Source of the DNA: Coleofasciculus sp. FACHB-T130
GTDB taxonomy: Bacteria; Cyanobacteriota; Cyanobacteriia; Cyanobacteriales; FACHB-T130
NCBI RefSeq assembly: GCF_014695375.1
Contig: NZ_JACJOG010000050.1
Coordinates: 1 to 64,000, forward strand
Direction of reading: 5' to 3'
Length of the DNA stretch: 64,000 bases
Shown here: positions 1 through 64,000 of the stretch, piece by piece
Position numbering within the stretch: the first letter of the stretch is position 1
Layout of the letters: every line of letters begins with the position of its first letter
Program-made: the position numbers and the translations under genes
The notes under the pieces: model-generated
What the model saw: only the letters and a program-made list of their open reading frames with translations
Told to the model about the DNA's origin: nothing
Databases searched by the model: none

Positions 1-112
1 TGAGGACTGAGGACTGAGGACTGAGGACTGAGGACTGAGGACTGAGGACTGAGGACTGAGGACTGAGGACTGAGGACTGAGGACTGAGGACTGAGGACTG
101 AGGACTGAGGAC
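1..112. repeat. TGAGGAC heptamer tandem array
   Basis: Sixteen exact copies of the 7-bp unit TGAGGAC run from the window edge to position 112, so the array probably continues upstream. It belongs to the short tandemly repeated heptamer class (STRR) known from cyanobacteria. The same heptamer reappears around 45780 at the start of modB, and diverged copies lie inside the cyaC gene near 48720-48750. It directly abuts the region from which bioY must be expressed. Confidence 0.97.
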
Positions 113-202
113 TATTTCTCCCTCGCTCTTTGACGCTTCTGCTCTTTGACGCTTCTGCTTCTTTACTTCCCTGCTCTTTTACTCCCCTGCTTCTTTACCC
201 TT

Positions 203-787
203 GTGTTTGCTCCCACTGAACTACTGTGGGCCTTGATTGGCTTACTCCTAACGATTGGTGGTACGTTTCTGGAAGCGTATGTCCCCAGCCTTCCTTGGAA
301 TTGGTCTCAGCAAGGGATTCAAACTCACTCGCTGGGCGTGACCTATCAAATCGGTGCCGTGCTGCTAGTTGGCTGTATGGGCGGTAAAAATGCCGGGGCA
401 CTCTCTCAAATTGCTTACCTGGCATTGGGTCTCACTCCCTGGTTTCCAGTCTTTTCTCAAGGCGGAGGTCTCGACTATCTCACAGAACCCAGCTTTGGCT
501 ACTTACTAGGCTTTATTCCGGGTGCGTGGATCTGTGGCTTAGTGGCTTTTAAGGCACCGCAGCGATTGGAGTCTTTGTCCTTCAGCTGTATTTGTGGGTT
601 GCTGGTCATCCATATCACTGGTTTGACTTATCTAATCGTGACCCATTTGTTAACCTTGGGAGCGGTATTACTGCCGTTATGGGAAGCAGTTTTGAAATAC
701 TCCGTCTATCCTTTACCAGCCCAAATGGCAATTGTTTGTGCAGTGACAGTCTTGGCTTATTTCTTACGCCAGCTAATGCTTTATTAA
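203..787 (+). CDS. bioY: Biotin ECF transporter S component BioY
   Basis: Integral membrane protein that binds biotin in an energy-coupling-factor transporter. The protein is almost entirely hydrophobic, with about six membrane segments. The region from the ALIGLLLTIGGTFLEA segment through SLGVTYQIGAVLLVGC to KNAGALSQIAYLALGL is recognisably cyanobacterial BioY. No ATG is available. The frame is open from a TTG at 146, but residues encoded by 146-202 come from a pyrimidine-rich, repeat-like stretch (two copies of CTCTTTGACGCTTCT). I prefer the GTG at 203, which gives 194 residues, a normal BioY length. No ECF ATPase genes lie nearby, as is usual for BioY. lspA follows on the same strand. Family call is solid; the start is uncertain. 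Confidence 0.85.
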   Translation: MFAPTELLWALIGLLLTIGGTFLEAYVPSLPWNWSQQGIQTHSLGVTYQIGAVLLVGCMGGKNAGALSQIAYLALGLTPWFPVFSQGGGLDYLTEPSFGYLLGFIPGAWICGLVAFKAPQRLESLSFSCICGLLVIHITGLTYLIVTHLLTLGAVLLPLWEAVLKYSVYPLPAQMAIVCAVTVLAYFLRQLMLY

Positions 788-920
788 GTCGTTGGTTCGG
801 TCATTAGTCAAGCGCTCGTTGGTCATGGGGTAGTGGGTTGATAGTCTACCGATACTGATTACTAAAAAACGATTGACTAATCACTCATCACGAATAACTA
901 ATGACTAATGAATAATTACA
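788..920. repeat. ATGACTAAT-type short repeats before lspA
   Basis: The bioY-lspA spacer contains several near-copies of a 7-bp motif related to GACTAAT/ATTAGTC, clearest at 875-912 (gactaatcactcatcacgaa, then taactaatgactaatgaat). This is another heptamer family of the same class as the array at the window edge. No promoter or terminator can be called with confidence. Confidence 0.6.
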
Positions 921-1424
921 ATGAATTTTAAAAATCACTATTTTTGGCTCGCCGCTTTCGTTAGTCTGATTCTGGATCGGGTAACTAAATATTGGGTGGT
1001 GCAGAATTTTGTCTATAAAGAAACGTGGGCGCTGTGGCCTAATGTATTCCACTTTACCTATGAATTGAACCCTGGGGCAGCTTTTAGCTGGTTTCAAGGA
1101 GAAGTTTGGTTGCCCTGGCTTTCTTTGGGGGTGAGTCTATTCTTGATCGGATTCGCTTTAGTAAACCCCCATTTGGATCGTTGGGAACAATTAGGCTGTG
1201 GCTTTATCTTAGGTGGAGCGGTGGGCAATGGAATTGACCGATTTTTCAACAGTTGCGTTATCAATGACAAATTTTTCAATGGTTGCGTCGTTGATTTCTT
1301 GGATTTTCGGCTGATTCACTTTGCAGTATTTAATCTGGCAGATATGTTTATTAATGTAGGCATGGTGTGTTTATTGATTGCCTGGTTTTGGAATCAACCT
1401 TCCTCATCTGGCAGACCACGCTGA
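921..1424 (+). CDS. lspA: Lipoprotein signal peptidase (signal peptidase II)
   Basis: Aspartyl protease of the inner membrane that removes signal peptides from diacylglyceryl-modified prolipoproteins. It has four hydrophobic segments. Conserved boxes are LDRVTKYWVV (residues 18-27), NPGAAFSW (50-57), GNGIDR (102-107), VVDFLDF (123-129) and FNLADMF (137-143). By family analogy the catalytic aspartates are Asp125 and Asp141. Oddity: residues 106-115 (DRFFNSCVIN) and 116-125 (DKFFNGCVVD) are an imperfect in-frame duplication of 30 bp (1236-1265 and 1266-1295). This places ten extra residues between the GNGID box and the first catalytic Asp, and the duplicated copy has Asn where the catalytic Asp should be. 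Length of 167 is otherwise normal. Confidence 0.95.
   Translation: MNFKNHYFWLAAFVSLILDRVTKYWVVQNFVYKETWALWPNVFHFTYELNPGAAFSWFQGEVWLPWLSLGVSLFLIGFALVNPHLDRWEQLGCGFILGGAVGNGIDRFFNSCVINDKFFNGCVVDFLDFRLIHFAVFNLADMFINVGMVCLLIAWFWNQPSSSGRPR
1236..1295 (+). repeat. 30-bp in-frame tandem duplication within lspA
   Basis: Two adjacent 30-bp units (1236-1265 and 1266-1295) both begin GAC, share the core ATTTTTCAA, and encode DRFFNSCVIN and DKFFNGCVVD. The divergence between the copies shows the duplication is not a very recent slip or an assembly artefact of identical copies. Confidence 0.9.
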
Positions 1425-1632
1425 AGAGATGAGGGCAGAGGAAGCAGAGGGAAGTGGGAGAAAGCTGATTTTTCCGTTGATAATTAATTCCCTTCTTTAG
1501 TTTTTTAAAAGACGATTTGTTAAAACCTATCTTTGTAAGCTCTTTCTCTTTTTCACAACGCCTCCCTAGGCAAGAGATTAGAATATTTAGTACAAACCTC
1601 TTGCTTGTCGCATTGAGCCTTTTGCCTCTGAC

Positions 1633-3882
1633 ATGACCTCACCCCAACAACCGCCTAAAACCATCCTGGGTCAACTAACTCAGGCAGTACAGACCATTCA
1701 AGCTAAGGTAAATTTTAATGCGCTGGCGCTGAAGCCCAATGCCAGAGTGCCGGAACTATGGGTGCAGGATGCCGGTGCTGCTAAGGCAGAGGTTTATCCA
1801 CTATTGGGCGATCGCTATTTACTGGGACGCAGTTCTAAATCTTGCGATATCGTGGTGCGGAACCCAGTTATCAGTCAGATTCATCTTTCATTAAACCGAG
1901 AAGGACGGCGCGGGCAGTCCTTTGTCATCAAGGATGAAAACTCTACCAATGGCATCTACCGAGGGAGACGGCGGCTCAATAGCCTCATACTACGCCACGG
2001 CGATATCCTCACCCTAGGACCACCGGAATTGGCGGATGCGGTTCGGCTTCAGTACCACAATCCTCCCCCCTGGTACGTCCTGGCGACTCGTTACGCCCTC
2101 TATGGGGTGGGTGGACTGACCAGTTTATTGGCATTGTGGATTCTTTTTGAGTGGCGCAATATTCCGATTCGACCTTTGCCCGCTGGCGTACAAGGACCAG
2201 TAGTAATTAATTCTGATGACGGAACGCCGTTACAGCGTCCCCGAACGATAGCGCACCGGGAATTGGGGCGATTATCAGATTTTTCCAAGTATCTGCCTCA
2301 AGCGGTGATTGCATCGGAAGACAGCCGCTATTACTGGCACTTCGGGGTCGATCCCGTTGGCACGCTGCGGGCGGTGGTGACGAATGTCAAGGGAGGCGGA
2401 ATTCGTCAAGGCGGTAGCACGATTACGCAACAGTTGGCGCGGAGTTTGTTTCGGGAGTATGTGGGGACAGAAGATAGCGCGGGGCGAAAAATCAAGGAAG
2501 CGATCGTCGCTCTGAAGCTGGAGACGTTCTACAGTAAGAACGAGATCATGCGGAATTATCTGAACCGCATCTACCTGGGTGTTGGCGCGAACGGGTTTGA
2601 GGACGCGGCTCAGTTTTATTTCGACAAATCTGCCAGAGACTTAAATATTTCTGAAGCGGCGACGCTGGTGGCGATTTTGCCAGCACCGAATAGTTTTAAT
2701 CCGATTCGGGATTATAAAACGGCGATTGGACTGCGCGATCGCATTATCAACCGCATGGCAAATCTAGGGTTTATCAGTGCGGAAGAAGCTCAACGAGCAA
2801 GGCGATCGCGGATTGACGTTAGCCCCAAAGCCAGAGAAGCTTTGGCTAGCATCAAGGCACCCTATTTTTACAGCTACGTTTTCACCGAACTCCAATTCTT
2901 GTTGGGAGATCAACTGGCAAAAGAAGGCAATTTTTTTGTCGAAACCAATCTGGATCTGGAGACTCAGCAAAAGGCGGAAACTGCCCTCCGCAACGGAGTT
3001 AATACCATTGGGGGAAGTTACAGGTTCTCTGAGGGAGCAATTGTCACCCTCGACTCCAGCAACGGGTCAATTCGCGCCTTGGTCGGTGGCACAGATTATC
3101 AAAAAAGTCAATTTAATCGCGCGACTCAAGCCAAGCGACAACCGGGTTCCACCTTCAAAATTTTTGCCTACGCTTCAGCGCTTGAACAAGGTAACTCGCC
3201 GGGAAAGTTTTATTCTTGCGCCCCTTTAGTGTGGCAGAATCAACGCTTTCGGGGGTGCGAAAGAGTAGGGGGTAGCGGGACGGATATGTACACCGGGCTT
3301 GCCCAGTCGGAGAATGCGATCGCGCTGCGGGTAGCGCAGGATGTTGGTTTAGATCGGGTGGTGGAGATGGCTCGACGACTGGGCATCACAACGCCGCTTA
3401 ATCCGGTTCCCGGTTTGGTGTTGGGGCAAAGCGAAACCACTGTCTTGGAGATGACGGGGGCTTTCGGTGCCTTGGAAAATGGCGGCGTCTGGAATCGCGC
3501 CCATGCTATTCAGCGGATTCGGGACAGCAGCGATTGCAAAGATTTCAACAATCCGCAAACCTGCCGGGTGATTTACTCCTTCGAGGAGGAAGCAGGGGCA
3601 ACGAAGCGGGTGCTGTCACAGGGAATCGCAGATACCATGACGAATATGCTTCGGGGCGCAGTGCGAGGGGGTACGGCACGGGCGGCGTCGATTGGATTCG
3701 GAGAGGTGGGGAAGACGGGCACCACGAATAGCGGCGTTGACTTGTGGTTTATTGGCTACGTTCCCAGTCAGGATCTCGTCACCGGCATTTGGCTGGGAAA
3801 TGACGACAACACTCCAACGCGAGGAAGTAGCGGACAAGCTGCCCAAGTTTGGGCAAACTATATGCGGCAAGTGGTGCGTTAA
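1633..3882 (+). CDS. FHA-domain class A penicillin-binding protein (PBP1A type)
   Basis: Bifunctional peptidoglycan synthase of 749 residues. Order: an N-terminal FHA domain at about 45-140 (LLGRSSKSCDIVV, then DENSTNGIY), a transmembrane anchor near 150-170, a GT51 transglycosylase with ASEDSRYYWHFGVD (catalytic Glu near 228) and GGSTITQQLARSLF, and a transpeptidase domain with the SxxK box PGSTFK near Ser505, an SEN box (AQSENAIAL) and KTGTTNSG near 694. FHA domains bind phosphothreonine, so activity or recruitment may depend on Ser/Thr kinases. This architecture is known in cyanobacteria. All catalytic motifs are intact. The ATG at 1633 follows an approximately 200-bp spacer after lspA, so it probably has its own promoter. 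Confidence 0.95.
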   Translation: MTSPQQPPKTILGQLTQAVQTIQAKVNFNALALKPNARVPELWVQDAGAAKAEVYPLLGDRYLLGRSSKSCDIVVRNPVISQIHLSLNREGRRGQSFVIKDENSTNGIYRGRRRLNSLILRHGDILTLGPPELADAVRLQYHNPPPWYVLATRYALYGVGGLTSLLALWILFEWRNIPIRPLPAGVQGPVVINSDDGTPLQRPRTIAHRELGRLSDFSKYLPQAVIASEDSRYYWHFGVDPVGTLRAVVTNVKGGGIRQGGSTITQQLARSLFREYVGTEDSAGRKIKEAIVALKLETFYSKNEIMRNYLNRIYLGVGANGFEDAAQFYFDKSARDLNISEAATLVAILPAPNSFNPIRDYKTAIGLRDRIINRMANLGFISAEEAQRARRSRIDVSPKAREALASIKAPYFYSYVFTELQFLLGDQLAKEGNFFVETNLDLETQQKAETALRNGVNTIGGSYRFSEGAIVTLDSSNGSIRALVGGTDYQKSQFNRATQAKRQPGSTFKIFAYASALEQGNSPGKFYSCAPLVWQNQRFRGCERVGGSGTDMYTGLAQSENAIALRVAQDVGLDRVVEMARRLGITTPLNPVPGLVLGQSETTVLEMTGAFGALENGGVWNRAHAIQRIRDSSDCKDFNNPQTCRVIYSFEEEAGATKRVLSQGIADTMTNMLRGAVRGGTARAASIGFGEVGKTGTTNSGVDLWFIGYVPSQDLVTGIWLGNDDNTPTRGSSGQAAQVWANYMRQVVR

Positions 3883-4003
3883 GCTATGTTGCTAGATATT
3901 TTCACGGGTGCGATCGCTCTTTGAGATTGAGGAGAATGCGATCGCTCTAATTTCTCGCATTTCTGTTTCCCATATTTCTTACTACAGTAGCCCCACTAGC
4001 AGT

Positions 4004-4021
4004 TGCTCAATGCTTTGAGCA
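4004..4021. terminator. Hairpin between convergent PBP1A and dynamin genes
   Basis: The inverted repeat TGCTCAA-tgct-TTGAGCA forms a 7-bp stem with a 4-nt loop in the 184-bp spacer between two convergent genes, followed by GATGTTTTAAC. The stem is short and the T-run weak, so this is only a candidate terminator. The rest of the spacer (3883-4066) holds two HIP1-like GCGATCGC sites and nothing else recognisable. Confidence 0.4.
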
Positions 4022-4066
4022 GATGTTTTAACAAAGCACTGCTTTTATCTCCACTTTCTTAATTTG

Positions 4067-6670
4067 TCAGAAAGGAAGGATTGCTTCAATGTCCTTTTGC
4101 ACCTGCTCAAGTTCCTGACGCTTCTTACAGATAAAAGCTTTTTCAGCTTGACGTTGTTCCAGTGTTTCTTTGTGAACTTTTTCCTGCTGCTCTAGCAAGT
4201 TTTCTGAGATAGAGATGGCTTGTGCAATAACTTTGCTGGCTGCTTCAGAGCGCTCGTTAAAAACTAAGCTAATTCTTTCTCCAATATTACCCAATATTTC
4301 TTCTACTGACTGGCTAAATTTCTCTAAACCTAAATCACATACTTTCTGTTTTATCTGACCATGTATTCCATCAACATCTAGCAGGCCGAAACCAAATGAG
4401 CCACCAGCCGCAGCAGCTAAACCGCCCAGAATTATTGGAACAATACCAAGTCCTGTAAATATCAGCAACGCACCAGCAACTAATCCACCTGCTCCCAACC
4501 CACCAAAGAAACCTCCAGCACCACCAATATCTGGGTTAATGGATGAAGCAATACCTAGCCCGCCCGTCCCTATTCCAGGAAGAGTTTCCGCAGCTGCAAA
4601 ATTGAGTTGATTAACCAAGCTAGTATTGAGTCGCCGATCGAAAACTTGAAAATTTTTCCTAATAGATTCTATCTCTTGCTCAATTTCCTTATCTAAAATT
4701 TCAAGATTCTGTTTCAAAATCGTATCTCTAATCTTTTTATTACCCCAGTCATCTAGTTCTTTTGAAAAGTCTCGAACAAACTGATTTGCATAATCTCTAA
4801 TTAACTCTTTTTGGCTCCAAATATGTGAATGTTCGGAAGACCAGCGTTTACTTTTGTCTGCTATACGATCGCCTATTTCTTCAGCCCACTCATTCCAAAA
4901 CTCCTCAGCTTGATCGCATGATTGTTCTATCAGTTGATCTGCTATTAATTGGATTCTGACATCGCGGCCACTGGCTTCACCCATTTGTTCAAATATTTTA
5001 TGTTTATCTTCTTCAGAAACTTTCACCTTACCATCTAAAATTTGCTCGAATTGGTTTAGTTCATTACAAGAAACCTCAATTAACTGCTTAAGTCCTTCGC
5101 TAGATTGGTAAAGTTCTATTAATCCTCGCTCAGTAGCGAGGAACTTCTCAATAGACTGTGTAAATTGCTGGAAGGTTTTCAAGTAACTATCCTGATTCCC
5201 AGTCAAAATTGCATCCAGTGCCGCTTGAGCCGAAATGAAATGAAGGCGGTTTTCACCTGCAATGATAGGATTTTGACCCTGAACAAACCTTTCAATCCGT
5301 TGACGAACCTGGTGCCGACCATTTTCACTACGCAACAGATCCATAAAATTCACAACTACAAACAAATTGTTGGCAGCCTCATCTGTCTTCCCACCGTTCA
5401 GTTGAGCCTTCAAGTCTTGGATCAAGTCGCGTTCTCCTTGAGTTAGAGGACGTGAGGCATTGATTAGGAAAATCGCGGCATCAGTATCTTTGAGTAGTTG
5501 TTGAGTAATCGCAGTTCGGTCAGGATGTTCATTCAATCCTGGAGAATCCACTATTTCAACACCACTTCGGCATAGCTCTAGATCGGGATGTTCAAAAATA
5601 ATCTCTTCAATATCAGAACGAGCTAATTCATCACTGACACAATCCAATGCGGCTTCTTCTGAAATTGCTGCCTTTATTTTGTACTGTTCAAATGGAATTT
5701 CTTCCTCTCGTTTATCTTTATAACGGCAAATTACCCGTTTTTGCTCTCCATATCTGAGAACTGTTACCGTGCCGCTACAGGGAATCTCTCGCACTGGTTG
5801 AATTTCTTCACCTAGTAGAGCATTCAGTAATGTTGATTTTCCTTGGCTAAACTCGCCTACAACTGCCACTCGGAAGCGCTGAGAACTCAACTTTCGAGAC
5901 GCTTGCTCTACTTGTTCTGCTAGATTGTTAGGCAGTACACCCTGATTCGTGCCGTCTTGGATAATCTCGGCAAGTTGCTTAGAAGCGGTTTTTAACTGTT
6001 GCCGATACCCTTGGAACCGCTGTAGCTCCTCATAGGACAAGTTTAGGCGCTGTTGTTGCTTGGCTTGCTGTTTAGGTTTAGTAGGTAGAACCGCCAACAG
6101 ATCGCTAGCAGCCATGATAAATACGGCATCAAGCGCATGAAAGCGAGCAGGATCGAGTAAAGACTGCACCTCCTCCAAAGCTGTTGGTTCCACAGTGCCT
6201 TGATGACTGAATCCCGCTTCTAAAACTGCCAAGTGTTGTGGATTAATCTCTAATCGATCGCCAATTATTTCTAAATACCGCTTTTCACGAGTATCCATTA
6301 CTCCATCAGCGGCTGATATTTCATAGCCAAAACTAATCAACAAAAGTTTTTGTGATTTTGATAACGGAGCTGCCAACCTAGACAGCTGACTTGGTTTTGT
6401 ATTATCCAAATTCTCCTTTACTCCCTTGATCATCAAATGCGCTAATCGACGCACACCGCCCTCTGTGGGAATAAATCGATTAAGGGTTGTCAGTAGCCGT
6501 TGCTTTTCATCATCCGTAACTGTGCCATCAGCATAAATCACACCCAGTAGCAGCGTTACCAAATTTGCTAAAAATATCACGGGAGGCGTCAAATCCTCTT
6601 GGCTGAGCTTTTGCCCAGTAATCCGCGACAACAAATCAACAGCTTCAGAGCTAACCAGTGAAATATCCAT
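4067..6670 (-). CDS. TerB-domain dynamin-like GTPase
   Basis: Large GTPase of the bacterial dynamin superfamily, 867 residues. The N-terminal part (about 20-150) looks TerB-like: helical, with two acidic turns, YADGTVTDDEK and AADGVMDTREK. The GTPase domain starts near 265, with P-loop GEFSQGKSTLLNALLG, G3 box DSPGLNEHPDRT and a likely G4 NFMD. A long helical stalk follows. A glycine/alanine-rich hydrophobic stretch near 690-770 (FFGGLGAGGLVAGALL, then ILGGLAAAAGG) looks like a membrane-inserting paddle, and a coiled coil closes the protein. Bacterial dynamins remodel or fuse membranes, and some act in envelope stress or phage defence. It is divergent to the membrane/coiled-coil gene at 6808, 137 bp away, which suggests joint control. 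Confidence 0.85.
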   Translation of the reverse strand: MDISLVSSEAVDLLSRITGQKLSQEDLTPPVIFLANLVTLLLGVIYADGTVTDDEKQRLLTTLNRFIPTEGGVRRLAHLMIKGVKENLDNTKPSQLSRLAAPLSKSQKLLLISFGYEISAADGVMDTREKRYLEIIGDRLEINPQHLAVLEAGFSHQGTVEPTALEEVQSLLDPARFHALDAVFIMAASDLLAVLPTKPKQQAKQQQRLNLSYEELQRFQGYRQQLKTASKQLAEIIQDGTNQGVLPNNLAEQVEQASRKLSSQRFRVAVVGEFSQGKSTLLNALLGEEIQPVREIPCSGTVTVLRYGEQKRVICRYKDKREEEIPFEQYKIKAAISEEAALDCVSDELARSDIEEIIFEHPDLELCRSGVEIVDSPGLNEHPDRTAITQQLLKDTDAAIFLINASRPLTQGERDLIQDLKAQLNGGKTDEAANNLFVVVNFMDLLRSENGRHQVRQRIERFVQGQNPIIAGENRLHFISAQAALDAILTGNQDSYLKTFQQFTQSIEKFLATERGLIELYQSSEGLKQLIEVSCNELNQFEQILDGKVKVSEEDKHKIFEQMGEASGRDVRIQLIADQLIEQSCDQAEEFWNEWAEEIGDRIADKSKRWSSEHSHIWSQKELIRDYANQFVRDFSKELDDWGNKKIRDTILKQNLEILDKEIEQEIESIRKNFQVFDRRLNTSLVNQLNFAAAETLPGIGTGGLGIASSINPDIGGAGGFFGGLGAGGLVAGALLIFTGLGIVPIILGGLAAAAGGSFGFGLLDVDGIHGQIKQKVCDLGLEKFSQSVEEILGNIGERISLVFNERSEAASKVIAQAISISENLLEQQEKVHKETLEQRQAEKAFICKKRQELEQVQKDIEAILPF

Positions 6671-6807
6671 AAAGTCTGTGAGCCTATAGCGTATTTGTAC
6701 TCTAGTATTCCCAGATTCAGCAGAAACTAACTCCGTGGAAATACTGTTATCTTCGCCGAGTAAGACAAGCTAGGCTCGAAAACATTAGCTAATAACAAAG
6801 TAGAAAT
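6671..6807. promoter_or_regulatory. Divergent promoter region between dynamin and partner gene
   Basis: This 137-bp region separates the start codons of two divergent genes and must hold both promoters. I see no confident -35/-10 pair or operator. Its shortness is the main evidence that the two genes may be co-regulated. Confidence 0.5.
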
Positions 6808-8094
6808 ATGTATTTTCAATTTGCTCCTGCAATTCAGGCTGCTATCGAGGCTGGTAAATATGTGCAAGTTTTTACATCAGCAGGAGTCCCAATAGGCATG
6901 GCTAGAGACGCATCTACTGGGCAGTTTGTCGCCCATGCCATCGGTGCTGTAGCCCAAAATAGCCCTCTATCGCCGTTGGTAAGCCCTTTACACTTGGTTA
7001 CAAGTGGAGTGCAGATGTATCAAACGCACATGGGATTTCAAGCTGTTCAAGCTGGACTGCAAACTATCCAGACAAGCTTAGGTGTGCTGCAAGCAACTAC
7101 AGCCTTTATTGGGGTTGGAACTGTAGCTGTAGGGGCATTGGCAGCAGTGAACCTGCACCAAACAATGAAACTGAGAAAAGAAGTAGGGCAGCTAAGGCTG
7201 GAAGTCAAAGAAGGTTTTATTGATTTAAAACAGGCGTTAAAAGACCAAGGTGCAGAAATTAAAGAATTGATTGAGCAGGTTGCTCAGGATGTTGAATTTA
7301 GGAACCATCGGACAATTTTAATTCGAGCTTACGGGCTATTTACTCAGGCGCTTCACCGTCTTCGCTCTGCAATGCAAATACAAGATGCGAACCGTAGAAA
7401 TGCTGAAATTGATGGTGCTAGAGGGATGTTATTTCAGGCTTTAGCTGACTATGACAACCGTGAGCTGTTGGAAGCAACTTGTTCAGCGGGACAGCTTCGC
7501 AGGCTGGAATGTGCTTGGGCAATTGAGCAGGCAATTATTACAACTTATCAGGTGCAGAATGAGCCTTCTGCTGTAAGCGATCGCCTATCGCACCTCCAAA
7601 ACAAAATCTGTCAAGATTCTCTGAATGTTATTGATAAGTGTGAAACAGAGGATGAGCTTGATTTTCTCTTTCCTGAAATCACCCGCATTCACGATCACGA
7701 TATGGCTGTACTAGAATCTTGGCAAAATCAAGTTGATTGGATGCAAAGCCTCCCACCTTCAGAACTAAAATTACTCCAAAGTGCTGATTTTAGCAATTCA
7801 GAAGTCACAGTTAGTACAGATACCACCGCTTTGGCAGCACCTCCAGAAGAATTACTCTATGAAAATTTAAAGCAAAAGTCTCATTTCGTATCCCTTTGCA
7901 ATCAGCTTGAATTTATGATGCAGCCTGAACTACGTCGAGAGCCAGAATCTTATATTAGTCAGCAAGCTGCGATCGCAGGTTATAAAACTTTAGTCACTTC
8001 AAATTTACAGAAAGCCTCAAATTTAGCTGTTGCTAACCTGTACTGGTATTTCAAAGTCAGAGATGAATCTGAAAACGAGGCAGTCACGGCATAA
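6808..8094 (+). CDS. Unknown protein with hydrophobic helix and coiled coil, dynamin-linked
   Basis: I do not recognise a named family for this 428-residue protein. The first 75 residues are Ala/Val rich, with a GVPIGMARDASTGQFVAH segment. A strongly hydrophobic helix lies near 88-115 (LGVLQATTAFIGVGTVAVGALAAVNL). It is followed by a basic/acidic amphipathic region at about 120-160 (RKEVGQLRLEVKEGFIDLK, then DQGAEIKELIEQVAQDV) that should form a coiled coil. The rest is helical. There is no catalytic motif that I can see. The divergent neighbour is a dynamin-like GTPase, so an effector or scaffold role at the membrane is an inference from context only. The gene ends about 200 bp before the next one. 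Confidence 0.7.
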   Translation: MYFQFAPAIQAAIEAGKYVQVFTSAGVPIGMARDASTGQFVAHAIGAVAQNSPLSPLVSPLHLVTSGVQMYQTHMGFQAVQAGLQTIQTSLGVLQATTAFIGVGTVAVGALAAVNLHQTMKLRKEVGQLRLEVKEGFIDLKQALKDQGAEIKELIEQVAQDVEFRNHRTILIRAYGLFTQALHRLRSAMQIQDANRRNAEIDGARGMLFQALADYDNRELLEATCSAGQLRRLECAWAIEQAIITTYQVQNEPSAVSDRLSHLQNKICQDSLNVIDKCETEDELDFLFPEITRIHDHDMAVLESWQNQVDWMQSLPPSELKLLQSADFSNSEVTVSTDTTALAAPPEELLYENLKQKSHFVSLCNQLEFMMQPELRREPESYISQQAAIAGYKTLVTSNLQKASNLAVANLYWYFKVRDESENEAVTA

Positions 8095-8321
8095 AAGTCA
8101 AAGATAGGAAGATGCGATCGCTCAAATTCTACTAAGTGCGATCACCTTCCCTATTCAAATAACAGTTGATGGTATTCGCCAGCTTTTCTATTTGTAAAAA
8201 AATCTCCTTTTTTAAGAGTAAATCACCAAGTTTTAATTGTAAAATGCAATTTTCAATACTTTAAAATTACCTTTATTCTAAATCTTATGCTTAAATAATG
8301 ACTATTGATAGGCTATTGTCT

Positions 8322-8795
8322 ATGCAGTTAGTCATCTTTATCGGCTTGCAAGCTTCTGGGAAAAGTACCTTCTATCACACTCATTTTGCTGAAACGCATA
8401 AGCTGGTTAGCAAGGATTTGTTGCGGAACAACAAAAACCGCTCTAGAAGGCAGACACAGCTTATTAAAGAAACACTTGAAATGGGACAATCGGTTGTTGT
8501 GGATAATACTAACCCAACCGTAGAAGAACGTGCGTTTCTCATTGAATTGGGTTGTATGTATGGTGCCGAAATTATCGGTTATTACTTTAAATCGTCAGTG
8601 AGTCAATGCCGGGAACGTAACCAGCAGCGCTTAGGTAAAAAACGGGTGCCAGATGTAGCAATTTACGCGACAATCAAGAAGCTACAACGCCCTTCTTATA
8701 ATGAAGGCTTCCACCAACTGTTCTACGTGCGGATGGCTGGTGACTGCGCTTTTGAGGTCCGTGCGTGGACTAAAGATGAGGTTGCTGATGGATAG
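8322..8795 (+). CDS. Small P-loop kinase, polynucleotide-kinase-like
   Basis: P-loop protein of 157 residues resembling the 5'-kinase domain of T4 Pnkp-type enzymes. The Walker A box is GLQASGKST at residues 8-16. SKDLLRNN follows, then VVVDNTNPTVEERA, a common DNTN signature of these kinases that positions the phosphoacceptor site, and a lid-like arginine region (CRERNQQR). The substrate is not shown by the sequence; RNA or DNA 5'-OH ends are typical for the family. An upstream ATG at 8298 would add MTIDRLLS; I prefer 8322 because MQLVIFIGLQASGKST is the usual family start. It is convergent with the nuclease-like gene at 8918. Confidence 0.75.
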   Translation: MQLVIFIGLQASGKSTFYHTHFAETHKLVSKDLLRNNKNRSRRQTQLIKETLEMGQSVVVDNTNPTVEERAFLIELGCMYGAEIIGYYFKSSVSQCRERNQQRLGKKRVPDVAIYATIKKLQRPSYNEGFHQLFYVRMAGDCAFEVRAWTKDEVADG

Positions 8796-8917
8796 CGATA
8801 AGTTTGAGAAGCAAATGCGATCGCTGGCGATATCAATAGGCTGATCTAGCAGATGATTACTACCAGCAATCGGTTAAAAGCTACTAACTCATATTACGTG
8901 ACAGCCTGTATTCATCA

Positions 8918-10036
8918 TTATGATGCTTTAATTTCCTGAATCGCCCAGTCAATCACTTCTAAAAATTGCTTCGCCATCAACTCATCCTTCAGTGCAAACA
9001 AGGGAATATACCAGTTATAGGCATTAACAGAAATCGAGTTACCTAGGACTAATTTTAAGCGGTTGAGAAGTTCAGTCTTTTTGTCTTCCAAGTTAAATGG
9101 AGGTTCGTAGGCATAAATCTCAATTTTGCCACCACTCCAAATTGTGAAAAACTTTCTGGTTTCTCCTTTGTAACTGATTATTCTGGGGATCAGAGACCCT
9201 TCAATTTTTCCTTTCCCCCAACTCACCTGCATTTTTTCACAATTTATCCAGTTGAAAACGCTTCTGGCAGCTTGAGCTACATCACTCCCTTTTTTAGCCT
9301 CTAATTCTTGAAAGAACAAGGACTCATTCCATTGCTTACTCTCATAATTTAGTAGAGATTGCGTTGATTTTCCTGCTACTGTTTGACCAATAATTCTAGG
9401 AACAAGAGTTTTTAAACCTTGACCAACGTATTGGTTAATTTCAATTGCCAATACTTCCGCTGGACTCATTTGTTTATTTAAAAACTCCACGATACGTTGA
9501 AGTTCAGGAGGAATCTTGTCAGCAACAAAGACTAGACGGACTTTGCCAGCTTGCAGATTTGTCTTGACCTTTTCCCAAAACTCAGAGGGGTTAGCATCAG
9601 CGCCTAGAAAATTGCTGAGTATCTGTTCAGAATCTTGACTTTTTACCTGACAATTAGCGTTAAATTGGGCAATAATTTTCTCGACAGGCCAATAAACCAC
9701 TGCATTAGCAGCATAGTCGAGCATCTGTCCAGCTACTTCTCGGCGAATTTGAGTGTTGCAGCTGCGCTTGACTTCCACCAGAGTTGGAATTCCATCTTGG
9801 TCGAGAAATAAATGGTCGAGTGCCCATCGGTCGAAACCATTGTCTTCAGATGGCACAGGCATCTCCTGTGAAACTAACAACCAACGTCTCGGTGCCGCAC
9901 TGTTGATTTGGTCACCAGCTAACAAACTGGGATAGTCGGCTAGCAGTTTTTGCAGCAAAGCTTCCGAGTCATAGGGCTGTTCGATCATTTCAACCAGCTG
10001 ACCCTTGTCTTGAATTAGGTAAATAGCGCCTGTCAT
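8918..10036 (-). CDS. PD-(D/E)XK nuclease-like protein
   Basis: A 372-residue protein of unknown role. Residues 66-110 carry a PD-(D/E)XK-like core: Asp74 in WALDHLF, then Glu88 and Lys90 in TLVEVKRS, then a helix with Gln104 (REVAGQMLDYAAN), the pattern of RecB/Mrr-like restriction-nuclease folds. The C-terminal half has no motif I recognise. The frame is open 40 codons further up to 10156. I choose the ATG at 10036 because AAAGGAATTGTG, a good ribosome site, lies just upstream and the protein then starts with a hydrophobic strand (MTGAIYLI). The catalytic residues look intact. Could be a housekeeping DNA-end nuclease or a defence component; context does not decide. Confidence 0.7.
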   Translation of the reverse strand: MTGAIYLIQDKGQLVEMIEQPYDSEALLQKLLADYPSLLAGDQINSAAPRRWLLVSQEMPVPSEDNGFDRWALDHLFLDQDGIPTLVEVKRSCNTQIRREVAGQMLDYAANAVVYWPVEKIIAQFNANCQVKSQDSEQILSNFLGADANPSEFWEKVKTNLQAGKVRLVFVADKIPPELQRIVEFLNKQMSPAEVLAIEINQYVGQGLKTLVPRIIGQTVAGKSTQSLLNYESKQWNESLFFQELEAKKGSDVAQAARSVFNWINCEKMQVSWGKGKIEGSLIPRIISYKGETRKFFTIWSGGKIEIYAYEPPFNLEDKKTELLNRLKLVLGNSISVNAYNWYIPLFALKDELMAKQFLEVIDWAIQEIKAS

Positions 10037-10224
10037 CACAATTCCTTTGGGTTGACCTAATTTAAGGTTCCCGTTTTCAAGGTTCGATGTTACATCGCGA
10101 TTAGATTTTGCCTGCGAACAGGCTAGTCTGTTTATGAGCAAACGATTTCCAAACATCTGCCAGGTCGTTCAACCGTGAGGATGCGATCGCTTCCCACTTT
10201 CCCGCTCTCTGTTGCAATGAACCA

Positions 10225-10995
10225 TTACCGCTGGCGTTCTTCACGGAACAGGCGCAAGATATAAGCTCCGGCTGGGGTTTCTCGTAACTCTTTAATTGCC
10301 GCTGCAAATTCATCGGGGAACTCATCTAAGTTGGGCAGGCTCGCCCCATACTCCGCAGGCAGTACAGCCGGAGCCGCAAGACAGGCAAACGTGAGGTCTG
10401 CTGCCGAAAAGCGATCGCCAACTAAGTAGGAACGTCCATCTGCCAACCGCGCGTTGACGTTCTCGAAGATGCGCTTAATCTTGTCGTGGGCACTGGCTGA
10501 CGATTCTGCCGTGATATTGTAGCCTCGCCGTGCCGCCTCGCGAATCAACGGAAAAACGATTGGAAATGACGCCCGCTCAACAGAGGGTACGCCATCGCAC
10601 CACAGTCGCCGCATCAACTGGCGATTATCTAGCAAATAAAAGTACGCCCAAAGACGGATGCTGGGGCCGAGCTGCTTGTTAAACAAATCTTCGAGTTTTT
10701 CAACCTCGCGGCGCAGCTTGGGATCGGCTGGGTAAAGTTTTGCACTTTCAGCCGTCATGCTATCTAGATACTGCAAGATATCAGAGGAATCGCTCAAAGT
10801 ACCCGTTTCCGTTACTAGAACCGGAGTCGTTTGTCCGCCGCCATTTTTGCGGGTGGCTAGCCGATGAAAAAGCGGCATATGCCGTTCTTCAATGTAGGGA
10901 ACTTCAAGCCGTTCTAATGCCCATCGTGCTTTTTCGCAGTAATGGCTGACGGAGATGGTGATGAGTCGGGGAGCCTTTTCTGGCGGCTTTTGCAT
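10225..10995 (-). CDS. Glutathione S-transferase family protein
   Basis: Soluble 256-residue protein with a thioredoxin-like N-terminal domain and an all-helical C-terminal domain. The start ITISVSHYCEKARWALE places a Cys two residues before the KARWALE helix, as in omega/beta-like GSTs that use Cys. The cis-Pro region QTTPVLV and the SDSSDILQYLD helix are the usual glutathione-binding elements. The C-terminal domain carries GDRFSAADLTFA, the family N-capping box with the hydrophobic staple. Substrate unknown. dapF lies 144 bp upstream on the same strand; operon linkage is uncertain. Confidence 0.88.
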   Translation of the reverse strand: MQKPPEKAPRLITISVSHYCEKARWALERLEVPYIEERHMPLFHRLATRKNGGGQTTPVLVTETGTLSDSSDILQYLDSMTAESAKLYPADPKLRREVEKLEDLFNKQLGPSIRLWAYFYLLDNRQLMRRLWCDGVPSVERASFPIVFPLIREAARRGYNITAESSASAHDKIKRIFENVNARLADGRSYLVGDRFSAADLTFACLAAPAVLPAEYGASLPNLDEFPDEFAAAIKELRETPAGAYILRLFREERQR

Positions 10996-11139
10996 TTTTG
11001 CTAGATCGCGCGATGTGCAACTTTACAGTGTAATTCCCGGCAATTGAGCGAGGGACTAGGGGAATCGAACCAACAGAACTGTTCGGGTTTTGGTCCCCCA
11101 ATCCCCATTTATCGGAAGGCTAAGAAAAAGCACATCGGA

Positions 11140-11979
11140 TTATATCTGACCTGCGAATACACGCTCCGCTGGTCCTGTCATGTAAACTCGCTGGTCGATT
11201 TCCGACCATTCGATTTCCAAACAGCCGCCGGGTAATTCAACGGTGGCGATGCGATCGCTCTTTCCAGTCAACACTCCAGCGACCACAGTCGCACAAGCAC
11301 CCGTGCCGCACGCTAAAGTTATTCCTGCACCGCGTTCCCAGACCCGCATTTTCAGGTAATCTGGGCGCACCACTTGAATAAACTCGGTGTTCGTCCGCTT
11401 GGGAAAAACGGGATGATGCTCGAACTGGGGGCCAATATTTTCTAAAGGAATCGCGGCAACATCCTCCACAAACGTGATGCAGTGAGGATTCCCCATGCTG
11501 ACACAAGTTACCAACCAAGTAGCATCAGCGACTTCTAAAGGTTGAGCGATTACTTTCTCGTTAGGGGCACCCAGCGTCGTGGGAATTTCTGCCGCCAGTA
11601 GTCCTGGCATTCCCATATCGACGGTGACTTTCCCATCCGGCTTGATGTGCGGTGTCATGACACCTGCCAGGGTATGAATCCGATATTGAGTTTCTTGAGT
11701 AGATTTTCCTTCTAAATCAGCGAGAAATTTGCCTAAACAGCGAATGCCATTGCCGCACATTTCCGGTTCGGAACCATCGGAGTTGAAAATCCGCATGGTG
11801 TAGTCGGTGCCGTCTTGTCCCGGCAGGGCAAAAATCACGCCGTCGGCACCAATGCCGAAGTGGCGATCGCAAAACTTGACCGCTTGTTCTGGCGTTACCT
11901 TGGGTTCTGATGAGGAACGATTGTCAATCAGAATGAAATCGTTTCCCAGTCCGTGATACTTAGTAAACTCGATTCCCAT
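11140..11979 (-). CDS. dapF: Diaminopimelate epimerase
   Basis: Converts LL- to meso-diaminopimelate, the last step before lysine and the source of the peptidoglycan cross-linking residue. The protein is 279 residues, normal for the family. The two catalytic cysteines are clear: Cys75 in [11 protein letters not shown] and Cys224 in [10 protein letters not shown]. Other family segments are [10 protein letters not shown] near the start, FGIGADGVI, and MGNPHCITF. It is divergent to hfq, an arrangement seen repeatedly in cyanobacteria. Confidence 0.97.
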
Positions 11980-12095
11980 TTAGCAATCCTTCGATTCGCA
12001 ATTTTCGATTAGCATAAACTATGGAATGGGTAATGGTTAATGGCAGTCCTTCAATCCTGAAATCTGGCAATTCGCATTAGGAAAAATCTTGCATT

Positions 12096-12308
12096 ATGAC
12101 AACTGAACTGGAAACAGGCTTACCAAGCACTCGCCTCGTCCAAACATTTGTGAAAGAGGGACAAAGGGTTGAACTGAAACTCCTCACGAACGATGTACTC
12201 GTTGGTAAACTGCGTTGGCAAGATCAGAACTGTATTTGTCTACAAGATGAATCGAATCAGCAAACGATGGTTTGGCGACACGCGATCGCTTATGTGCAGC
12301 CAAAGTAA
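12096..12308 (+). CDS. hfq: Cyanobacterial Hfq-like RNA chaperone
   Basis: A 70-residue Sm-fold protein. The Sm1 part is GQRVELKLLTNDVLVGKLRWQDQ and the Sm2 part is TMVWRHAIAYVQP. It lacks the KH motif (YKHA) of enterobacterial Hfq and instead has WRHAIAYV, as expected for cyanobacterial Hfq. In cyanobacteria this protein is linked to type IV pilus function and motility more than to classic sRNA pairing. The neighbour dapF supports the call. Confidence 0.93.
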   Translation: MTTELETGLPSTRLVQTFVKEGQRVELKLLTNDVLVGKLRWQDQNCICLQDESNQQTMVWRHAIAYVQPK

Positions 12309-12311
12309 TTA

Positions 12312-12345
12312 GGAATCGGGAATCGGGAATCGGGAATTGCTTCCC
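12312..12345. repeat. GGAATCG heptamer repeat with hairpin between hfq and antiporter
   Basis: Three copies of GGAATCG, then a variant, sit between convergent hfq and the antiporter gene. The last copy forms GGGAA-ttgc-TTCCC (12332-12345), with AATCGG further paired to CCGATT at 12352-12357. A weak bidirectional terminator is possible. Confidence 0.6.
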
Positions 12346-12355
12346 CAATGACCGA

Positions 12356-14698
12356 TTACCTTGATTCGCCTGTTCGCTGATTATCAGAGGGAAGATGCTC
12401 TTGTATCGCTTCGCTTACTGGCAAGTTGAGCGTAGGGACTGGGAAAACCGGAGGCTCAGATTCGGGTGCCAACAACTGTTGCACCTGATTGAGGGGAAAA
12501 CTGCCGCCGCATAAGAGCAGCTGATCGCCCGATTGCAGCTCGGTGTCGCCCCCCGGAAAGCGGATGAACTTGCCATCTCGCCGAATTGCTTGCACTTGCA
12601 CCCCATACTGGCGGCGCATATGCAACTCTGAGAGCGGTTTACCAGCAGCTGGGCTGGCCTCTGGAACCTGCAACCACTGACAGGGCGCAGTCTGGCTTGG
12701 GATTGCCACTTCACCGTTTGCTAGTTGATTAAAGGCAGCTTGTTCGTTGGATTCTCCCACCACCAAGAGGCGATCGCCTGCTTGCAGGGAAGTTTGCTTG
12801 TCTGGATAGTCTACTTCTTCCCCACCATTTCGCCGAATTGCCATCAACGTGACACCCGTTAATCGGCGCATATCCGTCTCCTGTAGCGTCATCCCAATCA
12901 GAGGAGAGTTAGGCGGTAGAGAATACCACTTACTATTCATTTCAGCAGTGGCAATTTGTAAGTCATGAGCAATCTCCGAAGGCGATCGCTCTGGACGCAA
13001 TGCCAGGTAATGGCTATTGCGAATTTGCTGCATTTCCTTCTGGATCTGCCATGTCGGCAAGCCACTACCGGCTAATAGATGCGCCGCCAGTTCCAAACTG
13101 GCTTCAAACTCCGGTTGCACCACCTCTCGCGCCCCCAACTGATAAAGCAGTTCGATATCGTTGTTGTGGTTAGCGCGAACGACAATATCCAGATCCGGAG
13201 CCAATTCTAAAGCGCGTTTGAGGCAAAGGCGGGTACTCATTGGATCGGGAAGCGCGATCGCCATCCCCTTCGCCTTATCTACCCCCGCAGCTTCCAGTAC
13301 GTGCAAACTTACCGCATTGCCATAAACATAAGAAACTTCTGCTTCTCTTAACTGCTGAATCCGGCTTTCCGACTGGTCAATCACTACCACTGGATAGTTA
13401 TGCTCCTGCACCAGTTTGATCAGATTTCGTCCCACCCGTCCATAACCGCAGACCACCACATGATTTTGCAAAGGCGCATCTACCGCCACTTCCATCGGGT
13501 CATCCACCGGATCTAGATATGGCTTCAGCCAAGGCAACTCCAACAATTTTGGCACCAGCCGCATCACAAAAGGCGTCAGTACCAGCGTCACCGCAGTCGT
13601 GCCCAAAATCAGCAAGTAAACCCGCCGAGAAACCAGCCCCAAAGCTTGTCCTTCACTGGCTAGAACAAACGAAAATTCTCCAATTTGAGCTAACCCCAAA
13701 CCAGCAATTACCGCAGTTTTCAGCGGATAGCCAAACGCTCTAACAATCGGCGTCACAATCAAAAACTTGCCGACAAAAACCAGTAAAACCAGCCCCAGAA
13801 TTAACTCTAGGTTGTTCCACAGGAAAATCGGGTCGATGAGCATCCCAATCGCCGCAAAAAACAGTGCCGCAAACACATCCCGCAACGGCTCCACATAAGT
13901 CAGGGTTTGGTCGGCGTATTCCACCTCCGAAATCATTAACCCGGCGACAAATGCCCCCATTTCAATCGAAAGACCCAAAGCCTCCGTGAGCAACGCAATC
14001 CCCAAACACAGCGCCACCACGCCCAACAGAAACAACTCCCGGCTTTCCGTTCGAGCCAAGAGGCGCAGCAAGGGAGGAATCAGCCAGATGCCTGCTGCCA
14101 CAGCCACAGCCGCAAATAACCCAATCTGTAACAGCGCTAAAGCCACAGCCTTGCCAATCGCTTCTGGCGGTTGATCCAGCGCTGGCAAGACAGCCAGCAT
14201 CAACCCCAATGCCAAATCCTGTACCACCAAAATCCCCAGCATCACCTGAGCGTGAGGCGTCCCCGTCTCATTTCGCTCCATCAGACACTTAAAGACAATT
14301 GCGGTTGAAGACAAAGACAGAATTGCCCCCAGGAAGACACCCTTTGCCGGTAAGGTACCCCACGCTCCAGTGAGTCCACAGACTGCAACCGTGACTGCAA
14401 TTGTCAGGGCAATCTGTAGTCCGCCTCCACCCAAGGCGATGCCTTTAACTTTTTTTAATTCCGCAAACGAAAACTCAACGCCCAAGGCGAACAACAAAAA
14501 GGCGACACCAAATTGAGCCAGGGTTTCTATCTGAACCAATTCTTTAATCAGTCCCAACCCCGCAGGCCCAACGACGATTCCGCCGACGATATAACCCAGT
14601 AAGGCAGGTTGCCGCAGCAGCGCTGATACCACTCCACCAACGGCTGCTGCTGCCAAAACAGATACTAAGTCAACAATCAGTCTAAAGTCTTCTTGCAC
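12356..14698 (-). CDS. Kef-type cation:proton antiporter with RCK domains
   Basis: Monovalent cation:proton antiporter of the CPA2 family, 780 residues. Residues 1-390 form about a dozen membrane helices (GVAFLLFALGVEFSF and SLSSTAIVFKCL are typical). A TrkA-N nucleotide-binding domain starts near 415 with VVVCGYGRVGRNL and VVVIDQS. Two TrkA-C modules follow, near 565-650 and 660-745. The RCK part gates transport in response to a nucleotide; the transported ion, K+ or Na+, is not shown. The start is a GTG at 14698. It is convergent with hfq. Confidence 0.92.
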   Translation of the reverse strand: MQEDFRLIVDLVSVLAAAAVGGVVSALLRQPALLGYIVGGIVVGPAGLGLIKELVQIETLAQFGVAFLLFALGVEFSFAELKKVKGIALGGGGLQIALTIAVTVAVCGLTGAWGTLPAKGVFLGAILSLSSTAIVFKCLMERNETGTPHAQVMLGILVVQDLALGLMLAVLPALDQPPEAIGKAVALALLQIGLFAAVAVAAGIWLIPPLLRLLARTESRELFLLGVVALCLGIALLTEALGLSIEMGAFVAGLMISEVEYADQTLTYVEPLRDVFAALFFAAIGMLIDPIFLWNNLELILGLVLLVFVGKFLIVTPIVRAFGYPLKTAVIAGLGLAQIGEFSFVLASEGQALGLVSRRVYLLILGTTAVTLVLTPFVMRLVPKLLELPWLKPYLDPVDDPMEVAVDAPLQNHVVVCGYGRVGRNLIKLVQEHNYPVVVIDQSESRIQQLREAEVSYVYGNAVSLHVLEAAGVDKAKGMAIALPDPMSTRLCLKRALELAPDLDIVVRANHNNDIELLYQLGAREVVQPEFEASLELAAHLLAGSGLPTWQIQKEMQQIRNSHYLALRPERSPSEIAHDLQIATAEMNSKWYSLPPNSPLIGMTLQETDMRRLTGVTLMAIRRNGGEEVDYPDKQTSLQAGDRLLVVGESNEQAAFNQLANGEVAIPSQTAPCQWLQVPEASPAAGKPLSELHMRRQYGVQVQAIRRDGKFIRFPGGDTELQSGDQLLLCGGSFPLNQVQQLLAPESEPPVFPVPTLNLPVSEAIQEHLPSDNQRTGESR

Positions 14699-14925
14699 AA
14701 GTTTGTTTTATGAGAACAAGTATAAAGGTATATAAACTTAGAATACAGAGTTTTATGGACTGTGCTAACGCCATTGCCTCAGGTTTCTATTGGGCAACTG
14801 GGATCAATTGAGGAAAGGCGGTGGAAACAGTCCAGGCAAGGTGATAGTCTATCCGCTAGTAATAAAGGTCATAGACAAGGTCATAGACGCTTTGTCAATT
14901 ACTGGCTCGGAGAAAATTGCCTGTG

Positions 14926-15864
14926 ATGTCGCTTAAGAGTCTGCTTCAATCTCGCCATGACCGGCGGCTGGTTTCTACACTCTTGTCCAGTCAAAAGTCC
15001 AAAGCGAACCGTAAAAACAAAGAATTCTTTCTGTTGCCTTTTGCTTTTTTAGTTTCTACTGCTTTGCCTGTCAAAGCTTTGCAGGTACAGGTGGCACCCA
15101 ACAATCCCCAGCTTGGGGATACGCTCTCGGTCGTGATTCAGACGGACTCTCCTGGTTCGCAGAGTCCCACGGTTTCTTTCAAACAGAAGACTTACCGGGC
15201 GTTTTCCCTCGGTCAAAATCGCTTTCGAGTCTTGCTACCGACAACGCCTTTAGACAAGCCGGGAACGCTACAAATTCGGGTTGCTGGTGATGGGGAAGTC
15301 AAAAACCTGTCGTTGCCATTGCGATCGCGCAATTTCCCGGTGCAACGGATTACCCTACCCCCCGGAAAAGCCGGACAATCAGCAACCCAATTTGAACTCA
15401 ACCGCGTGGCAGCTTTTAAAAATTTGGTGACGCCGCAAAAGTTCTGGAATGGTCCTTTTCTCAAGCCGAACCGAGGTAGCATCACCAGTATTTACGGGGT
15501 TCGCCGTTACTACAATGGCAAGTTTGCGAATGACTACTACCATCGCGGGGTTGACTACGCGGGTGGGTATGGTTCGCCGGTAACAGCACCAGCATCGGGA
15601 AGAGTGGCGCTGGTGGGACGGGTTGCTCAGGGTTTCCGAGTTCACGGAAATGTAATTGGGGTAGATCACGGTCAAGGCGTCACCAGTATTTTTATGCACT
15701 TGAGCCGGATTGATGTCAAGGAAGGGGATTTTGTAAAAGCGGGACAGGTGATTGGGGCAATTGGTTCAACGGGAGCTTCAACGGGTCCTCACTTACATTG
15801 GGGATTGTATGTCAATAGTCTTGCCGTAGACCCAGTACCTTGGAGAACTCAAGGAGTTGAATGA
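14926..15864 (+). CDS. M23 family metallopeptidase, secreted
   Basis: Zinc peptidase of the lysostaphin/LytM fold, probably cleaving peptidoglycan cross-bridges or acting as an amidase activator. The N-terminal hydrophobic segment near 25-45 (FFLLPFAFLVSTALPVKA) should be a signal peptide. The catalytic domain occupies about residues 185-310: HRGVDYAGGYGSPV carries the first zinc ligands, and STGPHLHWGLY carries the HxH motif. A degenerate Ig-like or beta-rich region lies between them. The frame is open from TTG 14917; ATG 14926 with GGAGAA upstream is preferred. Confidence 0.9.
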   Translation: MSLKSLLQSRHDRRLVSTLLSSQKSKANRKNKEFFLLPFAFLVSTALPVKALQVQVAPNNPQLGDTLSVVIQTDSPGSQSPTVSFKQKTYRAFSLGQNRFRVLLPTTPLDKPGTLQIRVAGDGEVKNLSLPLRSRNFPVQRITLPPGKAGQSATQFELNRVAAFKNLVTPQKFWNGPFLKPNRGSITSIYGVRRYYNGKFANDYYHRGVDYAGGYGSPVTAPASGRVALVGRVAQGFRVHGNVIGVDHGQGVTSIFMHLSRIDVKEGDFVKAGQVIGAIGSTGASTGPHLHWGLYVNSLAVDPVPWRTQGVE

Positions 15865-16361
15865 GGTTTTTTGAAGTTTTGATGAATTTTTTTAGGTTTT
15901 AATGTATTTGGTGTTGTATTGAGGAAAGATTGTGGCAGGGTTGCCTCTCCGAAACGAGATTGCGAAGCATTTTTCAATGTCTTCGACTATCCCACCGGGA
16001 GCTAGTGTAGGCTTTTCCGAAGCGAAAGCTTTGCGGACGGGGATTGTAGATAGTCATCTGAGAAGCGTAAATGTTGAATAGCCTTTGGGAAAAATCCCGA
16101 AAATTCCCAATGTCAAAGCAATATTGTTAGTTCGCTAACCGACTGATGTTAAGCCTGCGTAGTTTTGCGTATTTTGAGGCGCTGGTTATGCCAGGATAGA
16201 TGAGTGGGCATGGGCGAAAAGACATCAACGCAGGTTTCGGCTTCGTTGAGGGCGTATCAACACTCGAAAACGGGCACGCACTTTTAGGGAAGCGGTAATC
16301 CCTGCCTCGCTTTCCTAGCCAACCAAAACAGTTTGGATGGGGTATCCAGCAGGATTTTTAG
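15865..16361. other. 497-bp non-coding stretch with strong secondary structure
   Basis: No reading frame of note. The interior can fold into a long nested structure: GACTATC (15985-15991) pairs with GATAGTC (16049-16055), flanked by CTTC/GAAG and TTCAA/TTGAA pairings. It encloses a hairpin with a GAAA tetraloop at 16016-16037 (TCCGAAGC-gaaa-GCTTtgCGGA). Downstream, 16280-16361 leads into comFB. I could not match it to rnpB, ssrA, SRP RNA, 6S RNA or known riboswitches by eye. It may hold a small RNA or the comFB leader. Confidence 0.5.
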
Positions 16362-16919
16362 ATGAGTATTGAAAAAATTGTTGAACAAGCCCTGCAGGAT
16401 GGTTATCTGACGCCAGCGATGGAAGCAGAGGTGGGGCGCATCTGTGACACGGCTTCTGAGCTTTCGATTGAAGAATACATGGCTCTAGACCGTCTGATGG
16501 GCGCACTGTTAACTGGGGAAGTGGTTGCAGTTCCTCGAAAACAGTTCATCAATGTCATGGAAGAGTTGGTGCTGACGGAAGCGATCGCTAGAGTCGCAGA
16601 AATTGAGGCAACCAGCGATCGCGTTCTAGATGTCGGCGATATTGCCGCCTACGCGCTCAATCGCTTGCCTCCGCTGTATGCCACGACGGAGGAAGGTGCT
16701 AGCTATCAGCGAATGCGGGCAAAAGATGAACTTCAAGAGCTGATTACCCAGCAAGTGAGCGAAGCGATCGCCCGGAATCTGGATCGTCCCGAATTTTTCC
16801 CAGAACGGCAAGCGCTCAGCAAAGCGAACGACAGCGACGTGTTCAAGCAGGTGAGTTCTTTACTCCAAACCTACGCACCCAGCTTTGAACCTCAATCCAG
16901 TAACCATAGCAACGAATAA
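16362..16919 (+). CDS. ComFB-family protein, candidate cyclic-dinucleotide receptor
   Basis: A 185-residue soluble protein. The core NVMEELVLTEA near 66-76 and VLDVGDIAAYALNRLPPLY near 90-108 are the signature of the late-competence ComFB family. Cyanobacterial members have been reported to bind c-di-GMP and to affect cell size or motility; whether this copy does so is inference. The N-terminal ~60 residues carry a helical region with LSIEEYMALDRLMGALLTGE. The C-terminal tail is charged and low in complexity. It is convergent with the L,D-transpeptidase gene. Confidence 0.85.
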   Translation: MSIEKIVEQALQDGYLTPAMEAEVGRICDTASELSIEEYMALDRLMGALLTGEVVAVPRKQFINVMEELVLTEAIARVAEIEATSDRVLDVGDIAAYALNRLPPLYATTEEGASYQRMRAKDELQELITQQVSEAIARNLDRPEFFPERQALSKANDSDVFKQVSSLLQTYAPSFEPQSSNHSNE

Positions 16920-16941
16920 TGGAAGAGTTATAAATGATGAA

Positions 16942-16983
16942 TTTTGAGTTTTGAGTGATTAATTCAGAACTCAAAACTCAAAA
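16942..16983. terminator. Bidirectional terminator made of GAGTTTT heptamers
   Basis: A perfect 15-bp inverted repeat, left arm TTTTGAGTTTTGAGT at 16942-16956 and right arm ACTCAAAACTCAAAA at 16969-16983, with a 12-nt loop. It lies between the convergent comFB and L,D-transpeptidase genes (stops at 16919 and 16994). T-runs on both strands fit termination in both directions. Confidence 0.75.
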
Positions 16984-16993
16984 CTTTTCCCTC

Positions 16994-17647
16994 CTACCTG
17001 CGAACCAGCACGAGTGTCCCTTTCGCGACCTGCTGATAAAGCATCCGAATATCTTGATTTCGCATTCGCAAGCAGCCGTGGGAGACTGCTTGCCCGATCA
17101 GGTGTTCTTCGTTGGTGCCGTGAAACCCAATTTGATGACGCCCATCCGACCAAAAACCAATCCAGCGATCGCCTAAGGGATTATCATTCGCCCCAGATGG
17201 GATAACTTCACCCGTAATCGGTTGACGCCACGCCGGATTTTGGTTCATTTGCAAAACTTGAAACGAACCCGTGGGCGTTTCCCAACCCAACTGCCCCACC
17301 GCTACGGGGTAACTGGCTTGCAGCCGATCGTCACGGTAAACATAAACCAGGCGATCGCTCAAATCGACAACGAGATGCGATTGCCAAGCGGATGCTGCCT
17401 GAGCGGTTTCTAGCACTGAATATTCCCGATCGGTTGAGCGGCTATTTGAAGAGCGATTTTTACTCCACAAGTCTCCAAGCTGCCAACTTGCCAACTTGCC
17501 GACCTGGCGCTGACTCCGAATCGGGGAATCCAAGCTGACGGTCGTCACCCTTGAAGAACTTGTCCGCCTAGAAACTGAGAACAACACCACCGCTGTTCCA
17601 AAACAAATTAGCATCAAGCTTCGAGAGAGCGACTCATCTCTTGGCAT
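16994..17647 (-). CDS. L,D-transpeptidase (YkuD domain)
   Basis: Periplasmic cysteine transpeptidase that makes 3-3 peptidoglycan cross-links or attaches proteins to it. A single hydrophobic segment at about 10-27 should be a membrane anchor or signal peptide. The YkuD domain spans about 90-217. The catalytic motif is HGTNEEHLIGQAVSHGCLRM, with Cys in SHGC. Strand elements LVVDLSDRLVYVY and GWETPTGSFQV precede it. The length of 217 is typical of cyanobacterial members. Confidence 0.93.
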   Translation of the reverse strand: MPRDESLSRSLMLICFGTAVVLFSVSRRTSSSRVTTVSLDSPIRSQRQVGKLASWQLGDLWSKNRSSNSRSTDREYSVLETAQAASAWQSHLVVDLSDRLVYVYRDDRLQASYPVAVGQLGWETPTGSFQVLQMNQNPAWRQPITGEVIPSGANDNPLGDRWIGFWSDGRHQIGFHGTNEEHLIGQAVSHGCLRMRNQDIRMLYQQVAKGTLVLVRR

Positions 17648-17767
17648 AGCGGTATGAGCTAAGAATGATTACGGGTCAAAATAACCAACTGTAGAACATT
17701 GGGTCGTGGGTAATCATCCGGGGTCAATGACAACGGACAATTAACCATCAACCCCTGACAAACAATA

Positions 17768-19819
17768 TTAATTCCTTGACTCAATCGTGGCTGCTAAACC
17801 TTTCGTGTTGAGCATTTGCTGCATTTCCAAAGCGCGATCGCGGGTGCTAAAAGCTCCCGCCTGCATCACCGTCCGACCGTTGGAGCGCGTGCGGAAGGCA
17901 TCGGGTGCAAGCGATCGCACTAAAGCCTCTTGGCGCGAATTTTGAGCCTCCACCACAACCCGATAACGCAAACCTAGAGCCTGTTGACTACCGCCCGCTC
18001 GGCGGGGCACTCTCCCGCTAGCAGCCCGACTGTTGCCGATATTCCCCAAAGGAACATCAGGACTCGGCACTGGCAGCAAATCGGAGGAAGCTGAAGCTTG
18101 GAGAGGCTCCTGTGGTGCTACCCCGAAGTCCAGAGTCCGGGGGGCAGGCGACGGTTGAGACGGGGCGGATGACGGTAGCGCCGGTAATGTAGAAGCTGAC
18201 GACGGTAGCGCTGGTAATGTCGTCGCTCTGGGCGACCGGGAAGTCGGCAACGGCGACCGAGCAACCGGAGGCGGCGCGGGAATTTCTAGGGGTGCAGTCT
18301 GGGGCACAGGCGATATCGGCAAGGGAGACGCTGTCGCTCTGGGCTGCTGGGGCGGCACTACTGGCGACACCACCGGAGGCACCACCGGAGGCTGCAATGT
18401 TGGTAATCCGTAAGCTGACGTTCTTGCTCGCTGAGAGGTTGGGGCAGGCGGTTGAACGGAAATTTTAGTCCCGGTGCTGTCAGTGGGTACCGATTGTACT
18501 GGAGTTAAAATCTCTGAGTTCGGGCGGTTAGAGAGGAGTGGCAAAGATTGAGAACTTCCACCATTCCTCGCTACTGGCTGAATCGGTGCCAGGGCTTCCT
18601 GTGGCGGCAGGGAAGCGGTGGGAAGCGGCTTCAGAAGCCCGCTGGCAATGGGAGCTTCTACAAGCGGGGTGGGGGGGATTGCCATGCCCGTCAGGTCAAT
18701 GCGTCCTGCCGTTTTGGCAGTAATCTCATTCCCATAGGCAGGAATCTCCTGGCTTGAAGCCTTGGTGTTAATGTCCAATAGACCATTGGCACGAAAAATA
18801 TTGCCGCCCGGTTCGCCAGCAGTTCCTAAATCAGGACGGGCTTGGGAAACTGCCACTAACCCGTAACGAGCGTTATTTTCAATAATATTATTCCGGAGAA
18901 CAGGTGTTGCCTTGGTTTCTACGACGACCCCATCTTTGTTGCCACTGATGCGATTGGCAATTAGCTGCGGGGCAGCATTATGACCGATACTAATGCCAAA
19001 TCCCGTATTTTCAAACACGTTCTCCCGCACTTCCGGTCGGGAAGTCCCGTAAATCGTAATCCCATTGCCCCCGTTTTCATAGAAGTAGTTGTTGCGAATG
19101 GTGGGGGCACTATTGCCAGTGACGGCAACTCCATCGTGCTTACTTCCCGTAAAAGTGTTATCCGCCACCATCAGACTGGTGGATTCAATCCAAAGACCGT
19201 AACCTCGTGGATTCGGATTCGTCACAGTGACGCCCATCAGCCCTGCTTGATTTGCCCCAGCGATCGCTATATTTTGACCGCCAAAGAAACGACTGAGGAA
19301 CTGACCGCCGCCGAGGATGACAATATTCTCCCCTTTGGTGCTGCGATCGCCCTGAATCGTTACACCGGCTTTGAGTCTTAAGGGAAAGGTTTCACCCGTT
19401 TCGGTGCTGTAGGTGCCGGGTGCCAGTACGATGGCGGTGTTCGGCTGAGCGACCTGCAAGGCATGAGTAATCGTTTGGAACGGTTCCTGCTCGTCTCCAG
19501 TGCCATTACTGTCATTTCCCGCAGCGGGGTTGACATACAACCGATTCATTTGTGACATCTGCGTCTGCCCATCCGGGGGAACCTGAGCCACCGTAGGCTG
19601 TGCCTTGATTACCGTAACGTCCAGCCACGGGATTGCGATCGCAGTCACTAATCCTAAGAATATGCGACAGGTACGAACAGACGGACGGCATTTTCTGACT
19701 AGGGCATTCAATTGACGATTGTCGGGGCATTTCAAACTCACGGCTCTACTCCTCTCAAGTTGGCACTGCAATATCGGTAAAGGCTGATGGAAGAAAGCAC
19801 CTAGTTTTAGTCTATGCAC
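17768..19819 (-). CDS. Secreted beta-helix protein with C-terminal SPOR domain
   Basis: A 683-residue exported protein. Residues about 90-390 form a right-handed parallel beta-helix of the DUF1565 type: YVNPAAGNDSNGTGDEQEPF opens it, followed by repeated rungs such as NTFTGSKHDGVAVTG and NYFYENGGNGITIYG. A proline/serine-rich linker at about 400-610 includes near-repeats (ALPSSAS, ALPSSAP). The C-terminal ~70 residues look like a SPOR domain, which binds denuded glycan strands at division sites (YRVVVEAQ, then AGAFSTRDRALEMQQML). The hydrophobic export segment only starts near residue 50 (RIFLGLVTAIAIPW), so the GTG at 19819 may be too far upstream; a TTG near residue 37 is an alternative. 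Confidence 0.82.
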   Translation of the reverse strand: MHRLKLGAFFHQPLPILQCQLERSRAVSLKCPDNRQLNALVRKCRPSVRTCRIFLGLVTAIAIPWLDVTVIKAQPTVAQVPPDGQTQMSQMNRLYVNPAAGNDSNGTGDEQEPFQTITHALQVAQPNTAIVLAPGTYSTETGETFPLRLKAGVTIQGDRSTKGENIVILGGGQFLSRFFGGQNIAIAGANQAGLMGVTVTNPNPRGYGLWIESTSLMVADNTFTGSKHDGVAVTGNSAPTIRNNYFYENGGNGITIYGTSRPEVRENVFENTGFGISIGHNAAPQLIANRISGNKDGVVVETKATPVLRNNIIENNARYGLVAVSQARPDLGTAGEPGGNIFRANGLLDINTKASSQEIPAYGNEITAKTAGRIDLTGMAIPPTPLVEAPIASGLLKPLPTASLPPQEALAPIQPVARNGGSSQSLPLLSNRPNSEILTPVQSVPTDSTGTKISVQPPAPTSQRARTSAYGLPTLQPPVVPPVVSPVVPPQQPRATASPLPISPVPQTAPLEIPAPPPVARSPLPTSRSPRATTLPALPSSASTLPALPSSAPSQPSPAPRTLDFGVAPQEPLQASASSDLLPVPSPDVPLGNIGNSRAASGRVPRRAGGSQQALGLRYRVVVEAQNSRQEALVRSLAPDAFRTRSNGRTVMQAGAFSTRDRALEMQQMLNTKGLAATIESRN

Positions 19820-20282
19820 CCCTATTTTGGGATAGAGGCTACCCGTTTGTTTACATTTCTTACATTTCTAAAAAGACCCCAACCGCTAACAGCTCATCAA
19901 CCTGAGCATCCTCTTCAAAGCGAGGAATTCGATGGGCATTCCAAAAGAAAATTCTGTGGGGGCATTCTTTGAATGATAATACTGCTGTTAAACGTTCTTA
20001 AATAGGTAGGTACAAAAAACTAGAAACCCGTAGGCTAAAGAATTGGGATAAGGACGCTACTTGCTCCTAACCCATAGACGAAATGTTACTGACTTAGTTC
20101 ACATGACTTAGTTCACAATCCGCACGATATCAGCATTGTTCATTTTGCTCAACCTTGTTAATCCCCGCATTCTATTTTTTATTCAGTTGGATAAAATATA
20201 TGGGGCAATTGAGAAAATTTGGTTGGTACGTGCTACCCTGTCACTTCACAGATTTCAGAAATTAGGAAACTAGACTGCTACG
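19820..20282. promoter_or_regulatory. 463-bp divergent intergenic region with 14-bp tandem repeat
   Basis: The region upstream of both the beta-helix gene and thiE. It contains an exact tandem repeat of TGACTTAGTTCACA (20090-20103 and 20104-20117), a possible operator. No TPP-riboswitch core (CTGAGA with ACCTGATC) is present, so thiE is not under an obvious thiamin riboswitch here. No coding potential seen. Confidence 0.6.
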
Positions 20283-21416
20283 ATGAAAAATAATGGAGTG
20301 GTTGCGATGGGCGAGAAACACAGCGTTCGAGAGCCAGTTGGGGACTTGCTCATACAAGCACAGCCAGCGGTTTGCCGCATTCTAGACGCCAATTTAGACC
20401 GAGCCAGAGAAGGCTTGCGGATTATCGAAGAATGGTGTCGCTTTGGCGTGAATAGCTCCCAATTAGTCAATGAATGCAAGCAAATGCGGCAGGAGCTAGC
20501 CAAATGGCATGGCATGGAGCTTCGGGCTGCACGGGATACCCCAGGTGATGCGGGCACGGAGTTGACCCATCCTCAAGAACAACAGCGCTCTAGCATTCAG
20601 CAGCTGTTGCAAGTCAATTTTGCTCGTGTGGAAGAAGCCCTGCGGGTGCTGGAAGAATATAGCAAGCTTTATGACCCCGACCTCGGCTCGGCGGCAAAGC
20701 AATTACGCTATCGGGTGTATACGCTGGAGAGCAATTTGCTGGCTTACCGACGACATCAGGTGCTGTTGCGATCGCATCTATACCTCGTTACTTCTGCCTC
20801 AGAACAGCTATTTTCCATCGTTGAAGCCGCCCTGCAAGGGGGACTGACTCTGGTACAGTATCGAGAAAAAAATGCCGACGATTCTGTGCGAGTCGCTCAT
20901 GCTGCTAAACTCCGCCAGCTATGCCATCAATACGGTGCCCTGTTTATTATGAACGACCGGGTGGATCTGGCTTTGGCAGTGAATGCCGATGGCGTGCATC
21001 TGGGACAACAAGATATCTCCATCGCCCTCGCCCGACAGTTGCTAGGGCCACAACGCCTGGTTGGTCGCTCCACCACGAACCCGGAAGAAATGCAGCGAGC
21101 TATCCAGGAGGGTGCTGACTATATCGGAGTTGGCCCCGTTTATGAAACTCCAACCAAAGTAGATAAAGCTGCTGCTGGTCTGGATTATGTCCGCTATGCG
21201 GCTGAAAATGCCTCGATTCCCTGGTTTGCCATTGGGGGCATTGATGCGAATAACTTAAATGATGTGCTGGAGGCGGGAGCCGAACGAGTGGCAGCGGTTC
21301 GCGCCATCATGCAGGCAGATCAGCCGATGTTAATGACTCAGTATTTCCTCTCCCAGCTGAGTCGTCTGCAAACTCTCCGCTCTGTTGATGTTCGCGTTCC
21401 CCAATCTTATGTTTAG
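20283..21416 (+). CDS. thiE: ThiD2-ThiE fusion thiamine-phosphate synthase
   Basis: Couples HMP-PP and the thiazole phosphate to make thiamin phosphate. The C-terminal part (about 160-365) is a ThiE TIM barrel: LYLVTSASEQ, GLTLVQYREKNADD, MNDRVDLALAVNADGVHLGQQD, GRSTTN, ADYIGVGPVYETPTK and AIGGIDANN are all in place. The N-terminal ~130 residues (RILDANLDRAREGLRIIEE, then LRAARDTPGDAGTE) resemble ThiD2, which has been reported as a monofunctional HMP-phosphate kinase. The protein may therefore carry two consecutive steps. The 8-bp overlap with thiS supports an operon. Confidence 0.93.
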   Translation: MKNNGVVAMGEKHSVREPVGDLLIQAQPAVCRILDANLDRAREGLRIIEEWCRFGVNSSQLVNECKQMRQELAKWHGMELRAARDTPGDAGTELTHPQEQQRSSIQQLLQVNFARVEEALRVLEEYSKLYDPDLGSAAKQLRYRVYTLESNLLAYRRHQVLLRSHLYLVTSASEQLFSIVEAALQGGLTLVQYREKNADDSVRVAHAAKLRQLCHQYGALFIMNDRVDLALAVNADGVHLGQQDISIALARQLLGPQRLVGRSTTNPEEMQRAIQEGADYIGVGPVYETPTKVDKAAAGLDYVRYAAENASIPWFAIGGIDANNLNDVLEAGAERVAAVRAIMQADQPMLMTQYFLSQLSRLQTLRSVDVRVPQSYV

Positions 21417-21630
21417 TCCGTCTGGTCAAATCACGCTGCAAGTGAATGGGGAACCCCGCACCTGCCCGCCTGACACTAAATTGCCCCAGTTGTTAGAGCA
21501 TCTGGGGTTAAATCCTCGCCTAGTGGCGGTTGAGTACAACGGTGAGATTCTCCATCGACAGTTTTGGTCGCAAACGGAGATCAAAGAGGGGGACGCGATT
21601 GAAATCGTCACCATCGTCGGCGGCGGCTAA
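21409..21630 (+). CDS. thiS: Thiamin biosynthesis sulfur carrier ThiS
   Basis: Ubiquitin-fold sulfur carrier of 73 residues, adenylated at and thiocarboxylated on its C-terminus by ThiF-type enzymes to supply thiazole sulfur. The C-terminus EIVTIVGGG carries the required Gly-Gly. The strand VNGEPRTCPPDTKLPQLLEHL is family-like. The ATG at 21409 overlaps the thiE stop codon, giving translational coupling; in-frame codons at 21385 and 21388 would only add a few residues inside thiE. Confidence 0.93.
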   Translation: MFSPSGQITLQVNGEPRTCPPDTKLPQLLEHLGLNPRLVAVEYNGEILHRQFWSQTEIKEGDAIEIVTIVGGG

Positions 21631-21969
21631 TTGGAACCTCAGAGATGAAGATTGAACAAGGAATGGCTGAAGATAAATTCTCGGTTGTTTCTCGGAAAAC
21701 AGCCACAAGATTTACTCCCCATACTGTACTTTTCATCTGTGGTTTCTAGTCCAGTTCCTGGGTAACGCACAGCGATTCGCGTTATCCCTCATCCGTCATC
21801 CTTTCGAGTACGGATTCCCCGTGAGGAAATCCGCCCCGCATTGATCCCGCGCCAGTCGGGTGGAGGCGATACATTAAAGATGTAGCTCGGATCGCTCGAT
21901 AGTTAGGAAGATGCTAGGAGTTGCTGCCAGCCGCTACAGTTTTAATCAGATTGAATAGGCACAGTATGT
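21631..21969. other. 339-bp spacer with hairpins before DUF1517 gene
   Basis: Non-coding. Two hairpins are visible: GGGTAACGC paired with GCGTTATCCC at 21760-21788 (one bulge), and CGGATT paired with AATCCG at 21811-21833. A GC-rich stretch (CCCGCGCCAGTCGGGTGG, about 21846-21863) follows. This could be a structured 5' leader for the DUF1517 gene or a small RNA. No match to a known riboswitch was recognised. Confidence 0.45.
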
Positions 21970-22974
21970 ATGCGTAATAAACTGCTTTCAGCAATTAAAC
22001 CCCTTTTGAAATCTTTGTTCGTCTTTGGTCTGATCCTTACCCTGACGCTAGGTCATGCTGACGGAGCTTTAGCAGCTCGCTCAGGCGGTCGGATTGGAGG
22101 GGGTTCCTTTAGAGCGCCCAGCCGCAGCTATTCGCCTCCTAGCCGCACCTACGCGCCACCATCCGGCGGATATTATCCGGCTCCTTATCCTGGGGGTGGA
22201 TTTGGGGGTGGATTTGGGTTCCCGTTGCTATTTCCCTTCTTTGGCATCGGGGGCGGATTTGGCGGTCTGTTTACAATTTTGATTTTCCTGGGAATCGCTA
22301 ACTTCTTGGTTTCCAGCTTCCGCCGCGTTGGTGTTGGCGACGCAGGTGAAGCCGATTCGCTGGGCTACGGCAATCCCAAAGTTTCTGTGGCAGAGGTGCA
22401 AGTGGGTCTTTTGGCAGAAGCTCGCAGCTTGCAAGGAGAATTAGACGAGTTGGCGCGTACATCTGATATGAGTTCCGCCATCGGTCGTGCCCAAGTGCTT
22501 CAAGAAAGTACCCTAGCTTTGCTACGTCACCCGGAATACTGGGTGTATGGGGCAGCAGAATCTCAGCAAACAGCGTTACAAGCCGCAGAAGCCAAGTTTA
22601 ATCAGCTAGCTCTGGGTGAACGCAGCAAAGTCACCGAAGAGACTCTCTCGAACGTCAATAATCAGCTCAAGGCAGCAACGCCCAAAGCATCTTTACCGGC
22701 GGGATCTGAGGAAGCTGGCAAGCTTGCAAATCAGATGATGGCAGAAGGCCCTAGTGAATACATTATTGTGACGATTTTGGTGGGTGCCGAAGGCAATCTG
22801 CAACTGCCGAAAATCAACAGCACTGACGATTTGCGTCAAGCCTTGCGTCAGATTGGTGGCATCGGGAGCGATCGCCTACTTGCAGTAGAAATTCTCTGGG
22901 CACCTCAGGCAGAAGGCGACACGCTTACCTCTGATGATTTGCTGGCTGAGTATCCCAATCTCAAACTTGTTTAA
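21970..22974 (+). CDS. DUF1517 family membrane protein
   Basis: A 334-residue protein of the DUF1517 family, found in cyanobacteria and plastids. Function is not established. Residues 12-36 are a signal-like hydrophobic segment (SLFVFGLILTLTLGHADGALA). A Ser/Pro/Gly/Tyr-rich region at 37-85 has repeats such as YSPPSRTYAPPS. A hydrophobic glycine-rich region at 85-125 includes a membrane helix (FTILIFLGIANFLVSSF). The rest is a conserved soluble domain with SVAEVQVGLLAEARSLQ and GPSEYIIVTILVGAEG. A clear terminator follows. Confidence 0.88.
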   Translation: MRNKLLSAIKPLLKSLFVFGLILTLTLGHADGALAARSGGRIGGGSFRAPSRSYSPPSRTYAPPSGGYYPAPYPGGGFGGGFGFPLLFPFFGIGGGFGGLFTILIFLGIANFLVSSFRRVGVGDAGEADSLGYGNPKVSVAEVQVGLLAEARSLQGELDELARTSDMSSAIGRAQVLQESTLALLRHPEYWVYGAAESQQTALQAAEAKFNQLALGERSKVTEETLSNVNNQLKAATPKASLPAGSEEAGKLANQMMAEGPSEYIIVTILVGAEGNLQLPKINSTDDLRQALRQIGGIGSDRLLAVEILWAPQAEGDTLTSDDLLAEYPNLKLV

Positions 22975-23025
22975 CCCTCAACGGATACGGGCACTCTTGC
23001 TATGCGCCCCTATCTATTTCTCCTG

Positions 23026-23055
23026 AAAAGGAGGCTGGTAATCAGCCTCCTTTTT
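23026..23055 (+). terminator. Intrinsic terminator after DUF1517 gene
   Basis: A 12-bp stem, AAAAGGAGGCTG with CAGCCTCCTTTT, and a 5-nt loop (gtaat), ending in a run of five T. It sits about 50 bp after the DUF1517 stop codon. The remaining spacer to potC (23056-23309) is AT-rich and holds nothing I recognise. Confidence 0.9.
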
Positions 23056-23309
23056 CAATTTTGACAGCGGCTCAATAGGAGCCATTTATAATTTACTGTT
23101 TTCCCTTGAGCTGGTATTATTAGTATTAATTAAATAATGAAAATCTGTGCATTTTTTTAAAGCAAATTAACTTCCCATATAGGAAGAATTAATTTTAAGT
23201 TCATTGAATAATTTTACCAACAAATAGATTAAATTATGACAATTTTTTGTTCATTGTTAAATTTTAAAATCCCGAAATAAGATGCAGCGACATCTCTACA
23301 AATTCAAAG

Positions 23310-24161
23310 CTATTTAAAGCGTTTTTGTTCGCTGCGGTAGCGGAGCAATTCAGCAACAAAAGCGACAAAACCTGACACAATCATCAGCATCACGCTGAGA
23401 GCGTTGATATCCGGTTTAACGCCAGTGCGGATGCGGCTAAAGATTTCTAGGGGTAATGTTGTGGCACCCGTACCGGCAGTGAAGCTAGCAATGAGAAAGT
23501 CGTCCATGCTGAGGACAAAAGCTAACAGGCAACCGGAAATAATTGCTGGCATTAATTCTGGAAGCAACACCTGGATAAAAGCTTGTACTGGCGTCGCTCC
23601 TAAATCGAGGGCAGCTTCTTCTAAATGGGGGTTTAAACCGCTAATTCGAGAAGAAACCACCAAGGCGACGTAGGCAAGACAAAAGACGACATGAGCTGCC
23701 ACAATTGTCCACAAGCTCAACGGCATACCAATAACGGCTAAAAATACCAGCGTGGCAACAGCGATCGCAATATCGGGAATAATCAGCGGCAGGTAAGAAA
23801 CGCCGCGATACAAGGTTTTCCCCGGAAAGGTATAACGGGCTAAACCAACTGCCATTATGGTGCCTAAGACGGCAGCGATCGCTACTGCACACAACGCCAC
23901 GGTTAAGCTATTTTGCAGCGCCGTCAGGACGCGGGTGTCCTGAAACAGCTTCAGATACCATTTGAGGGTGAATCCTTCCCAACCAGCGCTATAGGTAGAC
24001 TCGTTAAAACTATAAAACGTCAGTACCAGAATGGGCAGGTACATATAAAAGAACATCAGCAGTGTGAAAATAACCTGCCAAGAAATACGAGGTTTATCCT
24101 GGGACTTCAACATAATCTCTAAAGGGATTTCCTCCTGCTGATGGCTGACGGTGCCTGTCAT
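23310..24161 (-). CDS. potC: Polyamine-type ABC transporter permease, PotC-like
   Basis: Membrane permease with six helices, 283 residues. The conserved cytoplasmic EAA loop is EEAALDLGATPVQAFIQVLLPEL, which contacts the ATPase. The family segment LSMDDFLIASFTAG follows. It is the last pot gene in a run of minus-strand genes (potA, potD, potB, kinase, potC). The substrate class spermidine/putrescine is inferred from the family. A second in-frame ATG 16 codons downstream is an alternative start. Confidence 0.9.
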   Translation of the reverse strand: MTGTVSHQQEEIPLEIMLKSQDKPRISWQVIFTLLMFFYMYLPILVLTFYSFNESTYSAGWEGFTLKWYLKLFQDTRVLTALQNSLTVALCAVAIAAVLGTIMAVGLARYTFPGKTLYRGVSYLPLIIPDIAIAVATLVFLAVIGMPLSLWTIVAAHVVFCLAYVALVVSSRISGLNPHLEEAALDLGATPVQAFIQVLLPELMPAIISGCLLAFVLSMDDFLIASFTAGTGATTLPLEIFSRIRTGVKPDINALSVMLMIVSGFVAFVAELLRYRSEQKRFK

Positions 24162-24444
24162 TCAATTTCACCATTTGTCGGATTTGCGATGCTGAACAGA
24201 GCAGCCACTTCGCTACACGCTCTATGCCAACTTTCTTCACTTTACTGGATGCGATTGAATCTTTGGAAGAGTGCGATCGCGTCTCAAGTGTTATCGTCTC
24301 CGTAAATTTTAAACTTTTGTATTATTTTATACTACCTTTCCCTGGATTAGGGTTATACTTATACAATGGGAATCCGTGCGTCCAGGTAAATTGATTTTTA
24401 GGAACCGCAAAGACGCAAAGAGCGCGAAGGAAGAGAGTGAAAGG
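24162..24444. other. Spacer between kinase and potC, with dispersed repeat
   Basis: 283 bp separate potC from the kinase gene, long for an operon. AACCGCAAAGACGCAAAG at 24403-24420, followed by AGCGCGAAG, is a dispersed element; a near copy (25 of 27 bases) lies at 63113-63139. The gap suggests the kinase was inserted or that potC has its own promoter. Confidence 0.55.
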
Positions 24445-26220
24445 CTAGGAAAGAGTCCACGCCGAGGCAGTAACTACAACCCGAAAACCGTGATCGCTGC
24501 ACCTACTAACCAGTTCATCCCTGCTACGAACCGCACTCCGACAGTACTTAGAATTGAGAAGCCACGAACCCCCACGCAACAGCCGATATCGGTTATCTGC
24601 GCTAGACTTCCACACACTCTCATCAACAGGCGCACCATTGTAGTTATCATGCCAAATATCAGCACACCATTCCCTAACAGTTCCGTGCATATCGTATAAT
24701 CCAAAGGCATTCGGAGGAAAACTCCCCACTTCCGTCGTTTCCTGACGATATTTTCCCTTCGGTGCAGAGGCGTAAGTATATCTACTGTCGTAGTTCGCTA
24801 CTTTAGAAGTAATTGTATCGCCAAAGTGAAAAGGTGTAGTTGTGCCTGCACGACAAGCGTATTCCCATTGGGTTTCGCTGGGTAAACGATAACTCTTGCC
24901 AGTTTTTTTCGACAGACGCGCACAAAATTCTACAGCATCCTCCCAGGATACATTTTCTACTGGTCGATTTGTACCTTTGAAGTAGGAAGGATCTGGTTGC
25001 ATCTCTCTGTTGATTTTTGGCAGAGTTGCTACGACTTTCCACTGCGCTTGTGTAATGGTGAATTTTCCTATGAAAAACGGTGCTACAGTTACTTGATGTT
25101 GCAGGCTTTCCCTGGTACTTCGCCCCTTCTCCGTGTCTGGAGAACCCATGAGGAAAGTACCGCCGGGAATTTCTACCATTTCTAGTGTCATCCCACTACC
25201 TAAGTCTTCAGAGAAATATTTTGCTTGCATTCGGTGGCGGTTAGTTTCTATTCCCTGTCCGTTTACTGTTACCACATCAAAATCGAACGTTTTAAGCGGT
25301 AAAGGTTGAGGGATATTCAGAATTGTTGGCGCTACAGATGACTTTTGCGGAGTTAATGCATTTATTACATCTTCGGCTGATTGATATCGCCGTTTCGCAC
25401 CTCTTTGGATCATCTTATCTATGATGCTACGCAATTCGTCGCTTAGAGCATTTTGTAAGTAATTTTGCCAAACCCAAGCATCCTCATCAGTATCAAATAA
25501 CTCTAAAGGCTCAACATTAGTCAGCAAATGAATGCAGGTGACGCCCAAACTATATAAATCGCTGGCAAAAACTCCTTTCCCGACTGCTTGTTCTGGTGCA
25601 ATATATCGAAAGTCACCAATCACTGTTCCAGTTCTGGCTAATGCGGTTCCTGTCGCAAATTTAGCTGCACCAAAATCTACTAACACCAGTTGATTATCAA
25701 CCTGACGACGAATGATATTCTCTGGCTTAATATCTCGGTGAATTACCTGCTTACTATGCACAAATTCTAAGACGCGCAGCAAGTCTGCCAACAAGCTGCG
25801 AATTTCGGTTTCGCTAGAAGCGCCTTGTTGTTCTAATATATGGGCTAAATTTTGTCCGTTAATAAACTGTTGCACCAAATATTGACGGTTCTCTTCCTCA
25901 AAATGGGCTAACAATTCCGGAATCTGCGGATGATTGCCTAATTCTTCTAGCCGTACAGCTTCTTGATGGAATAACTCTGCTGCTTTATTAGCTGTATCCG
26001 TACCCTGTTGTATCGGGAAAAATTGCTTAATTACACAAGCTGGTTTGGACGGTTTCGCTTCATCAATTGCCCGAAAAGTCCTACCAAACCCGCCTTGTCC
26101 AAGTGGTGCCAAAGCCCGGTAACGCCCTAAAAGTACCAGCTTCGTCCCGCAGTTTTTACAAAATTTATCATTGTGGGAGTTTTGGCACTTCTGACAGGCG
26201 GGATTTAAGCAATAACTCAT
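24445..26220 (-). CDS. Ser/Thr protein kinase fused to SUMF1/FGE-like domain
   Basis: A 591-residue protein. An N-terminal zinc ribbon (CLNPACQKCQ, then FCKNCGTKL) is followed by a Hanks-type kinase at about 30-290: Gly-loop GQGGFGRTF, catalytic HRDIKPEN and DFG in LVDFGAAK. The C-terminal ~240 residues are a sulfatase-modifying-factor-like domain (PGGTFLMGSPDTEKG, RLPSETQWEYACRAGT, LRGGSW, GFRV). The KYCRSAVR segment keeps one of the two cysteines of true formylglycine enzymes; the other appears to be missing, so this probably binds or modifies something else. ATG 26220 is chosen because the canonical MSYCLNP start matches cyanobacterial homologues. It sits inside the pot cluster. Confidence 0.9.
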   Translation of the reverse strand: MSYCLNPACQKCQNSHNDKFCKNCGTKLVLLGRYRALAPLGQGGFGRTFRAIDEAKPSKPACVIKQFFPIQQGTDTANKAAELFHQEAVRLEELGNHPQIPELLAHFEEENRQYLVQQFINGQNLAHILEQQGASSETEIRSLLADLLRVLEFVHSKQVIHRDIKPENIIRRQVDNQLVLVDFGAAKFATGTALARTGTVIGDFRYIAPEQAVGKGVFASDLYSLGVTCIHLLTNVEPLELFDTDEDAWVWQNYLQNALSDELRSIIDKMIQRGAKRRYQSAEDVINALTPQKSSVAPTILNIPQPLPLKTFDFDVVTVNGQGIETNRHRMQAKYFSEDLGSGMTLEMVEIPGGTFLMGSPDTEKGRSTRESLQHQVTVAPFFIGKFTITQAQWKVVATLPKINREMQPDPSYFKGTNRPVENVSWEDAVEFCARLSKKTGKSYRLPSETQWEYACRAGTTTPFHFGDTITSKVANYDSRYTYASAPKGKYRQETTEVGSFPPNAFGLYDMHGTVREWCADIWHDNYNGAPVDESVWKSSADNRYRLLRGGSWLLNSKYCRSAVRSRDELVSRCSDHGFRVVVTASAWTLS

Positions 26221-26537
26221 AAATAATTGGAAACTTGATTTAGCGTAGATTGGGTTAAGGTAAGGAAATCCAACCCCTCTAAACAATTTGGTGAGGTTCG
26301 TTCCTCAACCCAACTTACAGTTATTCCATACAGTGAATTAGTCAGCGCTTACTGACCAATCAATCATTATTAAATTCAAAAAATACTTTATATGGGCGTA
26401 CATATTCCCAGTATATAAATCTAGCACTTGCGCCAATACTTGTCTAGTGCCTATGGCAAATATTTAACAGAAATTCTAGAGATTTTCTGAAAATAATAGT
26501 GTGTTACGCTATCGCCAACGCACCTTCTATATAAGCC
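26221..26537. repeat. Intergenic palindrome of the AACCCAAC type
   Basis: 317 bp without a gene. The sequences ATTGGGTTAAGGTA near 26249-26262 and TTCCTCAACCCAACT near 26301-26315 are an imperfect inverted repeat, and the segment resembles widespread extragenic palindromes of cyanobacteria. The remainder is AT-rich and unremarkable. Confidence 0.6.
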
Positions 26538-27470
26538 TTATTTTTGCGGTGTGCTATCGCCGTATTTAATCAAAAGCGCGATCGCTACACTCACGGCAAA
26601 AATTAATACCATACTCAAAGATGAGCCAAATCCCCAATTCTGAGTCGCACCTAAAAACTGGTTATAAATCAAGCGGGATATGGTCATGCTGGAGGCACCA
26701 CCCAGCAATTCCGGATCGACAAAATCCCCTAAAGTACTAATAAATACAAGCAAAGAACCCGCAGCGATTCCTGGTAGCGTTTGCGGGACAGTCACTTTCC
26801 AAAAAGTGTCAATCGGATTTGCCCCCAAATCGGCAGATGCCTCCAGCAACCGCCGATCCAGTTTTTCTACAGAAGCGTAAAGAATTAACACCATGTAGGG
26901 CAAATAACTGTAACCCATCCCAATAAACACGGCTGAACTCTGGTTCAGCAACTCCAAAGCCGGAAGTCCTAAAGTCGTTAACATCGTGTTCAGGACACCC
27001 GTAGGACGCAAAATTGTAATCCAGGCGTAAGAACGCAGCAGCGATGATGTCCACAAAGGCAAGACAAAGCCTAGCAGCAGCAAATTTCGCCACTGTTTCG
27101 GTGCCATTTGACCAATCCAGTAGGCAACTGGAAATCCGAGTAAAAGACAAACGATTGTAGTGCCAATTGCAAAAAATAGCGATCGCCCGATTACCTGCAA
27201 GTAAACTGGTTGAAACACCAGCGTATAGTTATCCAAACCGCTGGGATTCACCACATCCCCAGGTCGGATTCCTGGCACTAAACTCAGCTGAAAAATCACC
27301 AGCGTTGGCAGCACTAGCAACAAACCCAACCAGATACCAGCAGGACCCAGCAGTGCCATTGGTTCCAACCACTTCAAGCCGGGGCGTCTGCTGCCCATTA
27401 GCACTGGCGATTCTATTCCATCAGAGGGAGTGGGATTGGGGATAGAGGGAGGGGAAGTTGGGGTAGACAC
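26538..27470 (-). CDS. potB: Polyamine-type ABC transporter permease, PotB-like
   Basis: Membrane permease of 310 residues with about six helices after a proline-rich N-terminal tail (STPTSPPSIPNPTPSDG). The EAA loop is LLEASADLGANPIDTFWKVTVPQTLPG. Adjacent to potD, 117 bp upstream, and to potA further on, so it belongs to the polyamine transporter. The spacer to potD holds GAGTTTT heptamers. Confidence 0.9.
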   Translation of the reverse strand: MSTPTSPPSIPNPTPSDGIESPVLMGSRRPGLKWLEPMALLGPAGIWLGLLLVLPTLVIFQLSLVPGIRPGDVVNPSGLDNYTLVFQPVYLQVIGRSLFFAIGTTIVCLLLGFPVAYWIGQMAPKQWRNLLLLGFVLPLWTSSLLRSYAWITILRPTGVLNTMLTTLGLPALELLNQSSAVFIGMGYSYLPYMVLILYASVEKLDRRLLEASADLGANPIDTFWKVTVPQTLPGIAAGSLLVFISTLGDFVDPELLGGASSMTISRLIYNQFLGATQNWGFGSSLSMVLIFAVSVAIALLIKYGDSTPQK

Positions 27471-27480
27471 GACAGAAAAG

Positions 27481-27513
27481 AGTTTTGAGTTTTGAGTTTT
27501 GAGTTTTGAGTTA
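27481..27513. repeat. GAGTTTT heptamer array between potB and potD
   Basis: Four to five copies of the heptamer AGTTTTG lie in the spacer between potD and potB. It is the same heptamer that forms the terminator-like repeat at 16942-16983. Confidence 0.9.
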
Positions 27514-27587
27514 GTAATGAAAGATGATTGATAGGAAGTATCAATTATTGCTTCAATTCATCATTCAAAACTCAAGATTATTTAATG

Positions 27588-28727
27588 TTAGCTGCTCGTC
27601 AATCGAGTCCAATAGGATTCATAAACTTCGGCAACTTTTCCAAGCGGCGCAACGCCTTCGCATTGAGCAAGTACCGCCTCTGCGGGAAATAAAATCTGAT
27701 TGTTACGAATTTCATCCGGTAACTGGTTGTAGCCAGCTTGATTGGGTGTTGCGAAACTTAAACGTTCGCAAATCTGAGCGGCGACATCAGGTTGCAACAT
27801 AAAGTTAATCCAGGCATAAGCTCCTTCTGGATTGGGAGCTGTTATCGGAACAACCAGTGTGTCAGTCCACACCGAAGAACCACTCCGAGGAATTAGATAT
27901 TGTAAGTTTTTATTTTCTGGAATAATTTCATTGGCATCGGATGAAAATCCCATTGCCAGCAGCAAATCCCCAGTTAAAATTTGAGTTCTCCAGGCATCAG
28001 AGGTGAAAGAAGCGAGGGCCGGTTTGAGCGCCATTAACTTTTCATACGCCTGTTTAATCTGCTGCGGGTCTTTTGAGTTGTAAGAGTACCCCAGCATTTT
28101 CAACACCGCACCCATTACTTCCCGAACATCATTCAGCAAGGTCATCCTTCGAGAAAGTGCCTGCTGATTGTCCCAGAGATAATTCCAATCTGCTGGTGGT
28201 TGCTTCAGCTTCTGGGTGTTGTAAATGAGACCCGTTGTTCCCCAACTCAGAGGTATGCTGTAGCGGTTTTCTGGGTCATAGACGGGATTCTGGAAGCGGG
28301 GAAACAACCGATCCAAACCTACCACACGGGAGCGATCGATTTCACTGAGCAAGCCCAGTTCCACCATCTTCCTCACCGTATAGTCAGATGGGTAAATAAT
28401 GCTGTAGTCCCCGCCTCCCAATGCTTGAATCCTGGCTAGCATCGCTTCGTTGGAATCATAGACATCAGCAATGACCTTGATTCCAGTCTCTTTGGTAAAG
28501 CGTTTTAACAAATCCTCATCGGTATAGCCAGCCCAAGTGTAGAGATACAATAACTTGTTGTTGGATGCATCAGAGTTGGCGGGTGCCGAGCGCACTTGGG
28601 CAAGCGTCCAGCCGCAACCAGACATTGCCAGTCCGAGGGTAGCAGCAGCTGACGTTTGTAAAAACCTACGTCGTGTTGAGTGTTGTGGGTTCGTCCGTTG
28701 AGCAGTTGGAGGCACGGGATTCAGCAA
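27588..28727 (-). CDS. potD: Polyamine-type ABC transporter substrate-binding lipoprotein, PotD-like
   Basis: Periplasmic solute-binding protein, 379 residues. The N-terminus has RRRFLQTSAAATLGLAMSGC, which combines a Tat-type twin Arg with a lipobox ending in Cys, so it is probably a membrane-anchored lipoprotein. Mature features include LYLYTWAGYTDEDLLKRF and YNTQKLKQPPADW, typical of PotD/PotF. Gene order with potA and potB supports polyamine uptake; the exact ligand is inferred. Confidence 0.92.
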   Translation of the reverse strand: MLNPVPPTAQRTNPQHSTRRRFLQTSAAATLGLAMSGCGWTLAQVRSAPANSDASNNKLLYLYTWAGYTDEDLLKRFTKETGIKVIADVYDSNEAMLARIQALGGGDYSIIYPSDYTVRKMVELGLLSEIDRSRVVGLDRLFPRFQNPVYDPENRYSIPLSWGTTGLIYNTQKLKQPPADWNYLWDNQQALSRRMTLLNDVREVMGAVLKMLGYSYNSKDPQQIKQAYEKLMALKPALASFTSDAWRTQILTGDLLLAMGFSSDANEIIPENKNLQYLIPRSGSSVWTDTLVVPITAPNPEGAYAWINFMLQPDVAAQICERLSFATPNQAGYNQLPDEIRNNQILFPAEAVLAQCEGVAPLGKVAEVYESYWTRLTSS

Positions 28728-29253
28728 AGTTGCACGTCAATCGTCAAAATTTAGAAGAGGAAATTAAAAACTATCAAGGTGATTTTTTAGTTTTAATTTT
28801 TAATTTTTAATTTCTCTTTAACAGTATCTTACAGATTGCTCTATAGGGAGCGGTTCACCTAGTTCGGGCGTCAGTATTTTGATAGGCAAACATTAGATTT
28901 GTAGGGGTTTCTCAAATTTCCAGTCGTCATCCTGACTTTGAGGAGATAGCCCCGGAGTGATTGAATCGGTCGCTGAGTCAATTTGTCAAGTTCTGGGGGA
29001 AAGGAGCGCAAAATCAGTGCAGCAAAGGGCTGGCAGTCATCGATGGGAATGAATACTTTTTAATGTTTGGTGGTAGCCGGAAGCGATCGCTTCCGGCGTC
29101 TCTAGCCAACGACCAATGGGTTGACCGGGTTCCCCGAAAGCAAGCGATTGCACTGGTCTGACCATGAGATTCTAACGCTTGTTGAAACTGCATTCAGCCC
29201 GGTCGCTGCTGGGAATGTCGGGAGACGTACGGGTAGCGATCGCTGCATTGTCT
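28728..29253. other. 526-bp gap between potA and potD with HIP1 palindrome
   Basis: No convincing gene. A TTTTTAA-type AT-rich repeat lies at about 28780-28815. A perfect 22-bp palindrome centred on GCGATCGC, with arms GCCGGAA and TTCCGGC, is at 29076-29097. The length of the gap inside an otherwise compact transporter cluster suggests independent promoters for potD and potA or a lost gene. Confidence 0.6.
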
Positions 29254-30381
29254 CTAGGCATTCATTGCCAGACAATCGGTAGCTGCCCAGTGAGCATAGA
29301 TAGGAGTATGCAAGGCAGGCTCAATTCCCACAGTATTCATCTGCCGAACCGTTAAGCGATCGCCTGAAAGTAACTCCACCACATAATGAACATGAGTTCC
29401 CATGTACATCACGTGCTTCAGACGACCTTCAAAGCAGTTGATTGGCATCGCTGGCGGATAGAGACTTAGCTGAATCTTCTCTGGACGCACGCATACCACA
29501 ACCTCCTGGACACCAATCTCATCCCAAGGCTCTAACGGCTGCACCACAACTGGCAAACCGCTTTTGGTGACAACTTTGAGCGTTGAGTAGTCAGAAGCTT
29601 CAATCCGCCCCTCAAATAGATTGGTATCCCCAATGAAATCCGCCACAAATGGTGTTTTGGGATGCTCGTAGATTTCAGTAGGCGAACCAATTTGCTCAAT
29701 CTTGCCCCCACGCATGACTGCAATCCGGTCGGAGAGACTTAGCGCTTCCTCCTGGTCGTGCGTCACCATCACAAACGTCAACCCGAGGTCTTGATGTAAA
29801 TTGGATAATTCCACCTGCATCTGTTTACGCAGCTTCAAATCCAATGCCCCCAAAGGTTCATCCAGCAAAACCACCGCTGGACGATTCACTAGCGCCCGTG
29901 CTAAAGCCACTCGTTGCTGTTGTCCCCCAGAAAGCTGGGAAGGAAAGCGGTTAGCATAGGTTTCCATTTTGACCAGCTTCAGCGCTTCTTGCACTCGTTC
30001 GGAAATTTCGGTCCTGGGTCGCTTTTTAATTCGCAATCCGAAAGCAATATTTTCCCAAACGCTCAGATGGCTAAACAAAGCATAGCTCTGAAAAACGGTA
30101 TTCACCGGACGCCGGTGGGGCGGCACATGGTTCATCGTCTGCCCCTGAATCAGCACCTCTCCTGCCGAGGGAGTTTCAAACCCAGCCATTAAGCGCAAAG
30201 TTGTGGTCTTGCCACAGCCAGAGGGGCCTAAAATACTGAAAAATTCTCCTCGGTGGATCTCCAGATCAACCCCCCGGACTGCTGTTTCTCCATTGAATAC
30301 CTTAAAAACCTTGCGGAGTTCCACATCCAGTTCATTTGTAGTCTCCGGAGAGCGTTGTTCTGCTAAAGAAGTTTGAGACAT
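29254..30381 (-). CDS. potA: Polyamine-type ABC transporter ATPase, PotA-like
   Basis: ATP-binding subunit of 375 residues. Walker A is GPSGCGKTTTL, the Q-loop is TVFQSYALF, the signature is LSGGQQQRVALARAL, and Walker B is VVLLDEPLGALD. The C-terminal TOBE-like domain (from about 260) matches PotA length. ATG 30381 is chosen because MSQTSLAEQ is the natural start. It is divergent to the PBP2 gene. Confidence 0.95.
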   Translation of the reverse strand: MSQTSLAEQRSPETTNELDVELRKVFKVFNGETAVRGVDLEIHRGEFFSILGPSGCGKTTTLRLMAGFETPSAGEVLIQGQTMNHVPPHRRPVNTVFQSYALFSHLSVWENIAFGLRIKKRPRTEISERVQEALKLVKMETYANRFPSQLSGGQQQRVALARALVNRPAVVLLDEPLGALDLKLRKQMQVELSNLHQDLGLTFVMVTHDQEEALSLSDRIAVMRGGKIEQIGSPTEIYEHPKTPFVADFIGDTNLFEGRIEASDYSTLKVVTKSGLPVVVQPLEPWDEIGVQEVVVCVRPEKIQLSLYPPAMPINCFEGRLKHVMYMGTHVHYVVELLSGDRLTVRQMNTVGIEPALHTPIYAHWAATDCLAMNA

Positions 30382-30789
30382 AGTTGATGATTCCCAGTGG
30401 CGATGCCCCACAGAGGTTTGAATTGCTCAACACACGCCGTCGCGTCTGTTTTGTGAAGGCTGAGCCGGTGATGCTTGGTTGAGCGTTGTTGGTTGAGCGT
30501 TGATTGCTAACTTTGGTTTATTTTAGCTGTCGGACTCAGTCCGATTGCGATTCGCTTAAAAATTTGCCATTCTTTGATTCGTTGAACCTGAAAAAGTACA
30601 GGACAAAGTACAAGTGATTCCCGCTCTGTGCTGGATGCTATTTCCACGGCACCCATTTTCAGGACACCTCCAGTTCATCTTATTGAAGTGTGACGGTACA
30701 CTATGTAGGAGCAATCCCTCTGTGAATTGCCGCCCACTCAAAATACCTTTTGTTTCCCTGTTTAGAGCCAATTTATTCAGCCTCCTGCT
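30382..30789. promoter_or_regulatory. Divergent promoter region between potA and PBP2
   Basis: 408 bp between divergent starts. Near 30476-30510 a direct repeat GGTTGAGCGTTG occurs twice. Nothing else recognisable; no RNA or small gene seen. Confidence 0.5.
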
Positions 30790-32586
30790 ATGACCTTAAT
30801 CGCTCGGTCTTCCTCAATTGGGCGTCAATCCACCCCCCGAACTGTGGGCCGACGTCTCCAATCTGTAATTATCATGTTGCTCGTTACCTTACTCTTGGCG
30901 GGTGGGATTGGCGCTCGTTTAGTTTTTTTACAAGTGGTTCAGGGGGAACGTAACCGACAGCTGGCAGAAAACAATCGGATTCGTTTGATTCCCAAACAGC
31001 CGGCCCGAGGCACCATTTTCGACCGCAAGGGAAGAGTTTTGGCGAGCAGTCGGCTGTCTCACTCGGTTTTTTTGTGGCCCATCGCCCGCAAGCAGAAGGA
31101 TTGGCCTGCTACCCTCAGCCGCCTTTCGGAACTGTTAAATGTTCCTGAGAAAGAAATTCAAAAGCAACTAGAAAAAGCCGGTTATACCTCGACCTCGCTG
31201 TTACGAATTGCTCGTGACATCAATCCTGCCCAAATTACGGCACTTGAAGAGTACAGGAGCCAACTAGAGGGCGTAGAGGTGGATATTGAAGGGGTACGAA
31301 ACTACCCCAACGCTGAGGTGGGCGCTCACGTCTTAGGGTATACGGGGGAAATGAACGATGAAGAGCTAGCCAAGATGAAAGATCAAGGCTACCGCTTGGG
31401 TGATGTGATTGGCCAGATGGGTGTGGAGGCAGCTTTTGAAAAACCGCTACGGGGAGAATGGGGCGGTCAACAAGTTGAGGTAGATGGTGCGGGTCAAGTG
31501 CTGCGGATTCTTGGTCAGAAAAAGGCGAAGGCTGGGAAGGATGTGCAGTTAACGCTGGATCTGGATTTGCAGAAGGCTGCGGAGCGGGCATTGGGCGATC
31601 GCAAGGGCGCAATCGTGGCAATGGACCCCAACAATGGGGCAATTTTGGCAATGGTCAGCCGCCCAGGCTTCGATCCCAACGTTTTCTCTAAGCGGATCAC
31701 CCCAGAAACTTGGAAGAAAGTACAAAGTAAGGGCAACCCCTTCGTCAACCGCGCTTTAAGAGTCTTTCCACCAGCGAGTACCTTCAAGATTGTCACGGCT
31801 AGCGCTGCGATTGAATCGGGTAAATATTCTCCGAATACGGTATTAGCAACCTATCCTTACTTAACCGTCGGTGGGATTCGGTTTGGGGAATGGAACCATG
31901 CTGGATTTGGCCCCTTGGGATTTGTTGGGGCGCTAGCGATGAGTAGCGATACTTTCTTTTATCAGATTGGTAAAGGAATAGGTGGTCCCACCTTGATTGA
32001 CTGGACTCGGAAGTATGGCTTTGGTCAAAAAACGGGGATTGAGTTAGCTTCAGAAGAATTGCCGGGGTTGGTTGCGGATGCAGCCTGGAAGGAGAAGCGA
32101 TTGAAGCAGGAATGGACTATCGGAGACACGGTGAATATGTCCATTGGTCAGGGCTTCTTGCAAACGACGCCGCTACAAGTTGCCGTGATGTTTGCGGTTC
32201 CGGCAAATGGTGGCTATCGAGTTAAACCCCACCTGCTCAAAGATAATGAGGCGTCCAAAAACTGGCGAGAGTCCTTGAATATGAAACCAGAAACGCTAAG
32301 GGTGGTGCGCCAAGGACTCCGGAGCGTTGTGACTAGCGGCACTGGAAAAGCGGTGAATGCGCCAACGCTACCCCCGGTTGCCGGGAAGAGTGGTACGGCA
32401 GAGGCTCCACCAGGACTGTCTCACGCCTGGTTTGGTGCCTATGCGCCTGCGGACAAGCCAAAGATTGTGGTTGTGGCGTTTGCGGAACATTCTGGAGGCG
32501 GCGGCGGTAAGGTAGCAGCCCCAATGGTGTTAAAAGTTTTGGAGGCTTATTTTCAGGTCAAGAAACCTGTTAAACCCGTTAAGTAA
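30790..32586 (+). CDS. mrdA: Penicillin-binding protein 2 (class B transpeptidase)
   Basis: Elongation-type peptidoglycan transpeptidase of 598 residues. One N-terminal membrane helix lies at about 25-48. A dimerisation domain follows, with RGTIFDRKGRVLASS and IEGVRNYPNAEVGAHVLGY. The transpeptidase domain has the SxxK box PPASTFKIV near Ser329, the SSD box AMSSDTFF, and KSGTAEAPP near 533. All catalytic motifs are intact. It probably works with RodA in lateral wall growth. The downstream neighbour is convergent DUF4335. Confidence 0.93.
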   Translation: MTLIARSSSIGRQSTPRTVGRRLQSVIIMLLVTLLLAGGIGARLVFLQVVQGERNRQLAENNRIRLIPKQPARGTIFDRKGRVLASSRLSHSVFLWPIARKQKDWPATLSRLSELLNVPEKEIQKQLEKAGYTSTSLLRIARDINPAQITALEEYRSQLEGVEVDIEGVRNYPNAEVGAHVLGYTGEMNDEELAKMKDQGYRLGDVIGQMGVEAAFEKPLRGEWGGQQVEVDGAGQVLRILGQKKAKAGKDVQLTLDLDLQKAAERALGDRKGAIVAMDPNNGAILAMVSRPGFDPNVFSKRITPETWKKVQSKGNPFVNRALRVFPPASTFKIVTASAAIESGKYSPNTVLATYPYLTVGGIRFGEWNHAGFGPLGFVGALAMSSDTFFYQIGKGIGGPTLIDWTRKYGFGQKTGIELASEELPGLVADAAWKEKRLKQEWTIGDTVNMSIGQGFLQTTPLQVAVMFAVPANGGYRVKPHLLKDNEASKNWRESLNMKPETLRVVRQGLRSVVTSGTGKAVNAPTLPPVAGKSGTAEAPPGLSHAWFGAYAPADKPKIVVVAFAEHSGGGGGKVAAPMVLKVLEAYFQVKKPVKPVK

Positions 32587-32587
32587 A

Positions 32588-32644
32588 TTGTGAGGGGTTA
32601 GTTGTTAGTGTTTAGAGGAAAGGCTAACAACTGACTCCTCACAA
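32588..32644. terminator. Heptamer-like inverted repeat between PBP2 and DUF4335 genes
   Basis: TTGTGAGGGGTTAGTTGTTAG is matched at 19 of 21 positions by an inverted copy at 32624-32644, with a 15-nt loop. It sits between two convergent stops (32586 and 32683). A second tandem copy of the CAACTGACTCCTCA unit follows. It can act as a terminator in both directions, although no strong T-run is present. Confidence 0.6.
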
Positions 32645-32682
32645 CTGACTCCTCACAACTGGTTCCTGACTATTGACTGCTC

Positions 32683-34080
32683 TCAATTTCTCTGCAACGA
32701 CCTAACTTCGATGGTGCCGTTGGGTGCGAACACCACTCTGAATTGGGCGAGGGGTTCCTGGGGGACAGCGTCTGGCGAGTTGCTCGGCTGGAAGAGTTTA
32801 GGCAGGGGCGTTTCATCCTCGTAATCAAAGGCTGGTTGATTCTGTGGCTCGTAATCGGCGACGACACCGTCTTTGTTTACGGCGACACGGTATTGTAAGC
32901 TCCGTGGAAAACTGGGAGTGGCTTGCCAATTTTGCTTGAGTTGTTCGGAAAGCCGAGCTTCTAAACTCTCTATCTGAGCTGAGTCGGTAATTTCTGGACC
33001 GAGGCTGGGCTTTTCTTTATACCCATACCAGGGACTCACTTGGGGGACGCCTCGTCTAGTAAATACCACCCGGAACTGAGCCAGGGGTTCTTTGCTGATG
33101 TCGCTACCAGTGGCAGGGATATAGAGCAATTCTGGGAGCGGAGTTTCTTCTAAGCGATCGCGTGCGGCTGAGTTAACTGGCTTGTAACCCACCACAGCTC
33201 CGTCTTTCCCTACGCCCACCCGATAAACTAAGTCTTGCCGAAACTGGCGGCGGGTCGTCCACTTCTGATAAATGTTGTTTTGCAGTTTCCGTTGTAAGAA
33301 GTACAACTGGGTGGGATCGGTCAGCTCTGGTGCTGCTGTCACCAGGGTTTCCAAGTCGGTAGCTTCAGCGCTAGATGACGTGGGGCTTGCTGTCGGCTGC
33401 TCGGACGAGACAGGGCTAGCAGGCGTCGTTAAGCTGTTGGGCTGGGGCAAGGGATCTTTGAGGTTCTTGACTTCGGGAGGGGGAACCCTAGAAAACGCGA
33501 TCGCTGCCAACGCCAAACTCGTGACCCCAACTGCTGCTGGTGCGGCGCGTTGTGCCACCGGCACTTCAGCCTTCGCATAGCGTTTCGGAACCGGCGCGAT
33601 GGACAGCATGATGTCTGGCAGCGTGCGACCATCAGCCAGGAACTGATCCACCGCCTCCACTAAATCAAACAGCTGTACCGTTGTGATATCAACTTGTCTT
33701 GCTTGGAGGGTTGTGGCTGTCCCACTGGATGCGCCACTATGAGTCGAGTCTCCACCACTTCCCGGCGACTCAACAATTAACCGATGCAGATGGGCATCTA
33801 TTTTCTGAAACTGCACTAAACTCGGCTTGTCTTTCAGACTATGGGAGTGAGGCACCCCACTCAAGAATTCTTGAGCATAGTTGCTGGCTGCTGTCACCAG
33901 GCTTTCAAAAAAGTCACGTCCTCCCGTTAATGGCTTCTCCTTACCCGCAAAATGGCACTCAGCATTAACCAGGATAGACATTAAGGGTCGGGTGTCCACC
34001 TGACCAGCAGCTGTAGCATCGCTTAACCCTTCTAGGATCAGCGTGCAGTTAGGCAGACTGTACGGACGGCGAATAGTCAT
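32683..34080 (-). CDS. DUF4335 family protein
   Basis: Cyanobacterium-specific DUF4335 protein of 465 residues, function unknown. The N-terminal TIRRPYSLPNCTLILEGLSD is typical. A probable membrane helix lies near 190-210, rich in Ala/Leu/Val (AAPAAVGVTSLALAAIAF), followed by a Ser/Pro/Thr-rich linker. The C-terminal half contains a tandem duplication of two similar modules (RQDLVYRVGVGKDGAVVGY and RSLQYRVAVNKDGVVADYE). It is next to DUF3038 on the same strand, a pairing commonly seen in cyanobacteria. Confidence 0.85.
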   Translation of the reverse strand: MTIRRPYSLPNCTLILEGLSDATAAGQVDTRPLMSILVNAECHFAGKEKPLTGGRDFFESLVTAASNYAQEFLSGVPHSHSLKDKPSLVQFQKIDAHLHRLIVESPGSGGDSTHSGASSGTATTLQARQVDITTVQLFDLVEAVDQFLADGRTLPDIMLSIAPVPKRYAKAEVPVAQRAAPAAVGVTSLALAAIAFSRVPPPEVKNLKDPLPQPNSLTTPASPVSSEQPTASPTSSSAEATDLETLVTAAPELTDPTQLYFLQRKLQNNIYQKWTTRRQFRQDLVYRVGVGKDGAVVGYKPVNSAARDRLEETPLPELLYIPATGSDISKEPLAQFRVVFTRRGVPQVSPWYGYKEKPSLGPEITDSAQIESLEARLSEQLKQNWQATPSFPRSLQYRVAVNKDGVVADYEPQNQPAFDYEDETPLPKLFQPSNSPDAVPQEPLAQFRVVFAPNGTIEVRSLQRN

Positions 34081-34083
34081 TTT

Positions 34084-34165
34084 CAGTTGGTGATTGGTAA
34101 TTGGTAACTGGTAATTCGGGAAAAAACTAATAGGTAATTGGTAATTGGTAACTGGTAAGTCGGGA
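34084..34165. repeat. TTGGTAA heptamer repeats upstream of DUF4335
   Basis: Two groups of tandem heptamers (TTGGTGA/TTGGTAA/CTGGTAA), at about 34087-34112 and 34134-34160, sit between the DUF3038 and DUF4335 genes. This is another heptamer family of the STRR class. Confidence 0.85.
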
Positions 34166-34284
34166 AAAGTTTTAAGTTTTGAGGGTTGAGTTTTTAATTC
34201 AAGAACTTTCTTCTCGTCTTAAAACGCAACACCAATGCTCATCACTCTTATTCTTAATTACCGATTACTCCTTTTCTATGAAAG

Positions 34285-34911
34285 TTACACTTCTCCATCA
34301 AAAAGGCTGCTCCAAAATCTTTGCATTCCAGACGTTCCCGTACAAAATAGCAGCTCGCTTAACAGCTCAATAGCCAGATTGTTTAACTTCTCATCAGAGT
34401 TATAGGCGGCGACACCAGCGCGTCGTGGATTCATTCGGCTCCGGAAGTGAGCGCGGAACCTTTCTAAATACTCAGACAAGCGAAAATGATGTTCTAATGG
34501 CACCTGCTTGTCACGCAGTTGTTGATAAGCCAGTAGCAGCTGCCGGATCAACACGGTTAACCGCCGTGCTAGATGGCAGACTAGGATCACCATCGCTTTG
34601 GCTTCATCCAGGGTTAGCAAACGGCGTGTATAAGATCGTCGTAGCGGGTTGCTGCTTCGGATTCGCCAAAGGTGTACCCGATTTTTGATAATTCCCTGGA
34701 GTTCCAAATCCTTCGCCACTGTCAGCATTGCTTCAGACCCTCCCAATTCCAGGGCTTCTATTGCTAGTAGCATCAGGTCAATTTGTAGCCGAGTTCGACG
34801 CGGACACCCACTTGACGACGAAATCGGTGGGTCAGGGAGATTGTCTAAAATCAGCGGCATTGACTCTCGTGGAGGACTGTTTAATGGCATTACGCTCACA
34901 GAAAGATTCAT
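34285..34911 (-). CDS. DUF3038 family protein
   Basis: Soluble helical protein of 208 residues from the cyanobacterial DUF3038 family; function unknown. Signature segments are LQIDLMLLAIEALELGGSEAML and NRVHLWRIRSSNPLRR. The region HFRLSEYLERFRAHFRSRMN is family-typical. The paired DUF4335 gene lies downstream, about 200 bp away. Confidence 0.85.
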   Translation of the reverse strand: MNLSVSVMPLNSPPRESMPLILDNLPDPPISSSSGCPRRTRLQIDLMLLAIEALELGGSEAMLTVAKDLELQGIIKNRVHLWRIRSSNPLRRSYTRRLLTLDEAKAMVILVCHLARRLTVLIRQLLLAYQQLRDKQVPLEHHFRLSEYLERFRAHFRSRMNPRRAGVAAYNSDEKLNNLAIELLSELLFCTGTSGMQRFWSSLFDGEV

Positions 34912-35310
34912 TCCAAATAGCAGGACAGTTGAACTGGTTGATGGCTCGCACGGGCTACAACGAATTGCATATGGAAATCAATGACTTTTGACGGTTACAT
35001 TTGTGTCCATCTGCTATCCGATTATTTATATGCCCAGCTGGATTTTACTAAAATCAGGGTGTCGCGATCGGGATTGAAGCTTCGGGCAAGTGGATGATTT
35101 TGGAGGTGGTTGTACTTGAATCATATAGATACGACTACTCACACGCTTCAATAGCTGCCCGCTGGCTCTTGAGTGTTAGGAATGCTCCAAAACCGTGCAG
35201 CCTTCTAGTGTACGATTTTCCAGGTATATCCTTGCACATCCGGGGGAGATCCTGCCTCTGTGATGCAACGGATACCGAGTTTACCTACAACCCTCTTTTT
35301 ACGAGCTGCT
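34912..35310. other. 399-bp divergent spacer between DUF3038 and apt
   Basis: No coding sequence or RNA recognised. It must hold the promoters of both flanking genes. No clear -10/-35 pair or repeat was identified. Confidence 0.5.
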
Positions 35311-35823
35311 ATGGATCTCAAGTCTCTGATACGCGACATTGCAGACTTTCCTAAACCAGGAATTCTGTTTCGGGATATAACGACGCTACTGCGAGATCCG
35401 GAAGGACTGCGCTACACCATTGAAACCTTAACCGAAAAGTGCGCCCAGTTGTCTCCAGAGTACGTCGTTGGGATGGAGTCGCGGGGTTTTATTATTGGGG
35501 CACCTCTGGCATACAAACTGGGAGTTGGGTTTATCCCCGTCCGGAAGCCTGGAAAGTTACCAGGTGCTGTTCACACGGTTGAGTATGAATTAGAGTACGG
35601 GATGGATCGCCTAGAGATGCATCAAGATGCTCTACATCCCGGAAGCCGTGTTTTGATTGTGGACGATCTGATCGCGACGGGTGGAACGGCAACGGCAACG
35701 GCTGAGCTGGTACAGAAAATTGGCTGCACCTTAGTAGGATTTGGATTTATCATCGAGCTAAGAGATTTAGGTGGGCGTCAACGACTTCCTGATGTGCCAA
35801 TTGTGACGCTGGTTGAGTATTAG
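35311..35823 (+). CDS. apt: Adenine phosphoribosyltransferase
   Basis: Salvages adenine to AMP using PRPP. The 170-residue protein starts [16 protein letters not shown] and has the PRPP loop [17 protein letters not shown], plus [15 protein letters not shown] and VRKPGKLPG. The frame extends to 35260, but ATG 35311 gives the exact family N-terminus. Single-gene unit or first gene before the permease; spacing to the permease start at 35932 is about 110 bp. Confidence 0.96.
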
Positions 35824-35836
35824 GGAGCAACTGCTC

Positions 35837-35868
35837 ATGGCTAATTGCTAATTGCTAATGGAAAACAA
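35837..35868. repeat. GCTAATT heptamer repeat after apt
   Basis: Tandem GCTAATT-type heptamers (GGCTAATTGCTAATTGCTAATGG) follow apt. A related ATTAGCGATTAGCAA inverted segment occurs at 35880-35895. The upstream open frame of the next gene begins in this repeat. Confidence 0.8.
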
Positions 35869-35931
35869 GCTATTAAACAATTAGCGATTAGCAAGTTACA
35901 AAAATTTTGGCGATATGGGATTCTATATTTC

Positions 35932-36993
35932 ATGACTTCTACTAGAAATTCTTCAGGTCAGAATGGGTTAACAGCTAGTTTAAATTGGCTCAAAAGGCTG
36001 GTCACAAGTGAAACTTTCCTCTACGTGGCAAAACGGCTATTACAGGCAATTTTGACTTTGTTTCTAGCCTCGACGCTGAGTTTTGCAATTAGTCAGATGG
36101 CTCCGGGAGATTATTTAGATACTTTGAGGCAGAATCCCAAAATTTCCCCGGAACGAATTGAGGAACTCAGGCAACAGTTTGGTTTGGATAAACCAGCGAT
36201 TGAACAGTACCGACGGTGGCTGTGGCAGATTTTGCGCTATGGCAATTTTGGTACGAGTTTTGTCTATCAGCGTTCGGTGTCATCGCTGTTGTGGGAGCGT
36301 ATCCAAGCGACATTGGAACTCGCGATCGCATCGGTGATTCTGACGTGGGCGATCGCGATTCCACTGGGGATCGTCGGTGCAGTTAACCAAAATCGCACTA
36401 GCGATCGCCTCCTGCAAGTGCTGAGCTACGCGGGACAAGGGTTTCCCAGCTTCATCACGGCGCTGGTGTTGCTAATTTTCGCCCAGTACACTTCACCCCT
36501 ATTTCCAGTTGGTGGCAGAACCAGCATCAATCACGCTGATTTATCCTGGTTCGGTAAAATTTTGGATATCGGTTGGCACATGATTTTACCCACCCTAGCG
36601 CTGAGTGTCACCAGTTTTGCAGGTTTGCAGCGAATTACCAGGGGAGAATTACTCGATGTTCTCCGCCAAGACTATATCCAGACAGCTCGTGCCAAGGGAC
36701 TCCCCGAAGACCGGGTGATTTATGTTCATGCCCTCCGCAATGCGATTAATCCCCTAATAACGCTCTTAGGATTTGAGTTTGCCAGTTTGTTAAGTGGGGC
36801 ATTTATTGCCGAATTTTTCTTCAATTGGCCCGGATTAGGACGGTTGATTTTACAGGCAGTTACTATCCAAGATATCTACTTAGTAATGGCAAGTTTGATT
36901 ATGGGGGCAGTGATGCTGATTGTCGGCAATCTTATCGCTGATTTGTTGCTAAAAGTAGCCGATCCGAGAATTAAGTTGGAAAATCTTAAATGA
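35932..36993 (+). CDS. Oligopeptide/nickel-type ABC transporter permease (DppB-like)
   Basis: Membrane permease of 353 residues with about six helices. It has FAISQMAPGDYLD near the N-terminus, FGTSFVYQRSVSSLLWER, and the permease loop ARAKGLPEDRVIYVHALRNAINPL near the C-terminus, which are typical of DppB/OppB. No ATPase or binding-protein gene is adjacent, so the partner genes must be elsewhere. The frame is open from 35845 in repeat-derived sequence; ATG 35932 is preferred. Confidence 0.9.
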   Translation: MTSTRNSSGQNGLTASLNWLKRLVTSETFLYVAKRLLQAILTLFLASTLSFAISQMAPGDYLDTLRQNPKISPERIEELRQQFGLDKPAIEQYRRWLWQILRYGNFGTSFVYQRSVSSLLWERIQATLELAIASVILTWAIAIPLGIVGAVNQNRTSDRLLQVLSYAGQGFPSFITALVLLIFAQYTSPLFPVGGRTSINHADLSWFGKILDIGWHMILPTLALSVTSFAGLQRITRGELLDVLRQDYIQTARAKGLPEDRVIYVHALRNAINPLITLLGFEFASLLSGAFIAEFFFNWPGLGRLILQAVTIQDIYLVMASLIMGAVMLIVGNLIADLLLKVADPRIKLENLK

Positions 36994-37062
36994 GGAAATG
37001 GCTAATGGTTTCTTCCCGTCCAATTATCAATTACGGATTAGCCTATTATCTTTGCATTTTCT

Positions 37063-37356
37063 ATGTTTTCCCAAGTCTATTACCTAATTCGTTCGAGAGC
37101 TGATGGTCAATATCTTTTAGCTCAACCCGATACAAGTTCTTCAACCAGTAGCTCTGGCTATTTGTTGATGTTTGGCGAACATTTTGATGCGCTAAGCTAT
37201 CTCAACGCCCATGCCCCAGATGTTAGCGATCGCTTCGCTGTTGAGTCAATCTCTGGAAGCCAGGTAAAAGGGTTGCTGCAACGGTGGGGATTTAAGGGAA
37301 TTGGGATGGTTGAAGACCCACTATTACCCAAAATTCAGTTTTTATCGCCAAGTTAA
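37063..37356 (+). CDS. Small conserved cyanobacterial protein, unknown
   Basis: A 97-residue protein. I do not recognise a named family. It reads as a folded domain: SQVYYLIRSRADGQYLLAQPD, then LLMFGEHFDALSYLNAHAPD, then ESISGSQVKGLLQRWGF. No signal peptide, no membrane segment, no metal site. It starts about 70 bp after the permease on the same strand. Ribosome site weak. Confidence 0.6.
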   Translation: MFSQVYYLIRSRADGQYLLAQPDTSSSTSSSGYLLMFGEHFDALSYLNAHAPDVSDRFAVESISGSQVKGLLQRWGFKGIGMVEDPLLPKIQFLSPS

Positions 37357-37535
37357 GCCAAATTATTGACTTCTATTGCCTTTTCTAAAGATTTATTGCA
37401 AGTATACCTAGGTACAGATGTCAGAAGCTCCAAAATTTGAGCAAATAAGAGAGGTCGTTCAGGCAGTTGTTTCGTCTGATCCGATCAACAAATCTTAATA
37501 GTGCTAATTTCGACAAATTAGGAGAGAGGGACTCT

Positions 37536-37919
37536 ATGAAATCGATCCGTTTCAACCTGTCTGCTTGGGTACGTCCAGTGCGTATGGCGATCGCTGCTTG
37601 TTTTTGCGCTTTACTATTGTTCAGCTATGCAACTCCAGCCTACAGCAGCACAAAAACCCCCGCAGGATATAGCGGCACCAACAGTCGCCCCGGAGACGGA
37701 GAAGCCAATCTGACGAAGATTGAAGAGAAATCACAAAAGGCGGTTCTGAAAGACCCCTATTCGCTTAAAGAGACTCAGAAGGAAGCCAGCCAGGGTCTGA
37801 ATGAAATTCAAGGAGCCGCTGATGCTGACAAGATGAGTACCAACGAAAACTCGCAAGGCGTCCAATCAGTTGAACAAAAAGTTCAGAAGGCGCTGGAAGG
37901 CATTACAGGCAAAGACTAA
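37536..37919 (+). CDS. Small secreted protein, low-temperature-induced-like
   Basis: A 127-residue exported protein. A basic N-terminus is followed by a hydrophobic signal (MAIAACFCALLLFSYATPAYS, about residues 17-37) with a plausible AYS cleavage. The mature part is hydrophilic and helical, with repeated KIEEKSQKAVLKD and SVEQKVQKALEG units. It resembles a cyanobacterial group sometimes annotated as low-temperature-induced; I hold that name with low confidence. A strong ribosome site (AGGAGAGAGGG) precedes ATG 37536, so the upstream in-frame extension to 37467 is unlikely. Confidence 0.75.
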   Translation: MKSIRFNLSAWVRPVRMAIAACFCALLLFSYATPAYSSTKTPAGYSGTNSRPGDGEANLTKIEEKSQKAVLKDPYSLKETQKEASQGLNEIQGAADADKMSTNENSQGVQSVEQKVQKALEGITGKD

Positions 37920-38028
37920 GGAGCCAGTATTTGCTCAAGAGTGAGCGCCCTAGTATCTGCTGAGTGCGGATGCAGGGTCTCATCATCAGGGCAACTCCGC
38001 AGGGGTTGTTCTTGATGTTATATAGGGC

Positions 38029-38054
38029 AGGCAGGAGTCTGCCTTGTTTTTTTT
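38029..38054 (+). terminator. Intrinsic terminator after small secreted protein
   Basis: AGGCAG-gagt-CTGCCT stem (38029-38044) followed by TG and a run of eight T. It lies 110 bp after the small secreted gene and before the convergent helicase gene. Confidence 0.85.
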
Positions 38055-38109
38055 AGGCTGGCGATGCTGAAACGCTGGCTCGTTGGAGCGTGTAACGGCA
38101 ATAAATGCC

Positions 38110-41100
38110 CTAGAACTGGAGTTCTCCTGTGGTTTGGGGTCTACGTTCAGTCTTCAAGGCGTGGATATGGGTAAATTTCCATGCATCCTGAACGCTGACA
38201 ACAATGAATCCTAAAGCCTCTAGGTCAGTTTGGAATTGAGGGCGATCGCTAAATCTTGAAGTTGCTTCGATAATATGAAGCTGACCATCCAGTTTCAGAG
38301 TGCGGTTCGCCTCCCGCAGGTAATCGGTGAAGTTCGCTCCCATCAGTGACAGGCAGAAAATCGCTACATCAAGCCTTTGATCGTCAAGGGGAACATGAGC
38401 CATGTCGCAGGCAATAACTTCCTGATTCACAGCAACATGGTCAAAGCTGTAAACTGTATGGCGATCTGAAACCGCTTCAGCCAGCTTCGCCTGACCACAA
38501 CCGAAATCACCGATAGTGTAGCCGCTACGTTGTTGGCACCAGCGAATCATCTCTTCATAAGGGATGACCGCCCAATTTTTCCTTGACTCAGTGTATAAAG
38601 TATGATAATTCGACCACTCCTCTGGATTCTCCTGTAGGCGATGGTGAGTAGTTTCGCTTCGGGTTTGGTTCCAGTGGCGGTTCATGGCGGAAAAGTCGCC
38701 GTAACGCTGCAACCGCCGCTGCACGTCTGCTGGGTCGTTATCGGGAATCGGAATTACAATCTTCGGACGGGCGATGACTTGGACGCCTGTTTCTAGCTTC
38801 TCTAGCCAAGCGATTATATCTTGATAGGCTTGGGCAGGCGATCGCAAGTATCCCTCTGGAACTACACCATCAACGGCAGCATCGGCGATCGACTTTTTGA
38901 ATCGCAATCGCTGCATTTTCGAGTCGCACCACGACCAACGTTCGCCATTGACATGGGCGTAAGTTAGGGGAATGACTATTGTTACTGGGTTTTGTTGCCC
39001 TTGGCGGTAGATGCGACCGATTAGTTGCTCGAATTCGGCGTGAGTCCACGGCAGGACGTTAATGATTAGGCGATTGCACGCTTGCTGTAAACCATCAACG
39101 CCAGTTGCGATCGCGCTTGAACCGATGAGAACATCGATGTTGCCTTCCTTGAATTCTTGAAGAATCTCACGCCGCGAATCGAATTCGACTTCGCCTGTGT
39201 AGAAGCCAACCTTCCAGCCGTCGTCTTCGAGTGCGTCTCTAAGTAGCTTGTCAATTCCTTGGACGTAATGGGTATAAATCAGGGTTTTCGGTTTGATTTG
39301 CTCTCGAATAACGGGTAAACGGGCGCGGGTGAGGATTTGCTCAAGTGCGAGGTGGGTGCCTTTGCGACCCAGTGCGCGAATTTCGTCGATGAATTCACTA
39401 CAGTCTACTGGGATAGACAAATCCTTGGGTTCTCCGAGTTGTTGTTTATAATCGGGCATCCAACGTATCCCCAGTGTCACGAGTCGCTGGTGGAGTTTCA
39501 TGCAGTTGGCAATGGTTTGGTGGATGTCGAGTTCGTCGTGGGCGACTCCTGTCACAAGTTCGACTAGACTTTTACCTTCTTGCAAATTATTAATTACTGG
39601 TGTTGCGGACATCCCAATGATGTGTAGATTTGGGTTGCGATCGCTTGCGGCGGTGATGAGTGCGCTTACCAGTTGCTTGCGCCGCGATATGTTCTCGACT
39701 TGGCGTTGTTTTGTGTAGTGGATTTCATCAATAACGATGAAATCGATTAACTCACTTTCCACAAATGAGCGCACCCAATCAGCGGAGTCTGGCTGCTGGA
39801 ACTTCTCATAGTTCACAATGATGTAACGATGAGCATTTAGATTCAGCGCCGCACCTAACCCAGTTTCGTCACCGACGGCATTTGCCCAGTCAGGTGTAAA
39901 GGTTTTGGTAGCGATCGCGCTATCTGGGAAAATGTTGAGGATCGCTTTTTTCCAACCATCAACAACGCTGTTAGGACAGCAAATAAGGGTTAGATGGGCG
40001 TTAATGACGCGACTGGCGAGGACGGCTGAGAGGGTTTTGCCTGCACCTGTGCCTGACCAGTTGCCGACTCGTTTCTTGTCGCGTACCTGAACGGCGGCGA
40101 GTCGCTGCATGAGGTTGGGTTCTGCTATTTTGCCGTTGATACGGAAGTTGTAGCCAGTTGGGATGGGGAGATTCTTGGCTCGATGATATTCGTCTAGGAA
40201 TTCGGTTTTGACTCTTTCGGCGTAGCTGTCGCCTGTGTAGCTTTGAGCCTGCGCTAGGGCTGCTGCTTCATCACGAAAGACGTGCTTCCAAATCTTTGCT
40301 TTTGCCGATGCGATGAGGAATTCGACAGCTTCTTCATCGGCTGAGGATACGACGGAGTGATCTAAGGATGCCAGGACTTCCCGCGTCTGGACGACTGGAA
40401 GCTCAAGGTCGTTCGCTTCTTCGGATGGTTCAATCGTCTCGTCAATTTGGTCGTCAAAATTGTCCTTAGAGGTTACATCTTTATTAGAGATGTCATCATT
40501 GACGCTAGTTTCATGTGCTTCGAGAGTTAGCTGCTTATCTTGCAGGAATTTATCAACGATTGACCGTTCACTATTGACGAACTTCTCAATCTCTTCTTTT
40601 GGGAAGCGTCCAGTAGCAAGAGCTTTCACGAAGCCCTTACCTTTGCCTTGAGTCTGAAGCAGTCCACTTTGCTGGAAAATCGTGTAGAGATCCGCTGCAC
40701 TGAAAGTCTCAAGGTGGTTTACTAAGGAACCAATAAAACCACGGAGGGCTTCTATTGTCCATCCTTTATTACAAGCAGGGCATCCTCTTCCAGTTGTCCG
40801 GTTAGCAAGTGTTGCCTCCCATTCGTGGGAAGGGTCGATCGCACAACGCCACCAAGCCTTCTTACTCGATTTGGCTGTCACCTCCTCTGGAGTGAGCGTA
40901 CCATTTTTTAAAGGATGCCACTCTTTAGCAATTTCAGGGTAAAGTCTTGCGAGAGAATTGACGACAGTTGGTCTTCTGCCAGAACAAAACGGGCATCCAC
41001 TACCGTTGACTCTACTCTTAATTACAGCTTCCCATTCGTGATTAGGATCATTGGAACATCCCCACCAAGCTTTACTATGTGAGCCTGATACTACGTGGTC

Positions 41101-42249
41101 TGGAGTAAGCATCCCGTTTTTGGTTGGATGCCATTGCTTGGCAATCTCTGGGTAAAGACTTGTCAATGAATTAGTTACGGATGAGCTTTTACCAGCACAA
41201 AAAGGACATCCAATCCTCTGTCCAGCTCTAGTATTGGGCGCTGCTTGCCATTGATGATCAGTACCATTGGGACATTGCCACCAAACTTTCTTATTTGAAC
41301 CTGCTACTACTTGATCTGGGGTAAGCTTCTCGTTTTTGCTTGGATGCCATTGCTTGGCAAGTTCGGGGTAAAGACTTGACAGAGAGTTGGTGACTGACAC
41401 TTTTTGACCAGCGCAAAAGGGACATCCTGTACCCCTTACTCGGTTATCAATTACAGCTTTCCATTCATGATTTTTGTCGTTGAGACATTGCCACCAAACT
41501 TTGTAACCTGAACCTGCTACCACCTGATCCGGAGTAAGTTTTTCGTTCTTGGTTGGATGCCATTGCTTAGCAATTTCAGGGTAGAGACTTGCTAGAGAGT
41601 TCGTATCAGATACTGCTCTACCAGAACAAAAAGGACACCCACTTCCTTTTACTCTGTTAACGATAGAAGCTTTCCACTCATGTAGAAGCGGGTTGGAACA
41701 AACCCACCAGACTTTTGTTTCCGAACCTGCTACTACTTGGTCTGGGGTAAGCCTCCCGTTTTTGGTCGAATTCCATTGCTTGGCAAGTTCAGGGTAAAGA
41801 CTTGATAGAGAGTTGGTAAGTGATGCTTTTTGACCAGCACAAAAGGGACATCCTGTTCCCTTTACTCTATGGGAAACAGACGCTTCCCATTCGTGATCAG
41901 AACCATAGAAACATTTCCACCATACTTTCTTGTGTGAGCCTGCTACTATCTGATCTGGAGTGAGTGTACTGTTCTTTGCTGGATGCCACTGCTTGGCAAG
42001 TTCAGGGTAAAGACTTGCCAGAGAGTTGGTAACTGAAGGATTACGACCAGCACAACAGGGGCATCCTGCTCCTAATCTGGCTCGATTCGCAATTACTGCT
42101 TCCCATTCGTGATCAGAACCCTGAGGACATTTCCACCATGCTCTCTTGTTTGAGCCTGCTAACATCTTGTCTGGGGTGAGGTCGCCGTTTTTCGTCGGAT
42201 GCCACTGCGCGGCTATTTGGGGATGAGTAATCGATAGCGGGTCTTTCAT
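38110..42249 (-). CDS. Zinc-ribbon array, SF2/SNF2-like helicase and Rrp8-like methyltransferase fusion
   Basis: A 1379-residue protein. Residues about 5-490 are seven tandem ~69-residue zinc ribbons of the DUF4379 type, each with a WHPTKN-like start, WWxC, HEW and GCPxC (one Cys, one His and two Cys as probable ligands). A linker with acidic stretches follows (to ~690). The helicase core has Walker A GTGAGKT near 735, DEIH near 838, SATP, and motif VI GRIYRQGQ near 1080, so it is an SF2/SNF2-like translocase. The C-terminal ~200 residues have GDFGCGQAKLAE near 1250, YSFDHVA, ACDMAHVPLDDQRLDVAIFC and LSLMGANFTDYLREANR, a close match to the Rrp8 rRNA m1A methyltransferase family. No signal or membrane segment. 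Substrate unknown. See findings. Confidence 0.88.
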   Translation of the reverse strand: MKDPLSITHPQIAAQWHPTKNGDLTPDKMLAGSNKRAWWKCPQGSDHEWEAVIANRARLGAGCPCCAGRNPSVTNSLASLYPELAKQWHPAKNSTLTPDQIVAGSHKKVWWKCFYGSDHEWEASVSHRVKGTGCPFCAGQKASLTNSLSSLYPELAKQWNSTKNGRLTPDQVVAGSETKVWWVCSNPLLHEWKASIVNRVKGSGCPFCSGRAVSDTNSLASLYPEIAKQWHPTKNEKLTPDQVVAGSGYKVWWQCLNDKNHEWKAVIDNRVRGTGCPFCAGQKVSVTNSLSSLYPELAKQWHPSKNEKLTPDQVVAGSNKKVWWQCPNGTDHQWQAAPNTRAGQRIGCPFCAGKSSSVTNSLTSLYPEIAKQWHPTKNGMLTPDHVVSGSHSKAWWGCSNDPNHEWEAVIKSRVNGSGCPFCSGRRPTVVNSLARLYPEIAKEWHPLKNGTLTPEEVTAKSSKKAWWRCAIDPSHEWEATLANRTTGRGCPACNKGWTIEALRGFIGSLVNHLETFSAADLYTIFQQSGLLQTQGKGKGFVKALATGRFPKEEIEKFVNSERSIVDKFLQDKQLTLEAHETSVNDDISNKDVTSKDNFDDQIDETIEPSEEANDLELPVVQTREVLASLDHSVVSSADEEAVEFLIASAKAKIWKHVFRDEAAALAQAQSYTGDSYAERVKTEFLDEYHRAKNLPIPTGYNFRINGKIAEPNLMQRLAAVQVRDKKRVGNWSGTGAGKTLSAVLASRVINAHLTLICCPNSVVDGWKKAILNIFPDSAIATKTFTPDWANAVGDETGLGAALNLNAHRYIIVNYEKFQQPDSADWVRSFVESELIDFIVIDEIHYTKQRQVENISRRKQLVSALITAASDRNPNLHIIGMSATPVINNLQEGKSLVELVTGVAHDELDIHQTIANCMKLHQRLVTLGIRWMPDYKQQLGEPKDLSIPVDCSEFIDEIRALGRKGTHLALEQILTRARLPVIREQIKPKTLIYTHYVQGIDKLLRDALEDDGWKVGFYTGEVEFDSRREILQEFKEGNIDVLIGSSAIATGVDGLQQACNRLIINVLPWTHAEFEQLIGRIYRQGQQNPVTIVIPLTYAHVNGERWSWCDSKMQRLRFKKSIADAAVDGVVPEGYLRSPAQAYQDIIAWLEKLETGVQVIARPKIVIPIPDNDPADVQRRLQRYGDFSAMNRHWNQTRSETTHHRLQENPEEWSNYHTLYTESRKNWAVIPYEEMIRWCQQRSGYTIGDFGCGQAKLAEAVSDRHTVYSFDHVAVNQEVIACDMAHVPLDDQRLDVAIFCLSLMGANFTDYLREANRTLKLDGQLHIIEATSRFSDRPQFQTDLEALGFIVVSVQDAWKFTHIHALKTERRPQTTGELQF

Positions 42250-42329
42250 ATTATGAACTTTAATATTTAAAATCTAAAATATTATAATTAATACGGATTT
42301 TGAATTAAATAAAAACAGGATAAAAATTG
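42250..42329. promoter_or_regulatory. AT-rich divergent promoter region
   Basis: About 80 bp of very AT-rich DNA separate the start of the 1379-residue fusion gene (minus) from the 172-residue orphan (plus). It includes TATTATAATTAAT, which could serve as a -10 element in either direction. Co-regulation of the two genes is plausible but unproved. Confidence 0.5.
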
Positions 42330-42848
42330 ATGAGCGAATTATTTTCACGACCCGACACTGATCGTTTTTTGCAAAAACGTCGAAATGAGATGCTTTCAGA
42401 AATAAACTCTGAACAAGTCAAGAGCGTGGATTACTTTGATAACAAGTACAAGGTTAAGATGCTCCGACTCAGAAACGAGAAACCCGAAGTAAAAAAACAG
42501 GATCAATTTTTTGTTTACTCCATTCCATTTGAGGGTGAACCAGAATTATTTTACTACACACCACCTACTTATGAGTACAGTACAATAAAGGGTCAGACAG
42601 AAATTAGTAACGGGGAAGTCCTGCTAAAATACCCCAAAAATATTAGTGTTGATATTGACTCGCTCTTCAAAGCAGATTTGCATGAACTTAAAGATTGTAT
42701 TAAGGCGATAGCTCCCAGTGTTGAGCGATTTAACTCTTCTATTAGTAGTGAAGTTTTGAATATAATAGGAAAACTCAGTCAAAAAGACTGTGAAGATCAG
42801 AATTATCTAGAAAAATTGAAATTAGGCTTAAATCAAGAAGATATTTAA
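42330..42848 (+). CDS. Unknown AT-rich orphan protein, divergent to helicase fusion
   Basis: A 172-residue hydrophilic protein that I do not recognise. It begins SELFSRPDTDRFLQKRRNEMLSE, has a central beta-rich part (QFFVYSIPFEGEPELFYYTPP), and a helical C-terminus (LNIIGKLSQKDCEDQNYLEK). No catalytic motif, membrane segment or cysteine pair. Its AT content is clearly higher than that of the surrounding genes, which suggests recent acquisition. The in-frame TTG at 42327 just precedes ATG 42330. It is a possible partner of the helicase fusion only because of position. Confidence 0.65.
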   Translation: MSELFSRPDTDRFLQKRRNEMLSEINSEQVKSVDYFDNKYKVKMLRLRNEKPEVKKQDQFFVYSIPFEGEPELFYYTPPTYEYSTIKGQTEISNGEVLLKYPKNISVDIDSLFKADLHELKDCIKAIAPSVERFNSSISSEVLNIIGKLSQKDCEDQNYLEKLKLGLNQEDI

Positions 42849-43027
42849 TCATAGTTGCTTTTAAAAATAGCATAAAAAATTTATGGGTAAGGCAAGCAGA
42901 CACGCGATCGCTCTCCTGATTTAGTATTCCCATCCACAGCTAAAAAATTCTATCTAGCCGTACCAAAATTACTGGCTGACATTTAAACACCAGACGCGAT
43001 CGCAACCCAAACCGATTTGATTTCCCC

Positions 43028-43070
43028 AACCCGTTTTAACGGGTTTAAGCTTTGAGCCAGAAATTTATTT
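43028..43070. repeat. REP-like end of RAYT element, left copy
   Basis: A 43-bp sequence that begins with the palindrome AACCCGTTTTAACGGGTT (8-bp stem). It matches the inverse complement of 43569-43611 at 41 of 43 positions. Together they bracket the transposase gene. Confidence 0.9.
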
Positions 43071-43092
43071 CTGCGCTCACTCACTGCGCTCA

Positions 43093-43518
43093 CTACGCTC
43101 CCCTTCCTGGCTCATCATCCCGTTCCAAAGCTGAAATAACCGTTCCTTGTAAATGATGTTGCTTTTGATTATTCACATAAGCCTTCGCTTCATCCAATTG
43201 CTTACCTCCTAATGAAAACACTCCATATCCATGTTGCCAGCTAAACGCTAAACCAGAAGCTAATGGAGTATGGTTCAAATGATAAGCACTACTTCCTTTG
43301 ATGGTTTTTACGAAATCAGCAATTGATAACTTTGGTGGAATGGAAGCCACAATATGAATATGATCTTCGATACCACCAATTGCATGAATAATACAACCAA
43401 TTGCATCAGCTTTGCCGATAATATAACTGTAAAGTTCAGACTCTCTTTCTGGGGTAATTAGAGGTTGACGAGATTCCGTTGCCCAAATGAGATGGTAGTA
43501 GGTGCGCCAAAATGACAT
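43093..43518 (-). CDS. REP-associated tyrosine transposase (RAYT/IS200-like)
   Basis: Small single-strand DNA transposase, 141 residues. The HUH motif HIH is at His53/His55 in EDHIHIVASIP, and the catalytic Tyr is Tyr114 in AKAYVNNQKQHH. The N-terminal TYYHLIWATESRQPL is family-typical. The start ATG 43518 is chosen because the MSFWRTYYHLIW start matches Y1 transposases; the frame is open to 43587. It is flanked by inverted REP-like sequences, as expected for RAYT elements. It looks intact. Confidence 0.9.
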   Translation of the reverse strand: MSFWRTYYHLIWATESRQPLITPERESELYSYIIGKADAIGCIIHAIGGIEDHIHIVASIPPKLSIADFVKTIKGSSAYHLNHTPLASGLAFSWQHGYGVFSLGGKQLDEAKAYVNNQKQHHLQGTVISALERDDEPGRGA

Positions 43519-43568
43519 GAGTTTAAAAGTTCGGATTGAAAGTGGAGATCGCGTAGATTGTCGCCGGG

Positions 43569-43611
43569 AAATAAATTTCCGGCTCAAAGCTAAAACCCGT
43601 TAAAACGGGTT
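43569..43611. repeat. REP-like end of RAYT element, right copy
   Basis: Inverted counterpart of the 43-bp sequence at 43028-43070, ending in AACCCGTTAAAACGGGTT. It lies immediately upstream of the transposase gene. Confidence 0.9.
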
Positions 43612-43699
43612 AAAGAGAATGGTGAGAAGAAAGCGAGATCGCCTGATTTTGCTTCAAAGTCAAAAAAGCGATCGCTAAACTCTTCTGTATAAAGGAAAA

Positions 43700-43770
43700 A
43701 GCGGGTGGCGAGAATCGAACTCGCATCATCAGCTTGGAAGGCTGAGGTTTTACCACTAAACTACACCCGC
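43700..43770 (-). tRNA. tRNA-Gly (anticodon TCC)
   Basis: Reading the minus strand: acceptor GCGGGTG pairs with CACCCGC, the anticodon loop is CTTCCAA giving TCC, the T-arm is GCGAG-TTCGATT-CTCGC, and the discriminator is T, normal for glycine. CCA is not encoded. A T-run follows on the same strand. Confidence 0.95.
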
Positions 43771-43850
43771 AAATTGAGGTATGGTCAAACCATAACTAGA
43801 TTACTATACCACAATTTTTCATAGCTTGAGTAGGGGAGGCGTGCATTTTT

Positions 43851-45077
43851 TCACTGGGAGAGAGGAGAAATTCGGATAGAGACTTCCAGCAAGCTGTCAA
43901 CGGCTCCACCTCCCATGTAAGCGGGTTGAAATCTCCAGCCTTGAATTAGCTCATTGACAAACTGCGAATCGTTTAAATTTCCGCTTCCTTGCAGCACTCG
44001 CTGAACTGACGGTTTGCCCGTGTTATCAATCAACAATAAAACTTCCAAGACGATAGGCTGGTCGGGAGCTTGCCCAGTTAGCAGCGGATAATCAAGGTCG
44101 GGAATTTGTTTCTGCTGTTGCTGCGGTACGGCTAATTGGTTCGGCTCATCAGTGCCAGCGTTACCAGAGCGGACATTGAATAAAGTTGCCACAACGCCTC
44201 TACCTTGGGCTGCGGGCGATGGTGCGGGCGATGGTGCGGGCGATGGTGCGCTTTGTGCCTCCTCAGCAGGCGGTGCGGGTGCAATGGGAGCTGGAGCTGG
44301 TGGGGCTGGGCTTGCCTGTACGGGAGGAGCTGGCGGAGGGGTGACAGGAGCTGGGGATGGTTCGACGGGTTGGGACGATGATGGCTGCGGTTGAGATGGC
44401 GGTGCAGGTGCGGCGGTTCCTGCATCTTGGGAGGATGACCCCAAGGGACGACCCGTTTCAGGGGGTTGCTGCGGCACCAATGGCGGGCGCGGAGCAGGTG
44501 TAGGGATGATGGGTCTGGTCGCAACAACATCAGAGTTCGGCTGCTGTCTTTGCGGGGTAGAAGGCGAGTTAGCGGTAGGGTTTTGCGCTTGAGGGAAAGG
44601 ATTGAGACGGATTCTGAAAGAGCGTTGAATTCTCGGTTGAGAATTTACAGGAGGATTTTCCTGAGACTGCGCGGGTATCGGCTGCTGTACAGAGCTTCTA
44701 CCTGGAACGTTAAAATTGCGATCGCTCTCTTGTCTTTGTTGGGGAGTCGCCGCTTGTGGCTCTAACCTCTCTTCGGAATAGGGAACGGTGGTAATCAAGT
44801 CAACAGGAATGGGTTCCGTAGCCACATCGACGCTGGCAGATCCCATGATTACCCGCTGCAACATCCACATCCCCAATACATGGACAATTACAGAAATTAG
44901 AGTGTAAATACTCCACAGCGTGGATGATGTAGACCGATTCCGGGCATCGACTCGCTGCTGGGAGGCGATCGCATCTGGCTTCTCTAAGGGAGGTGGAGCC
45001 GATGCACTAACGAGATGTAAGTGCCGAGTCGGAGGACTCTGAGCCGGATCGTTGGGGCGCTGGTTTGGTAGTGCCAT
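43851..45077 (-). CDS. TonB-like protein with proline-rich linker
   Basis: A 408-residue protein with a single transmembrane helix near 54-77 (LWSIYTLISVIVHVLGMWML). A long Pro/Ala/Gln-rich periplasmic linker runs to about 300, including PAPSPAPSPAP encoded by three tandem 12-bp units near 44217-44252. The C-terminal ~90 residues are a TonB-type domain (PIVLEVLLLIDNTGKPSVQRVL and LIQGWRFQPAYMGG). TonB transmits energy to outer-membrane receptors. No exbB/exbD lies adjacent. ATG 45077 is preferred; the two-residue extension to TTG 45083 is unlikely. Confidence 0.88.
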   Translation of the reverse strand: MALPNQRPNDPAQSPPTRHLHLVSASAPPPLEKPDAIASQQRVDARNRSTSSTLWSIYTLISVIVHVLGMWMLQRVIMGSASVDVATEPIPVDLITTVPYSEERLEPQAATPQQRQESDRNFNVPGRSSVQQPIPAQSQENPPVNSQPRIQRSFRIRLNPFPQAQNPTANSPSTPQRQQPNSDVVATRPIIPTPAPRPPLVPQQPPETGRPLGSSSQDAGTAAPAPPSQPQPSSSQPVEPSPAPVTPPPAPPVQASPAPPAPAPIAPAPPAEEAQSAPSPAPSPAPSPAAQGRGVVATLFNVRSGNAGTDEPNQLAVPQQQQKQIPDLDYPLLTGQAPDQPIVLEVLLLIDNTGKPSVQRVLQGSGNLNDSQFVNELIQGWRFQPAYMGGGAVDSLLEVSIRISPLSQ

Positions 45078-45120
45078 TCTCAAAACTTGAAGGACTCTTA
45101 TTGTTAGAAACAGTAGACGT

Positions 45121-45801
45121 TCACCTAAATCCGCTACGTTCCAGAAAATTTGTCAGAAAAAGAATGAACAGAGACAGCGAACTGAGAATAACCACCAAAA
45201 TCAAGGCGATGTTGTCGCGTCCCGACTGAACGGCTTCGTAGATTGCCATTGGCATCGTTTGCGTGACACCGGGAATATTCCCCGCAATCATTAAAGTTGC
45301 GCCAAATTCTCCTAACGCGCGGGCAAAACTGAGGACAATTCCTGCAAGGATACCTTTCCAGGCTAAAGGCAACCAAACGCGCCAGAGGGTTTGCAGATTC
45401 GATTGACCCAATGTCGCAGCGGCTTGTAAGTAAACGGGATCAACACTTTCTAAAGCTGCCTTTGTGGTTTTTACCATTAGCGGTAACGCCATAATGCTTG
45501 CCGCTAAGACTGCGCCTTGCCAGGTAAAAATGGGCGTCCAACCAGTCGCTTCGTAGAGAGGGCGTCCGATTAACCCCTGGCGTCCAAAGAGAACCAGCAG
45601 ATAAAATCCCACCACCGTCGGCGGCAAAATTAGGGGCAGCGTGACGATAGCATCCACCCAGTTTCGACCGGGAAAGCGGTAACGTGCTAACAGGTAGCCC
45701 AGCAGTCCCCCCGCGATCGCAACAAAGACGGTGGAAATCAGCGCCACCCACAACGATAAGCGCAAAGCGGAGAACAGTGCTGAGGACTGAGGACTCAGCA
45801 C
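45121..45801 (-). CDS. modB: Molybdate ABC transporter permease, ModB-like
   Basis: Membrane permease of 226 residues with about five helices. The conserved loop is YLQAAATLGQSNLQTLWRVWLPLA, followed by LSFARALGEFGATLMIAGNIPGVTQTMPMAIYE, which is diagnostic of ModB/CysT-like molybdate permeases. The start is a GTG at 45801 inside TGAGGAC heptamers, which encode residues such as SPQSSAL. No modA or modC is adjacent. It begins 6 bp after the cyaC stop codon, so it may be translated from the cyaC message. Confidence 0.9.
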   Translation of the reverse strand: MLSPQSSALFSALRLSLWVALISTVFVAIAGGLLGYLLARYRFPGRNWVDAIVTLPLILPPTVVGFYLLVLFGRQGLIGRPLYEATGWTPIFTWQGAVLAASIMALPLMVKTTKAALESVDPVYLQAAATLGQSNLQTLWRVWLPLAWKGILAGIVLSFARALGEFGATLMIAGNIPGVTQTMPMAIYEAVQSGRDNIALILVVILSSLSLFILFLTNFLERSGFR

Positions 45802-45802
45802 T
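45776..45802 (-). promoter_or_regulatory. Hairpin covering the modB start codon
   Basis: AGTGCTGAG (45776-45784) and CTCAGCACT (45794-45802) form a perfect 9-bp stem across a 9-nt loop of the heptamer. The stem contains the modB GTG at 45799-45801 and sits just after the cyaC stop. If formed in the mRNA, it would occlude the modB start. Confidence 0.6.
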
Positions 45803-45806
45803 TTAT

Positions 45807-48800
45807 TCAGTCCCCAGCACTTTCTTTAAGTTCAACCGCAAAGGTGAGAACGGTTTCATCGATGCCTTTGAGCTTGAGTGGGCTGCACTTGGTCATTTCC
45901 TGCTCGTCCAGGTAATCGGCAACGGCAGCAGAAACCAGGATGCAATTCGGCTCGGCTGCTTCTTGAAGGCGAGAGGCAATATTCACGCTAGGGCCGATAG
46001 CCGTGTAATCCGACCGTTGATTGCCTCCGAACATTCCCACCACGGCAGTTCCTTGGTGAATGCCGCAGCGGAACTGGACGGGTGCGCGATCGCTCGTGCC
46101 AACAATGCCTGCCTCCAACCATTTCTGATTGAGTTGCTCCAAAGAAGCGTGCATTTGCCGCGCCGCACCGATCGCCCGTCGTACCTGCTCGTTGGGTGTC
46201 AGTTCCTCTGGGGCACCAAACAACGCTAAAATTGCATCCCCCATAAACTTATCTACCGTACCACCGTTATCAAACACGGCTTTGGTCATTGCTTCCAGAT
46301 ATTCATTCAGCAACTCAGCCACTCGTCGCGCTCGCAAGGTATTTGCCAAACTGGTAAAACCCACGATGTCGCTAAATAAAACCGTAACCAACCTAGGTTC
46401 CGGACTCAAATCCAGCTTCAGTTCGCCTTTTGCCGCCTTCTGCACCATCGTTGGAGGTAAAAAGCGCTTCAGCACCGACTCAGTCAGGTAAGAATTCAGC
46501 TCCACCACCCGGCGCTCATTTTCCTTGAGCGCTAGCAAATTGTGGACTAACGCTAACAATTCCCGGTCGTTAAATGGCTTAGCCAGATAAGCATCGGCTC
46601 CCCTCTCAGTGCCTTCAATGCGAGTATCTTCGTCTACTTTGGCAGTGAGCAAAATAATCGGCGTTCCCTTGAGTTCTGGGTTCTCTCGGAGCATCCGAAT
46701 CATATCCAAACCGGACACAAAGGGCATCATCAAATCCGTCACGATCAGATCGGGTCGCCTTTCCTTAGCGACGGCGAATCCTTCGTTGCCGTTGCGAGCC
46801 ATGCAAACTTGATAGCCATCATTTAGCAAAATCCGAGACACATAAGCTCGTAAATCTGGATTGTCGTCCACCACTAAGACGGTGTGGATGACGGAGGAAT
46901 TGACGCTGGAGGCGGATAGTGGTTGCGACTCCGTTGGTAGTGAATTCAGAGAAGATGCTGCTTCATCCTGTCTCAAAAGTTCCCAGTCTCCAGTTTCTTC
47001 TTCCACCTCCAAATCTGCCAGTTCCACAGCAGCGCGATTGGATTGGACTTCAGTTGGCACTTCCAACACCTGATCCAGCGGTAGGTGTGCGGTTCCAGTT
47101 TGCAGCCAAACGGTAAAGGTGCTGCCTTCTCGGTAAACCGACTCGACAGAAATTTGACCGCCGTGGAGTTCCACCAATTCTTTCACCAGCGCTAAACCCA
47201 AGCCACTGCCTTCATAGGAGCGGTTGACTGACCCTTCCGCTTGACGGAAGCGCTCGAACAGATGGGGGATTTGTTCCGGGCGAATGCCAATGCCAGTGTC
47301 TGAAACCTGGATTCGGACGTGATCTCCAGCGGGTTGCACTAGCACGGCTATCGTACCTCCCGCTTCGGTAAATTTCATGGCATTGGAGAGAAGGTTGTAG
47401 AGTACCTTGTCAAATCTTTCTAAATCTAAATAAACCGGCTGACAGGGTTTCATTTCGAGTGTCAGCTGCAAGCCTTTTTTCTCGCAGTAGGGGCGAAAAG
47501 CTTCGACAATGGTTTCGATAAATTCTATTAAGTTACAAGGACGGAAACTGGCTTGCATTCGACCGGCGTCGAGTCGTTGGATATCCAGCAGTTGATTGAC
47601 CAGTCGCAGTAAGCGGCGGGAGTTGCGTAGGGCGATCGCAGCTTGGTCGTAGGGCATATCCTGATGCTGATTGACCGCTGACTCTAGCGGCCCTAGCATC
47701 AGAGTCAGCGGCGTGCGAAATTCGTGAGAAACGTTCTGGAAAAACTCGGTTTTCTGCCGGTCTAATTCCAGTAACCGCTCCGCCTGCTGCCGAGTTTTTT
47801 GATACAGTCGGGACTGCGTGACTGCGATCGCTGCCTGTGCTGCCACCGCCTGCGCTAATTCAACCTCTGAAGCGTGCCAGCGGCGAGGTCGGTTCGTTTG
47901 GCGCAAGGTAATGCTACCAATAATCTGACCATCGGAGAGTAACGGTACCACCAACAGCGCCCGCGCCGGACTCCGCAGAGGGAGATCGAACCCGTTCATT
48001 TCGGGGTTCCGATCCAGATCGTGGACTGCCACGGGGTTTTGTGTATTTAGCAGCTGTTGCAACACCGGATTTCCGGCAATTGGGACAACCGAGTGGGGTA
48101 ATTGAGGATTCTTCGCTTGCAGCGAAGTATGATTGCCGAGATGCGGAGCTAATTGCATTTTGGTGACAAATGCTTCGCTCGTACTGGAGAAAATCGGGTC
48201 CTCGCTCACCGATGTATCCAGCACCAGGCTTTCTGCCCCGTCATACAAGCCCACGCACTGAACAAACTCATCCTCTCTCCGCCACAGCGACAGGGCACAG
48301 CCATCCACTTGCAAGGCTTGTCCCAACTGTTGCGTAATTGCTGCAAAGATGTCCTGCGGGTCAAGGCTAGAGCGGATTGCCGTTGTAATCGTATTGACAA
48401 GGGCCTCTCTTTGTGCAAGTCGAGAAACCTGTTCGTAAGCCCGCGCCTGGGAAAGAGCCAGAGCCGCTTGATCCGCCACCATCACCACCAACTGAATCTC
48501 ATCATCCTGCCAGACGCGCGGCTGTCCGCACTGGTGCAGCGCCAGAACTGCCATCAATTCCAGTTGGCAATACAGCGGCACCACCAAGCTAGAGTGAATA
48601 TCTGCCTGTCGCATTGCCTCTAGGCGTTGCCTAATTACAGGGGTATCGCCTGGAAGTCGCTCATCTGTTTCGACATCATTAATGACTTCTACATCGTGCG
48701 TTTCCCACACTAACTGACTGAGAACTGAGGACTGAAGACTCAAGACTGAGTGGGGATCTTCATTGTGCTGCCCAGTCTCGCTCTCTCCCAAAGAAGACTC

Positions 48801-49571
48801 AGGGAGCAAAACTGAAGACGGAGCCGTATATTCTAGTGACTCCTGACTCCCGCCTTCTTCCTCCGTCCTCTGTCCTGCCGTTCTCTGTCCTGACGATGGA
48901 CTCAGTTCGGAAATGATGAGTCCTGAGGATTGCCGCTTGCCTTTTGCCTCTTGTCGCTGATAAATGAATCCTTCATCTGCCATCCCGTCTTCCTGGAAGG
49001 GACGCAAAATGCACACGCTGACCTCCAGCATATGACCCACGGTTTCCACAATCGTCTGGAGGACTTGCTGAAGGGGCGAACCGCCCCGCCGGTACTGGGC
49101 GTTGCGAATGGTATTCGTGACTGTATTGAGCAGCGATTCGCGGCGCAGCGTCCGGCATAGTTCCTCAGTCCGAACCTTCAAAACGTTGTGGGTATCCATT
49201 GCCTGCTGCACCAGCGCTTTTAGCTCAGCTGCATCCCAGGGTTTGGTGACGTACTTGAAGACCTTTCCGGCGTTGATAGCTTCCACCAAATCTTCCACAT
49301 CGGTGTAACCCGTCAAAATAATCCGGATAATATCTGGGTACTGGGTGGCGGTGAGGCTGAGAAATTCTGTGCCGCTCATCAGGGGCATCCGCTGATCCGA
49401 GATGATCACGGCAACATCCCCCTCATGCGCCAGAATCTCCAGCGCCGCAGGGCCGTTATCTGCCCTGAGTACCTTATATTCTCGATGAAAAGTGCGATAG
49501 AGCAGGTCGAGGTTATCGGGTTCGTCATCGACGACCAGAATTTTGGGCTTTTTACTGGCTTGGGATTTCAT
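45807..49571 (-). CDS. cyaC: CyaC-type hybrid kinase / adenylate cyclase
   Basis: A 1254-residue signalling protein. Order: receiver (about 10-130, KILVVDDEPDNLDLL and SDQRMPL), GAF1 (about 160-380), GAF2 (about 395-590), HisKA with VSHEFRTPLTLMLG near 617, HATPase (GSGLGLALVKELVELHGG near 800), second receiver (VLVVDDNPDLRAYV near 900, TDLMMPF), and a class III cyclase from about 1060 (VLFSDIVGFTSLA, KFMGDAILALFG, NIASRLQ). This layout matches CyaC of Anabaena and Spirulina. GAF1 carries a ~75-residue low-complexity insert made from repeats. ATG 49571, with AGGAGA upstream, is preferred over an extension to 49649. Confidence 0.92.
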   Translation of the reverse strand: MKSQASKKPKILVVDDEPDNLDLLYRTFHREYKVLRADNGPAALEILAHEGDVAVIISDQRMPLMSGTEFLSLTATQYPDIIRIILTGYTDVEDLVEAINAGKVFKYVTKPWDAAELKALVQQAMDTHNVLKVRTEELCRTLRRESLLNTVTNTIRNAQYRRGGSPLQQVLQTIVETVGHMLEVSVCILRPFQEDGMADEGFIYQRQEAKGKRQSSGLIISELSPSSGQRTAGQRTEEEGGSQESLEYTAPSSVLLPESSLGESETGQHNEDPHSVLSLQSSVLSQLVWETHDVEVINDVETDERLPGDTPVIRQRLEAMRQADIHSSLVVPLYCQLELMAVLALHQCGQPRVWQDDEIQLVVMVADQAALALSQARAYEQVSRLAQREALVNTITTAIRSSLDPQDIFAAITQQLGQALQVDGCALSLWRREDEFVQCVGLYDGAESLVLDTSVSEDPIFSSTSEAFVTKMQLAPHLGNHTSLQAKNPQLPHSVVPIAGNPVLQQLLNTQNPVAVHDLDRNPEMNGFDLPLRSPARALLVVPLLSDGQIIGSITLRQTNRPRRWHASEVELAQAVAAQAAIAVTQSRLYQKTRQQAERLLELDRQKTEFFQNVSHEFRTPLTLMLGPLESAVNQHQDMPYDQAAIALRNSRRLLRLVNQLLDIQRLDAGRMQASFRPCNLIEFIETIVEAFRPYCEKKGLQLTLEMKPCQPVYLDLERFDKVLYNLLSNAMKFTEAGGTIAVLVQPAGDHVRIQVSDTGIGIRPEQIPHLFERFRQAEGSVNRSYEGSGLGLALVKELVELHGGQISVESVYREGSTFTVWLQTGTAHLPLDQVLEVPTEVQSNRAAVELADLEVEEETGDWELLRQDEAASSLNSLPTESQPLSASSVNSSVIHTVLVVDDNPDLRAYVSRILLNDGYQVCMARNGNEGFAVAKERRPDLIVTDLMMPFVSGLDMIRMLRENPELKGTPIILLTAKVDEDTRIEGTERGADAYLAKPFNDRELLALVHNLLALKENERRVVELNSYLTESVLKRFLPPTMVQKAAKGELKLDLSPEPRLVTVLFSDIVGFTSLANTLRARRVAELLNEYLEAMTKAVFDNGGTVDKFMGDAILALFGAPEELTPNEQVRRAIGAARQMHASLEQLNQKWLEAGIVGTSDRAPVQFRCGIHQGTAVVGMFGGNQRSDYTAIGPSVNIASRLQEAAEPNCILVSAAVADYLDEQEMTKCSPLKLKGIDETVLTFAVELKESAGD
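48712..48945 (-). repeat. Repeat-derived insert inside the cyaC GAF1 domain
   Basis: Codons here specify a Ser/Glu/Gln-rich stretch (LSLQSSVLSQL and GQRTAGQRTEEEGG). The DNA carries diverged copies of the heptamer (CTGAGGACTGAAGACTC) and AGGACAGAG-like units. Homologous GAF domains have no such stretch, so a repeat appears to have expanded inside the gene while staying in frame. Confidence 0.7.
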
Positions 49572-50440
49572 GCCCCGCTCTCCTGCTGTAGTATGGTGCA
49601 GCTCATGCCTACGCCCATGCAAATGCAAAACAGTCTCCATTTCATGCACAGATTATTCCAGCGATTGAGATGGAAAAGCAGATGGGAGATAAAGATAGAC
49701 GCTCCCTATCCAAGCTACTATCCGCATCCCACTGTTTCCGAATCCGGAAGCTGTGGAAATTGCCTGGTTGCACCCTAATTAATCTTAATTTTTCAGTTTC
49801 AGTACTGCTGTACCTTCTGGTGTCGATTTTCGAGAAACACCCCGGTTCTGGCTCATGCTCCCCGCTCCCCTTGCGGGGAAGCCTTGGTCCTACCCAACAG
49901 CGGTTCCTGAGAAATCGGGGTAGGGTGTAGGCAATGCTTATGGTCGTCAGACGACTGACAACGAACCTACCCAGTTCAATAACTTTTTGGGGAGAAAATG
50001 CACTTGTCACTTACTTTTTATTTAAAATACCCGCTCTTCATTTCTGACTTTAACGTTTGGGCGTGGATCTCAGTTATAACTACTGCGATCGCGCTTCCAT
50101 ATCCCCTGCTCCGAAATTGATCGATAACAGGCTGTTAGAGAAATACCTGGACGAGCGCTGCTGCTCCGGACAGGATAGCGATGCTGGCTCTACCGTCCGA
50201 TGCCAATTTTCCCTAGGCCGATGCACTCCTTGTACAATAGTATCCTTGCTGGAACAAAAGAAGCTTTGCCTAAGGTAGGCATTCTTCCCGGCTAGGGCAA
50301 CCTAGAAACTCTCCAGCCCAGCAACTTGTCAATCTTCCCAGTTAATTCATTTTGCTCCAGTACCCCGATCTTAAACCTGCAAAAATCACTGCAAAATGAT
50401 CTAGGATGAAACCTGCTAGATATCCAATTTACGCTCGGCT
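49572..50440. other. 869-bp gap between cyaC and GNAT genes
   Basis: No convincing gene on either strand. A GC-rich palindrome (CCCCGC-tcccctt-GCGGGG, 49860-49878) lies inside a larger imperfect inverted repeat (CACCCCGGTTCT at about 49839-49850, AGAAATCGGGGTAG at about 49909-49922). This resembles a dispersed cyanobacterial extragenic element. GTCGTCAGACGAC at 49945-49957 is a short palindrome. The rest holds the divergent promoters. Confidence 0.5.
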
Positions 50441-51106
50441 GTGAATCCCTGCTTTCCACTCTTGCACCGCCAACCTGAAAGAGCCGCACAACCGAATGGT
50501 GCCTCTCACTTTATCATCCGGGCAGCCCACCAAAATGATGTGACCAGCCTCACCGAGATCCTGGCAGATAGCTTTCACCCTCGGTCAGGAATTTGGGCTT
50601 TGGCCTATCCGTTATTTCGACTAGGAATTTACGAAGATTTACGCAATCGACTGCGCTTGATTCCTCCGAATTACATCTGTTTAGCCGCTGTCGCTCCGGG
50701 TAGTACCAATCAGGGGAGAGGAGAGGATTCATCCCCGTCCCCAAAAGCACAAGAACGCCAAGGAACAAATGCTGATTCCGTGGTGGGGACGGTTGAAATG
50801 GGGCTTCGTCCCTGTTCCTGGCAACCGTGGAGTTCTCAATATCCTTACATCTCGAATTTGGCTGTCCACCGCTCGTGTCGGCGACGGGGAGTCGCGCAGC
50901 AGTTACTGCTGCGCTGCGAACGAACCGCAGTGGAATGGGGATTCTGCGACCTCTACCTGCACGTGTTAGAAAACAATCATCAAGCACGGCAGCTTTATCT
51001 GAAGGCGGGATATCACCTACACCATAGCGATCCCAGCTGGAGTGACTGGCTGCTGAGGCGTCCTCGACGGCTGTTCTTGCACAAACACTTGCCTTGTGGA
51101 AGCTAA
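50441..51106 (+). CDS. GNAT-family N-acetyltransferase
   Basis: A 221-residue acetyl-CoA-dependent acetyltransferase; substrate unknown. The acetyl-CoA loop is VHRSCRRRGVAQQLLLRCE, preceded by YPYISNLAV. The C-terminal strand/helix DLYLHVLENNHQARQLYLKAGY is family-typical. Residues about 88-110 (TNQGRGEDSSPSPKAQERQG) look like an inserted low-complexity loop. The start is a GTG at 50441. Confidence 0.85.
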   Translation: MNPCFPLLHRQPERAAQPNGASHFIIRAAHQNDVTSLTEILADSFHPRSGIWALAYPLFRLGIYEDLRNRLRLIPPNYICLAAVAPGSTNQGRGEDSSPSPKAQERQGTNADSVVGTVEMGLRPCSWQPWSSQYPYISNLAVHRSCRRRGVAQQLLLRCERTAVEWGFCDLYLHVLENNHQARQLYLKAGYHLHHSDPSWSDWLLRRPRRLFLHKHLPCGS

Positions 51107-51557
51107 AATAACCCTCCCCTCGCCTCCCTGAGATTCTCTAGATTTGAGGATGATTGGGTTGAAAATTGCTAGCTAGAAAAGACGTTTAATCAATTCAATC
51201 AGTCTTTAAATCAGTCAGTGACTCTTGCTTGTCGCAACTTCACATTAACTTTAAACAATTGTCACTTTTGGGGGTAGATTATTGAAGAATACCCAATACA
51301 GTGAGGTTGTGGGCGACTACTGGCTGTTGAATTTTCTACGCTCGGACAAGATGCCATAAAATAAAATTAAGAATTACCGCTTGGTGACTTATACTAATGT
51401 CAAATGTTTTGATAATGTAATTATTGTTTACATACATAATAGATGGCAAACTGAATCTCAAGCTTGCAATCCATCCAGAACTAACAGACTTGGGTTTGTC
51501 TCTGTGCTTCCGGTTCGGGTGCATGCCCAAAGAAAAAATATAGCAGTAAGAGTTGAC
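51107..51557. other. 451-bp spacer before the conserved hypothetical gene
   Basis: Nothing recognisable as a gene or RNA. The reading frame of the next gene remains open up to 51381, but that stretch has poor coding character and I treat it as leader. Confidence 0.5.
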
Positions 51558-52109
51558 ATGGATAGCGACAACCAACAGCGCTACCAGACTGTCCTATACA
51601 AAGCGGATGCCAATCAAAGCCCTACCTGTGTCGCCCGCTCTCAAGGCTCTAATGGCATGAATAATGAAAGCCCGAACCCTGACGAGGAATCGTCTGATAT
51701 CCTTAATCAGCTGCATGATAAACATCTGTTAATCGTGAATAGTCGCCGTCGGAATGGCTTGATCCTCTACAAACACTACCATGCAGAGTTTGCTGGGCCA
51801 GGAGCGGCTGTGGGCGGATTGTTTGATGTGGATGCGAAATGGGTGTTGCCAGTGGGCAATTTGTCATTGGTAACTCCTGAATCCGCTCAGGAGCGGCAGA
51901 ATGCTTATTTGATTCGGAGACAGTGGATTAGACTCACGAAACAAATTACGGATAACCCCGTGCCGCTGCAACGAGCACAGAAGATCCTCGAACAGTTTAA
52001 GCAGTTCTTTGGCACGGAGACGCTGACGCAAGTACCTGACGATGCCTTTGCGCTGTTGGTGGGGGTGTTGCCAGATACTATCCGCAGGGCACGGGATTTG
52101 GAGGATTAA
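51558..52109 (+). CDS. Conserved hypothetical protein
   Basis: About 183 residues; function not recognised. The likely conserved core starts near NNESPNPDEESSDILNQLHDK and runs through LLIVNSRRRNGLILYKHYHAEF, then helices RQWIRLTKQITDNPVPLQRAQKILEQFKQF. No membrane segment or catalytic signature. Start is uncertain: ATG 51558 is chosen, but a later ATG at residue 34 (MNNESPNP) fits the conserved region better. The stop codon overlaps a 24-bp inverted repeat. Confidence 0.65.
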   Translation: MDSDNQQRYQTVLYKADANQSPTCVARSQGSNGMNNESPNPDEESSDILNQLHDKHLLIVNSRRRNGLILYKHYHAEFAGPGAAVGGLFDVDAKWVLPVGNLSLVTPESAQERQNAYLIRRQWIRLTKQITDNPVPLQRAQKILEQFKQFFGTETLTQVPDDAFALLVGVLPDTIRRARDLED

Positions 52110-52153
52110 TTAAAAATTAAAAACTAGGAAGTTTTTAATTTTTAATTAATCCT
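52102..52153. terminator. Perfect 24-bp inverted repeat, bidirectional terminator
   Basis: The left arm at 52102-52125 and right arm at 52130-52153 pair perfectly over 24 bp with a 4-nt loop (agga). The arms are built from TTAAAAA-type heptamers. The repeat overlaps the stop codon of the conserved hypothetical gene and ends 3 bp before the hisC stop, so it most likely terminates both convergent genes. Confidence 0.85.
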
Positions 52154-52155
52154 GC

Positions 52156-53280
52156 TTAGTTGATTGCTTTTAAGGCTGCCAGGAGATGCTGGCGCGATCG
52201 CTCATTTTCTTCTTCACTGCCTACCGTCAGACGAATGCCGCCGCCGGTGTGACGAACTAAGGTTCCTAACTCTTTGAGTTGCTGCGCCAATCGAGTCAGG
52301 GCTTCCTCTGTCGGGAGACGCAGGTAGATGAAGTTTGAGGCACTGGGCCAAACTTGTAAATCCTGTTGCTCTTTGAGAAAATCGAGTAACTTTTCTCGTT
52401 CGCTAAGAATTTGGGGAATGCAGCTAAGTAGCAGTTGCCGCTGGGAAAGGGCAAGTAAAGCGGCAGCTTGGGTGAAGCTGGGGAGATTGTAGGGGAGACG
52501 GACTTTTTCGAGGGCGACGATGAGTTCTGGGTGAGCGATCGCATATCCTAGTCGCAGTGCTGCCAGCCGAAACGCCTTGGAAAATGTTCTGAGTACCACC
52601 CAGTTTGGATGCTGCGACAATTCACCCACCACGGTTGTCTGGCTAAATTCAAAATAAGCTTCGTCAATGACCACCAAAATATGCTCTGGCAAACTCCGCA
52701 GCCATTCCAACTCGGCGGTAGTTAAGGCGTTAGCGGTGGGGGAGTTGGGATGAACGACAAATACCACTCGGATTGGCGGATTCTGGGTTTCCTCAATGGC
52801 TTTTTGGGCAGCGGCAAGATCCATTTCAAAATTCGCTTCCTTACGCCCGACATTCACCACAGGAATGCCTAGGGTATGAGCCAGAATCGCGTACATGGAG
52901 AAGGTGGGATCGGCGACCAAGATCGAGCCTTCGTTGCCGAGACAGGTGGCAATCAGGAGGGAACGAATGAGTTCATCGGAACCATTACCTACAGAGATAT
53001 TGGCTGGGGTAATGGGGGCCTCTAAGGATTCGTTCGCGTATTGGGCGATCGCTTCTTTGAGTTGGGCATGACTGCCATCAGGATAGCGATTCGTCTCAAT
53101 TAGCTGCTGATAAGTCCATGCCAATTTTTCTTTTAATTCTTTTGGTAAATCAAAAGGGCATTCATTGGTATCCAGCCGATCGATTGGAATTGAACCAGTG
53201 ACTGGACTTCCTGATGCGCCGCCTGGGTGGGGCATATAGGCGCGTAACTGAGATAAATCTGACCGGATGAACGAGAACAT
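52156..53280 (-). CDS. hisC: Histidinol-phosphate aminotransferase
   Basis: PLP-dependent aminotransferase of 374 residues acting in histidine synthesis. It has [12 protein letters not shown] near the start, [35 protein letters not shown], and [15 protein letters not shown] with the PLP-binding Lys. The C-terminus [16 protein letters not shown] binds phosphate. ATG 53280 has AGGAATTT upstream, so the extension to 53298 is less likely. A metallophosphoesterase gene lies 25 bp upstream on the same strand. Confidence 0.93.
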
Positions 53281-53305
53281 AAATTCCTGATCTAACAACT
53301 AAAAA

Positions 53306-54139
53306 CTATTTTTGATCCACCAGCGCGATCGCCGTGACTTCTGGCGGACAAAATAGGCGTCCGGGCCAATAGGTTCCCAGCCCCCGATTCACATATAGCT
53401 GGTTTTTTCCTACCTGATGCCACCCCTGCGCCCATTCCCAACGCTCTACCACTTTATTGCATTCCTTCATAAAAGGCACCCAACGCTGCATCGGTTTGGG
53501 AATCAGGTGACGGAAGTTTTGCAGCAGTTGCGGCGCTGGACCATATCCAGGAATTACTACTTGACCGCCATGAGTATGACCCGACAGTTGCAAATCCACC
53601 CGCCATTCTTGCAAAATCTCGGCAGTATCTGGGTTGTGAGATAAGACGATTCGGGGTGTATCCCGATCGAGTTGACTCATCACTGGCGCTGGATTAAAGT
53701 CCCGCGACCAAAAATCAGCCAGTCCGACTAAGGGTAATTCTTTTCCCAATGGATAAGCAATTTCATTGCAGAGTACATGAATCCCAATGCTAGTCAGGGC
53801 GTCTTGCACCACTTGTTTTGAATGACGATAATAATTATCGTGGTTGCCCAGTACGGCATAGACACCAGCGCGACCTTGCAAGTGTTTTAGCCGTTGCACT
53901 AGGGCGTGAATGGGAGATGGGTCATCAGTCACGAAGTCGCCAGTCAACAAAACCAGGTCGGGTTCGAGTTGATTGCTGACTTCAATTGCCTCTGCGAGTA
54001 GTGTTTCGGATAATCGCTTGCCATCGTAGTGCAAATCAGACAGTTGCACTAGCTTTGTGCCTTGCAAAGATGCCGGTAAACCCGCGATCGCTACTGTTAA
54101 ATTTTCTACGCTTAAAGATTCGGTTAATATCCAGTGCAT
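53306..54139 (-). CDS. Calcineurin-like metallophosphoesterase
   Basis: Binuclear metal phosphoesterase of 277 residues. Metal motifs in order: LSDLHYD, LTGDFVTDD, GNHDNYY, LSHNPD and GHTHGGQ, all present. It resembles the YkuE/LpxG-like group acting on lipid-linked or membrane substrates; the true substrate is unknown. hisC is downstream with a 25-bp gap, so the two are probably co-transcribed without an obvious functional link. Confidence 0.88.
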   Translation of the reverse strand: MHWILTESLSVENLTVAIAGLPASLQGTKLVQLSDLHYDGKRLSETLLAEAIEVSNQLEPDLVLLTGDFVTDDPSPIHALVQRLKHLQGRAGVYAVLGNHDNYYRHSKQVVQDALTSIGIHVLCNEIAYPLGKELPLVGLADFWSRDFNPAPVMSQLDRDTPRIVLSHNPDTAEILQEWRVDLQLSGHTHGGQVVIPGYGPAPQLLQNFRHLIPKPMQRWVPFMKECNKVVERWEWAQGWHQVGKNQLYVNRGLGTYWPGRLFCPPEVTAIALVDQK

Positions 54140-54612
54140 TTTGTCAACTTTTGCTATCTGGCGATTCCAGGATAGCTCAGAGATGCTATTTGTTGCCTTG
54201 CCACCTGATTAAGGAGCGAAAGCAAAAGAATGGATTAAATCTTTTCAAGATTGCTTGACTAAGCTGGGTTATGGGCTTCTTGATTCGCTAGCGTCCTTGC
54301 AATAAATACAAAAGCGATCGCTAAATGGTTCTTTTTACAATAGTTCAGAACAAGGTCAGAACATTTATCTGTGAATTTACTGACTTTTTCGTAAAAAACG
54401 GACAAATAGTCAATGTAAATACGGTTTTATAATTAGTGAATGTATCCTATGTTTATTAGGAATAAATTTAAGTTTAGCCTATATTTAGGCACAAACGATA
54501 AATTGTATTATTTTGGTAATTTGTATAAATTTATCTAGCAAAGCTCAAAAAATTTTCTCTATTAAAAGTTAATAATTGGTCAGTTATTGATATTTGGAAG
54601 AGTCCGATTTTT
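54140..54612. other. 473-bp AT-rich spacer before the sensor kinase
   Basis: AT-rich DNA, one HIP1 site near 54315. No gene, RNA or repeat recognised. Promoters for the divergent genes must lie here. Confidence 0.5.
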
Positions 54613-56055
54613 ATGATTAAAAAGACGGAGCTTATCGAATTTCCACAATCCTACTCCAGAAAAGCCGGTATTATTGTCACCCTAATTGGATGTGTTGTTT
54701 TACTGGGCTGGATATTAGATATTACAGCCCTTAAAAGCATTTTGCCAGGGCTGGTAAGCATGAAAGCCAACACAAGCATAGCCTTTATTCTGAGTGGATT
54801 GTCTTTGTGTTTGTGGCACGATGCGGAACACAGAAGACAAAAGGCAAAAGATAACCGGAGAAAGTCTTCGTTTGACCTTTCTCAAGTGTTAGCGATCATC
54901 GTCATTTTAATCGGTTTATTGACACTAATTGAGTATGGGTTTGGATGGAATCTAGGAATTGACGAACTGCTGTTTAAAGACCCAGCAGGCGCTGTTGGCA
55001 CCTCTGCACCAGGGCGAATGTCTCCCAATAGTGCCCTGTGGTTGACTTCTCAATTTCCCATACCTGGAGAAGATGGCAAGCCGATGGGTATTGGTGTCAC
55101 CGTGATGGATATTACCGCTCGCAAACAAGCTGAGGAAGCCCGTCGGGAGAAAGAAGTTCAGTTAAAAGAAAAAAATCAGCAGCTAGAACATACTCTCCAA
55201 GAACTCCAACGCACTCAAGGTCAACTAATCCAAAGCGAAAAAATGTCCAGTTTAGGACAATTGGTCGCAGGGATTGCTCACGAAATTAATAATCCAGTTA
55301 ACTTTATCTTTGGGAATCTCACCCATGTCAGAGAATACACCCAAGATTTATTAAATCTATTGCGGCTCTATCATCAGCAATACCCGAACTCAACGCCAGA
55401 AATTCAGGAAGAGATAGAAGCGATTGACCTAGATTTTATGATGGAAGATTTTCCTAACCTGTTGTCATCAATGAAGGTGGGAGCAGATCGCATCCGGGAA
55501 ATTGTTCTTAGCTTGCGGAATTTTTCGCGAATTGACGAAGCTGAAATGAAGGCGGTTGATATTCACGAAGGAATTGATAGTACCCTAATGATTCTGCATA
55601 ACCGTCTGAAAGCAAAACCGGATCATCCTAACATTCAGATGATTAAGGAGTACGGTCAATTACCTAAAGTCGAGTGCTACGCAGGACAGCTCAATCAAGT
55701 GTTTATGAATTTGATCGCTAATGCCATTGATGCGTTGGATGAGTATAATAAACAGCGATCGCTTTCAGAAATTAAGGCAAATCCCAGCTGGATCAAAATT
55801 CGCACTGAGGTACTAGACTGCGATCGCGTCGTTATCAAAATTGCGGATAATGGCTCTGGAATGACAGAGGCGGTGAGACAACAGCTATTTAATCCCTTTT
55901 TTACTACCAAAGCCATTGGCAAAGGCACTGGACTGGGTTTGGCAATTAGCTACCAGATTGTTGTAGAAAAGCACAATGGTCAATTGCAATGTCTCTCAGC
56001 ACCAGGTAGGGGAGCGGAGTTTATTATTGAGATTCCACTTCGCCAGATAGTTTAG
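54613..56055 (+). CDS. Membrane sensor histidine kinase with apparent internal deletion
   Basis: A 480-residue histidine kinase. Residues 1-130 hold about three membrane helices (GIIVTLIGCVVLLGWILDI and VLAIIVILIGLLTLIEYGF). A short piece of a PAS/PAC end follows (GEDGKPMGIGVTVMDITARKQAEEA), then a coiled coil, HisKA with GIAHEINNPVNF near 220, and HATPase (IADNGSGM, GKGTGLGLAISYQIV). The junction around 135-155 (APGRMSPNSALWLTSQFPIPGED) joins a membrane-domain motif directly to the last strands of a PAS domain, so most of a PAS domain and later membrane segments seem to be missing, in frame. Confidence 0.85.
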   Translation: MIKKTELIEFPQSYSRKAGIIVTLIGCVVLLGWILDITALKSILPGLVSMKANTSIAFILSGLSLCLWHDAEHRRQKAKDNRRKSSFDLSQVLAIIVILIGLLTLIEYGFGWNLGIDELLFKDPAGAVGTSAPGRMSPNSALWLTSQFPIPGEDGKPMGIGVTVMDITARKQAEEARREKEVQLKEKNQQLEHTLQELQRTQGQLIQSEKMSSLGQLVAGIAHEINNPVNFIFGNLTHVREYTQDLLNLLRLYHQQYPNSTPEIQEEIEAIDLDFMMEDFPNLLSSMKVGADRIREIVLSLRNFSRIDEAEMKAVDIHEGIDSTLMILHNRLKAKPDHPNIQMIKEYGQLPKVECYAGQLNQVFMNLIANAIDALDEYNKQRSLSEIKANPSWIKIRTEVLDCDRVVIKIADNGSGMTEAVRQQLFNPFFTTKAIGKGTGLGLAISYQIVVEKHNGQLQCLSAPGRGAEFIIEIPLRQIV

Positions 56056-56091
56056 GCAATCTATGCTTTAAATCTATCCTTTATGCGATCG

Positions 56092-56412
56092 CTACACTAT
56101 CGCAACCAGTTGTTGAATCATCACCGCCAGCGCCGTCAAACCTAAGAGCGTCATTAATCCCGCAGGCATAAATTTGCGAGTTTTAAACAACCGGATGGCA
56201 AAGACAATGATGAGAACAGCGGTGACAACAGTTGCTAAAATCAGCCCCCACGCTTGTCCCTGCAATAACATCACGCCGCCGAGAATGAGTAATAAGCCGC
56301 TGATACTGCCAGAAATCAACGACGCTTTGCTTTGAGCTTGAGAGTAGCCCATGATGCCGCCGACAATGGCTAAAATTCCGTAAGCGATCGCGGCGATAGT
56401 ACCCAGATTCAT
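56092..56412 (-). CDS. TMEM14 family small membrane protein
   Basis: A 106-residue protein with four hydrophobic helices and glycine-rich turns (AYGILAIVGGIMGYSQAQSK and LLILGGVMLLQGQAWG), the TMEM14/UPF0136 pattern. Plant relatives (FAX1) export fatty acids from plastids; a role in cyanobacterial fatty-acid movement is inference. Convergent with the sensor kinase gene. Confidence 0.88.
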   Translation of the reverse strand: MNLGTIAAIAYGILAIVGGIMGYSQAQSKASLISGSISGLLLILGGVMLLQGQAWGLILATVVTAVLIIVFAIRLFKTRKFMPAGLMTLLGLTALAVMIQQLVAIV

Positions 56413-56500
56413 CTAGTTAAAACCTCATTGCTTGAATAGAACTTATTTCTAGCGTCGGGAGACAATTTACCATAGCTGAGATACACCACTCAGTTGATTA

Positions 56501-57826
56501 ATGGATACTCAAGCGATCGCTTCAATCGAATTTCTGCAACGTCAAGCTGCTTCTCTGTTACTTTATCAATCCGTCCTCCGTGGGGAAGTCGGCACGGCTT
56601 TCCTGAATCTGCTACAAGCCTTAAGCAGCAGCAACACCAATGGACTGGCTTGCCTGCAAGCTTACGGCACTTGGTTTCAAGCTTTAGCCGCCAGAAATCA
56701 AGGTTGGCAAGACTACCTAATTACCCAAATTCTCAGAACTGACAATCCTTTTAGCAAGCAAGTCCAGCAATCGTCTTTACTGCCTCCGGCGCTGGTAGCT
56801 GCTGCCCAGCACGATTTACAAGCCTTGCAGAGCCTCTACAATTGCAGTAGCGACCAGTTGAGCCGGTGGGTGCAAGCCACAGCCAAGTTACTCGCGGCAC
56901 CAGTCGCCTGGAACCAGCAGCAGGATAGGGTAGGTGCAATTCACGAATTGCCCATTTGGGAGAAATTCCAAATGTCAGAAAATTGGGTAGATTTGCTGGA
57001 ATCTTTAGCCGCTCATTATCAGCAATACGGAACGGGGCTGTTTGCTTCTTATCGGGCGTTACGCTGGCAATCTGGGCAGTTGGTAGGCATTTCCTATGCC
57101 GATCCCGTGCAGCTTCCAGAATTAGTCGGCTACGAGTCTCAGAAAGACTCTTTGCTGAAGAATACAAAATTTTTACTCGCCGGTCATCCAGCTTTACACG
57201 TTTTGCTCTACGGCAGTCGTGGTAGCGGCAAATCTTCTTTGGTGAAGGGGTTGTTAAATGAGCCTGATACGGGAAACCTCCGCCTCGTCGAAGTTGCCAA
57301 ATCTGAACTGAAAGATTTACCAACCATTGTCGAGCAGTTGCGGGGTGTGCCTCAGAAGTTCATCATCTTTGTTGACGATCTCTCCTTTGAGGAGGATGAC
57401 GACGCTTTCAAAGCTCTTAAAGTAGTGCTGGAGGGCAATTTAACCGCACGTCCTCAAAATGTGGTGGTTTATGCGACTTCCAATCGGCGGCATCTGATTC
57501 GAGAATTTTTTAGCGATCGCCCTCGTCCCAAGGACAATGAAGAAATTCATGCCTGGGATACGGTTCAGGAAAAGCTGTCGTTTAGCGATCGCTTTGGTCT
57601 GACTTTAACCTTTGAACCCGCCGATCAGAACACCTACCTAAGCATTGTTCGCCATCTCGCAACCCAAGCCGACATTTCCCTCACTCAGGAAGATTTAGAG
57701 TATCGTGCCTTACAGTGGGCAACTCGCCACAACGGGCGTTCTGGACGTACAGCACGGCAATTCATTGACTTTCTCAGGGCAGATTTAGCTGTTACTGGTT
57801 CAGAATCTCGTAGATTAAACACATAA
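56501..57826 (+). CDS. DUF815 family AAA-type ATPase
   Basis: A 441-residue P-loop ATPase of unknown role. Walker A is YGSRGSGKSSLVKG (about 234-247), Walker B is KFIIFVDDLSFE (about 286-297), and sensor/arginine regions (TSNRRHLIREF, then LSFSDRFGLTLTF) match DUF815. The C-terminal HNGRSGRTARQFIDFL is the family tail. In the N-terminal half the sequence RVGAIHELPIW (56928-56960) is a translated dispersed repeat, apparently inserted in frame. It is followed, 63 bp on, by the coiled-coil gene at 57890 on the same strand. Confidence 0.85.
   Translation: MDTQAIASIEFLQRQAASLLLYQSVLRGEVGTAFLNLLQALSSSNTNGLACLQAYGTWFQALAARNQGWQDYLITQILRTDNPFSKQVQQSSLLPPALVAAAQHDLQALQSLYNCSSDQLSRWVQATAKLLAAPVAWNQQQDRVGAIHELPIWEKFQMSENWVDLLESLAAHYQQYGTGLFASYRALRWQSGQLVGISYADPVQLPELVGYESQKDSLLKNTKFLLAGHPALHVLLYGSRGSGKSSLVKGLLNEPDTGNLRLVEVAKSELKDLPTIVEQLRGVPQKFIIFVDDLSFEEDDDAFKALKVVLEGNLTARPQNVVVYATSNRRHLIREFFSDRPRPKDNEEIHAWDTVQEKLSFSDRFGLTLTFEPADQNTYLSIVRHLATQADISLTQEDLEYRALQWATRHNGRSGRTARQFIDFLRADLAVTGSESRRLNT
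56928..56958. repeat. Dispersed GTAGGTGCAATTCACGAATTG repeat inside DUF815 gene
   Basis: GTAGGTGCAATTCACGAATT is a near-palindromic element found widely in cyanobacterial genomes. Here it sits within a coding sequence and is translated as VGAIHELP. It resembles a scar of a small mobile repeat. Confidence 0.7.
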
Positions 57827-57889
57827 TTAGAATTCTGTTCGTATGAATTAGAACTTGGGAAATGCTGACTTTATCTCACAAAAAATGAT

Positions 57890-58987
57890 ATGCGATCGGT
57901 TAAGGTAAGCAATCGGATTTTACTGGGTTTAATTGCCTTCGGTGTGAGCTTTTTCCTGAGCTTTATTGCCAACCGAGATTTCCCAAAAGCCTTGGTTACA
58001 GGTTTAATTACTGTACCTGCTACTTATGCAGGAGCCATTGTTGTACAAATTAAACAAAGAAAGCAGAAGTTTTTTCTACAAAATGAAATTCAAGCGATTT
58101 CCGACGAAAGACAAAACTTAGAAGACGATCTCTATTATTTGGAGTCAAGCCTAAACCAATTACACGGACAAATCGCAGAAAGCTATAACCGAAGAGAGGT
58201 CATTAATCGGGAAGTGTCCACTTTAGGAGCTTATAGATACCAACTAGAAGAACAAGGGTTTATTCTCCAAACTCAACTTGAGGTTCTGGAAAGGCAAAAA
58301 GCAGAACTCAATGAATCCTTGTTGGCTGCAACATCGGAAAAGCAGAAGACAGAAACTAGCTTAAATTCCCTGAGAACGGAATTCAAGAAACTGCAAGATC
58401 AAGTGACAGATCATCAAAATCAGAAAACAATCCTTGAGCAGGAAATCACTAATCTTAAAAAACAAAAACGCCCTTTACAATCAGAAGTAGATAATCTGCA
58501 AGCTCAGCTTCAGACGCTGGAAACACAGAGAGGGGTGCTGAATCAATCTCTGGCGTCTTTGAAAGTAGAATTAGGTCAGTTGCAAGGGCAAGTATCCTCT
58601 TTAAAGTTGGAATACGAGCAGTTAAAGAGTGGGAACTTAAACTTCCAAAAACCTCAAAAAGGACAATCCCAAACAATCCCTTTTTGGGAAATACAAAGAA
58701 AACAATCAGTAGAAAATTTATCAGCGGAATGGACTGCTCTAAAAACAAAACTTACGAATGATGATATTCAGATAATCAAAGCCATAGTAGAGCAAAACAA
58801 TCCAGGTGCAACTCTCAAGAAAATCGCTGAGACAAATATAACTATGCCTCAACTATTGATAGATGCAATAAACGAACGTGCTATAGATACCATTGGCGAT
58901 TTTATCATTGAACCAGGTTCGGCATCGATTCCGCCTGCGATCGCAGAAGAACACTTGACAAAAGTGAAGAAGATGCTCGAAACTTAG
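57890..58987 (+). CDS. Membrane coiled-coil protein with TerB_C-like tail
   Basis: A 365-residue protein. Residues 8-28 and 34-52 are two hydrophobic helices (ILLGLIAFGVSFFLSFIA and LVTGLITVPATYAGAIVV). A long coiled coil (about 58-245) follows, with many Gln/Glu/Leu heptads. The C-terminal ~100 residues resemble the TerB_C domain: LTNDDIQIIKAIVEQ, then TMPQLLIDAINERAIDTIGDFIIEPG. TerB_C proteins are known to sit in gene neighbourhoods with ATPases and helicases, which is what follows here. The call is by eye and would need a profile search. No catalytic residues seen. Confidence 0.7.
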   Translation: MRSVKVSNRILLGLIAFGVSFFLSFIANRDFPKALVTGLITVPATYAGAIVVQIKQRKQKFFLQNEIQAISDERQNLEDDLYYLESSLNQLHGQIAESYNRREVINREVSTLGAYRYQLEEQGFILQTQLEVLERQKAELNESLLAATSEKQKTETSLNSLRTEFKKLQDQVTDHQNQKTILEQEITNLKKQKRPLQSEVDNLQAQLQTLETQRGVLNQSLASLKVELGQLQGQVSSLKLEYEQLKSGNLNFQKPQKGQSQTIPFWEIQRKQSVENLSAEWTALKTKLTNDDIQIIKAIVEQNNPGATLKKIAETNITMPQLLIDAINERAIDTIGDFIIEPGSASIPPAIAEEHLTKVKKMLET

Positions 58988-59050
58988 TTTTATAAAACTA
59001 ACAATTTATCAAAATTTATTATAAAAACCTAAGTAAACCGAATCAAAAAC

Positions 59051-59074
59051 CTCACCTCATTCCTGGCAGGTGAG
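59051..59074 (+). other. Small hairpin upstream of BrxD-like gene
   Basis: CTCACCT-cattcctggc-AGGTGAG forms a 7-bp stem in the 149-bp spacer before the ATPase gene. No T-run, so it is not a clear terminator. It might modulate read-through or translation. Confidence 0.4.
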
Positions 59075-59136
59075 ACAGAATGAGAAACGTCAAAGCTTTG
59101 TCCGCCTATATAGCAACAAATAAATTATTTTAAATC

Positions 59137-60459
59137 ATGACGAAAATCAAAATTACCAAAAGAATATCGAATGCTTTAATCAGTTCTCTTGGTGCAGGTG
59201 TTGTCCCTAGAATCGGTCTGGAACATATTGCTGTCGGACGCGAAAAAGAAGTCAAAGCTATTTTACAGGATTTCGATAATATTGGCGAAGGCGGTGCCGG
59301 ATTTCGCTTCGTTGTAGGACGCTATGGTTCCGGTAAAAGCTTTATGCTACAACTGATTCGCAACCACGCGATGGAAAGAGGTTTCGTAGTAGCTGATGCT
59401 GATTTATCTCCCGAACGGCGACTCGCAGGATCTGACGGAAAAGGGGTTGCAACTTATCGGGAATTAATGCAGAATCTTTCCACCAAAATACGCCCAGAAG
59501 GTGGCGCTTTCACACCCATTTTGGAAGGATGGATTAATAATATTCAAAACCAAGTTGCACAAGAAAGCGGGATGCGACCCAACGACACTGGGTTTGACGA
59601 TAAAGTAGAAGAGAAAATTCGGGAAGTCGTTAAGGATATAGAAGGTTTAGTTCACGGGTTTGACTTTGCGAATGTCATCATCGCCTATTGGCGCGGCTAT
59701 CGTTCGGAGGATGATGATAAAAAGGAAGCAGCGCTACGTTGGCTTCGAGGGGAATTTGGGACGAAAACTGAGGCAAAAACCGCGCTGGGAGTACGTGTCA
59801 TCATTGACGATGAAACTTGGTATGACTACATTAAGCTAGTTGCAAAGTTTGTTTCAGACATTGGCTACAAAGGACTTTTGATTTTGGTGGATGAAGCTGT
59901 TCATTTGTACAAAATTACTCATACCGCTTCCCGTCAAAAAAACTACGATAAGCTATTGGCAATGTTCAACGATACGATGCAGGGAAGAGCAGAAAATCTC
60001 GGCATTTTTATCGGAGGAACGCCAGAATTTGTGGAGGACAAACGCCGGGGGTTATACAGTGATGAAGCATTGCGATCGCGCTTAAGCAGCCGTGTCAAAG
60101 GAGGTCATCAGGATACCTCAGCACCCGTCATCCAGCTAGAAATATTAACCCCGCAGAATATATCCGAGCTTTTGCACCGATTGGTTGATATTCATGCTAC
60201 CCATTACAACTATAATAAAACTCTGAAACCAAGTGATTTGCAAGAGTTTATGCAAGAAGTTGTCAATCGCTTAGGTGCAGACAAATTCTTGACCCCACGT
60301 GAAGTTGTCCGCGACTTTATCAGTATTTTGAATATCCTCCAGCAAAACCCCAGCATCTCTTTTAGAGAACTCATTCATGGTTCTAGTTTTAAACCGACTT
60401 CTCCCGGCAAAAACCCAGAAATAGATGGGAATACTGAATTTGCAGAATTTACCTTATGA
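59137..60459 (+). CDS. BREX-type BrxD-like ATPase (DUF2791)
   Basis: A 440-residue P-loop ATPase. Walker A is GRYGSGKSF (61-69), Walker B is LLILVDEAVHLY (about 247-258). Other DUF2791 features include HIAVGREKEV near the N-terminus, GIFIGGTPEFVEDKRRG and LTPREVVRDF. BrxD is found with an Lhr-like helicase in type 2 BREX (phage defence) and in TerB-linked DNA-processing operons. The next gene starts by a 4-bp ATGA overlap, so they are translationally coupled. No PglX or PglZ gene is in the window. Confidence 0.88.
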   Translation: MTKIKITKRISNALISSLGAGVVPRIGLEHIAVGREKEVKAILQDFDNIGEGGAGFRFVVGRYGSGKSFMLQLIRNHAMERGFVVADADLSPERRLAGSDGKGVATYRELMQNLSTKIRPEGGAFTPILEGWINNIQNQVAQESGMRPNDTGFDDKVEEKIREVVKDIEGLVHGFDFANVIIAYWRGYRSEDDDKKEAALRWLRGEFGTKTEAKTALGVRVIIDDETWYDYIKLVAKFVSDIGYKGLLILVDEAVHLYKITHTASRQKNYDKLLAMFNDTMQGRAENLGIFIGGTPEFVEDKRRGLYSDEALRSRLSSRVKGGHQDTSAPVIQLEILTPQNISELLHRLVDIHATHYNYNKTLKPSDLQEFMQEVVNRLGADKFLTPREVVRDFISILNILQQNPSISFRELIHGSSFKPTSPGKNPEIDGNTEFAEFTL

Positions 60460-62639
60460 GCGAACAGGCTTTTGATAAATTAGCGCCTTTCATTCAAGAA
60501 TACATCTACACCCAAGATTGGACTGAATTAAGAGACGTTCAAGTTGAAGCGTGCAAGGTTATTTTTGACACAGATGCTCACTTGTTGATTGCCGCCGGAA
60601 CCGCATCCGGGAAAACAGAAGCGGCTTTTCTTCCGGTTCTAACTTTATTACATCAAAACCCATCTACAACGATTGGGGCACTTTATATTAGCCCGATAAA
60701 AGCGTTAATCAACGACCAATTTGAGCGACTAAATGACCTTTTAAAAGAAGCGGATATTCCAGTCTGGCACTGGCACGGCGATGTTTCTCAGGCTCGGAAG
60801 AAACAACTCCTAAAAGATCCCAAAGGGATTCTGCAAATAACGCCAGAATCTTTAGAAAGTCTCTTAATTAATAAAAATACTCAACTGTTTCGCTTGTTCG
60901 GAGACTTACGTTTTGTCATTATTGATGAAATCCATGCCTTTATGGGTTCCGAACGGGGTTGCCAAATTCTCTGCCAGTTGGCACGCCTTTCAAAATTTGT
61001 AAAAAATCCCACCCGTCGGATTGGTTTATCGGCTACCCTTGGCGATTACTCACTCGCTGAAGACTGGCTGCGACTGGGAACCGAAACGCCAGTCATTACT
61101 CCGGATATCGAGGGAGGAAAACGGAAAATCAATCTGGCTTTAGAGCATTTTTTTGTTTCTCCCGTTGAACCAGATGAGACTGATGATTTAGTTTTTAGTC
61201 CTTACTACAGGCATATCTTTAATATCACGAAATCTCGAAAAAGCCTGATTTTTGCTAACAATCGCTCAGATACAGAATCAGTGATTGCCAGTCTGCGTGA
61301 AATAGCTGAAACTGAAGGATTACCAGATATTTATCACGTCCATCATGGCAGTATTTCTACCTCGTTAAGGGAAGCGGCTGAGGATGCGATGCGCGATACA
61401 AAAGTTCCATCGGTTACTGCTGCAACTATCACGCTTGAATTAGGAATCGATCTCGGTCAATTAGAGCGAGTCATTCAATTAGATGCGCCTCTTTCCGTAT
61501 CCAGTTTCTTGCAGAGATTGGGACGTTCGGGAAGGCGAGGAAGTGCGGCAGATATGCGGTTTGTTTGCGCGGAAGAGGAACTATCAACAGAGGAATCGCT
61601 TCCTAATCAAATTCCTTGGCAACTGTTGCAATCTATCGCGATTATTCAACTTTATTTAGAAGAACGTTGGATTGAACCAATCAAGCCGGTTAAATATCCT
61701 TTTAGCCTTTTATATCACCAAACAATGAGTATTTTGGCGGCGATGGAGGAACTCTCCCCCGCAGCTTTAGCTCAGCAAGTTTTAGCTTTACCACCCTTTG
61801 CAGCTATATCTAAAGATGATTTTAGGCAATTGCTACGAAACTTGATAGGAATTGACCACATTCAGCAGACTGAGGGAGACAAATTAATTATCGGATTAGC
61901 TGGTGAGAAAATTGTAAAAAATTTCCATTTTTATGCCGTTTTTTCCGACACGATTGAGTATGCTGTCAGGAACGAATCGATGGAAATTGGCAGTATCCTG
62001 ATGCCTCCACGTGTTGGCAATTGCTTTGCCTTAGCAGGGAGAACGTGGGAAGTTTTGGATAGCGATGTTAAAACAAAAACTGTTTTTGTCAAGCAAGCGC
62101 AAGGTCAAGCTAAAATTTCTTGGCATGGTGGCAGTAGCAATATTCATACAAAAGTTCTTGAACGGATGCGAAAGGTTCTTTTTGAGGATATGCAGTATAG
62201 CTATTTGCAAAGTAATGCTAAAAAGCGCCTGAATGAAGCTCGTCAATTAGCTCAATTTTGGGAATTTGAAAGAAATAACATCGTTTCATTAGGAAGCAAA
62301 ACTTGCTGTATATTTCCTTGGATGGGTACTGTCGCTTACCGCACCTTGGAAAGGTTTCTAAATTTCTTTGGTAGAGAGTCTCTGGATATCAAGAAGATTG
62401 GGGGTCAAGCTCCATATTTTATGACCGTTAAACTTGGAAAGGATGGGGTTGAGGAGCTTGGCTCGGAAATCCTGGCGTTTGGCAATAAAAGGATTACGGC
62501 GCTAGATCTAGTTGCTGTTGAAGAACCTTTAAAAATGCAAAAGTATGATGAGTTTATTCCTAGCAAGCTGCTTCGTAAAGCTTTTGCTTTCGATTGTCTA
62601 GATGTTGGAGAGCTGAAGAAAATTATTAGTGGTTGGTAG
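60456..62639 (+). CDS. Lhr-like SF2 DNA helicase (BrxHI-like)
   Basis: A 727-residue SF2 helicase. Walker A is AAGTASGKTEAA (about 46-57), motif Ia ISPIKALINDQ, motif II DEIH near 157, motif III GLSATLGD, and motif VI QRLGRSGRRG near 352, the last typical of Lhr-type 3'-5' translocases. The C-terminal half is an accessory region with no further motif. The preceding BrxD-like gene overlaps by 4 bp. The pair BrxD plus Lhr-like helicase fits a DNA-processing or phage-defence module. Start ATG 60456 is fixed by the overlap. Confidence 0.9.
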   Translation: MSEQAFDKLAPFIQEYIYTQDWTELRDVQVEACKVIFDTDAHLLIAAGTASGKTEAAFLPVLTLLHQNPSTTIGALYISPIKALINDQFERLNDLLKEADIPVWHWHGDVSQARKKQLLKDPKGILQITPESLESLLINKNTQLFRLFGDLRFVIIDEIHAFMGSERGCQILCQLARLSKFVKNPTRRIGLSATLGDYSLAEDWLRLGTETPVITPDIEGGKRKINLALEHFFVSPVEPDETDDLVFSPYYRHIFNITKSRKSLIFANNRSDTESVIASLREIAETEGLPDIYHVHHGSISTSLREAAEDAMRDTKVPSVTAATITLELGIDLGQLERVIQLDAPLSVSSFLQRLGRSGRRGSAADMRFVCAEEELSTEESLPNQIPWQLLQSIAIIQLYLEERWIEPIKPVKYPFSLLYHQTMSILAAMEELSPAALAQQVLALPPFAAISKDDFRQLLRNLIGIDHIQQTEGDKLIIGLAGEKIVKNFHFYAVFSDTIEYAVRNESMEIGSILMPPRVGNCFALAGRTWEVLDSDVKTKTVFVKQAQGQAKISWHGGSSNIHTKVLERMRKVLFEDMQYSYLQSNAKKRLNEARQLAQFWEFERNNIVSLGSKTCCIFPWMGTVAYRTLERFLNFFGRESLDIKKIGGQAPYFMTVKLGKDGVEELGSEILAFGNKRITALDLVAVEEPLKMQKYDEFIPSKLLRKAFAFDCLDVGELKKIISGW

Positions 62640-62699
62640 ATGAGAGAATAGAAAGGCTAGAAGAAGCGTAAAACAAAGTTTAAGACGAAGCGATCGCAA

Positions 62700-63113
62700 A
62701 TGCCATTTACTTATACCCGAACGATTCGTTTTCAGGATACCGACGCCGCCGGTGTTGTCTACTTTGCCAATGTCTTGGCAATGTGTCACGAAGCTTATGA
62801 AGAATCGCTAGCGGCTTCGGATATCAATCTCAAGTTATTTTTCAGCAACCCGAATGTTGCAATTCCTATTGTTCATGCCAGCGCTGATTTTTTCAGTCCG
62901 ATGTTTTGCGGTGACAAGGTACTTATTCAGTTAATTCCTCAACATCTTTTATCTGAAAAATTTGAAGTTAATTACCAATTTATTGCGGAGAATCGGGTAG
63001 TCGCACAAGCAATTACTCGGCACGTTTGCATCGATGCAGCTACTAGAAGTCGAAAAGAAATTCCGGCGGAGATGATTCGATGGCTCCAGCAATGGAAGGA
63101 AGAAGAGGAATAA
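62700..63113 (+). CDS. 1,4-dihydroxy-2-naphthoyl-CoA thioesterase
   Basis: Hotdog-fold thioesterase of 137 residues that releases CoA from DHNA-CoA in phylloquinone synthesis. The conserved [14 protein letters not shown] (about 13-26) has the catalytic Asp. The next segment [10 protein letters not shown] is family-typical. It is convergent with menE, another gene of the same pathway, which supports the function. Confidence 0.88.
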
Positions 63114-63139
63114 ACCGCAAAGACGCAAAGGACGCGAAG
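63113..63139. repeat. Dispersed AACCGCAAAGACGCAAAG element
   Basis: AACCGCAAAGACGCAAAG followed by GACGCGAAG is a near copy of the 24403-24429 sequence (25 of 27 bases match). It is a short dispersed element at the thioesterase stop codon. Confidence 0.75.
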
Positions 63140-63188
63140 AGACAGTAGAAGAGAGAGTTTATAGAGTGCGTTACACTTCATTATGCTG

Positions 63189-64000
63189 TCACTCAAATAC
63201 CTGACTATAAGCAATTTTTTGTAGCTGTTCGCGGTTCACTTTTCCCTGAGCGTTTCTTGGTAATGTTTCTACTGGCACCCAATATTTAGGGCGTTTAAAT
63301 TTACTCAATTTATCTTCAATTTCTATTTGTAGAGTATAAGTAGAAATATCTGATTTACTGGGAACATAAACGGCTGTTACAATTTGTCCCCAGTGAGAGT
63401 CAGGTAAACCAATTACGCAGATATCAGCAACTAAACCTGTAGCTCGAATTGCAGCTTCTACTTCAGAGGGAAAGACGTTCTCGCCACCCGTGATAATTTT
63501 ATTACTGCTACGACCGATAATATTTAAATTACCTTGTTTGTCAATAAAGCCTAAGTCATCTACTTGGAAATATTGTTGATTAGGAAATTTTTCGGGATAG
63601 TAACCAAGTGTCAAAGAACTAGATTGAATGGTAATAATTCCTACTTGGTTGATTTCTAATATCTCGCTGCTAGAACTACAAATTGTTACTTTGGCATGGG
63701 GGAGAATCTGACCGCAATTGTTAGTACCGTTGAGAAAATATTCTGGTTTGAGGGTGGCAATTTGCGAGGCAGTTTCTGTCATGCCATAAGTGGGTGCTAA
63801 GCGGATGCTGTGGCTTCTCGCCTCCTCCAGAAGTTCTATCCACGCAGGGGCACCTCCCAAAAGCACTGTCTGAAAGCGCGATAACAAAGCGGTTAACTCT
63901 GGATTGTGGAGGAGACGTTGCAGTTGAGTAGGTACTAATGATAGAAAAAAATTAGATGGATCAATCTCGCACTTTTCACTAGATTCTAATTCTTTGAATG
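63189..64000 (-). CDS. menE: 2-succinylbenzoate-CoA ligase, partial (runs off window)
   Basis: Adenylate-forming ligase that activates 2-succinylbenzoate in phylloquinone/menaquinone synthesis. The visible part is the C-terminal ~270 residues; the frame stays open to position 64000, so the 5' end lies beyond the window. Visible: LSLVPTQLQRLL, TVLLGGAPAW, PTYGMTETASQIATL (adenylate signature), DDLGFIDKQGNLNIIGRSSN, and LPRNAQGKVNREQL with the catalytic Lys. The DHNA-CoA thioesterase gene faces it. Confidence 0.9.
   Translation of the reverse strand, partial: FKELESSEKCEIDPSNFFLSLVPTQLQRLLHNPELTALLSRFQTVLLGGAPAWIELLEEARSHSIRLAPTYGMTETASQIATLKPEYFLNGTNNCGQILPHAKVTICSSSSEILEINQVGIITIQSSSLTLGYYPEKFPNQQYFQVDDLGFIDKQGNLNIIGRSSNKIITGGENVFPSEVEAAIRATGLVADICVIGLPDSHWGQIVTAVYVPSKSDISTYTLQIEIEDKLSKFKRPKYWVPVETLPRNAQGKVNREQLQKIAYSQVFE

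Follow-up and report, generated by a model that had tools for sequence, protein, structure and literature searches.

A putative array-targeted SNF2-type translocase fused to an Rrp8-like methyltransferase in Coleofasciculus sp. FACHB-T130

Restriction-modification (RM) rests on translocase-methyltransferase machines with exchangeable target readers. In type I and type ISP systems (LlaGI and LlaBIII being of the latter type), target recognition, an SF2 translocase and a methyltransferase are joined in one polypeptide, as in the protein described below. A SNF2-methylase dyad is also known from phage P1, where DarB protects the injected DNA (PMC5512222). The characterised Rrp8 enzymes methylate rRNA (m1A) and not DNA, and the G209R substitution in yeast Rrp8 renders the enzyme catalytically dead (PMC6085284).

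The window analysed here is a stretch of 64,000 nucleotides from Coleofasciculus sp. FACHB-T130 (GCF_014695375.1, contig NZ_JACJOG010000050.1, positions 1-64,000), and it carries on its reverse strand an intact gene for 1379 amino acids in a single open frame (38110..42249), comprising seven zinc modules, an adaptor, a SNF2-type motor and an Rrp8-like methyltransferase. A sequence-only reading of this DNA had placed ribbons, a helicase and an Rrp8-like methyltransferase in one protein, which the intact frame and the PF14311, motif and PF05148 matches bear out. None of the seven-ribbon, motor and Rrp8 architecture is due to chance. The search for homologues of the same architecture, which that reading had suggested, returned more than 20 loci, so the arrangement is not confined to Coleofasciculus sp. 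FACHB-T130. The literature searched contained no description of a bacterial Rrp8 or of a ribbon-motor-Rrp8 fusion, in agreement with the earlier view that this exact fusion had no description.

Domain anatomy of the protein

The N-terminal array, a putative reader of nucleic acid, spans 40765..42216 on the reverse strand and consists of seven matches to DUF4379 (PF14311), with a whole-protein E of 1.3e-146 and each match at E <= 8.6e-21 in the profile search. Modules 1-4 lie at 42043-42216, 41830-42000, 41617-41787 and 41404-41574, and modules 5-7 at 41188-41361, 40975-41145 and 40765-40932, all on the reverse strand. Seven ribbons of about 69 residues had been proposed from the letters; the count stands, while the period is 71-72 residues. 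The zinc ligands C47/H53/C68/C71 are invariant across 46 distinct repeats, and an AF2 model of a module pair reaches a pLDDT of 91.8. About 10 positions of the unit vary (29, 40, 41, 46, 49, 58, 60, 61, 64 and 66) rather than two, and no code is readable, which rules out a TALE-like two-residue code; the 46 modules, with their fixed scaffold, are natural material to test for a nucleic-acid reading code. Elsewhere DUF4379 is paired with DNA enzymes carrying REase-like, NUMOD or T5orf172/GIY-YIG domains, and it is also present in phage endonuclease/HNH families.

Behind every array type of the family stands an adaptor (residues 497-711; 40117..40761, reverse strand), a helical domain followed by an acidic, low-confidence linker according to alignments and the AF2 model. 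The predicted SF2 SNF2-type ATPase/translocase follows at residues 712-1130 (38860..40116, reverse strand), assigned by profile, fold and motifs. The complete helicase core claimed earlier is present, with all four motifs located on the reverse strand: GTGAGKT (Walker A; residues 733-739, 40033-40053), DEIH (841-844, 39718-39729), SATP (881-884, 39598-39609) and GRIYRQGQ (motif VI; 1078-1085, 38995-39018). Pfam SNF2-rel_dom scores 17.6 bits against the motor, under its cut-off of 24.9. The top matches of the predicted motor structure are SNF2-family dsDNA translocases (INO80 Z 22.1, ISW1 21.3, SNF2h 20.3), and the earlier claim that the protein unwinds its substrate is doubtful, because these enzymes generally translocate rather than unwind.

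The Rrp8-like methyltransferase domain (residues 1175-1379; 38113..38727, reverse strand) was assigned by profile, sequence and fold, giving the earlier proposal strong support. Residues 1177-1369 match Methyltransf_8/PF05148, the Rrp8 family, with E 8.6e-50 and 170.1 bits against a curated cut-off of 27; the domain alone, searched against PDB sequences at E <= 0.1, has 2zfu (human Rrp8/nucleomethylin) as its sole match (E 1.1e-34); and 2zfu is also the first structural match of the AF2 prediction (Z 29.2, rmsd 1.8 A, 200 residues aligned, 36% identity). An unrelated methyltransferase family for this C-terminus is thereby ruled out. The SAM motif DFGCG (within 38479-38508) and the LSLMGAN motif (within 38302-38358) are, the latter as LSLMGxN, invariant or nearly so among 25-28 aligned homologues, and a CDMA motif lies within 38386-38412, all three on the reverse strand. 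Moreover, every strong Rrp8-domain match in the sampled cyanobacteria and planctomycetes falls inside the family of the window gene.

This kinship raises the reading that the domain is an RNA methyltransferase whose substrate is rRNA, tRNA or phage RNA and whose product is m1A or some other methylated base, with the motor remodelling RNA or ribonucleoprotein and the arrays picking the RNA. All characterised relatives of the methyltransferase form m1A in rRNA (PMC6085284), solved DUF4379 structures come from trypanosomatid mitoribosomes only, and some of the viral homologues have tRNA genes or genes related to translation in their vicinity; the first two observations also stand against a model of conflict over DNA. 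We nevertheless consider an RNA substrate unlikely, as the motor is SNF2-like and not of the DEAD-box type (SNF2 rows at Z 22-18; eIF4A at rank 49, Z 18.1), and the arrays are common to DNA endonucleases and recombinase-linked proteins. The variation of the arrays and the distribution of the family, described below, argue in the same direction.

Array exchange and patchy distribution

In the sister species G403 the gene occupies the same locus (L177), with flanks 91-93% identical in nucleotides and residues 496-1379 84% identical in amino acids, whereas all seven ribbons are swapped for five unrelated repeats. The breakpoint is the ribbon/adaptor boundary: in blastn alignable DNA ends at 40764 and restarts at 42903, and the segment 40764..42903 has no counterpart at the G403 locus. 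Nine further close pairs show array identity of 50-86% against 82-98% in the rest, and the repeat number also changes. Array dS reaches 1.4-1.75 in three pairs whose remaining sequence has a dS of 0.22-0.44. This points to exchange of modules, though part of the excess may come from the pairing of non-orthologous repeats; in the youngest pair dN/dS is 0.91 in the array and 0.14 in the rest. Between the two sister species, dN/dS of motor and methyltransferase is 0.18-0.27, and therefore both cores are under purifying selection.

Array types in the family comprise DUF4379 (4-14 copies), HTH+DUF4379, INT_rpt, DUF723-type and a new 65-aa repeat. Since array types mostly track core lineages in the tree, whole-type replacement is rare, and turnover of modules the commoner process. 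These comparisons show the N-terminus to be an exchangeable cassette, a feature newly seen here; restriction target-recognition domains evolve by similar exchange and diverge faster than the rest of their proteins. INT_rpt takes its name from integrases, and the 65-aa repeat is also found in an HTH protein adjoining a recombinase; viral contigs searched with the 65-aa repeat array gave chance-like matches only. A conserved RNA target would not predict such fast, recombining arrays.

Within its cyanobacterial order the family was found in 19 of 391 sampled genomes (~5%), a frequency not expected of a housekeeping rRNA enzyme. A small number of planctomycetes also have it, as do plasmids of Rhodococcus and Crinalium and viral contigs from IMG/VR, and one homologue lies in a prophage region with a terminase. 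The genome of the window holds another copy of the gene, whose array consists of integrase repeats, and degraded copies are present at L128, L186 and L188-L190. Sampling of 296 genomes from the phylum of L082 (Eggerthellaceae) and 247 from that of L106 (Sphingomonadales) gave no match, each count showing little as it had no positive control. Rhodococcus plasmids carry the gene despite this empty sampling of wider phyla.

Residence in viral contigs, plasmids and a terminase-bearing prophage region, along with the lack of a nuclease, would suit an enzyme that, like DarB (PMC5512222), marks the DNA of its own carrier, be it phage, plasmid or island, against host restriction or competitors. We regard such protection as quite unlikely, given that many chromosomal copies have no obvious surrounding mobile element (the window gene, L041 and L178 among them), the methyltransferase lacks an NPPY motif and does not belong to DarB's EcoKI/TaqI-like adenine family, and blanket protection fits poorly with changing target arrays.

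Neighbouring genes and a working model

Defence-type neighbours at some loci include MzaC/MzaD, Cas10-Cmr2 (two loci), Mrr_cat (L179 only) and HEPN-like genes; as raw occurrences they are few and varied. No constant partner gene or constant adjacent nuclease was found among the loci compared. Upstream genes vary, HEPN-like in L039, L127 and L128 and unrelated proteins of 130-140 aa in L041 and L123, and HEPN was dropped as a constant toxin partner. A divergent 173-aa ORF at 42327..42848 on the forward strand partially matches the PADLOC candidate PDC-S54 (4.8e-16); it has one weak relative only in 167 genomes of the order plus plasmids and is absent from G403, hence probably not a constant partner. 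The best PADLOC match of the protein itself, PbeA (4.7e-16), spans the motor only (733-1052), and no NCBIfam equivalog cut-off is reached; with matches limited to the generic motor, identity with a known defence system is ruled out.

On the viral contig L158 the gene and a GIY-YIG/NUMOD3 gene are flanked by an intact and a truncated copy of mnmA, and in L161 a T5orf172 gene is located 7 bp downstream. As homing endonucleases carry the same modules, the arrays might lead the protein to an insertion site, where motor and methyltransferase would help or silence an element. This is highly improbable: chromosomal copies have no such endonuclease alongside, and orthologues stay at one locus while the array alone changes, contrary to what a moving element would show if its target were constant.

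The sequences document the anatomy, two conserved catalytic cores and the exchange of the cassette. Building on these, we give roughly even credence to an array-targeted SNF2 translocase-methyltransferase, RM-like and apparently nuclease-free, that takes part in genome conflict and has DNA rather than RNA as its likelier substrate. The array of small modules would recognise a particular nucleic-acid sequence, probably in double-stranded DNA, and the helical adaptor would relay binding to the motor, which would hydrolyse ATP and track along the duplex or strip bound proteins, while the terminal domain would methylate the bound nucleic acid on one of its bases, most likely an adenine. Recombination, module duplication or full replacement of the cassette would change the target and keep the adaptor-motor-methyltransferase core. 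We infer the DNA substrate, the sequence-specific reading, the methylated atom and the role in defence or mobile-element competition. DNA is favoured because the array modules accompany DNA enzymes elsewhere and the motor's fold comes closest to SNF2 translocases that act on nucleosomal DNA, and conflict because of the 19/391 genomes, plasmids, viral-classified contigs, degraded copies and defence-type neighbours. The earlier suggestion of a protein that scans and methylates nucleic acid, possibly against phages, thus gains support from array swapping, the patchy plasmid- and virus-borne distribution, repeated decay and the few defence neighbours. A restriction outcome would have no effector, as there is neither a nuclease nor a constant partner gene.

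A more specific version, speculative and improbable, is nuclease-free, protein-programmed immunity, in which an array tuned to invader sequences would let the motor open or strip DNA and the Rrp8-type domain add a methyl group on the Watson-Crick face (e.g., N1-methyladenine), blocking invader replication or transcription, with array exchange as target change. We know of no earlier sequence-targeted lesion-forming methyltransferase in immunity, and such an enzyme would be the first. Under the broader working model, the window gene probably encodes a weapon or shield, so far undescribed, in the contest between cells and mobile DNA.

Comparison with known systems

As in type I and type ISP RM, the target-reading part diversifies by exchange, judging from the window, L177 and the nine further pairs. 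Those systems differ in having a nuclease, of which the profile search found no family within the 1379-aa protein, and an N6-adenine, NPPY-type methyltransferase, whereas the window domain is Rrp8-like and a scan for [DNS]PP[YFWH] found no such motif; the domain order also differs, the recognition part here being an N-terminal repeat array. DarB-type dyads of phages and plasmids, also encoded by mobile elements, likewise unite a SNF2 ATPase with a methyltransferase in a single protein, but they combine EcoKI/TaqI-like DNA adenine methylases with LPD domains where the window protein has PF05148, and the match between the two families is weak. The motor fold is shared with SNF2 helicases from defence systems such as Zorya, whose ZorD (8qy7, Z 18.3) has an Mrr-like nuclease that the window protein lacks. 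DUF4379-array proteins, stand-alone or linked to REase-like, NUMOD or GIY-YIG domains, have the same tandem zinc modules (at most 49% identical over the best segment) without the motor and methyltransferase.

The C-terminal 205 residues share their family, by profile, sequence and fold, with Rrp8/nucleomethylin, the eukaryotic 25S/28S rRNA m1A enzyme, including the DFGCG SAM motif, CDMA, LSLMGxN and an upstream helical segment; unlike it, the window-type domain is bacterial or viral and fused to a SNF2 motor and a putative recognition array. The protein thus represents an apparently undescribed lineage, with a methyltransferase kin to a eukaryotic ribosome-biogenesis enzyme and a repeat-array reader of at least five types, and the proposed role, if confirmed, would add a new class of conflict enzymes that act by methylation and give Rrp8 a bacterial and viral context.

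Domain composition and predicted fold

The gene at 38110-42249 is a single uninterrupted frame of 1379 codons on the minus strand of a 6.2 Mb genome. The seven zinc ribbons and SF2 helicase that the sequence-only reading had placed in one protein were recovered in a Pfam search as seven DUF4379 units (1.3e-146) and SF2 helicase signatures, and the repeat period is 71-72 residues, the 69 it had given being slightly off. The Rrp8-like C-terminus it had claimed also held: PF05148 (Methyltransf_8, Rrp8 family) matches residues 1177-1369 at 8.6e-50, and the C-terminal domain alone has one match among PDB sequences at E <= 0.1, human nucleomethylin/Rrp8 (2zfu, 1.1e-34), which takes in the helical segment upstream of the SAM motif. 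Residues 497-1379, modelled with AlphaFold2 from 25 homologues (mean pLDDT 74.6, pTM 0.59), have that same structure as their closest match, with Z 29.2 and an rmsd of 1.8 A over 200 residues at 36% identity. By sequence and predicted fold, rather than by activity, the protein belongs to the Rrp8 family of methyltransferases. The motor part of the model resembles the SNF2-family remodellers INO80, ISW1 and SNF2h most closely (Z 22.1, 21.3 and 20.3), with the defence helicase ZorD at Z 18.3, and among viral predicted structures its closest counterparts are phage SNF2/HepA helicases. The domain identities are established, as is the conservation of their motifs.

Exchange of the N-terminal array

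The key result comes from the sister species G403, in which the same neighbour genes lie on either side (29942-40764 and 42903-50631 of the window align at 91.3% and 92.8%) and the proteins share 84% identity from residue 496 to the C-terminus, yet in the place of residues 1-495 G403 has five unrelated ~65-residue repeats without a match in the Pfam search. The array has been exchanged, with its breakpoint at the boundary between the last ribbon and the adaptor (residues 497-711). Beside the breakpoint, adaptor and motor reach a dS of 0.49-0.50; the value falls to 0.13-0.23 for residues 640-711, 1131-1180 and the methyltransferase, and flanking genes show 0.03-0.22. Since it is highest beside the breakpoint, exchange seems to drag neighbouring coding sequence with it. 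Motor and methyltransferase have a dN/dS of 0.18-0.27 and are therefore under constraint.

In nine more close pairs, array identity is 50-86% and that of the remainder 82-98%; three close pairs have a dS of 1.4-1.75 in the array vs 0.22-0.44 outside it, and the youngest pair a dN/dS of 0.91 vs 0.14 elsewhere. Ribbons number about 4 to 14 per protein. In the core tree the G403 change (L177) is nested, at a support of 100/99, inside ribbon proteins, and INT and DUF723-type arrays are intermixed among the viral rows; array types otherwise track lineages, so that whole arrays are replaced less often than single modules turn over. A paralogue on contig 22 of the same genome (L123:7399-10734; 44% identity over residues 587-1367) carries integrase-type repeats in place of ribbons, identified by motif, the INT_rpt profile matching its relatives L126 and L127.

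The uncharacterised ~65-residue repeat (YWxxFxNVxxELxxFIxxxGTPGVMPTxxEL...HGGFxxVAxRLGL; L177:8251-9270, L200:4305-5813) is also part of an HTH protein that an Allocoleopsis plasmid encodes downstream of a recombinase. In the window, an IS200-like/REP-associated tyrosine transposase gene (43093-43587), also present in the sister species, is flanked by a 44-bp palindromic sequence (AACCCGTTTTAACGGGTT...) in two inverted copies (43028-43071 and 43568-43611), and a tRNA-Gly-like sequence, judged by eye, lies next to it (43703-43773, minus strand).

Distribution and genomic neighbours

Full or nearly full relatives occur in other cyanobacteria (L038, L041, L124, L125, L177-L185), in Planctomycetota (L039, L040, L191, L192), on Crinalium and Rhodococcus plasmids (L120-L122) and in IMG/VR contigs (L155-L161), one of which is 378,848 bases long. 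The L155 member lies near a terminase large subunit (1.9e-105), and the viral status of the other contigs is the collection's own classification. The core or part of it was found in 19 of 391 genomes of the order and in 8 of 248 sampled around the planctomycete G672, four of these motor only. Across 386 cyanobacterial genomes PF05148 has seven strong matches (E <= 1.1e-41), every one of them in the family, the next best being 3.5e-11, and among 246 genomes from the planctomycete phylum L039 supplies the sole match; in these samples the Rrp8-like domain is therefore restricted to the motor-methyltransferase architecture. The planctomycete relatives L193-L196 join integrase-repeat arrays to a motor without the methyltransferase.

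Patchy presence, plasmid and viral copies, and decayed copies (L128, L186, L188 with an inserted transposase, L189, and L190 with an in-frame gap) are suggestive of a role in genome conflict. At L189:9241-15120 a 240-aa remnant stands beside a C5 cytosine methylase, MzaC (1.9e-234) and MzaD (2.7e-31); a longer remnant in another genus (L186) has similar neighbours (response regulator, dehydrogenase), and the site may therefore be a turnover hotspot. Cas10-Cmr2 (type III-B CRISPR) lies directly downstream in two planctomycetes (L191:13278-15428, L192:13396-15402), and further neighbours are Mrr_cat (L179), a STAND-like TPR protein (L155) and HEPN-like genes of differing families (L039, L127 and L128, the last assigned by motif only). 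No partner gene was constant across the loci examined, and Pfam domains place no nuclease within the family protein.

On the viral contig L158 (5855-12590), an intact mnmA is followed by a GIY-YIG/NUMOD3 gene and a small ORF; the motor-methyltransferase gene comes next, and then a second, truncated mnmA, an arrangement that looks like a cassette inserted in a tandem mnmA duplicate. On another viral contig (L163:375-7453), eight tRNA genes lie near a remnant (159 aa) of the Rrp8-like domain.

Target, mechanism and known systems

The target is probably DNA, as the SNF2-type motor, the occurrence of DUF4379 with MTES_1575/DUF559-like, NUMOD-like and MUG113/T5orf172 endonuclease domains and in phage HNH/endonuclease families, the INT_rpt modules common to integrases, and the recombinase-adjacent HTH protein all point that way. 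An RNA target would accord with Rrp8 chemistry and with the mitoribosomal DUF4379 domains, those of trypanosomatids being the only structural matches to a two-ribbon model (pLDDT 91.8, Z up to 11.7). With DNA as the favoured target, we propose that the array would bind its target, the adaptor would then set the motor free to move along or remodel DNA, and the Rrp8-like domain would methylate. Rrp8 methylates rRNA to give m1A (PMC6085284); should this chemistry be kept in the bacterial domain, the modified face would be the pairing face of the base, and the motor might therefore be required, speculatively, to expose it.

The open-access literature that was searched yielded no description of this fusion, in line with the earlier reading. 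Having neither a nuclease nor an NPPY-type adenine methylase, the protein is rejected as a member of the type ISP enzymes (PMC7049714) or the DarB dyads (PMC5512222), both of which likewise couple an SF2/SNF2 motor to a methyltransferase.

Follow-up and report, generated by a model that had tools for sequence, protein, structure and literature searches.

A Shango-type gene trio of cyanobacteria and its likely link to the septal protein SepT

Shango (SngA-SngB-SngC) is a known three-gene anti-phage system, attributed to Millman 2022. To our knowledge, none of its cyanobacterial members has known anti-phage activity. The system is also treated by Johnson 2023 (PMC10250203), where, in the part of the article that was available, its mechanism and its TerB part go without explanation; SngC has been placed in a helicase clade of antiphage systems (excerpt of PMC12278908). 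A second line of work concerns SepT (All2460) of Anabaena PCC 7120, a septal protein affecting the cell-cell nanopores, which consists of two N-terminal membrane helices, a coiled coil and a TerB-C domain (PMC10653889, an article cited here and below from excerpts). Septal localisation of SepT requires the membrane part, its mutants are altered in cell size, wall growth and nanopores, All2459 co-precipitates with it, and its gene belongs to a conserved block, with a P-loop NTPase gene on either side (PMC10653889). Neither Shango nor a helicase partner is mentioned in that article, and in cyanobacterial cell biology the TerB-C domain and the P-loop neighbour have no explanation. According to a 2025 model, also cited from an excerpt, the rod of SepT is periplasmic (PMC12096826).

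Components of the locus

The window, that is, the whole 64,000-nt stretch of Coleofasciculus sp. FACHB-T130 DNA analysed here, carries three genes on the same (+) strand at 57890-58987, 59137-60459 and 60456-62639 (365, 440 and 727 aa), and sngB and sngC overlap by the ATGA at 60456-60459. An earlier sequence-only reading had described this arrangement, two membrane helices and a long coiled coil in the first protein, a BrxD-like ATPase and an Lhr-like helicase, all of which were borne out by the hydropathy, structure-model and profile results listed here:

56501-57826, + strand: DUF815 AAA ATPase gene (PF05673, 2.2e-95), an upstream landmark, not a component
57890-58987, + strand: sngA variant, 365 aa, fitting SepT/All2460 (PADLOC SngA, 2.8e-16; TerB_C, 7.9e-11; AlphaFold2 model)
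57917-58045, + strand: membrane hairpin of sngA, residues 10-52 (hydropathy; both helices in 46/46 relatives)
58046-58627, + strand: coiled-coil rod of sngA, residues 53-246 (AlphaFold2 helix 31-246; SMC-like and coiled-coil profile matches)
58640-58966, + strand: TerB_C of sngA, residues 251-359 (PF15615, 42.8 bits, cut-off 26.3)
59137-60459, + strand: sngB, BrxC/BrxD-family ATPase, 440 aa (PADLOC SngB, 8e-186; PF10923, 7e-172)
60456-62639, + strand: sngC, SF2 Lhr-like helicase, 727 aa (PADLOC SngC, 2.4e-252; DEAD, Helicase_C, WH_Lhr)
62700-63113, + strand: 4HBT thioesterase, menI-like, a downstream landmark only (PF13279, 2.5e-20)

The PADLOC matches of SngB (profile positions 1-424 of 439) and SngC (1-716 of 720) are full length, the Walker A motif is intact in 66/66 SngB proteins, and the DE-x-H, SAT and QRxGRxGR motifs are present in 55/55 SngC proteins. 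It is virtually certain that the trio consists of Shango homologues, and the unnamed minimal system proposed from the sequence thus gives way to a member of a described family. A PDB sequence search with SngB gave no match, and no literature was found under the term DUF2791.

The window SngA matches only positions 295-527 of the 528 in the PADLOC profile. TerB_C had been anticipated at residues 260-365; the domain is there (E 7.9e-11), with its limits at 251-359, and TerB_N and TerB were not found by the domain profiles. Hydrophobic stretches lie at residues 10-28 and 34-52, and in all 46 relatives, each of which has both helices, K/R residues are denser after helix 2 than within the loop. AlphaFold2 gave a single helix (31-246) followed by a small, helical domain at the C terminus (279-364), in a model dominated by the long helix (mean pLDDT 76.5, pTM 0.29) and moderately confident in the C-terminal domain. 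Among the aligned relatives, TerB_C is listed and TerB_N/TerB are not in 42/42 (alignment A1, 42 of 47 SngA sequences; alignment A2 holds the window and 49 of 55 dereplicated sequences, out of 80). Long canonical SngA proteins have TerB_N and TerB_C in 7/7 cases, and the plasmid-type SngA has TerB_N, usually TerB, plus TerB_C. The window SngA is a Shango variant in which the TerB_C end is retained and the remainder is swapped for a hairpin and a coiled coil. A PDB sequence search with it returned a coiled-coil match (NDC80) only.

By anatomy, synteny and copy number, the window SngA is almost certainly SepT. One TerB_C copy per genome is the rule in Nostocaceae (197/208), which makes the correspondence between SngA and All2460 almost sure; by its position, All2459 would be SngB. 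The K/R pattern and the SngB partner together suggest that the SepT rod is cytoplasmic, against the periplasmic model (excerpt of PMC12096826). The fit of the TerB_C protein to SepT, with its published septal phenotype (PMC10653889), had been missed in the sequence-only reading.

Concerning the surroundings of the trio, the menI-like 4HBT gene is the first of a flanking men region and lies within 4 kb past sngB in loci L033, L034, L035 and L049. Ten flanking proteins yielded as sole PADLOC matches PifA-, PDC-S20- and QatA-like ones, all from one KAP NTPase; the PifA-like gene lies about 8 kb from the trio. In cyanobacteria sngA usually comes after a housekeeping gene. The DUF815 gene adjoins sngA or sngB in 37/53 loci and sngA in 76/78, and it keeps its place next to sngA also in genomes that have lost sngB and sngC. 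It was not accepted as a fourth component, being a general gene, over the cut-off in 66/80 relatives, most of them without Shango, and has no match in G026 and G052 despite the presence of Shango there.

Co-occurrence, linkage and loss

SngB is near-core in Nostocaceae (190/217 species, a count including G428, whose SngB of 399 bits is broken and which the co-occurrence table treats as without intact SngB); this distribution is not island-like. In a draw of 386 genomes, SngC was found in 43 of 45 genomes with SngB and never without it, in a count that omits SngB matches scoring 220-235 bits (G107, G080, G084, G101 and a second copy in G091) as well as SngC matches scoring 380-490 bits (G115, G084, G080, G101, G110 and second copies in G350, G419 and G091). 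The two genomes with SngB and without SngC are G378, which has a decayed sngC piece, and G110, a 73%-complete draft. The SngA variant occurs in 38 of the 39 Cyanobacteriia genomes having SngB.

The compact module described from the sequence holds for the window, but in 21 of 38 Cyanobacteriia genomes with both genes (counted by eye) sngC is more than 10 kb off or on another contig, 9 being on the same contig and 12 on other contigs, so that no distance is given for these. Where genes lie between sngB and sngC, as in some genomes, they are a kinase-like gene on the opposite strand, a methylase-like gene and small genes (judged by eye); as their kinds differ, none of them emerged as a fourth member. 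SngB and SngC are retained and lost together though they are often unlinked. They were lost jointly several times in filamentous genera that retain SngA, and in G428 sngA is intact (a 420-aa SngA) and sngB and sngC are decaying. SngA occurs without intact SngB in 12 of 50 SngA genomes; TerB_C is lost in 4 of these 12, compared with 0/38 where SngB is present. The other 8 retain it, so that TerB_C may act with some protein besides SngB, a point against the reading proposed below.

Proposed role and rival readings

The reading that we put forward, with somewhat better than even confidence, is a cyanobacterial Shango in which SngA is SepT, tethered at the septum or membrane, with an anti-phage or anti-mobile-DNA role in addition to septum shaping. 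That SngA, SngB and SngC form a membrane- or septum-tethered machine is probable; that the anti-phage or anti-mobile-DNA role has been retained in cyanobacteria is a tentative proposal, a little short of even. SngA/SepT would reside as a dimer in the septa and the cytoplasmic membrane, its rod and TerB_C extending into the cytoplasm; TerB_C would dock the SngB ATPase, and SngB would load or drive the SngC helicase on DNA entering or lying at the membrane or septum. Co-occurrence is the one line of evidence suggesting that SngC is tied to SngA and SngB. The selected role of SngB-SngC would be protection from incoming phage or mobile DNA, with septum shaping by SepT added on top. A bolder form, which we hold to be unlikely, is that filamentous cyanobacteria have an immune machine in their intercellular walls, where SepT holds the Shango ATPase and helicase at the membrane and at septal junctions. 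Such a machine would police phage or plasmid DNA entering the cell or passing to the next while the same part shapes the junction, and an anti-phage system would have been incorporated into bacterial multicellularity or enlisted for it.

Somewhat unlikely, in our judgement, is that the cyanobacterial Shango proteins no longer defend and were co-opted to act on host DNA or on the wall at the division septum, perhaps by keeping DNA out of the way as the septum closes or by positioning nanopores. The near-core presence of SngB, its housekeeping neighbours and a strong purifying selection similar to that on these neighbours are unusual for a defence system and count against a defence role; the genes are scattered yet kept, and the sepT mutant phenotypes and the All2459 co-precipitation (PMC10653889) also fit co-option. 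However, the joint losses of SngB and SngC among filamentous SngA keepers indicate that septa form without them, and SngC falls in the antiphage helicase clade (PMC12278908). It is improbable that SngA/SepT shares with SngB and SngC ancestry only, being functionally unrelated to them, and that the trio is a relic: the genomes with SngA alone and the frequent unlinking of sngC are as such a relic would have them, but the 43/45 and 38/39 co-occurrences, the loss of TerB_C only where SngB is lost and the co-precipitation of All2459 with SepT (PMC10653889) speak against it.

An ordinary mobile Shango, newly acquired by the window genome as a defence cassette, would agree with the PADLOC matches of the three parts, with Shango on 678 plasmid records (SngB search) and with the nearby PifA-like gene. 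We consider it very improbable, since SngB forms one clade over Cyanobacteriia (98/90; G428 left out of the tree), the neighbours are equal across families and the distances follow DUF815 (37 genomes with all three proteins; G093 and G428 left out); tree and synteny speak strongly against a recent mobile acquisition. A minimal BREX derivative has next to no probability, for in spite of the BrxC/BrxD Pfam family of SngB and the resemblance of SngC to BrxHI, the NCBIfam BrxD score is 203 against a cut-off of 350, the Shango profiles score far above BrxD (5.7e-60) and BrxHI (1e-131), and PglZ had 0 matches across the whole 6.2 Mb genome (100% complete), so that BREX is refuted by these weaker scores and the absence of PglZ, and the sequence-only reading stands where it saw a functional trio distinct from BREX and no PglZ nearby.

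As far as the literature searched goes, the phage-defence field (Shango) and cyanobacterial cell biology (SepT) describe the same proteins, apparently unaware of each other. The SngA-SepT link ties virus defence to bacterial multicellularity in a testable manner, and joining both bodies of work gives each field an immediate test. Cyanobacterial Shango may serve defence, septum building or both. The locus is a case of a near-core anti-phage family with genetically separable parts; the order of loss, SngB and SngC together and TerB_C in some genomes afterwards, can reveal which part depends on which, and the SngA-SngB pairing bears on SepT topology, cytoplasm versus periplasm (excerpt of PMC12096826).

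Comparison with known systems

BREX shares with the locus the families of the ATPase (BrxC/BrxD) and the helicase (BrxHI), but the window genome is without PglZ, its profile matches are weaker and a TerB_C protein is present instead. Like SepT, the window SngA has two N-terminal membrane helices, a coiled coil and TerB_C, and its gene lies between two P-loop NTPase genes (DUF815 and SngB); it is however shorter (365 vs 426 aa) and comes from another family of the same order, the SepT phenotype being known for Anabaena only. Shango is matched by full-length SngB and SngC, by an equal gene order with all three genes adjacent in the window, and by the TerB_C end of SngA. The differences are that SngA of the window type is without TerB_N/TerB, with a membrane hairpin plus a coiled coil in their place, and that the cyanobacterial form is near-core and vertical, with sngC often unlinked.

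Shango genes in the window

The locus consists of three genes:

57890-58987, + strand: sngA, encoding a 365-aa protein (SngA 2.8e-16, PADLOC)
59137-60459, + strand: sngB, BrxC/BrxD-family ATPase (7e-172, Pfam; SngB 8e-186, PADLOC)
60456-62639, + strand: sngC, SF2 helicase with an Lhr-type winged helix (SngC 2.4e-252, PADLOC)

These coordinates, the common strand and the ATGA overlap joining sngB and sngC were verified as the sequence-only reading had described them, and the BrxD-like and Lhr-like character of the ATPase and helicase agrees with the family matches. SngA does carry the two membrane helices (residues 10-28 and 34-52) and long coiled coil noted in that reading, and a profile search placed the suspected TerB_C domain at residues 251-359 (7.9e-11, above the Pfam cut-off), the only copy in a whole-genome search. 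The AlphaFold2 model of SngA (mean pLDDT 76.5, pTM 0.29) shows a short helix, a single helix at 31-246, a linker of low confidence and, at the C-terminus, a small helical domain of only moderate confidence. PglZ, reported as missing nearby, was not found across the entire 6.2 Mb genome.

The BrxD (5.7e-60) and BrxHI (1e-131) PADLOC matches were far below those of SngB and SngC. Judged by these profiles, the trio is SngA, SngB and SngC of the anti-phage system Shango, which comprises a TerB-like protein, an ATPase and a helicase and guards Pseudomonas against several phages, with a modest effect in E. coli; the accessible part of that report gives no mechanism (PMC10250203). The Walker A motif is kept in 66/66 SngB relatives. 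Among SngC relatives, DE-x-H, SAT and QRxGRxGR are present in 55/55 and the motif I pattern in 51/55.

Distribution, linkage and inheritance

The cyanobacterial form of Shango is near-core in one large family, Nostocaceae (named here from organism names): SngB occurs in 190 of 217 species, including G428, whose sngB is broken, and in 53/56 genera. Across a phylum-wide draw of 386 genomes, with at least 500 bits required of each protein, SngB was present in 45 and SngC in 43, all within the 45, and 341 had neither (Fisher p 4e-55, relatedness ignored). In this draw 43/45 SngB genomes have SngC, and SngC never appears without SngB. The two SngB genomes below the SngC threshold are G378, with a decayed sngC piece containing stops, and G110, a draft of 73% completeness in which the SngC-like match is weaker. 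Membrane-type SngA was found in 38 of the 39 Cyanobacteriia genomes with SngB, unlinked cases included, the exception being G341.

The description of a compact module, true of the window, did not hold for the group as a whole. In 21 of the 38 Cyanobacteriia genomes having both genes, sngC lies more than 10 kb from sngB or on another contig (by eye): 9 genomes have both on one contig, with as much as 3.7 Mb between them, and 12 have sngC on another contig, for which no distance was obtainable. Pairwise SngB distances track those of SngC with a correlation of 0.948 (37 genomes), and of 0.958 in the 16 genomes with unlinked genes; controlling for DUF815 as a proxy of the species tree leaves a partial correlation of 0.71. 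Much of this correlation is plain vertical descent. Unrelated genes stand between sngB and sngC at nine loci (L040, L042, L043, L067, L080, L083, L084, L090 and L092), and the pair seems to come apart through insertion; those at L040 include a 400-aa gene resembling a DNA cytosine methylase (by eye). Second, weaker SngC-like helicases (456-465 bits) accompany full-scoring SngC in two genomes (G350:C41:9315-11405 and G419:C200:28061-30148).

The DUF815 AAA ATPase gene (56501..57826, + strand) directly upstream of sngA in the window has the same position in 37/53 Cyanobacteriia loci (in G128 it is upstream of sngB) and in 76/78 loci with enough flank in a second set, which shares species with the first and was retrieved by its SngA. 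In this second set sngB is downstream of sngA in 75/78 loci and sngC follows directly in 14/68. Because DUF815 is a general gene (above cut-off in 66/80 relatives), we take it for a landmark. SngB from these genomes falls into a single clade (support 98/90, 52 rows) whose neighbour in the tree is Paenibacillus SngB; some of the canonical rows there sit on long branches. With dN/dS of 0.06-0.12 across three pairs of species, SngB and SngC are under purifying selection that matches in strength that on their housekeeping neighbours. The locus is an old, inherited chromosomal locus and no island.

A PifA-like KAP NTPase (L001:10523-12709, - strand; PADLOC PifA 4.7e-116), defence-related by its look, lies beyond the window end, about 8 kb downstream of sngC, inside a menaquinone/phylloquinone gene region; the other nine flanking proteins tested had no PADLOC match at 1e-5. 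The 480-aa sensor kinase gene at 54613-56055 may have lost an internal part: what seem to be its relatives, upstream in L035 and L041, have 855 and 938 aa (by eye). L184, a contig assigned to a Tatlockia MAG, carries a cyanobacterial-type SngA and is probably wrongly binned.

Order of gene loss

Twelve of 50 SngA genomes lacked an intact SngB, and none of the 12 had an intact SngC. A new search with the window SngC recovered decayed pieces in G428 and G378 and nothing in the other 11 of 13 genomes. Since at least four Nostocaceae genera (g57, g58, g72, g84) contain SngA-only genomes, sngB and sngC were lost jointly more than once. G428, which appears to be the fern endosymbiont N. azollae 0708, shows this loss under way: sngB is broken, sngC decayed and sngA intact. 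Such a symbiont lives sheltered but still makes filaments. DUF815 still adjoins sngA in G428 and in 10/11 SngA-only loci fetched (exception, G185). The TerB_C end was unmatched in 4/12 SngA genomes without intact SngB versus 0/38 with SngB (p 0.002, relatedness ignored); in these four (L234 of G201, L235 of G278, L236 of G021 and L237 of G185) the SngA-like match ends before TerB_C, and SngB and SngC are absent.

SepT, possible roles and canonical Shango

In Anabaena PCC 7120, according to the accessible text of PMC10653889, SepT (All2460) has two N-terminal membrane helices at residues 12-50, a coiled coil and TerB-C, and its gene lies in a conserved synteny block with all2459, the ORF downstream, and all2461, both encoding P-loop NTPases. 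The window SngA has the same hairpin, coiled coil and TerB_C order, flanked by DUF815 on one side and SngB on the other. TerB_C was found in 198/208 Nostocaceae genomes and is single in 197 of these. From anatomy, synteny and this copy number, SepT, as the TerB-C protein of Anabaena, is almost surely the cyanobacterial SngA, and All2459, by position, SngB. The sequence-only reading of a minimal DNA-processing or defence system was partly right, needing both a name, Shango, and an extension, with SepT as its SngA. SepT has 426 aa and its Nostoc azollae homologue 420 (PMC12421839, seen in part); the G428 SngA has exactly 420 aa counted from its second Met.

Two roles may be considered. A housekeeping role may explain the near-core presence, the unlinked genes and the septal phenotype of sepT, whose mutants are altered in cell size, wall growth and septal nanopores (PMC10653889). 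A role in defence may be read from phage inhibition by canonical Shango (PMC10250203), from the membership of SngC in a helicase clade of antiphage systems (PMC12278908, in its accessible part) and from the decay of SngB and SngC, not SngA, in the apparent endosymbiont G428. SepT-GFP localizes to the cell periphery and septa, which requires the membrane part, and co-precipitates All2459 among other proteins (PMC10653889). A SepT/SngA dimer would sit in the membrane with both ends cytoplasmic, as in 46/46 relatives the segment following helix two holds more K/R than the loop; TerB_C could dock SngB, and SngB and SngC would jointly act on DNA close to the membrane or septum. This cytoplasmic placement, favoured also in PMC10653889, conflicts with a recent model, as far as its accessible text goes, of a periplasmic SepT rod (PMC12096826).

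The main text of PMC10653889 mentions none of Shango, phage, helicase, BREX or defense, and literature searches covering few subscription papers found none that links Shango with SepT in its title, abstract or the passages seen. As a kind of system this is not new; within the reach of our searches, what is new is the variant, the near-core way it is inherited and its link to cell-cell junctions. Possibly a second, independent membrane-anchored short SngA is the 289-aa protein of G341 (L089:4593-5462), whose start looks hydrophobic and which has TerB_C (2.1e-23) besides a coiled-coil-like match; its adjoining SngB groups with canonical SngB.

The window SngA covers only the last part of the PADLOC SngA profile (positions 295-527 of 528). 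Long SngA beside SngB, five from plasmids (two Paenibacillus, Sulfitobacter, Halocatena, Azospirillum) and two from distant phylum members, had TerB_N and TerB_C in 7/7 and TerB in 5/7 in a domain scan. TerB_C matched in 42/42 cyanobacterial relatives, and the 25 of 31 families listed for them include no TerB_N or TerB. Thus, whereas canonical Shango SngA combines TerB_N with TerB_C, the cyanobacterial SngA appears to have its N-terminal half swapped for a membrane hairpin and coiled coil ahead of TerB_C.
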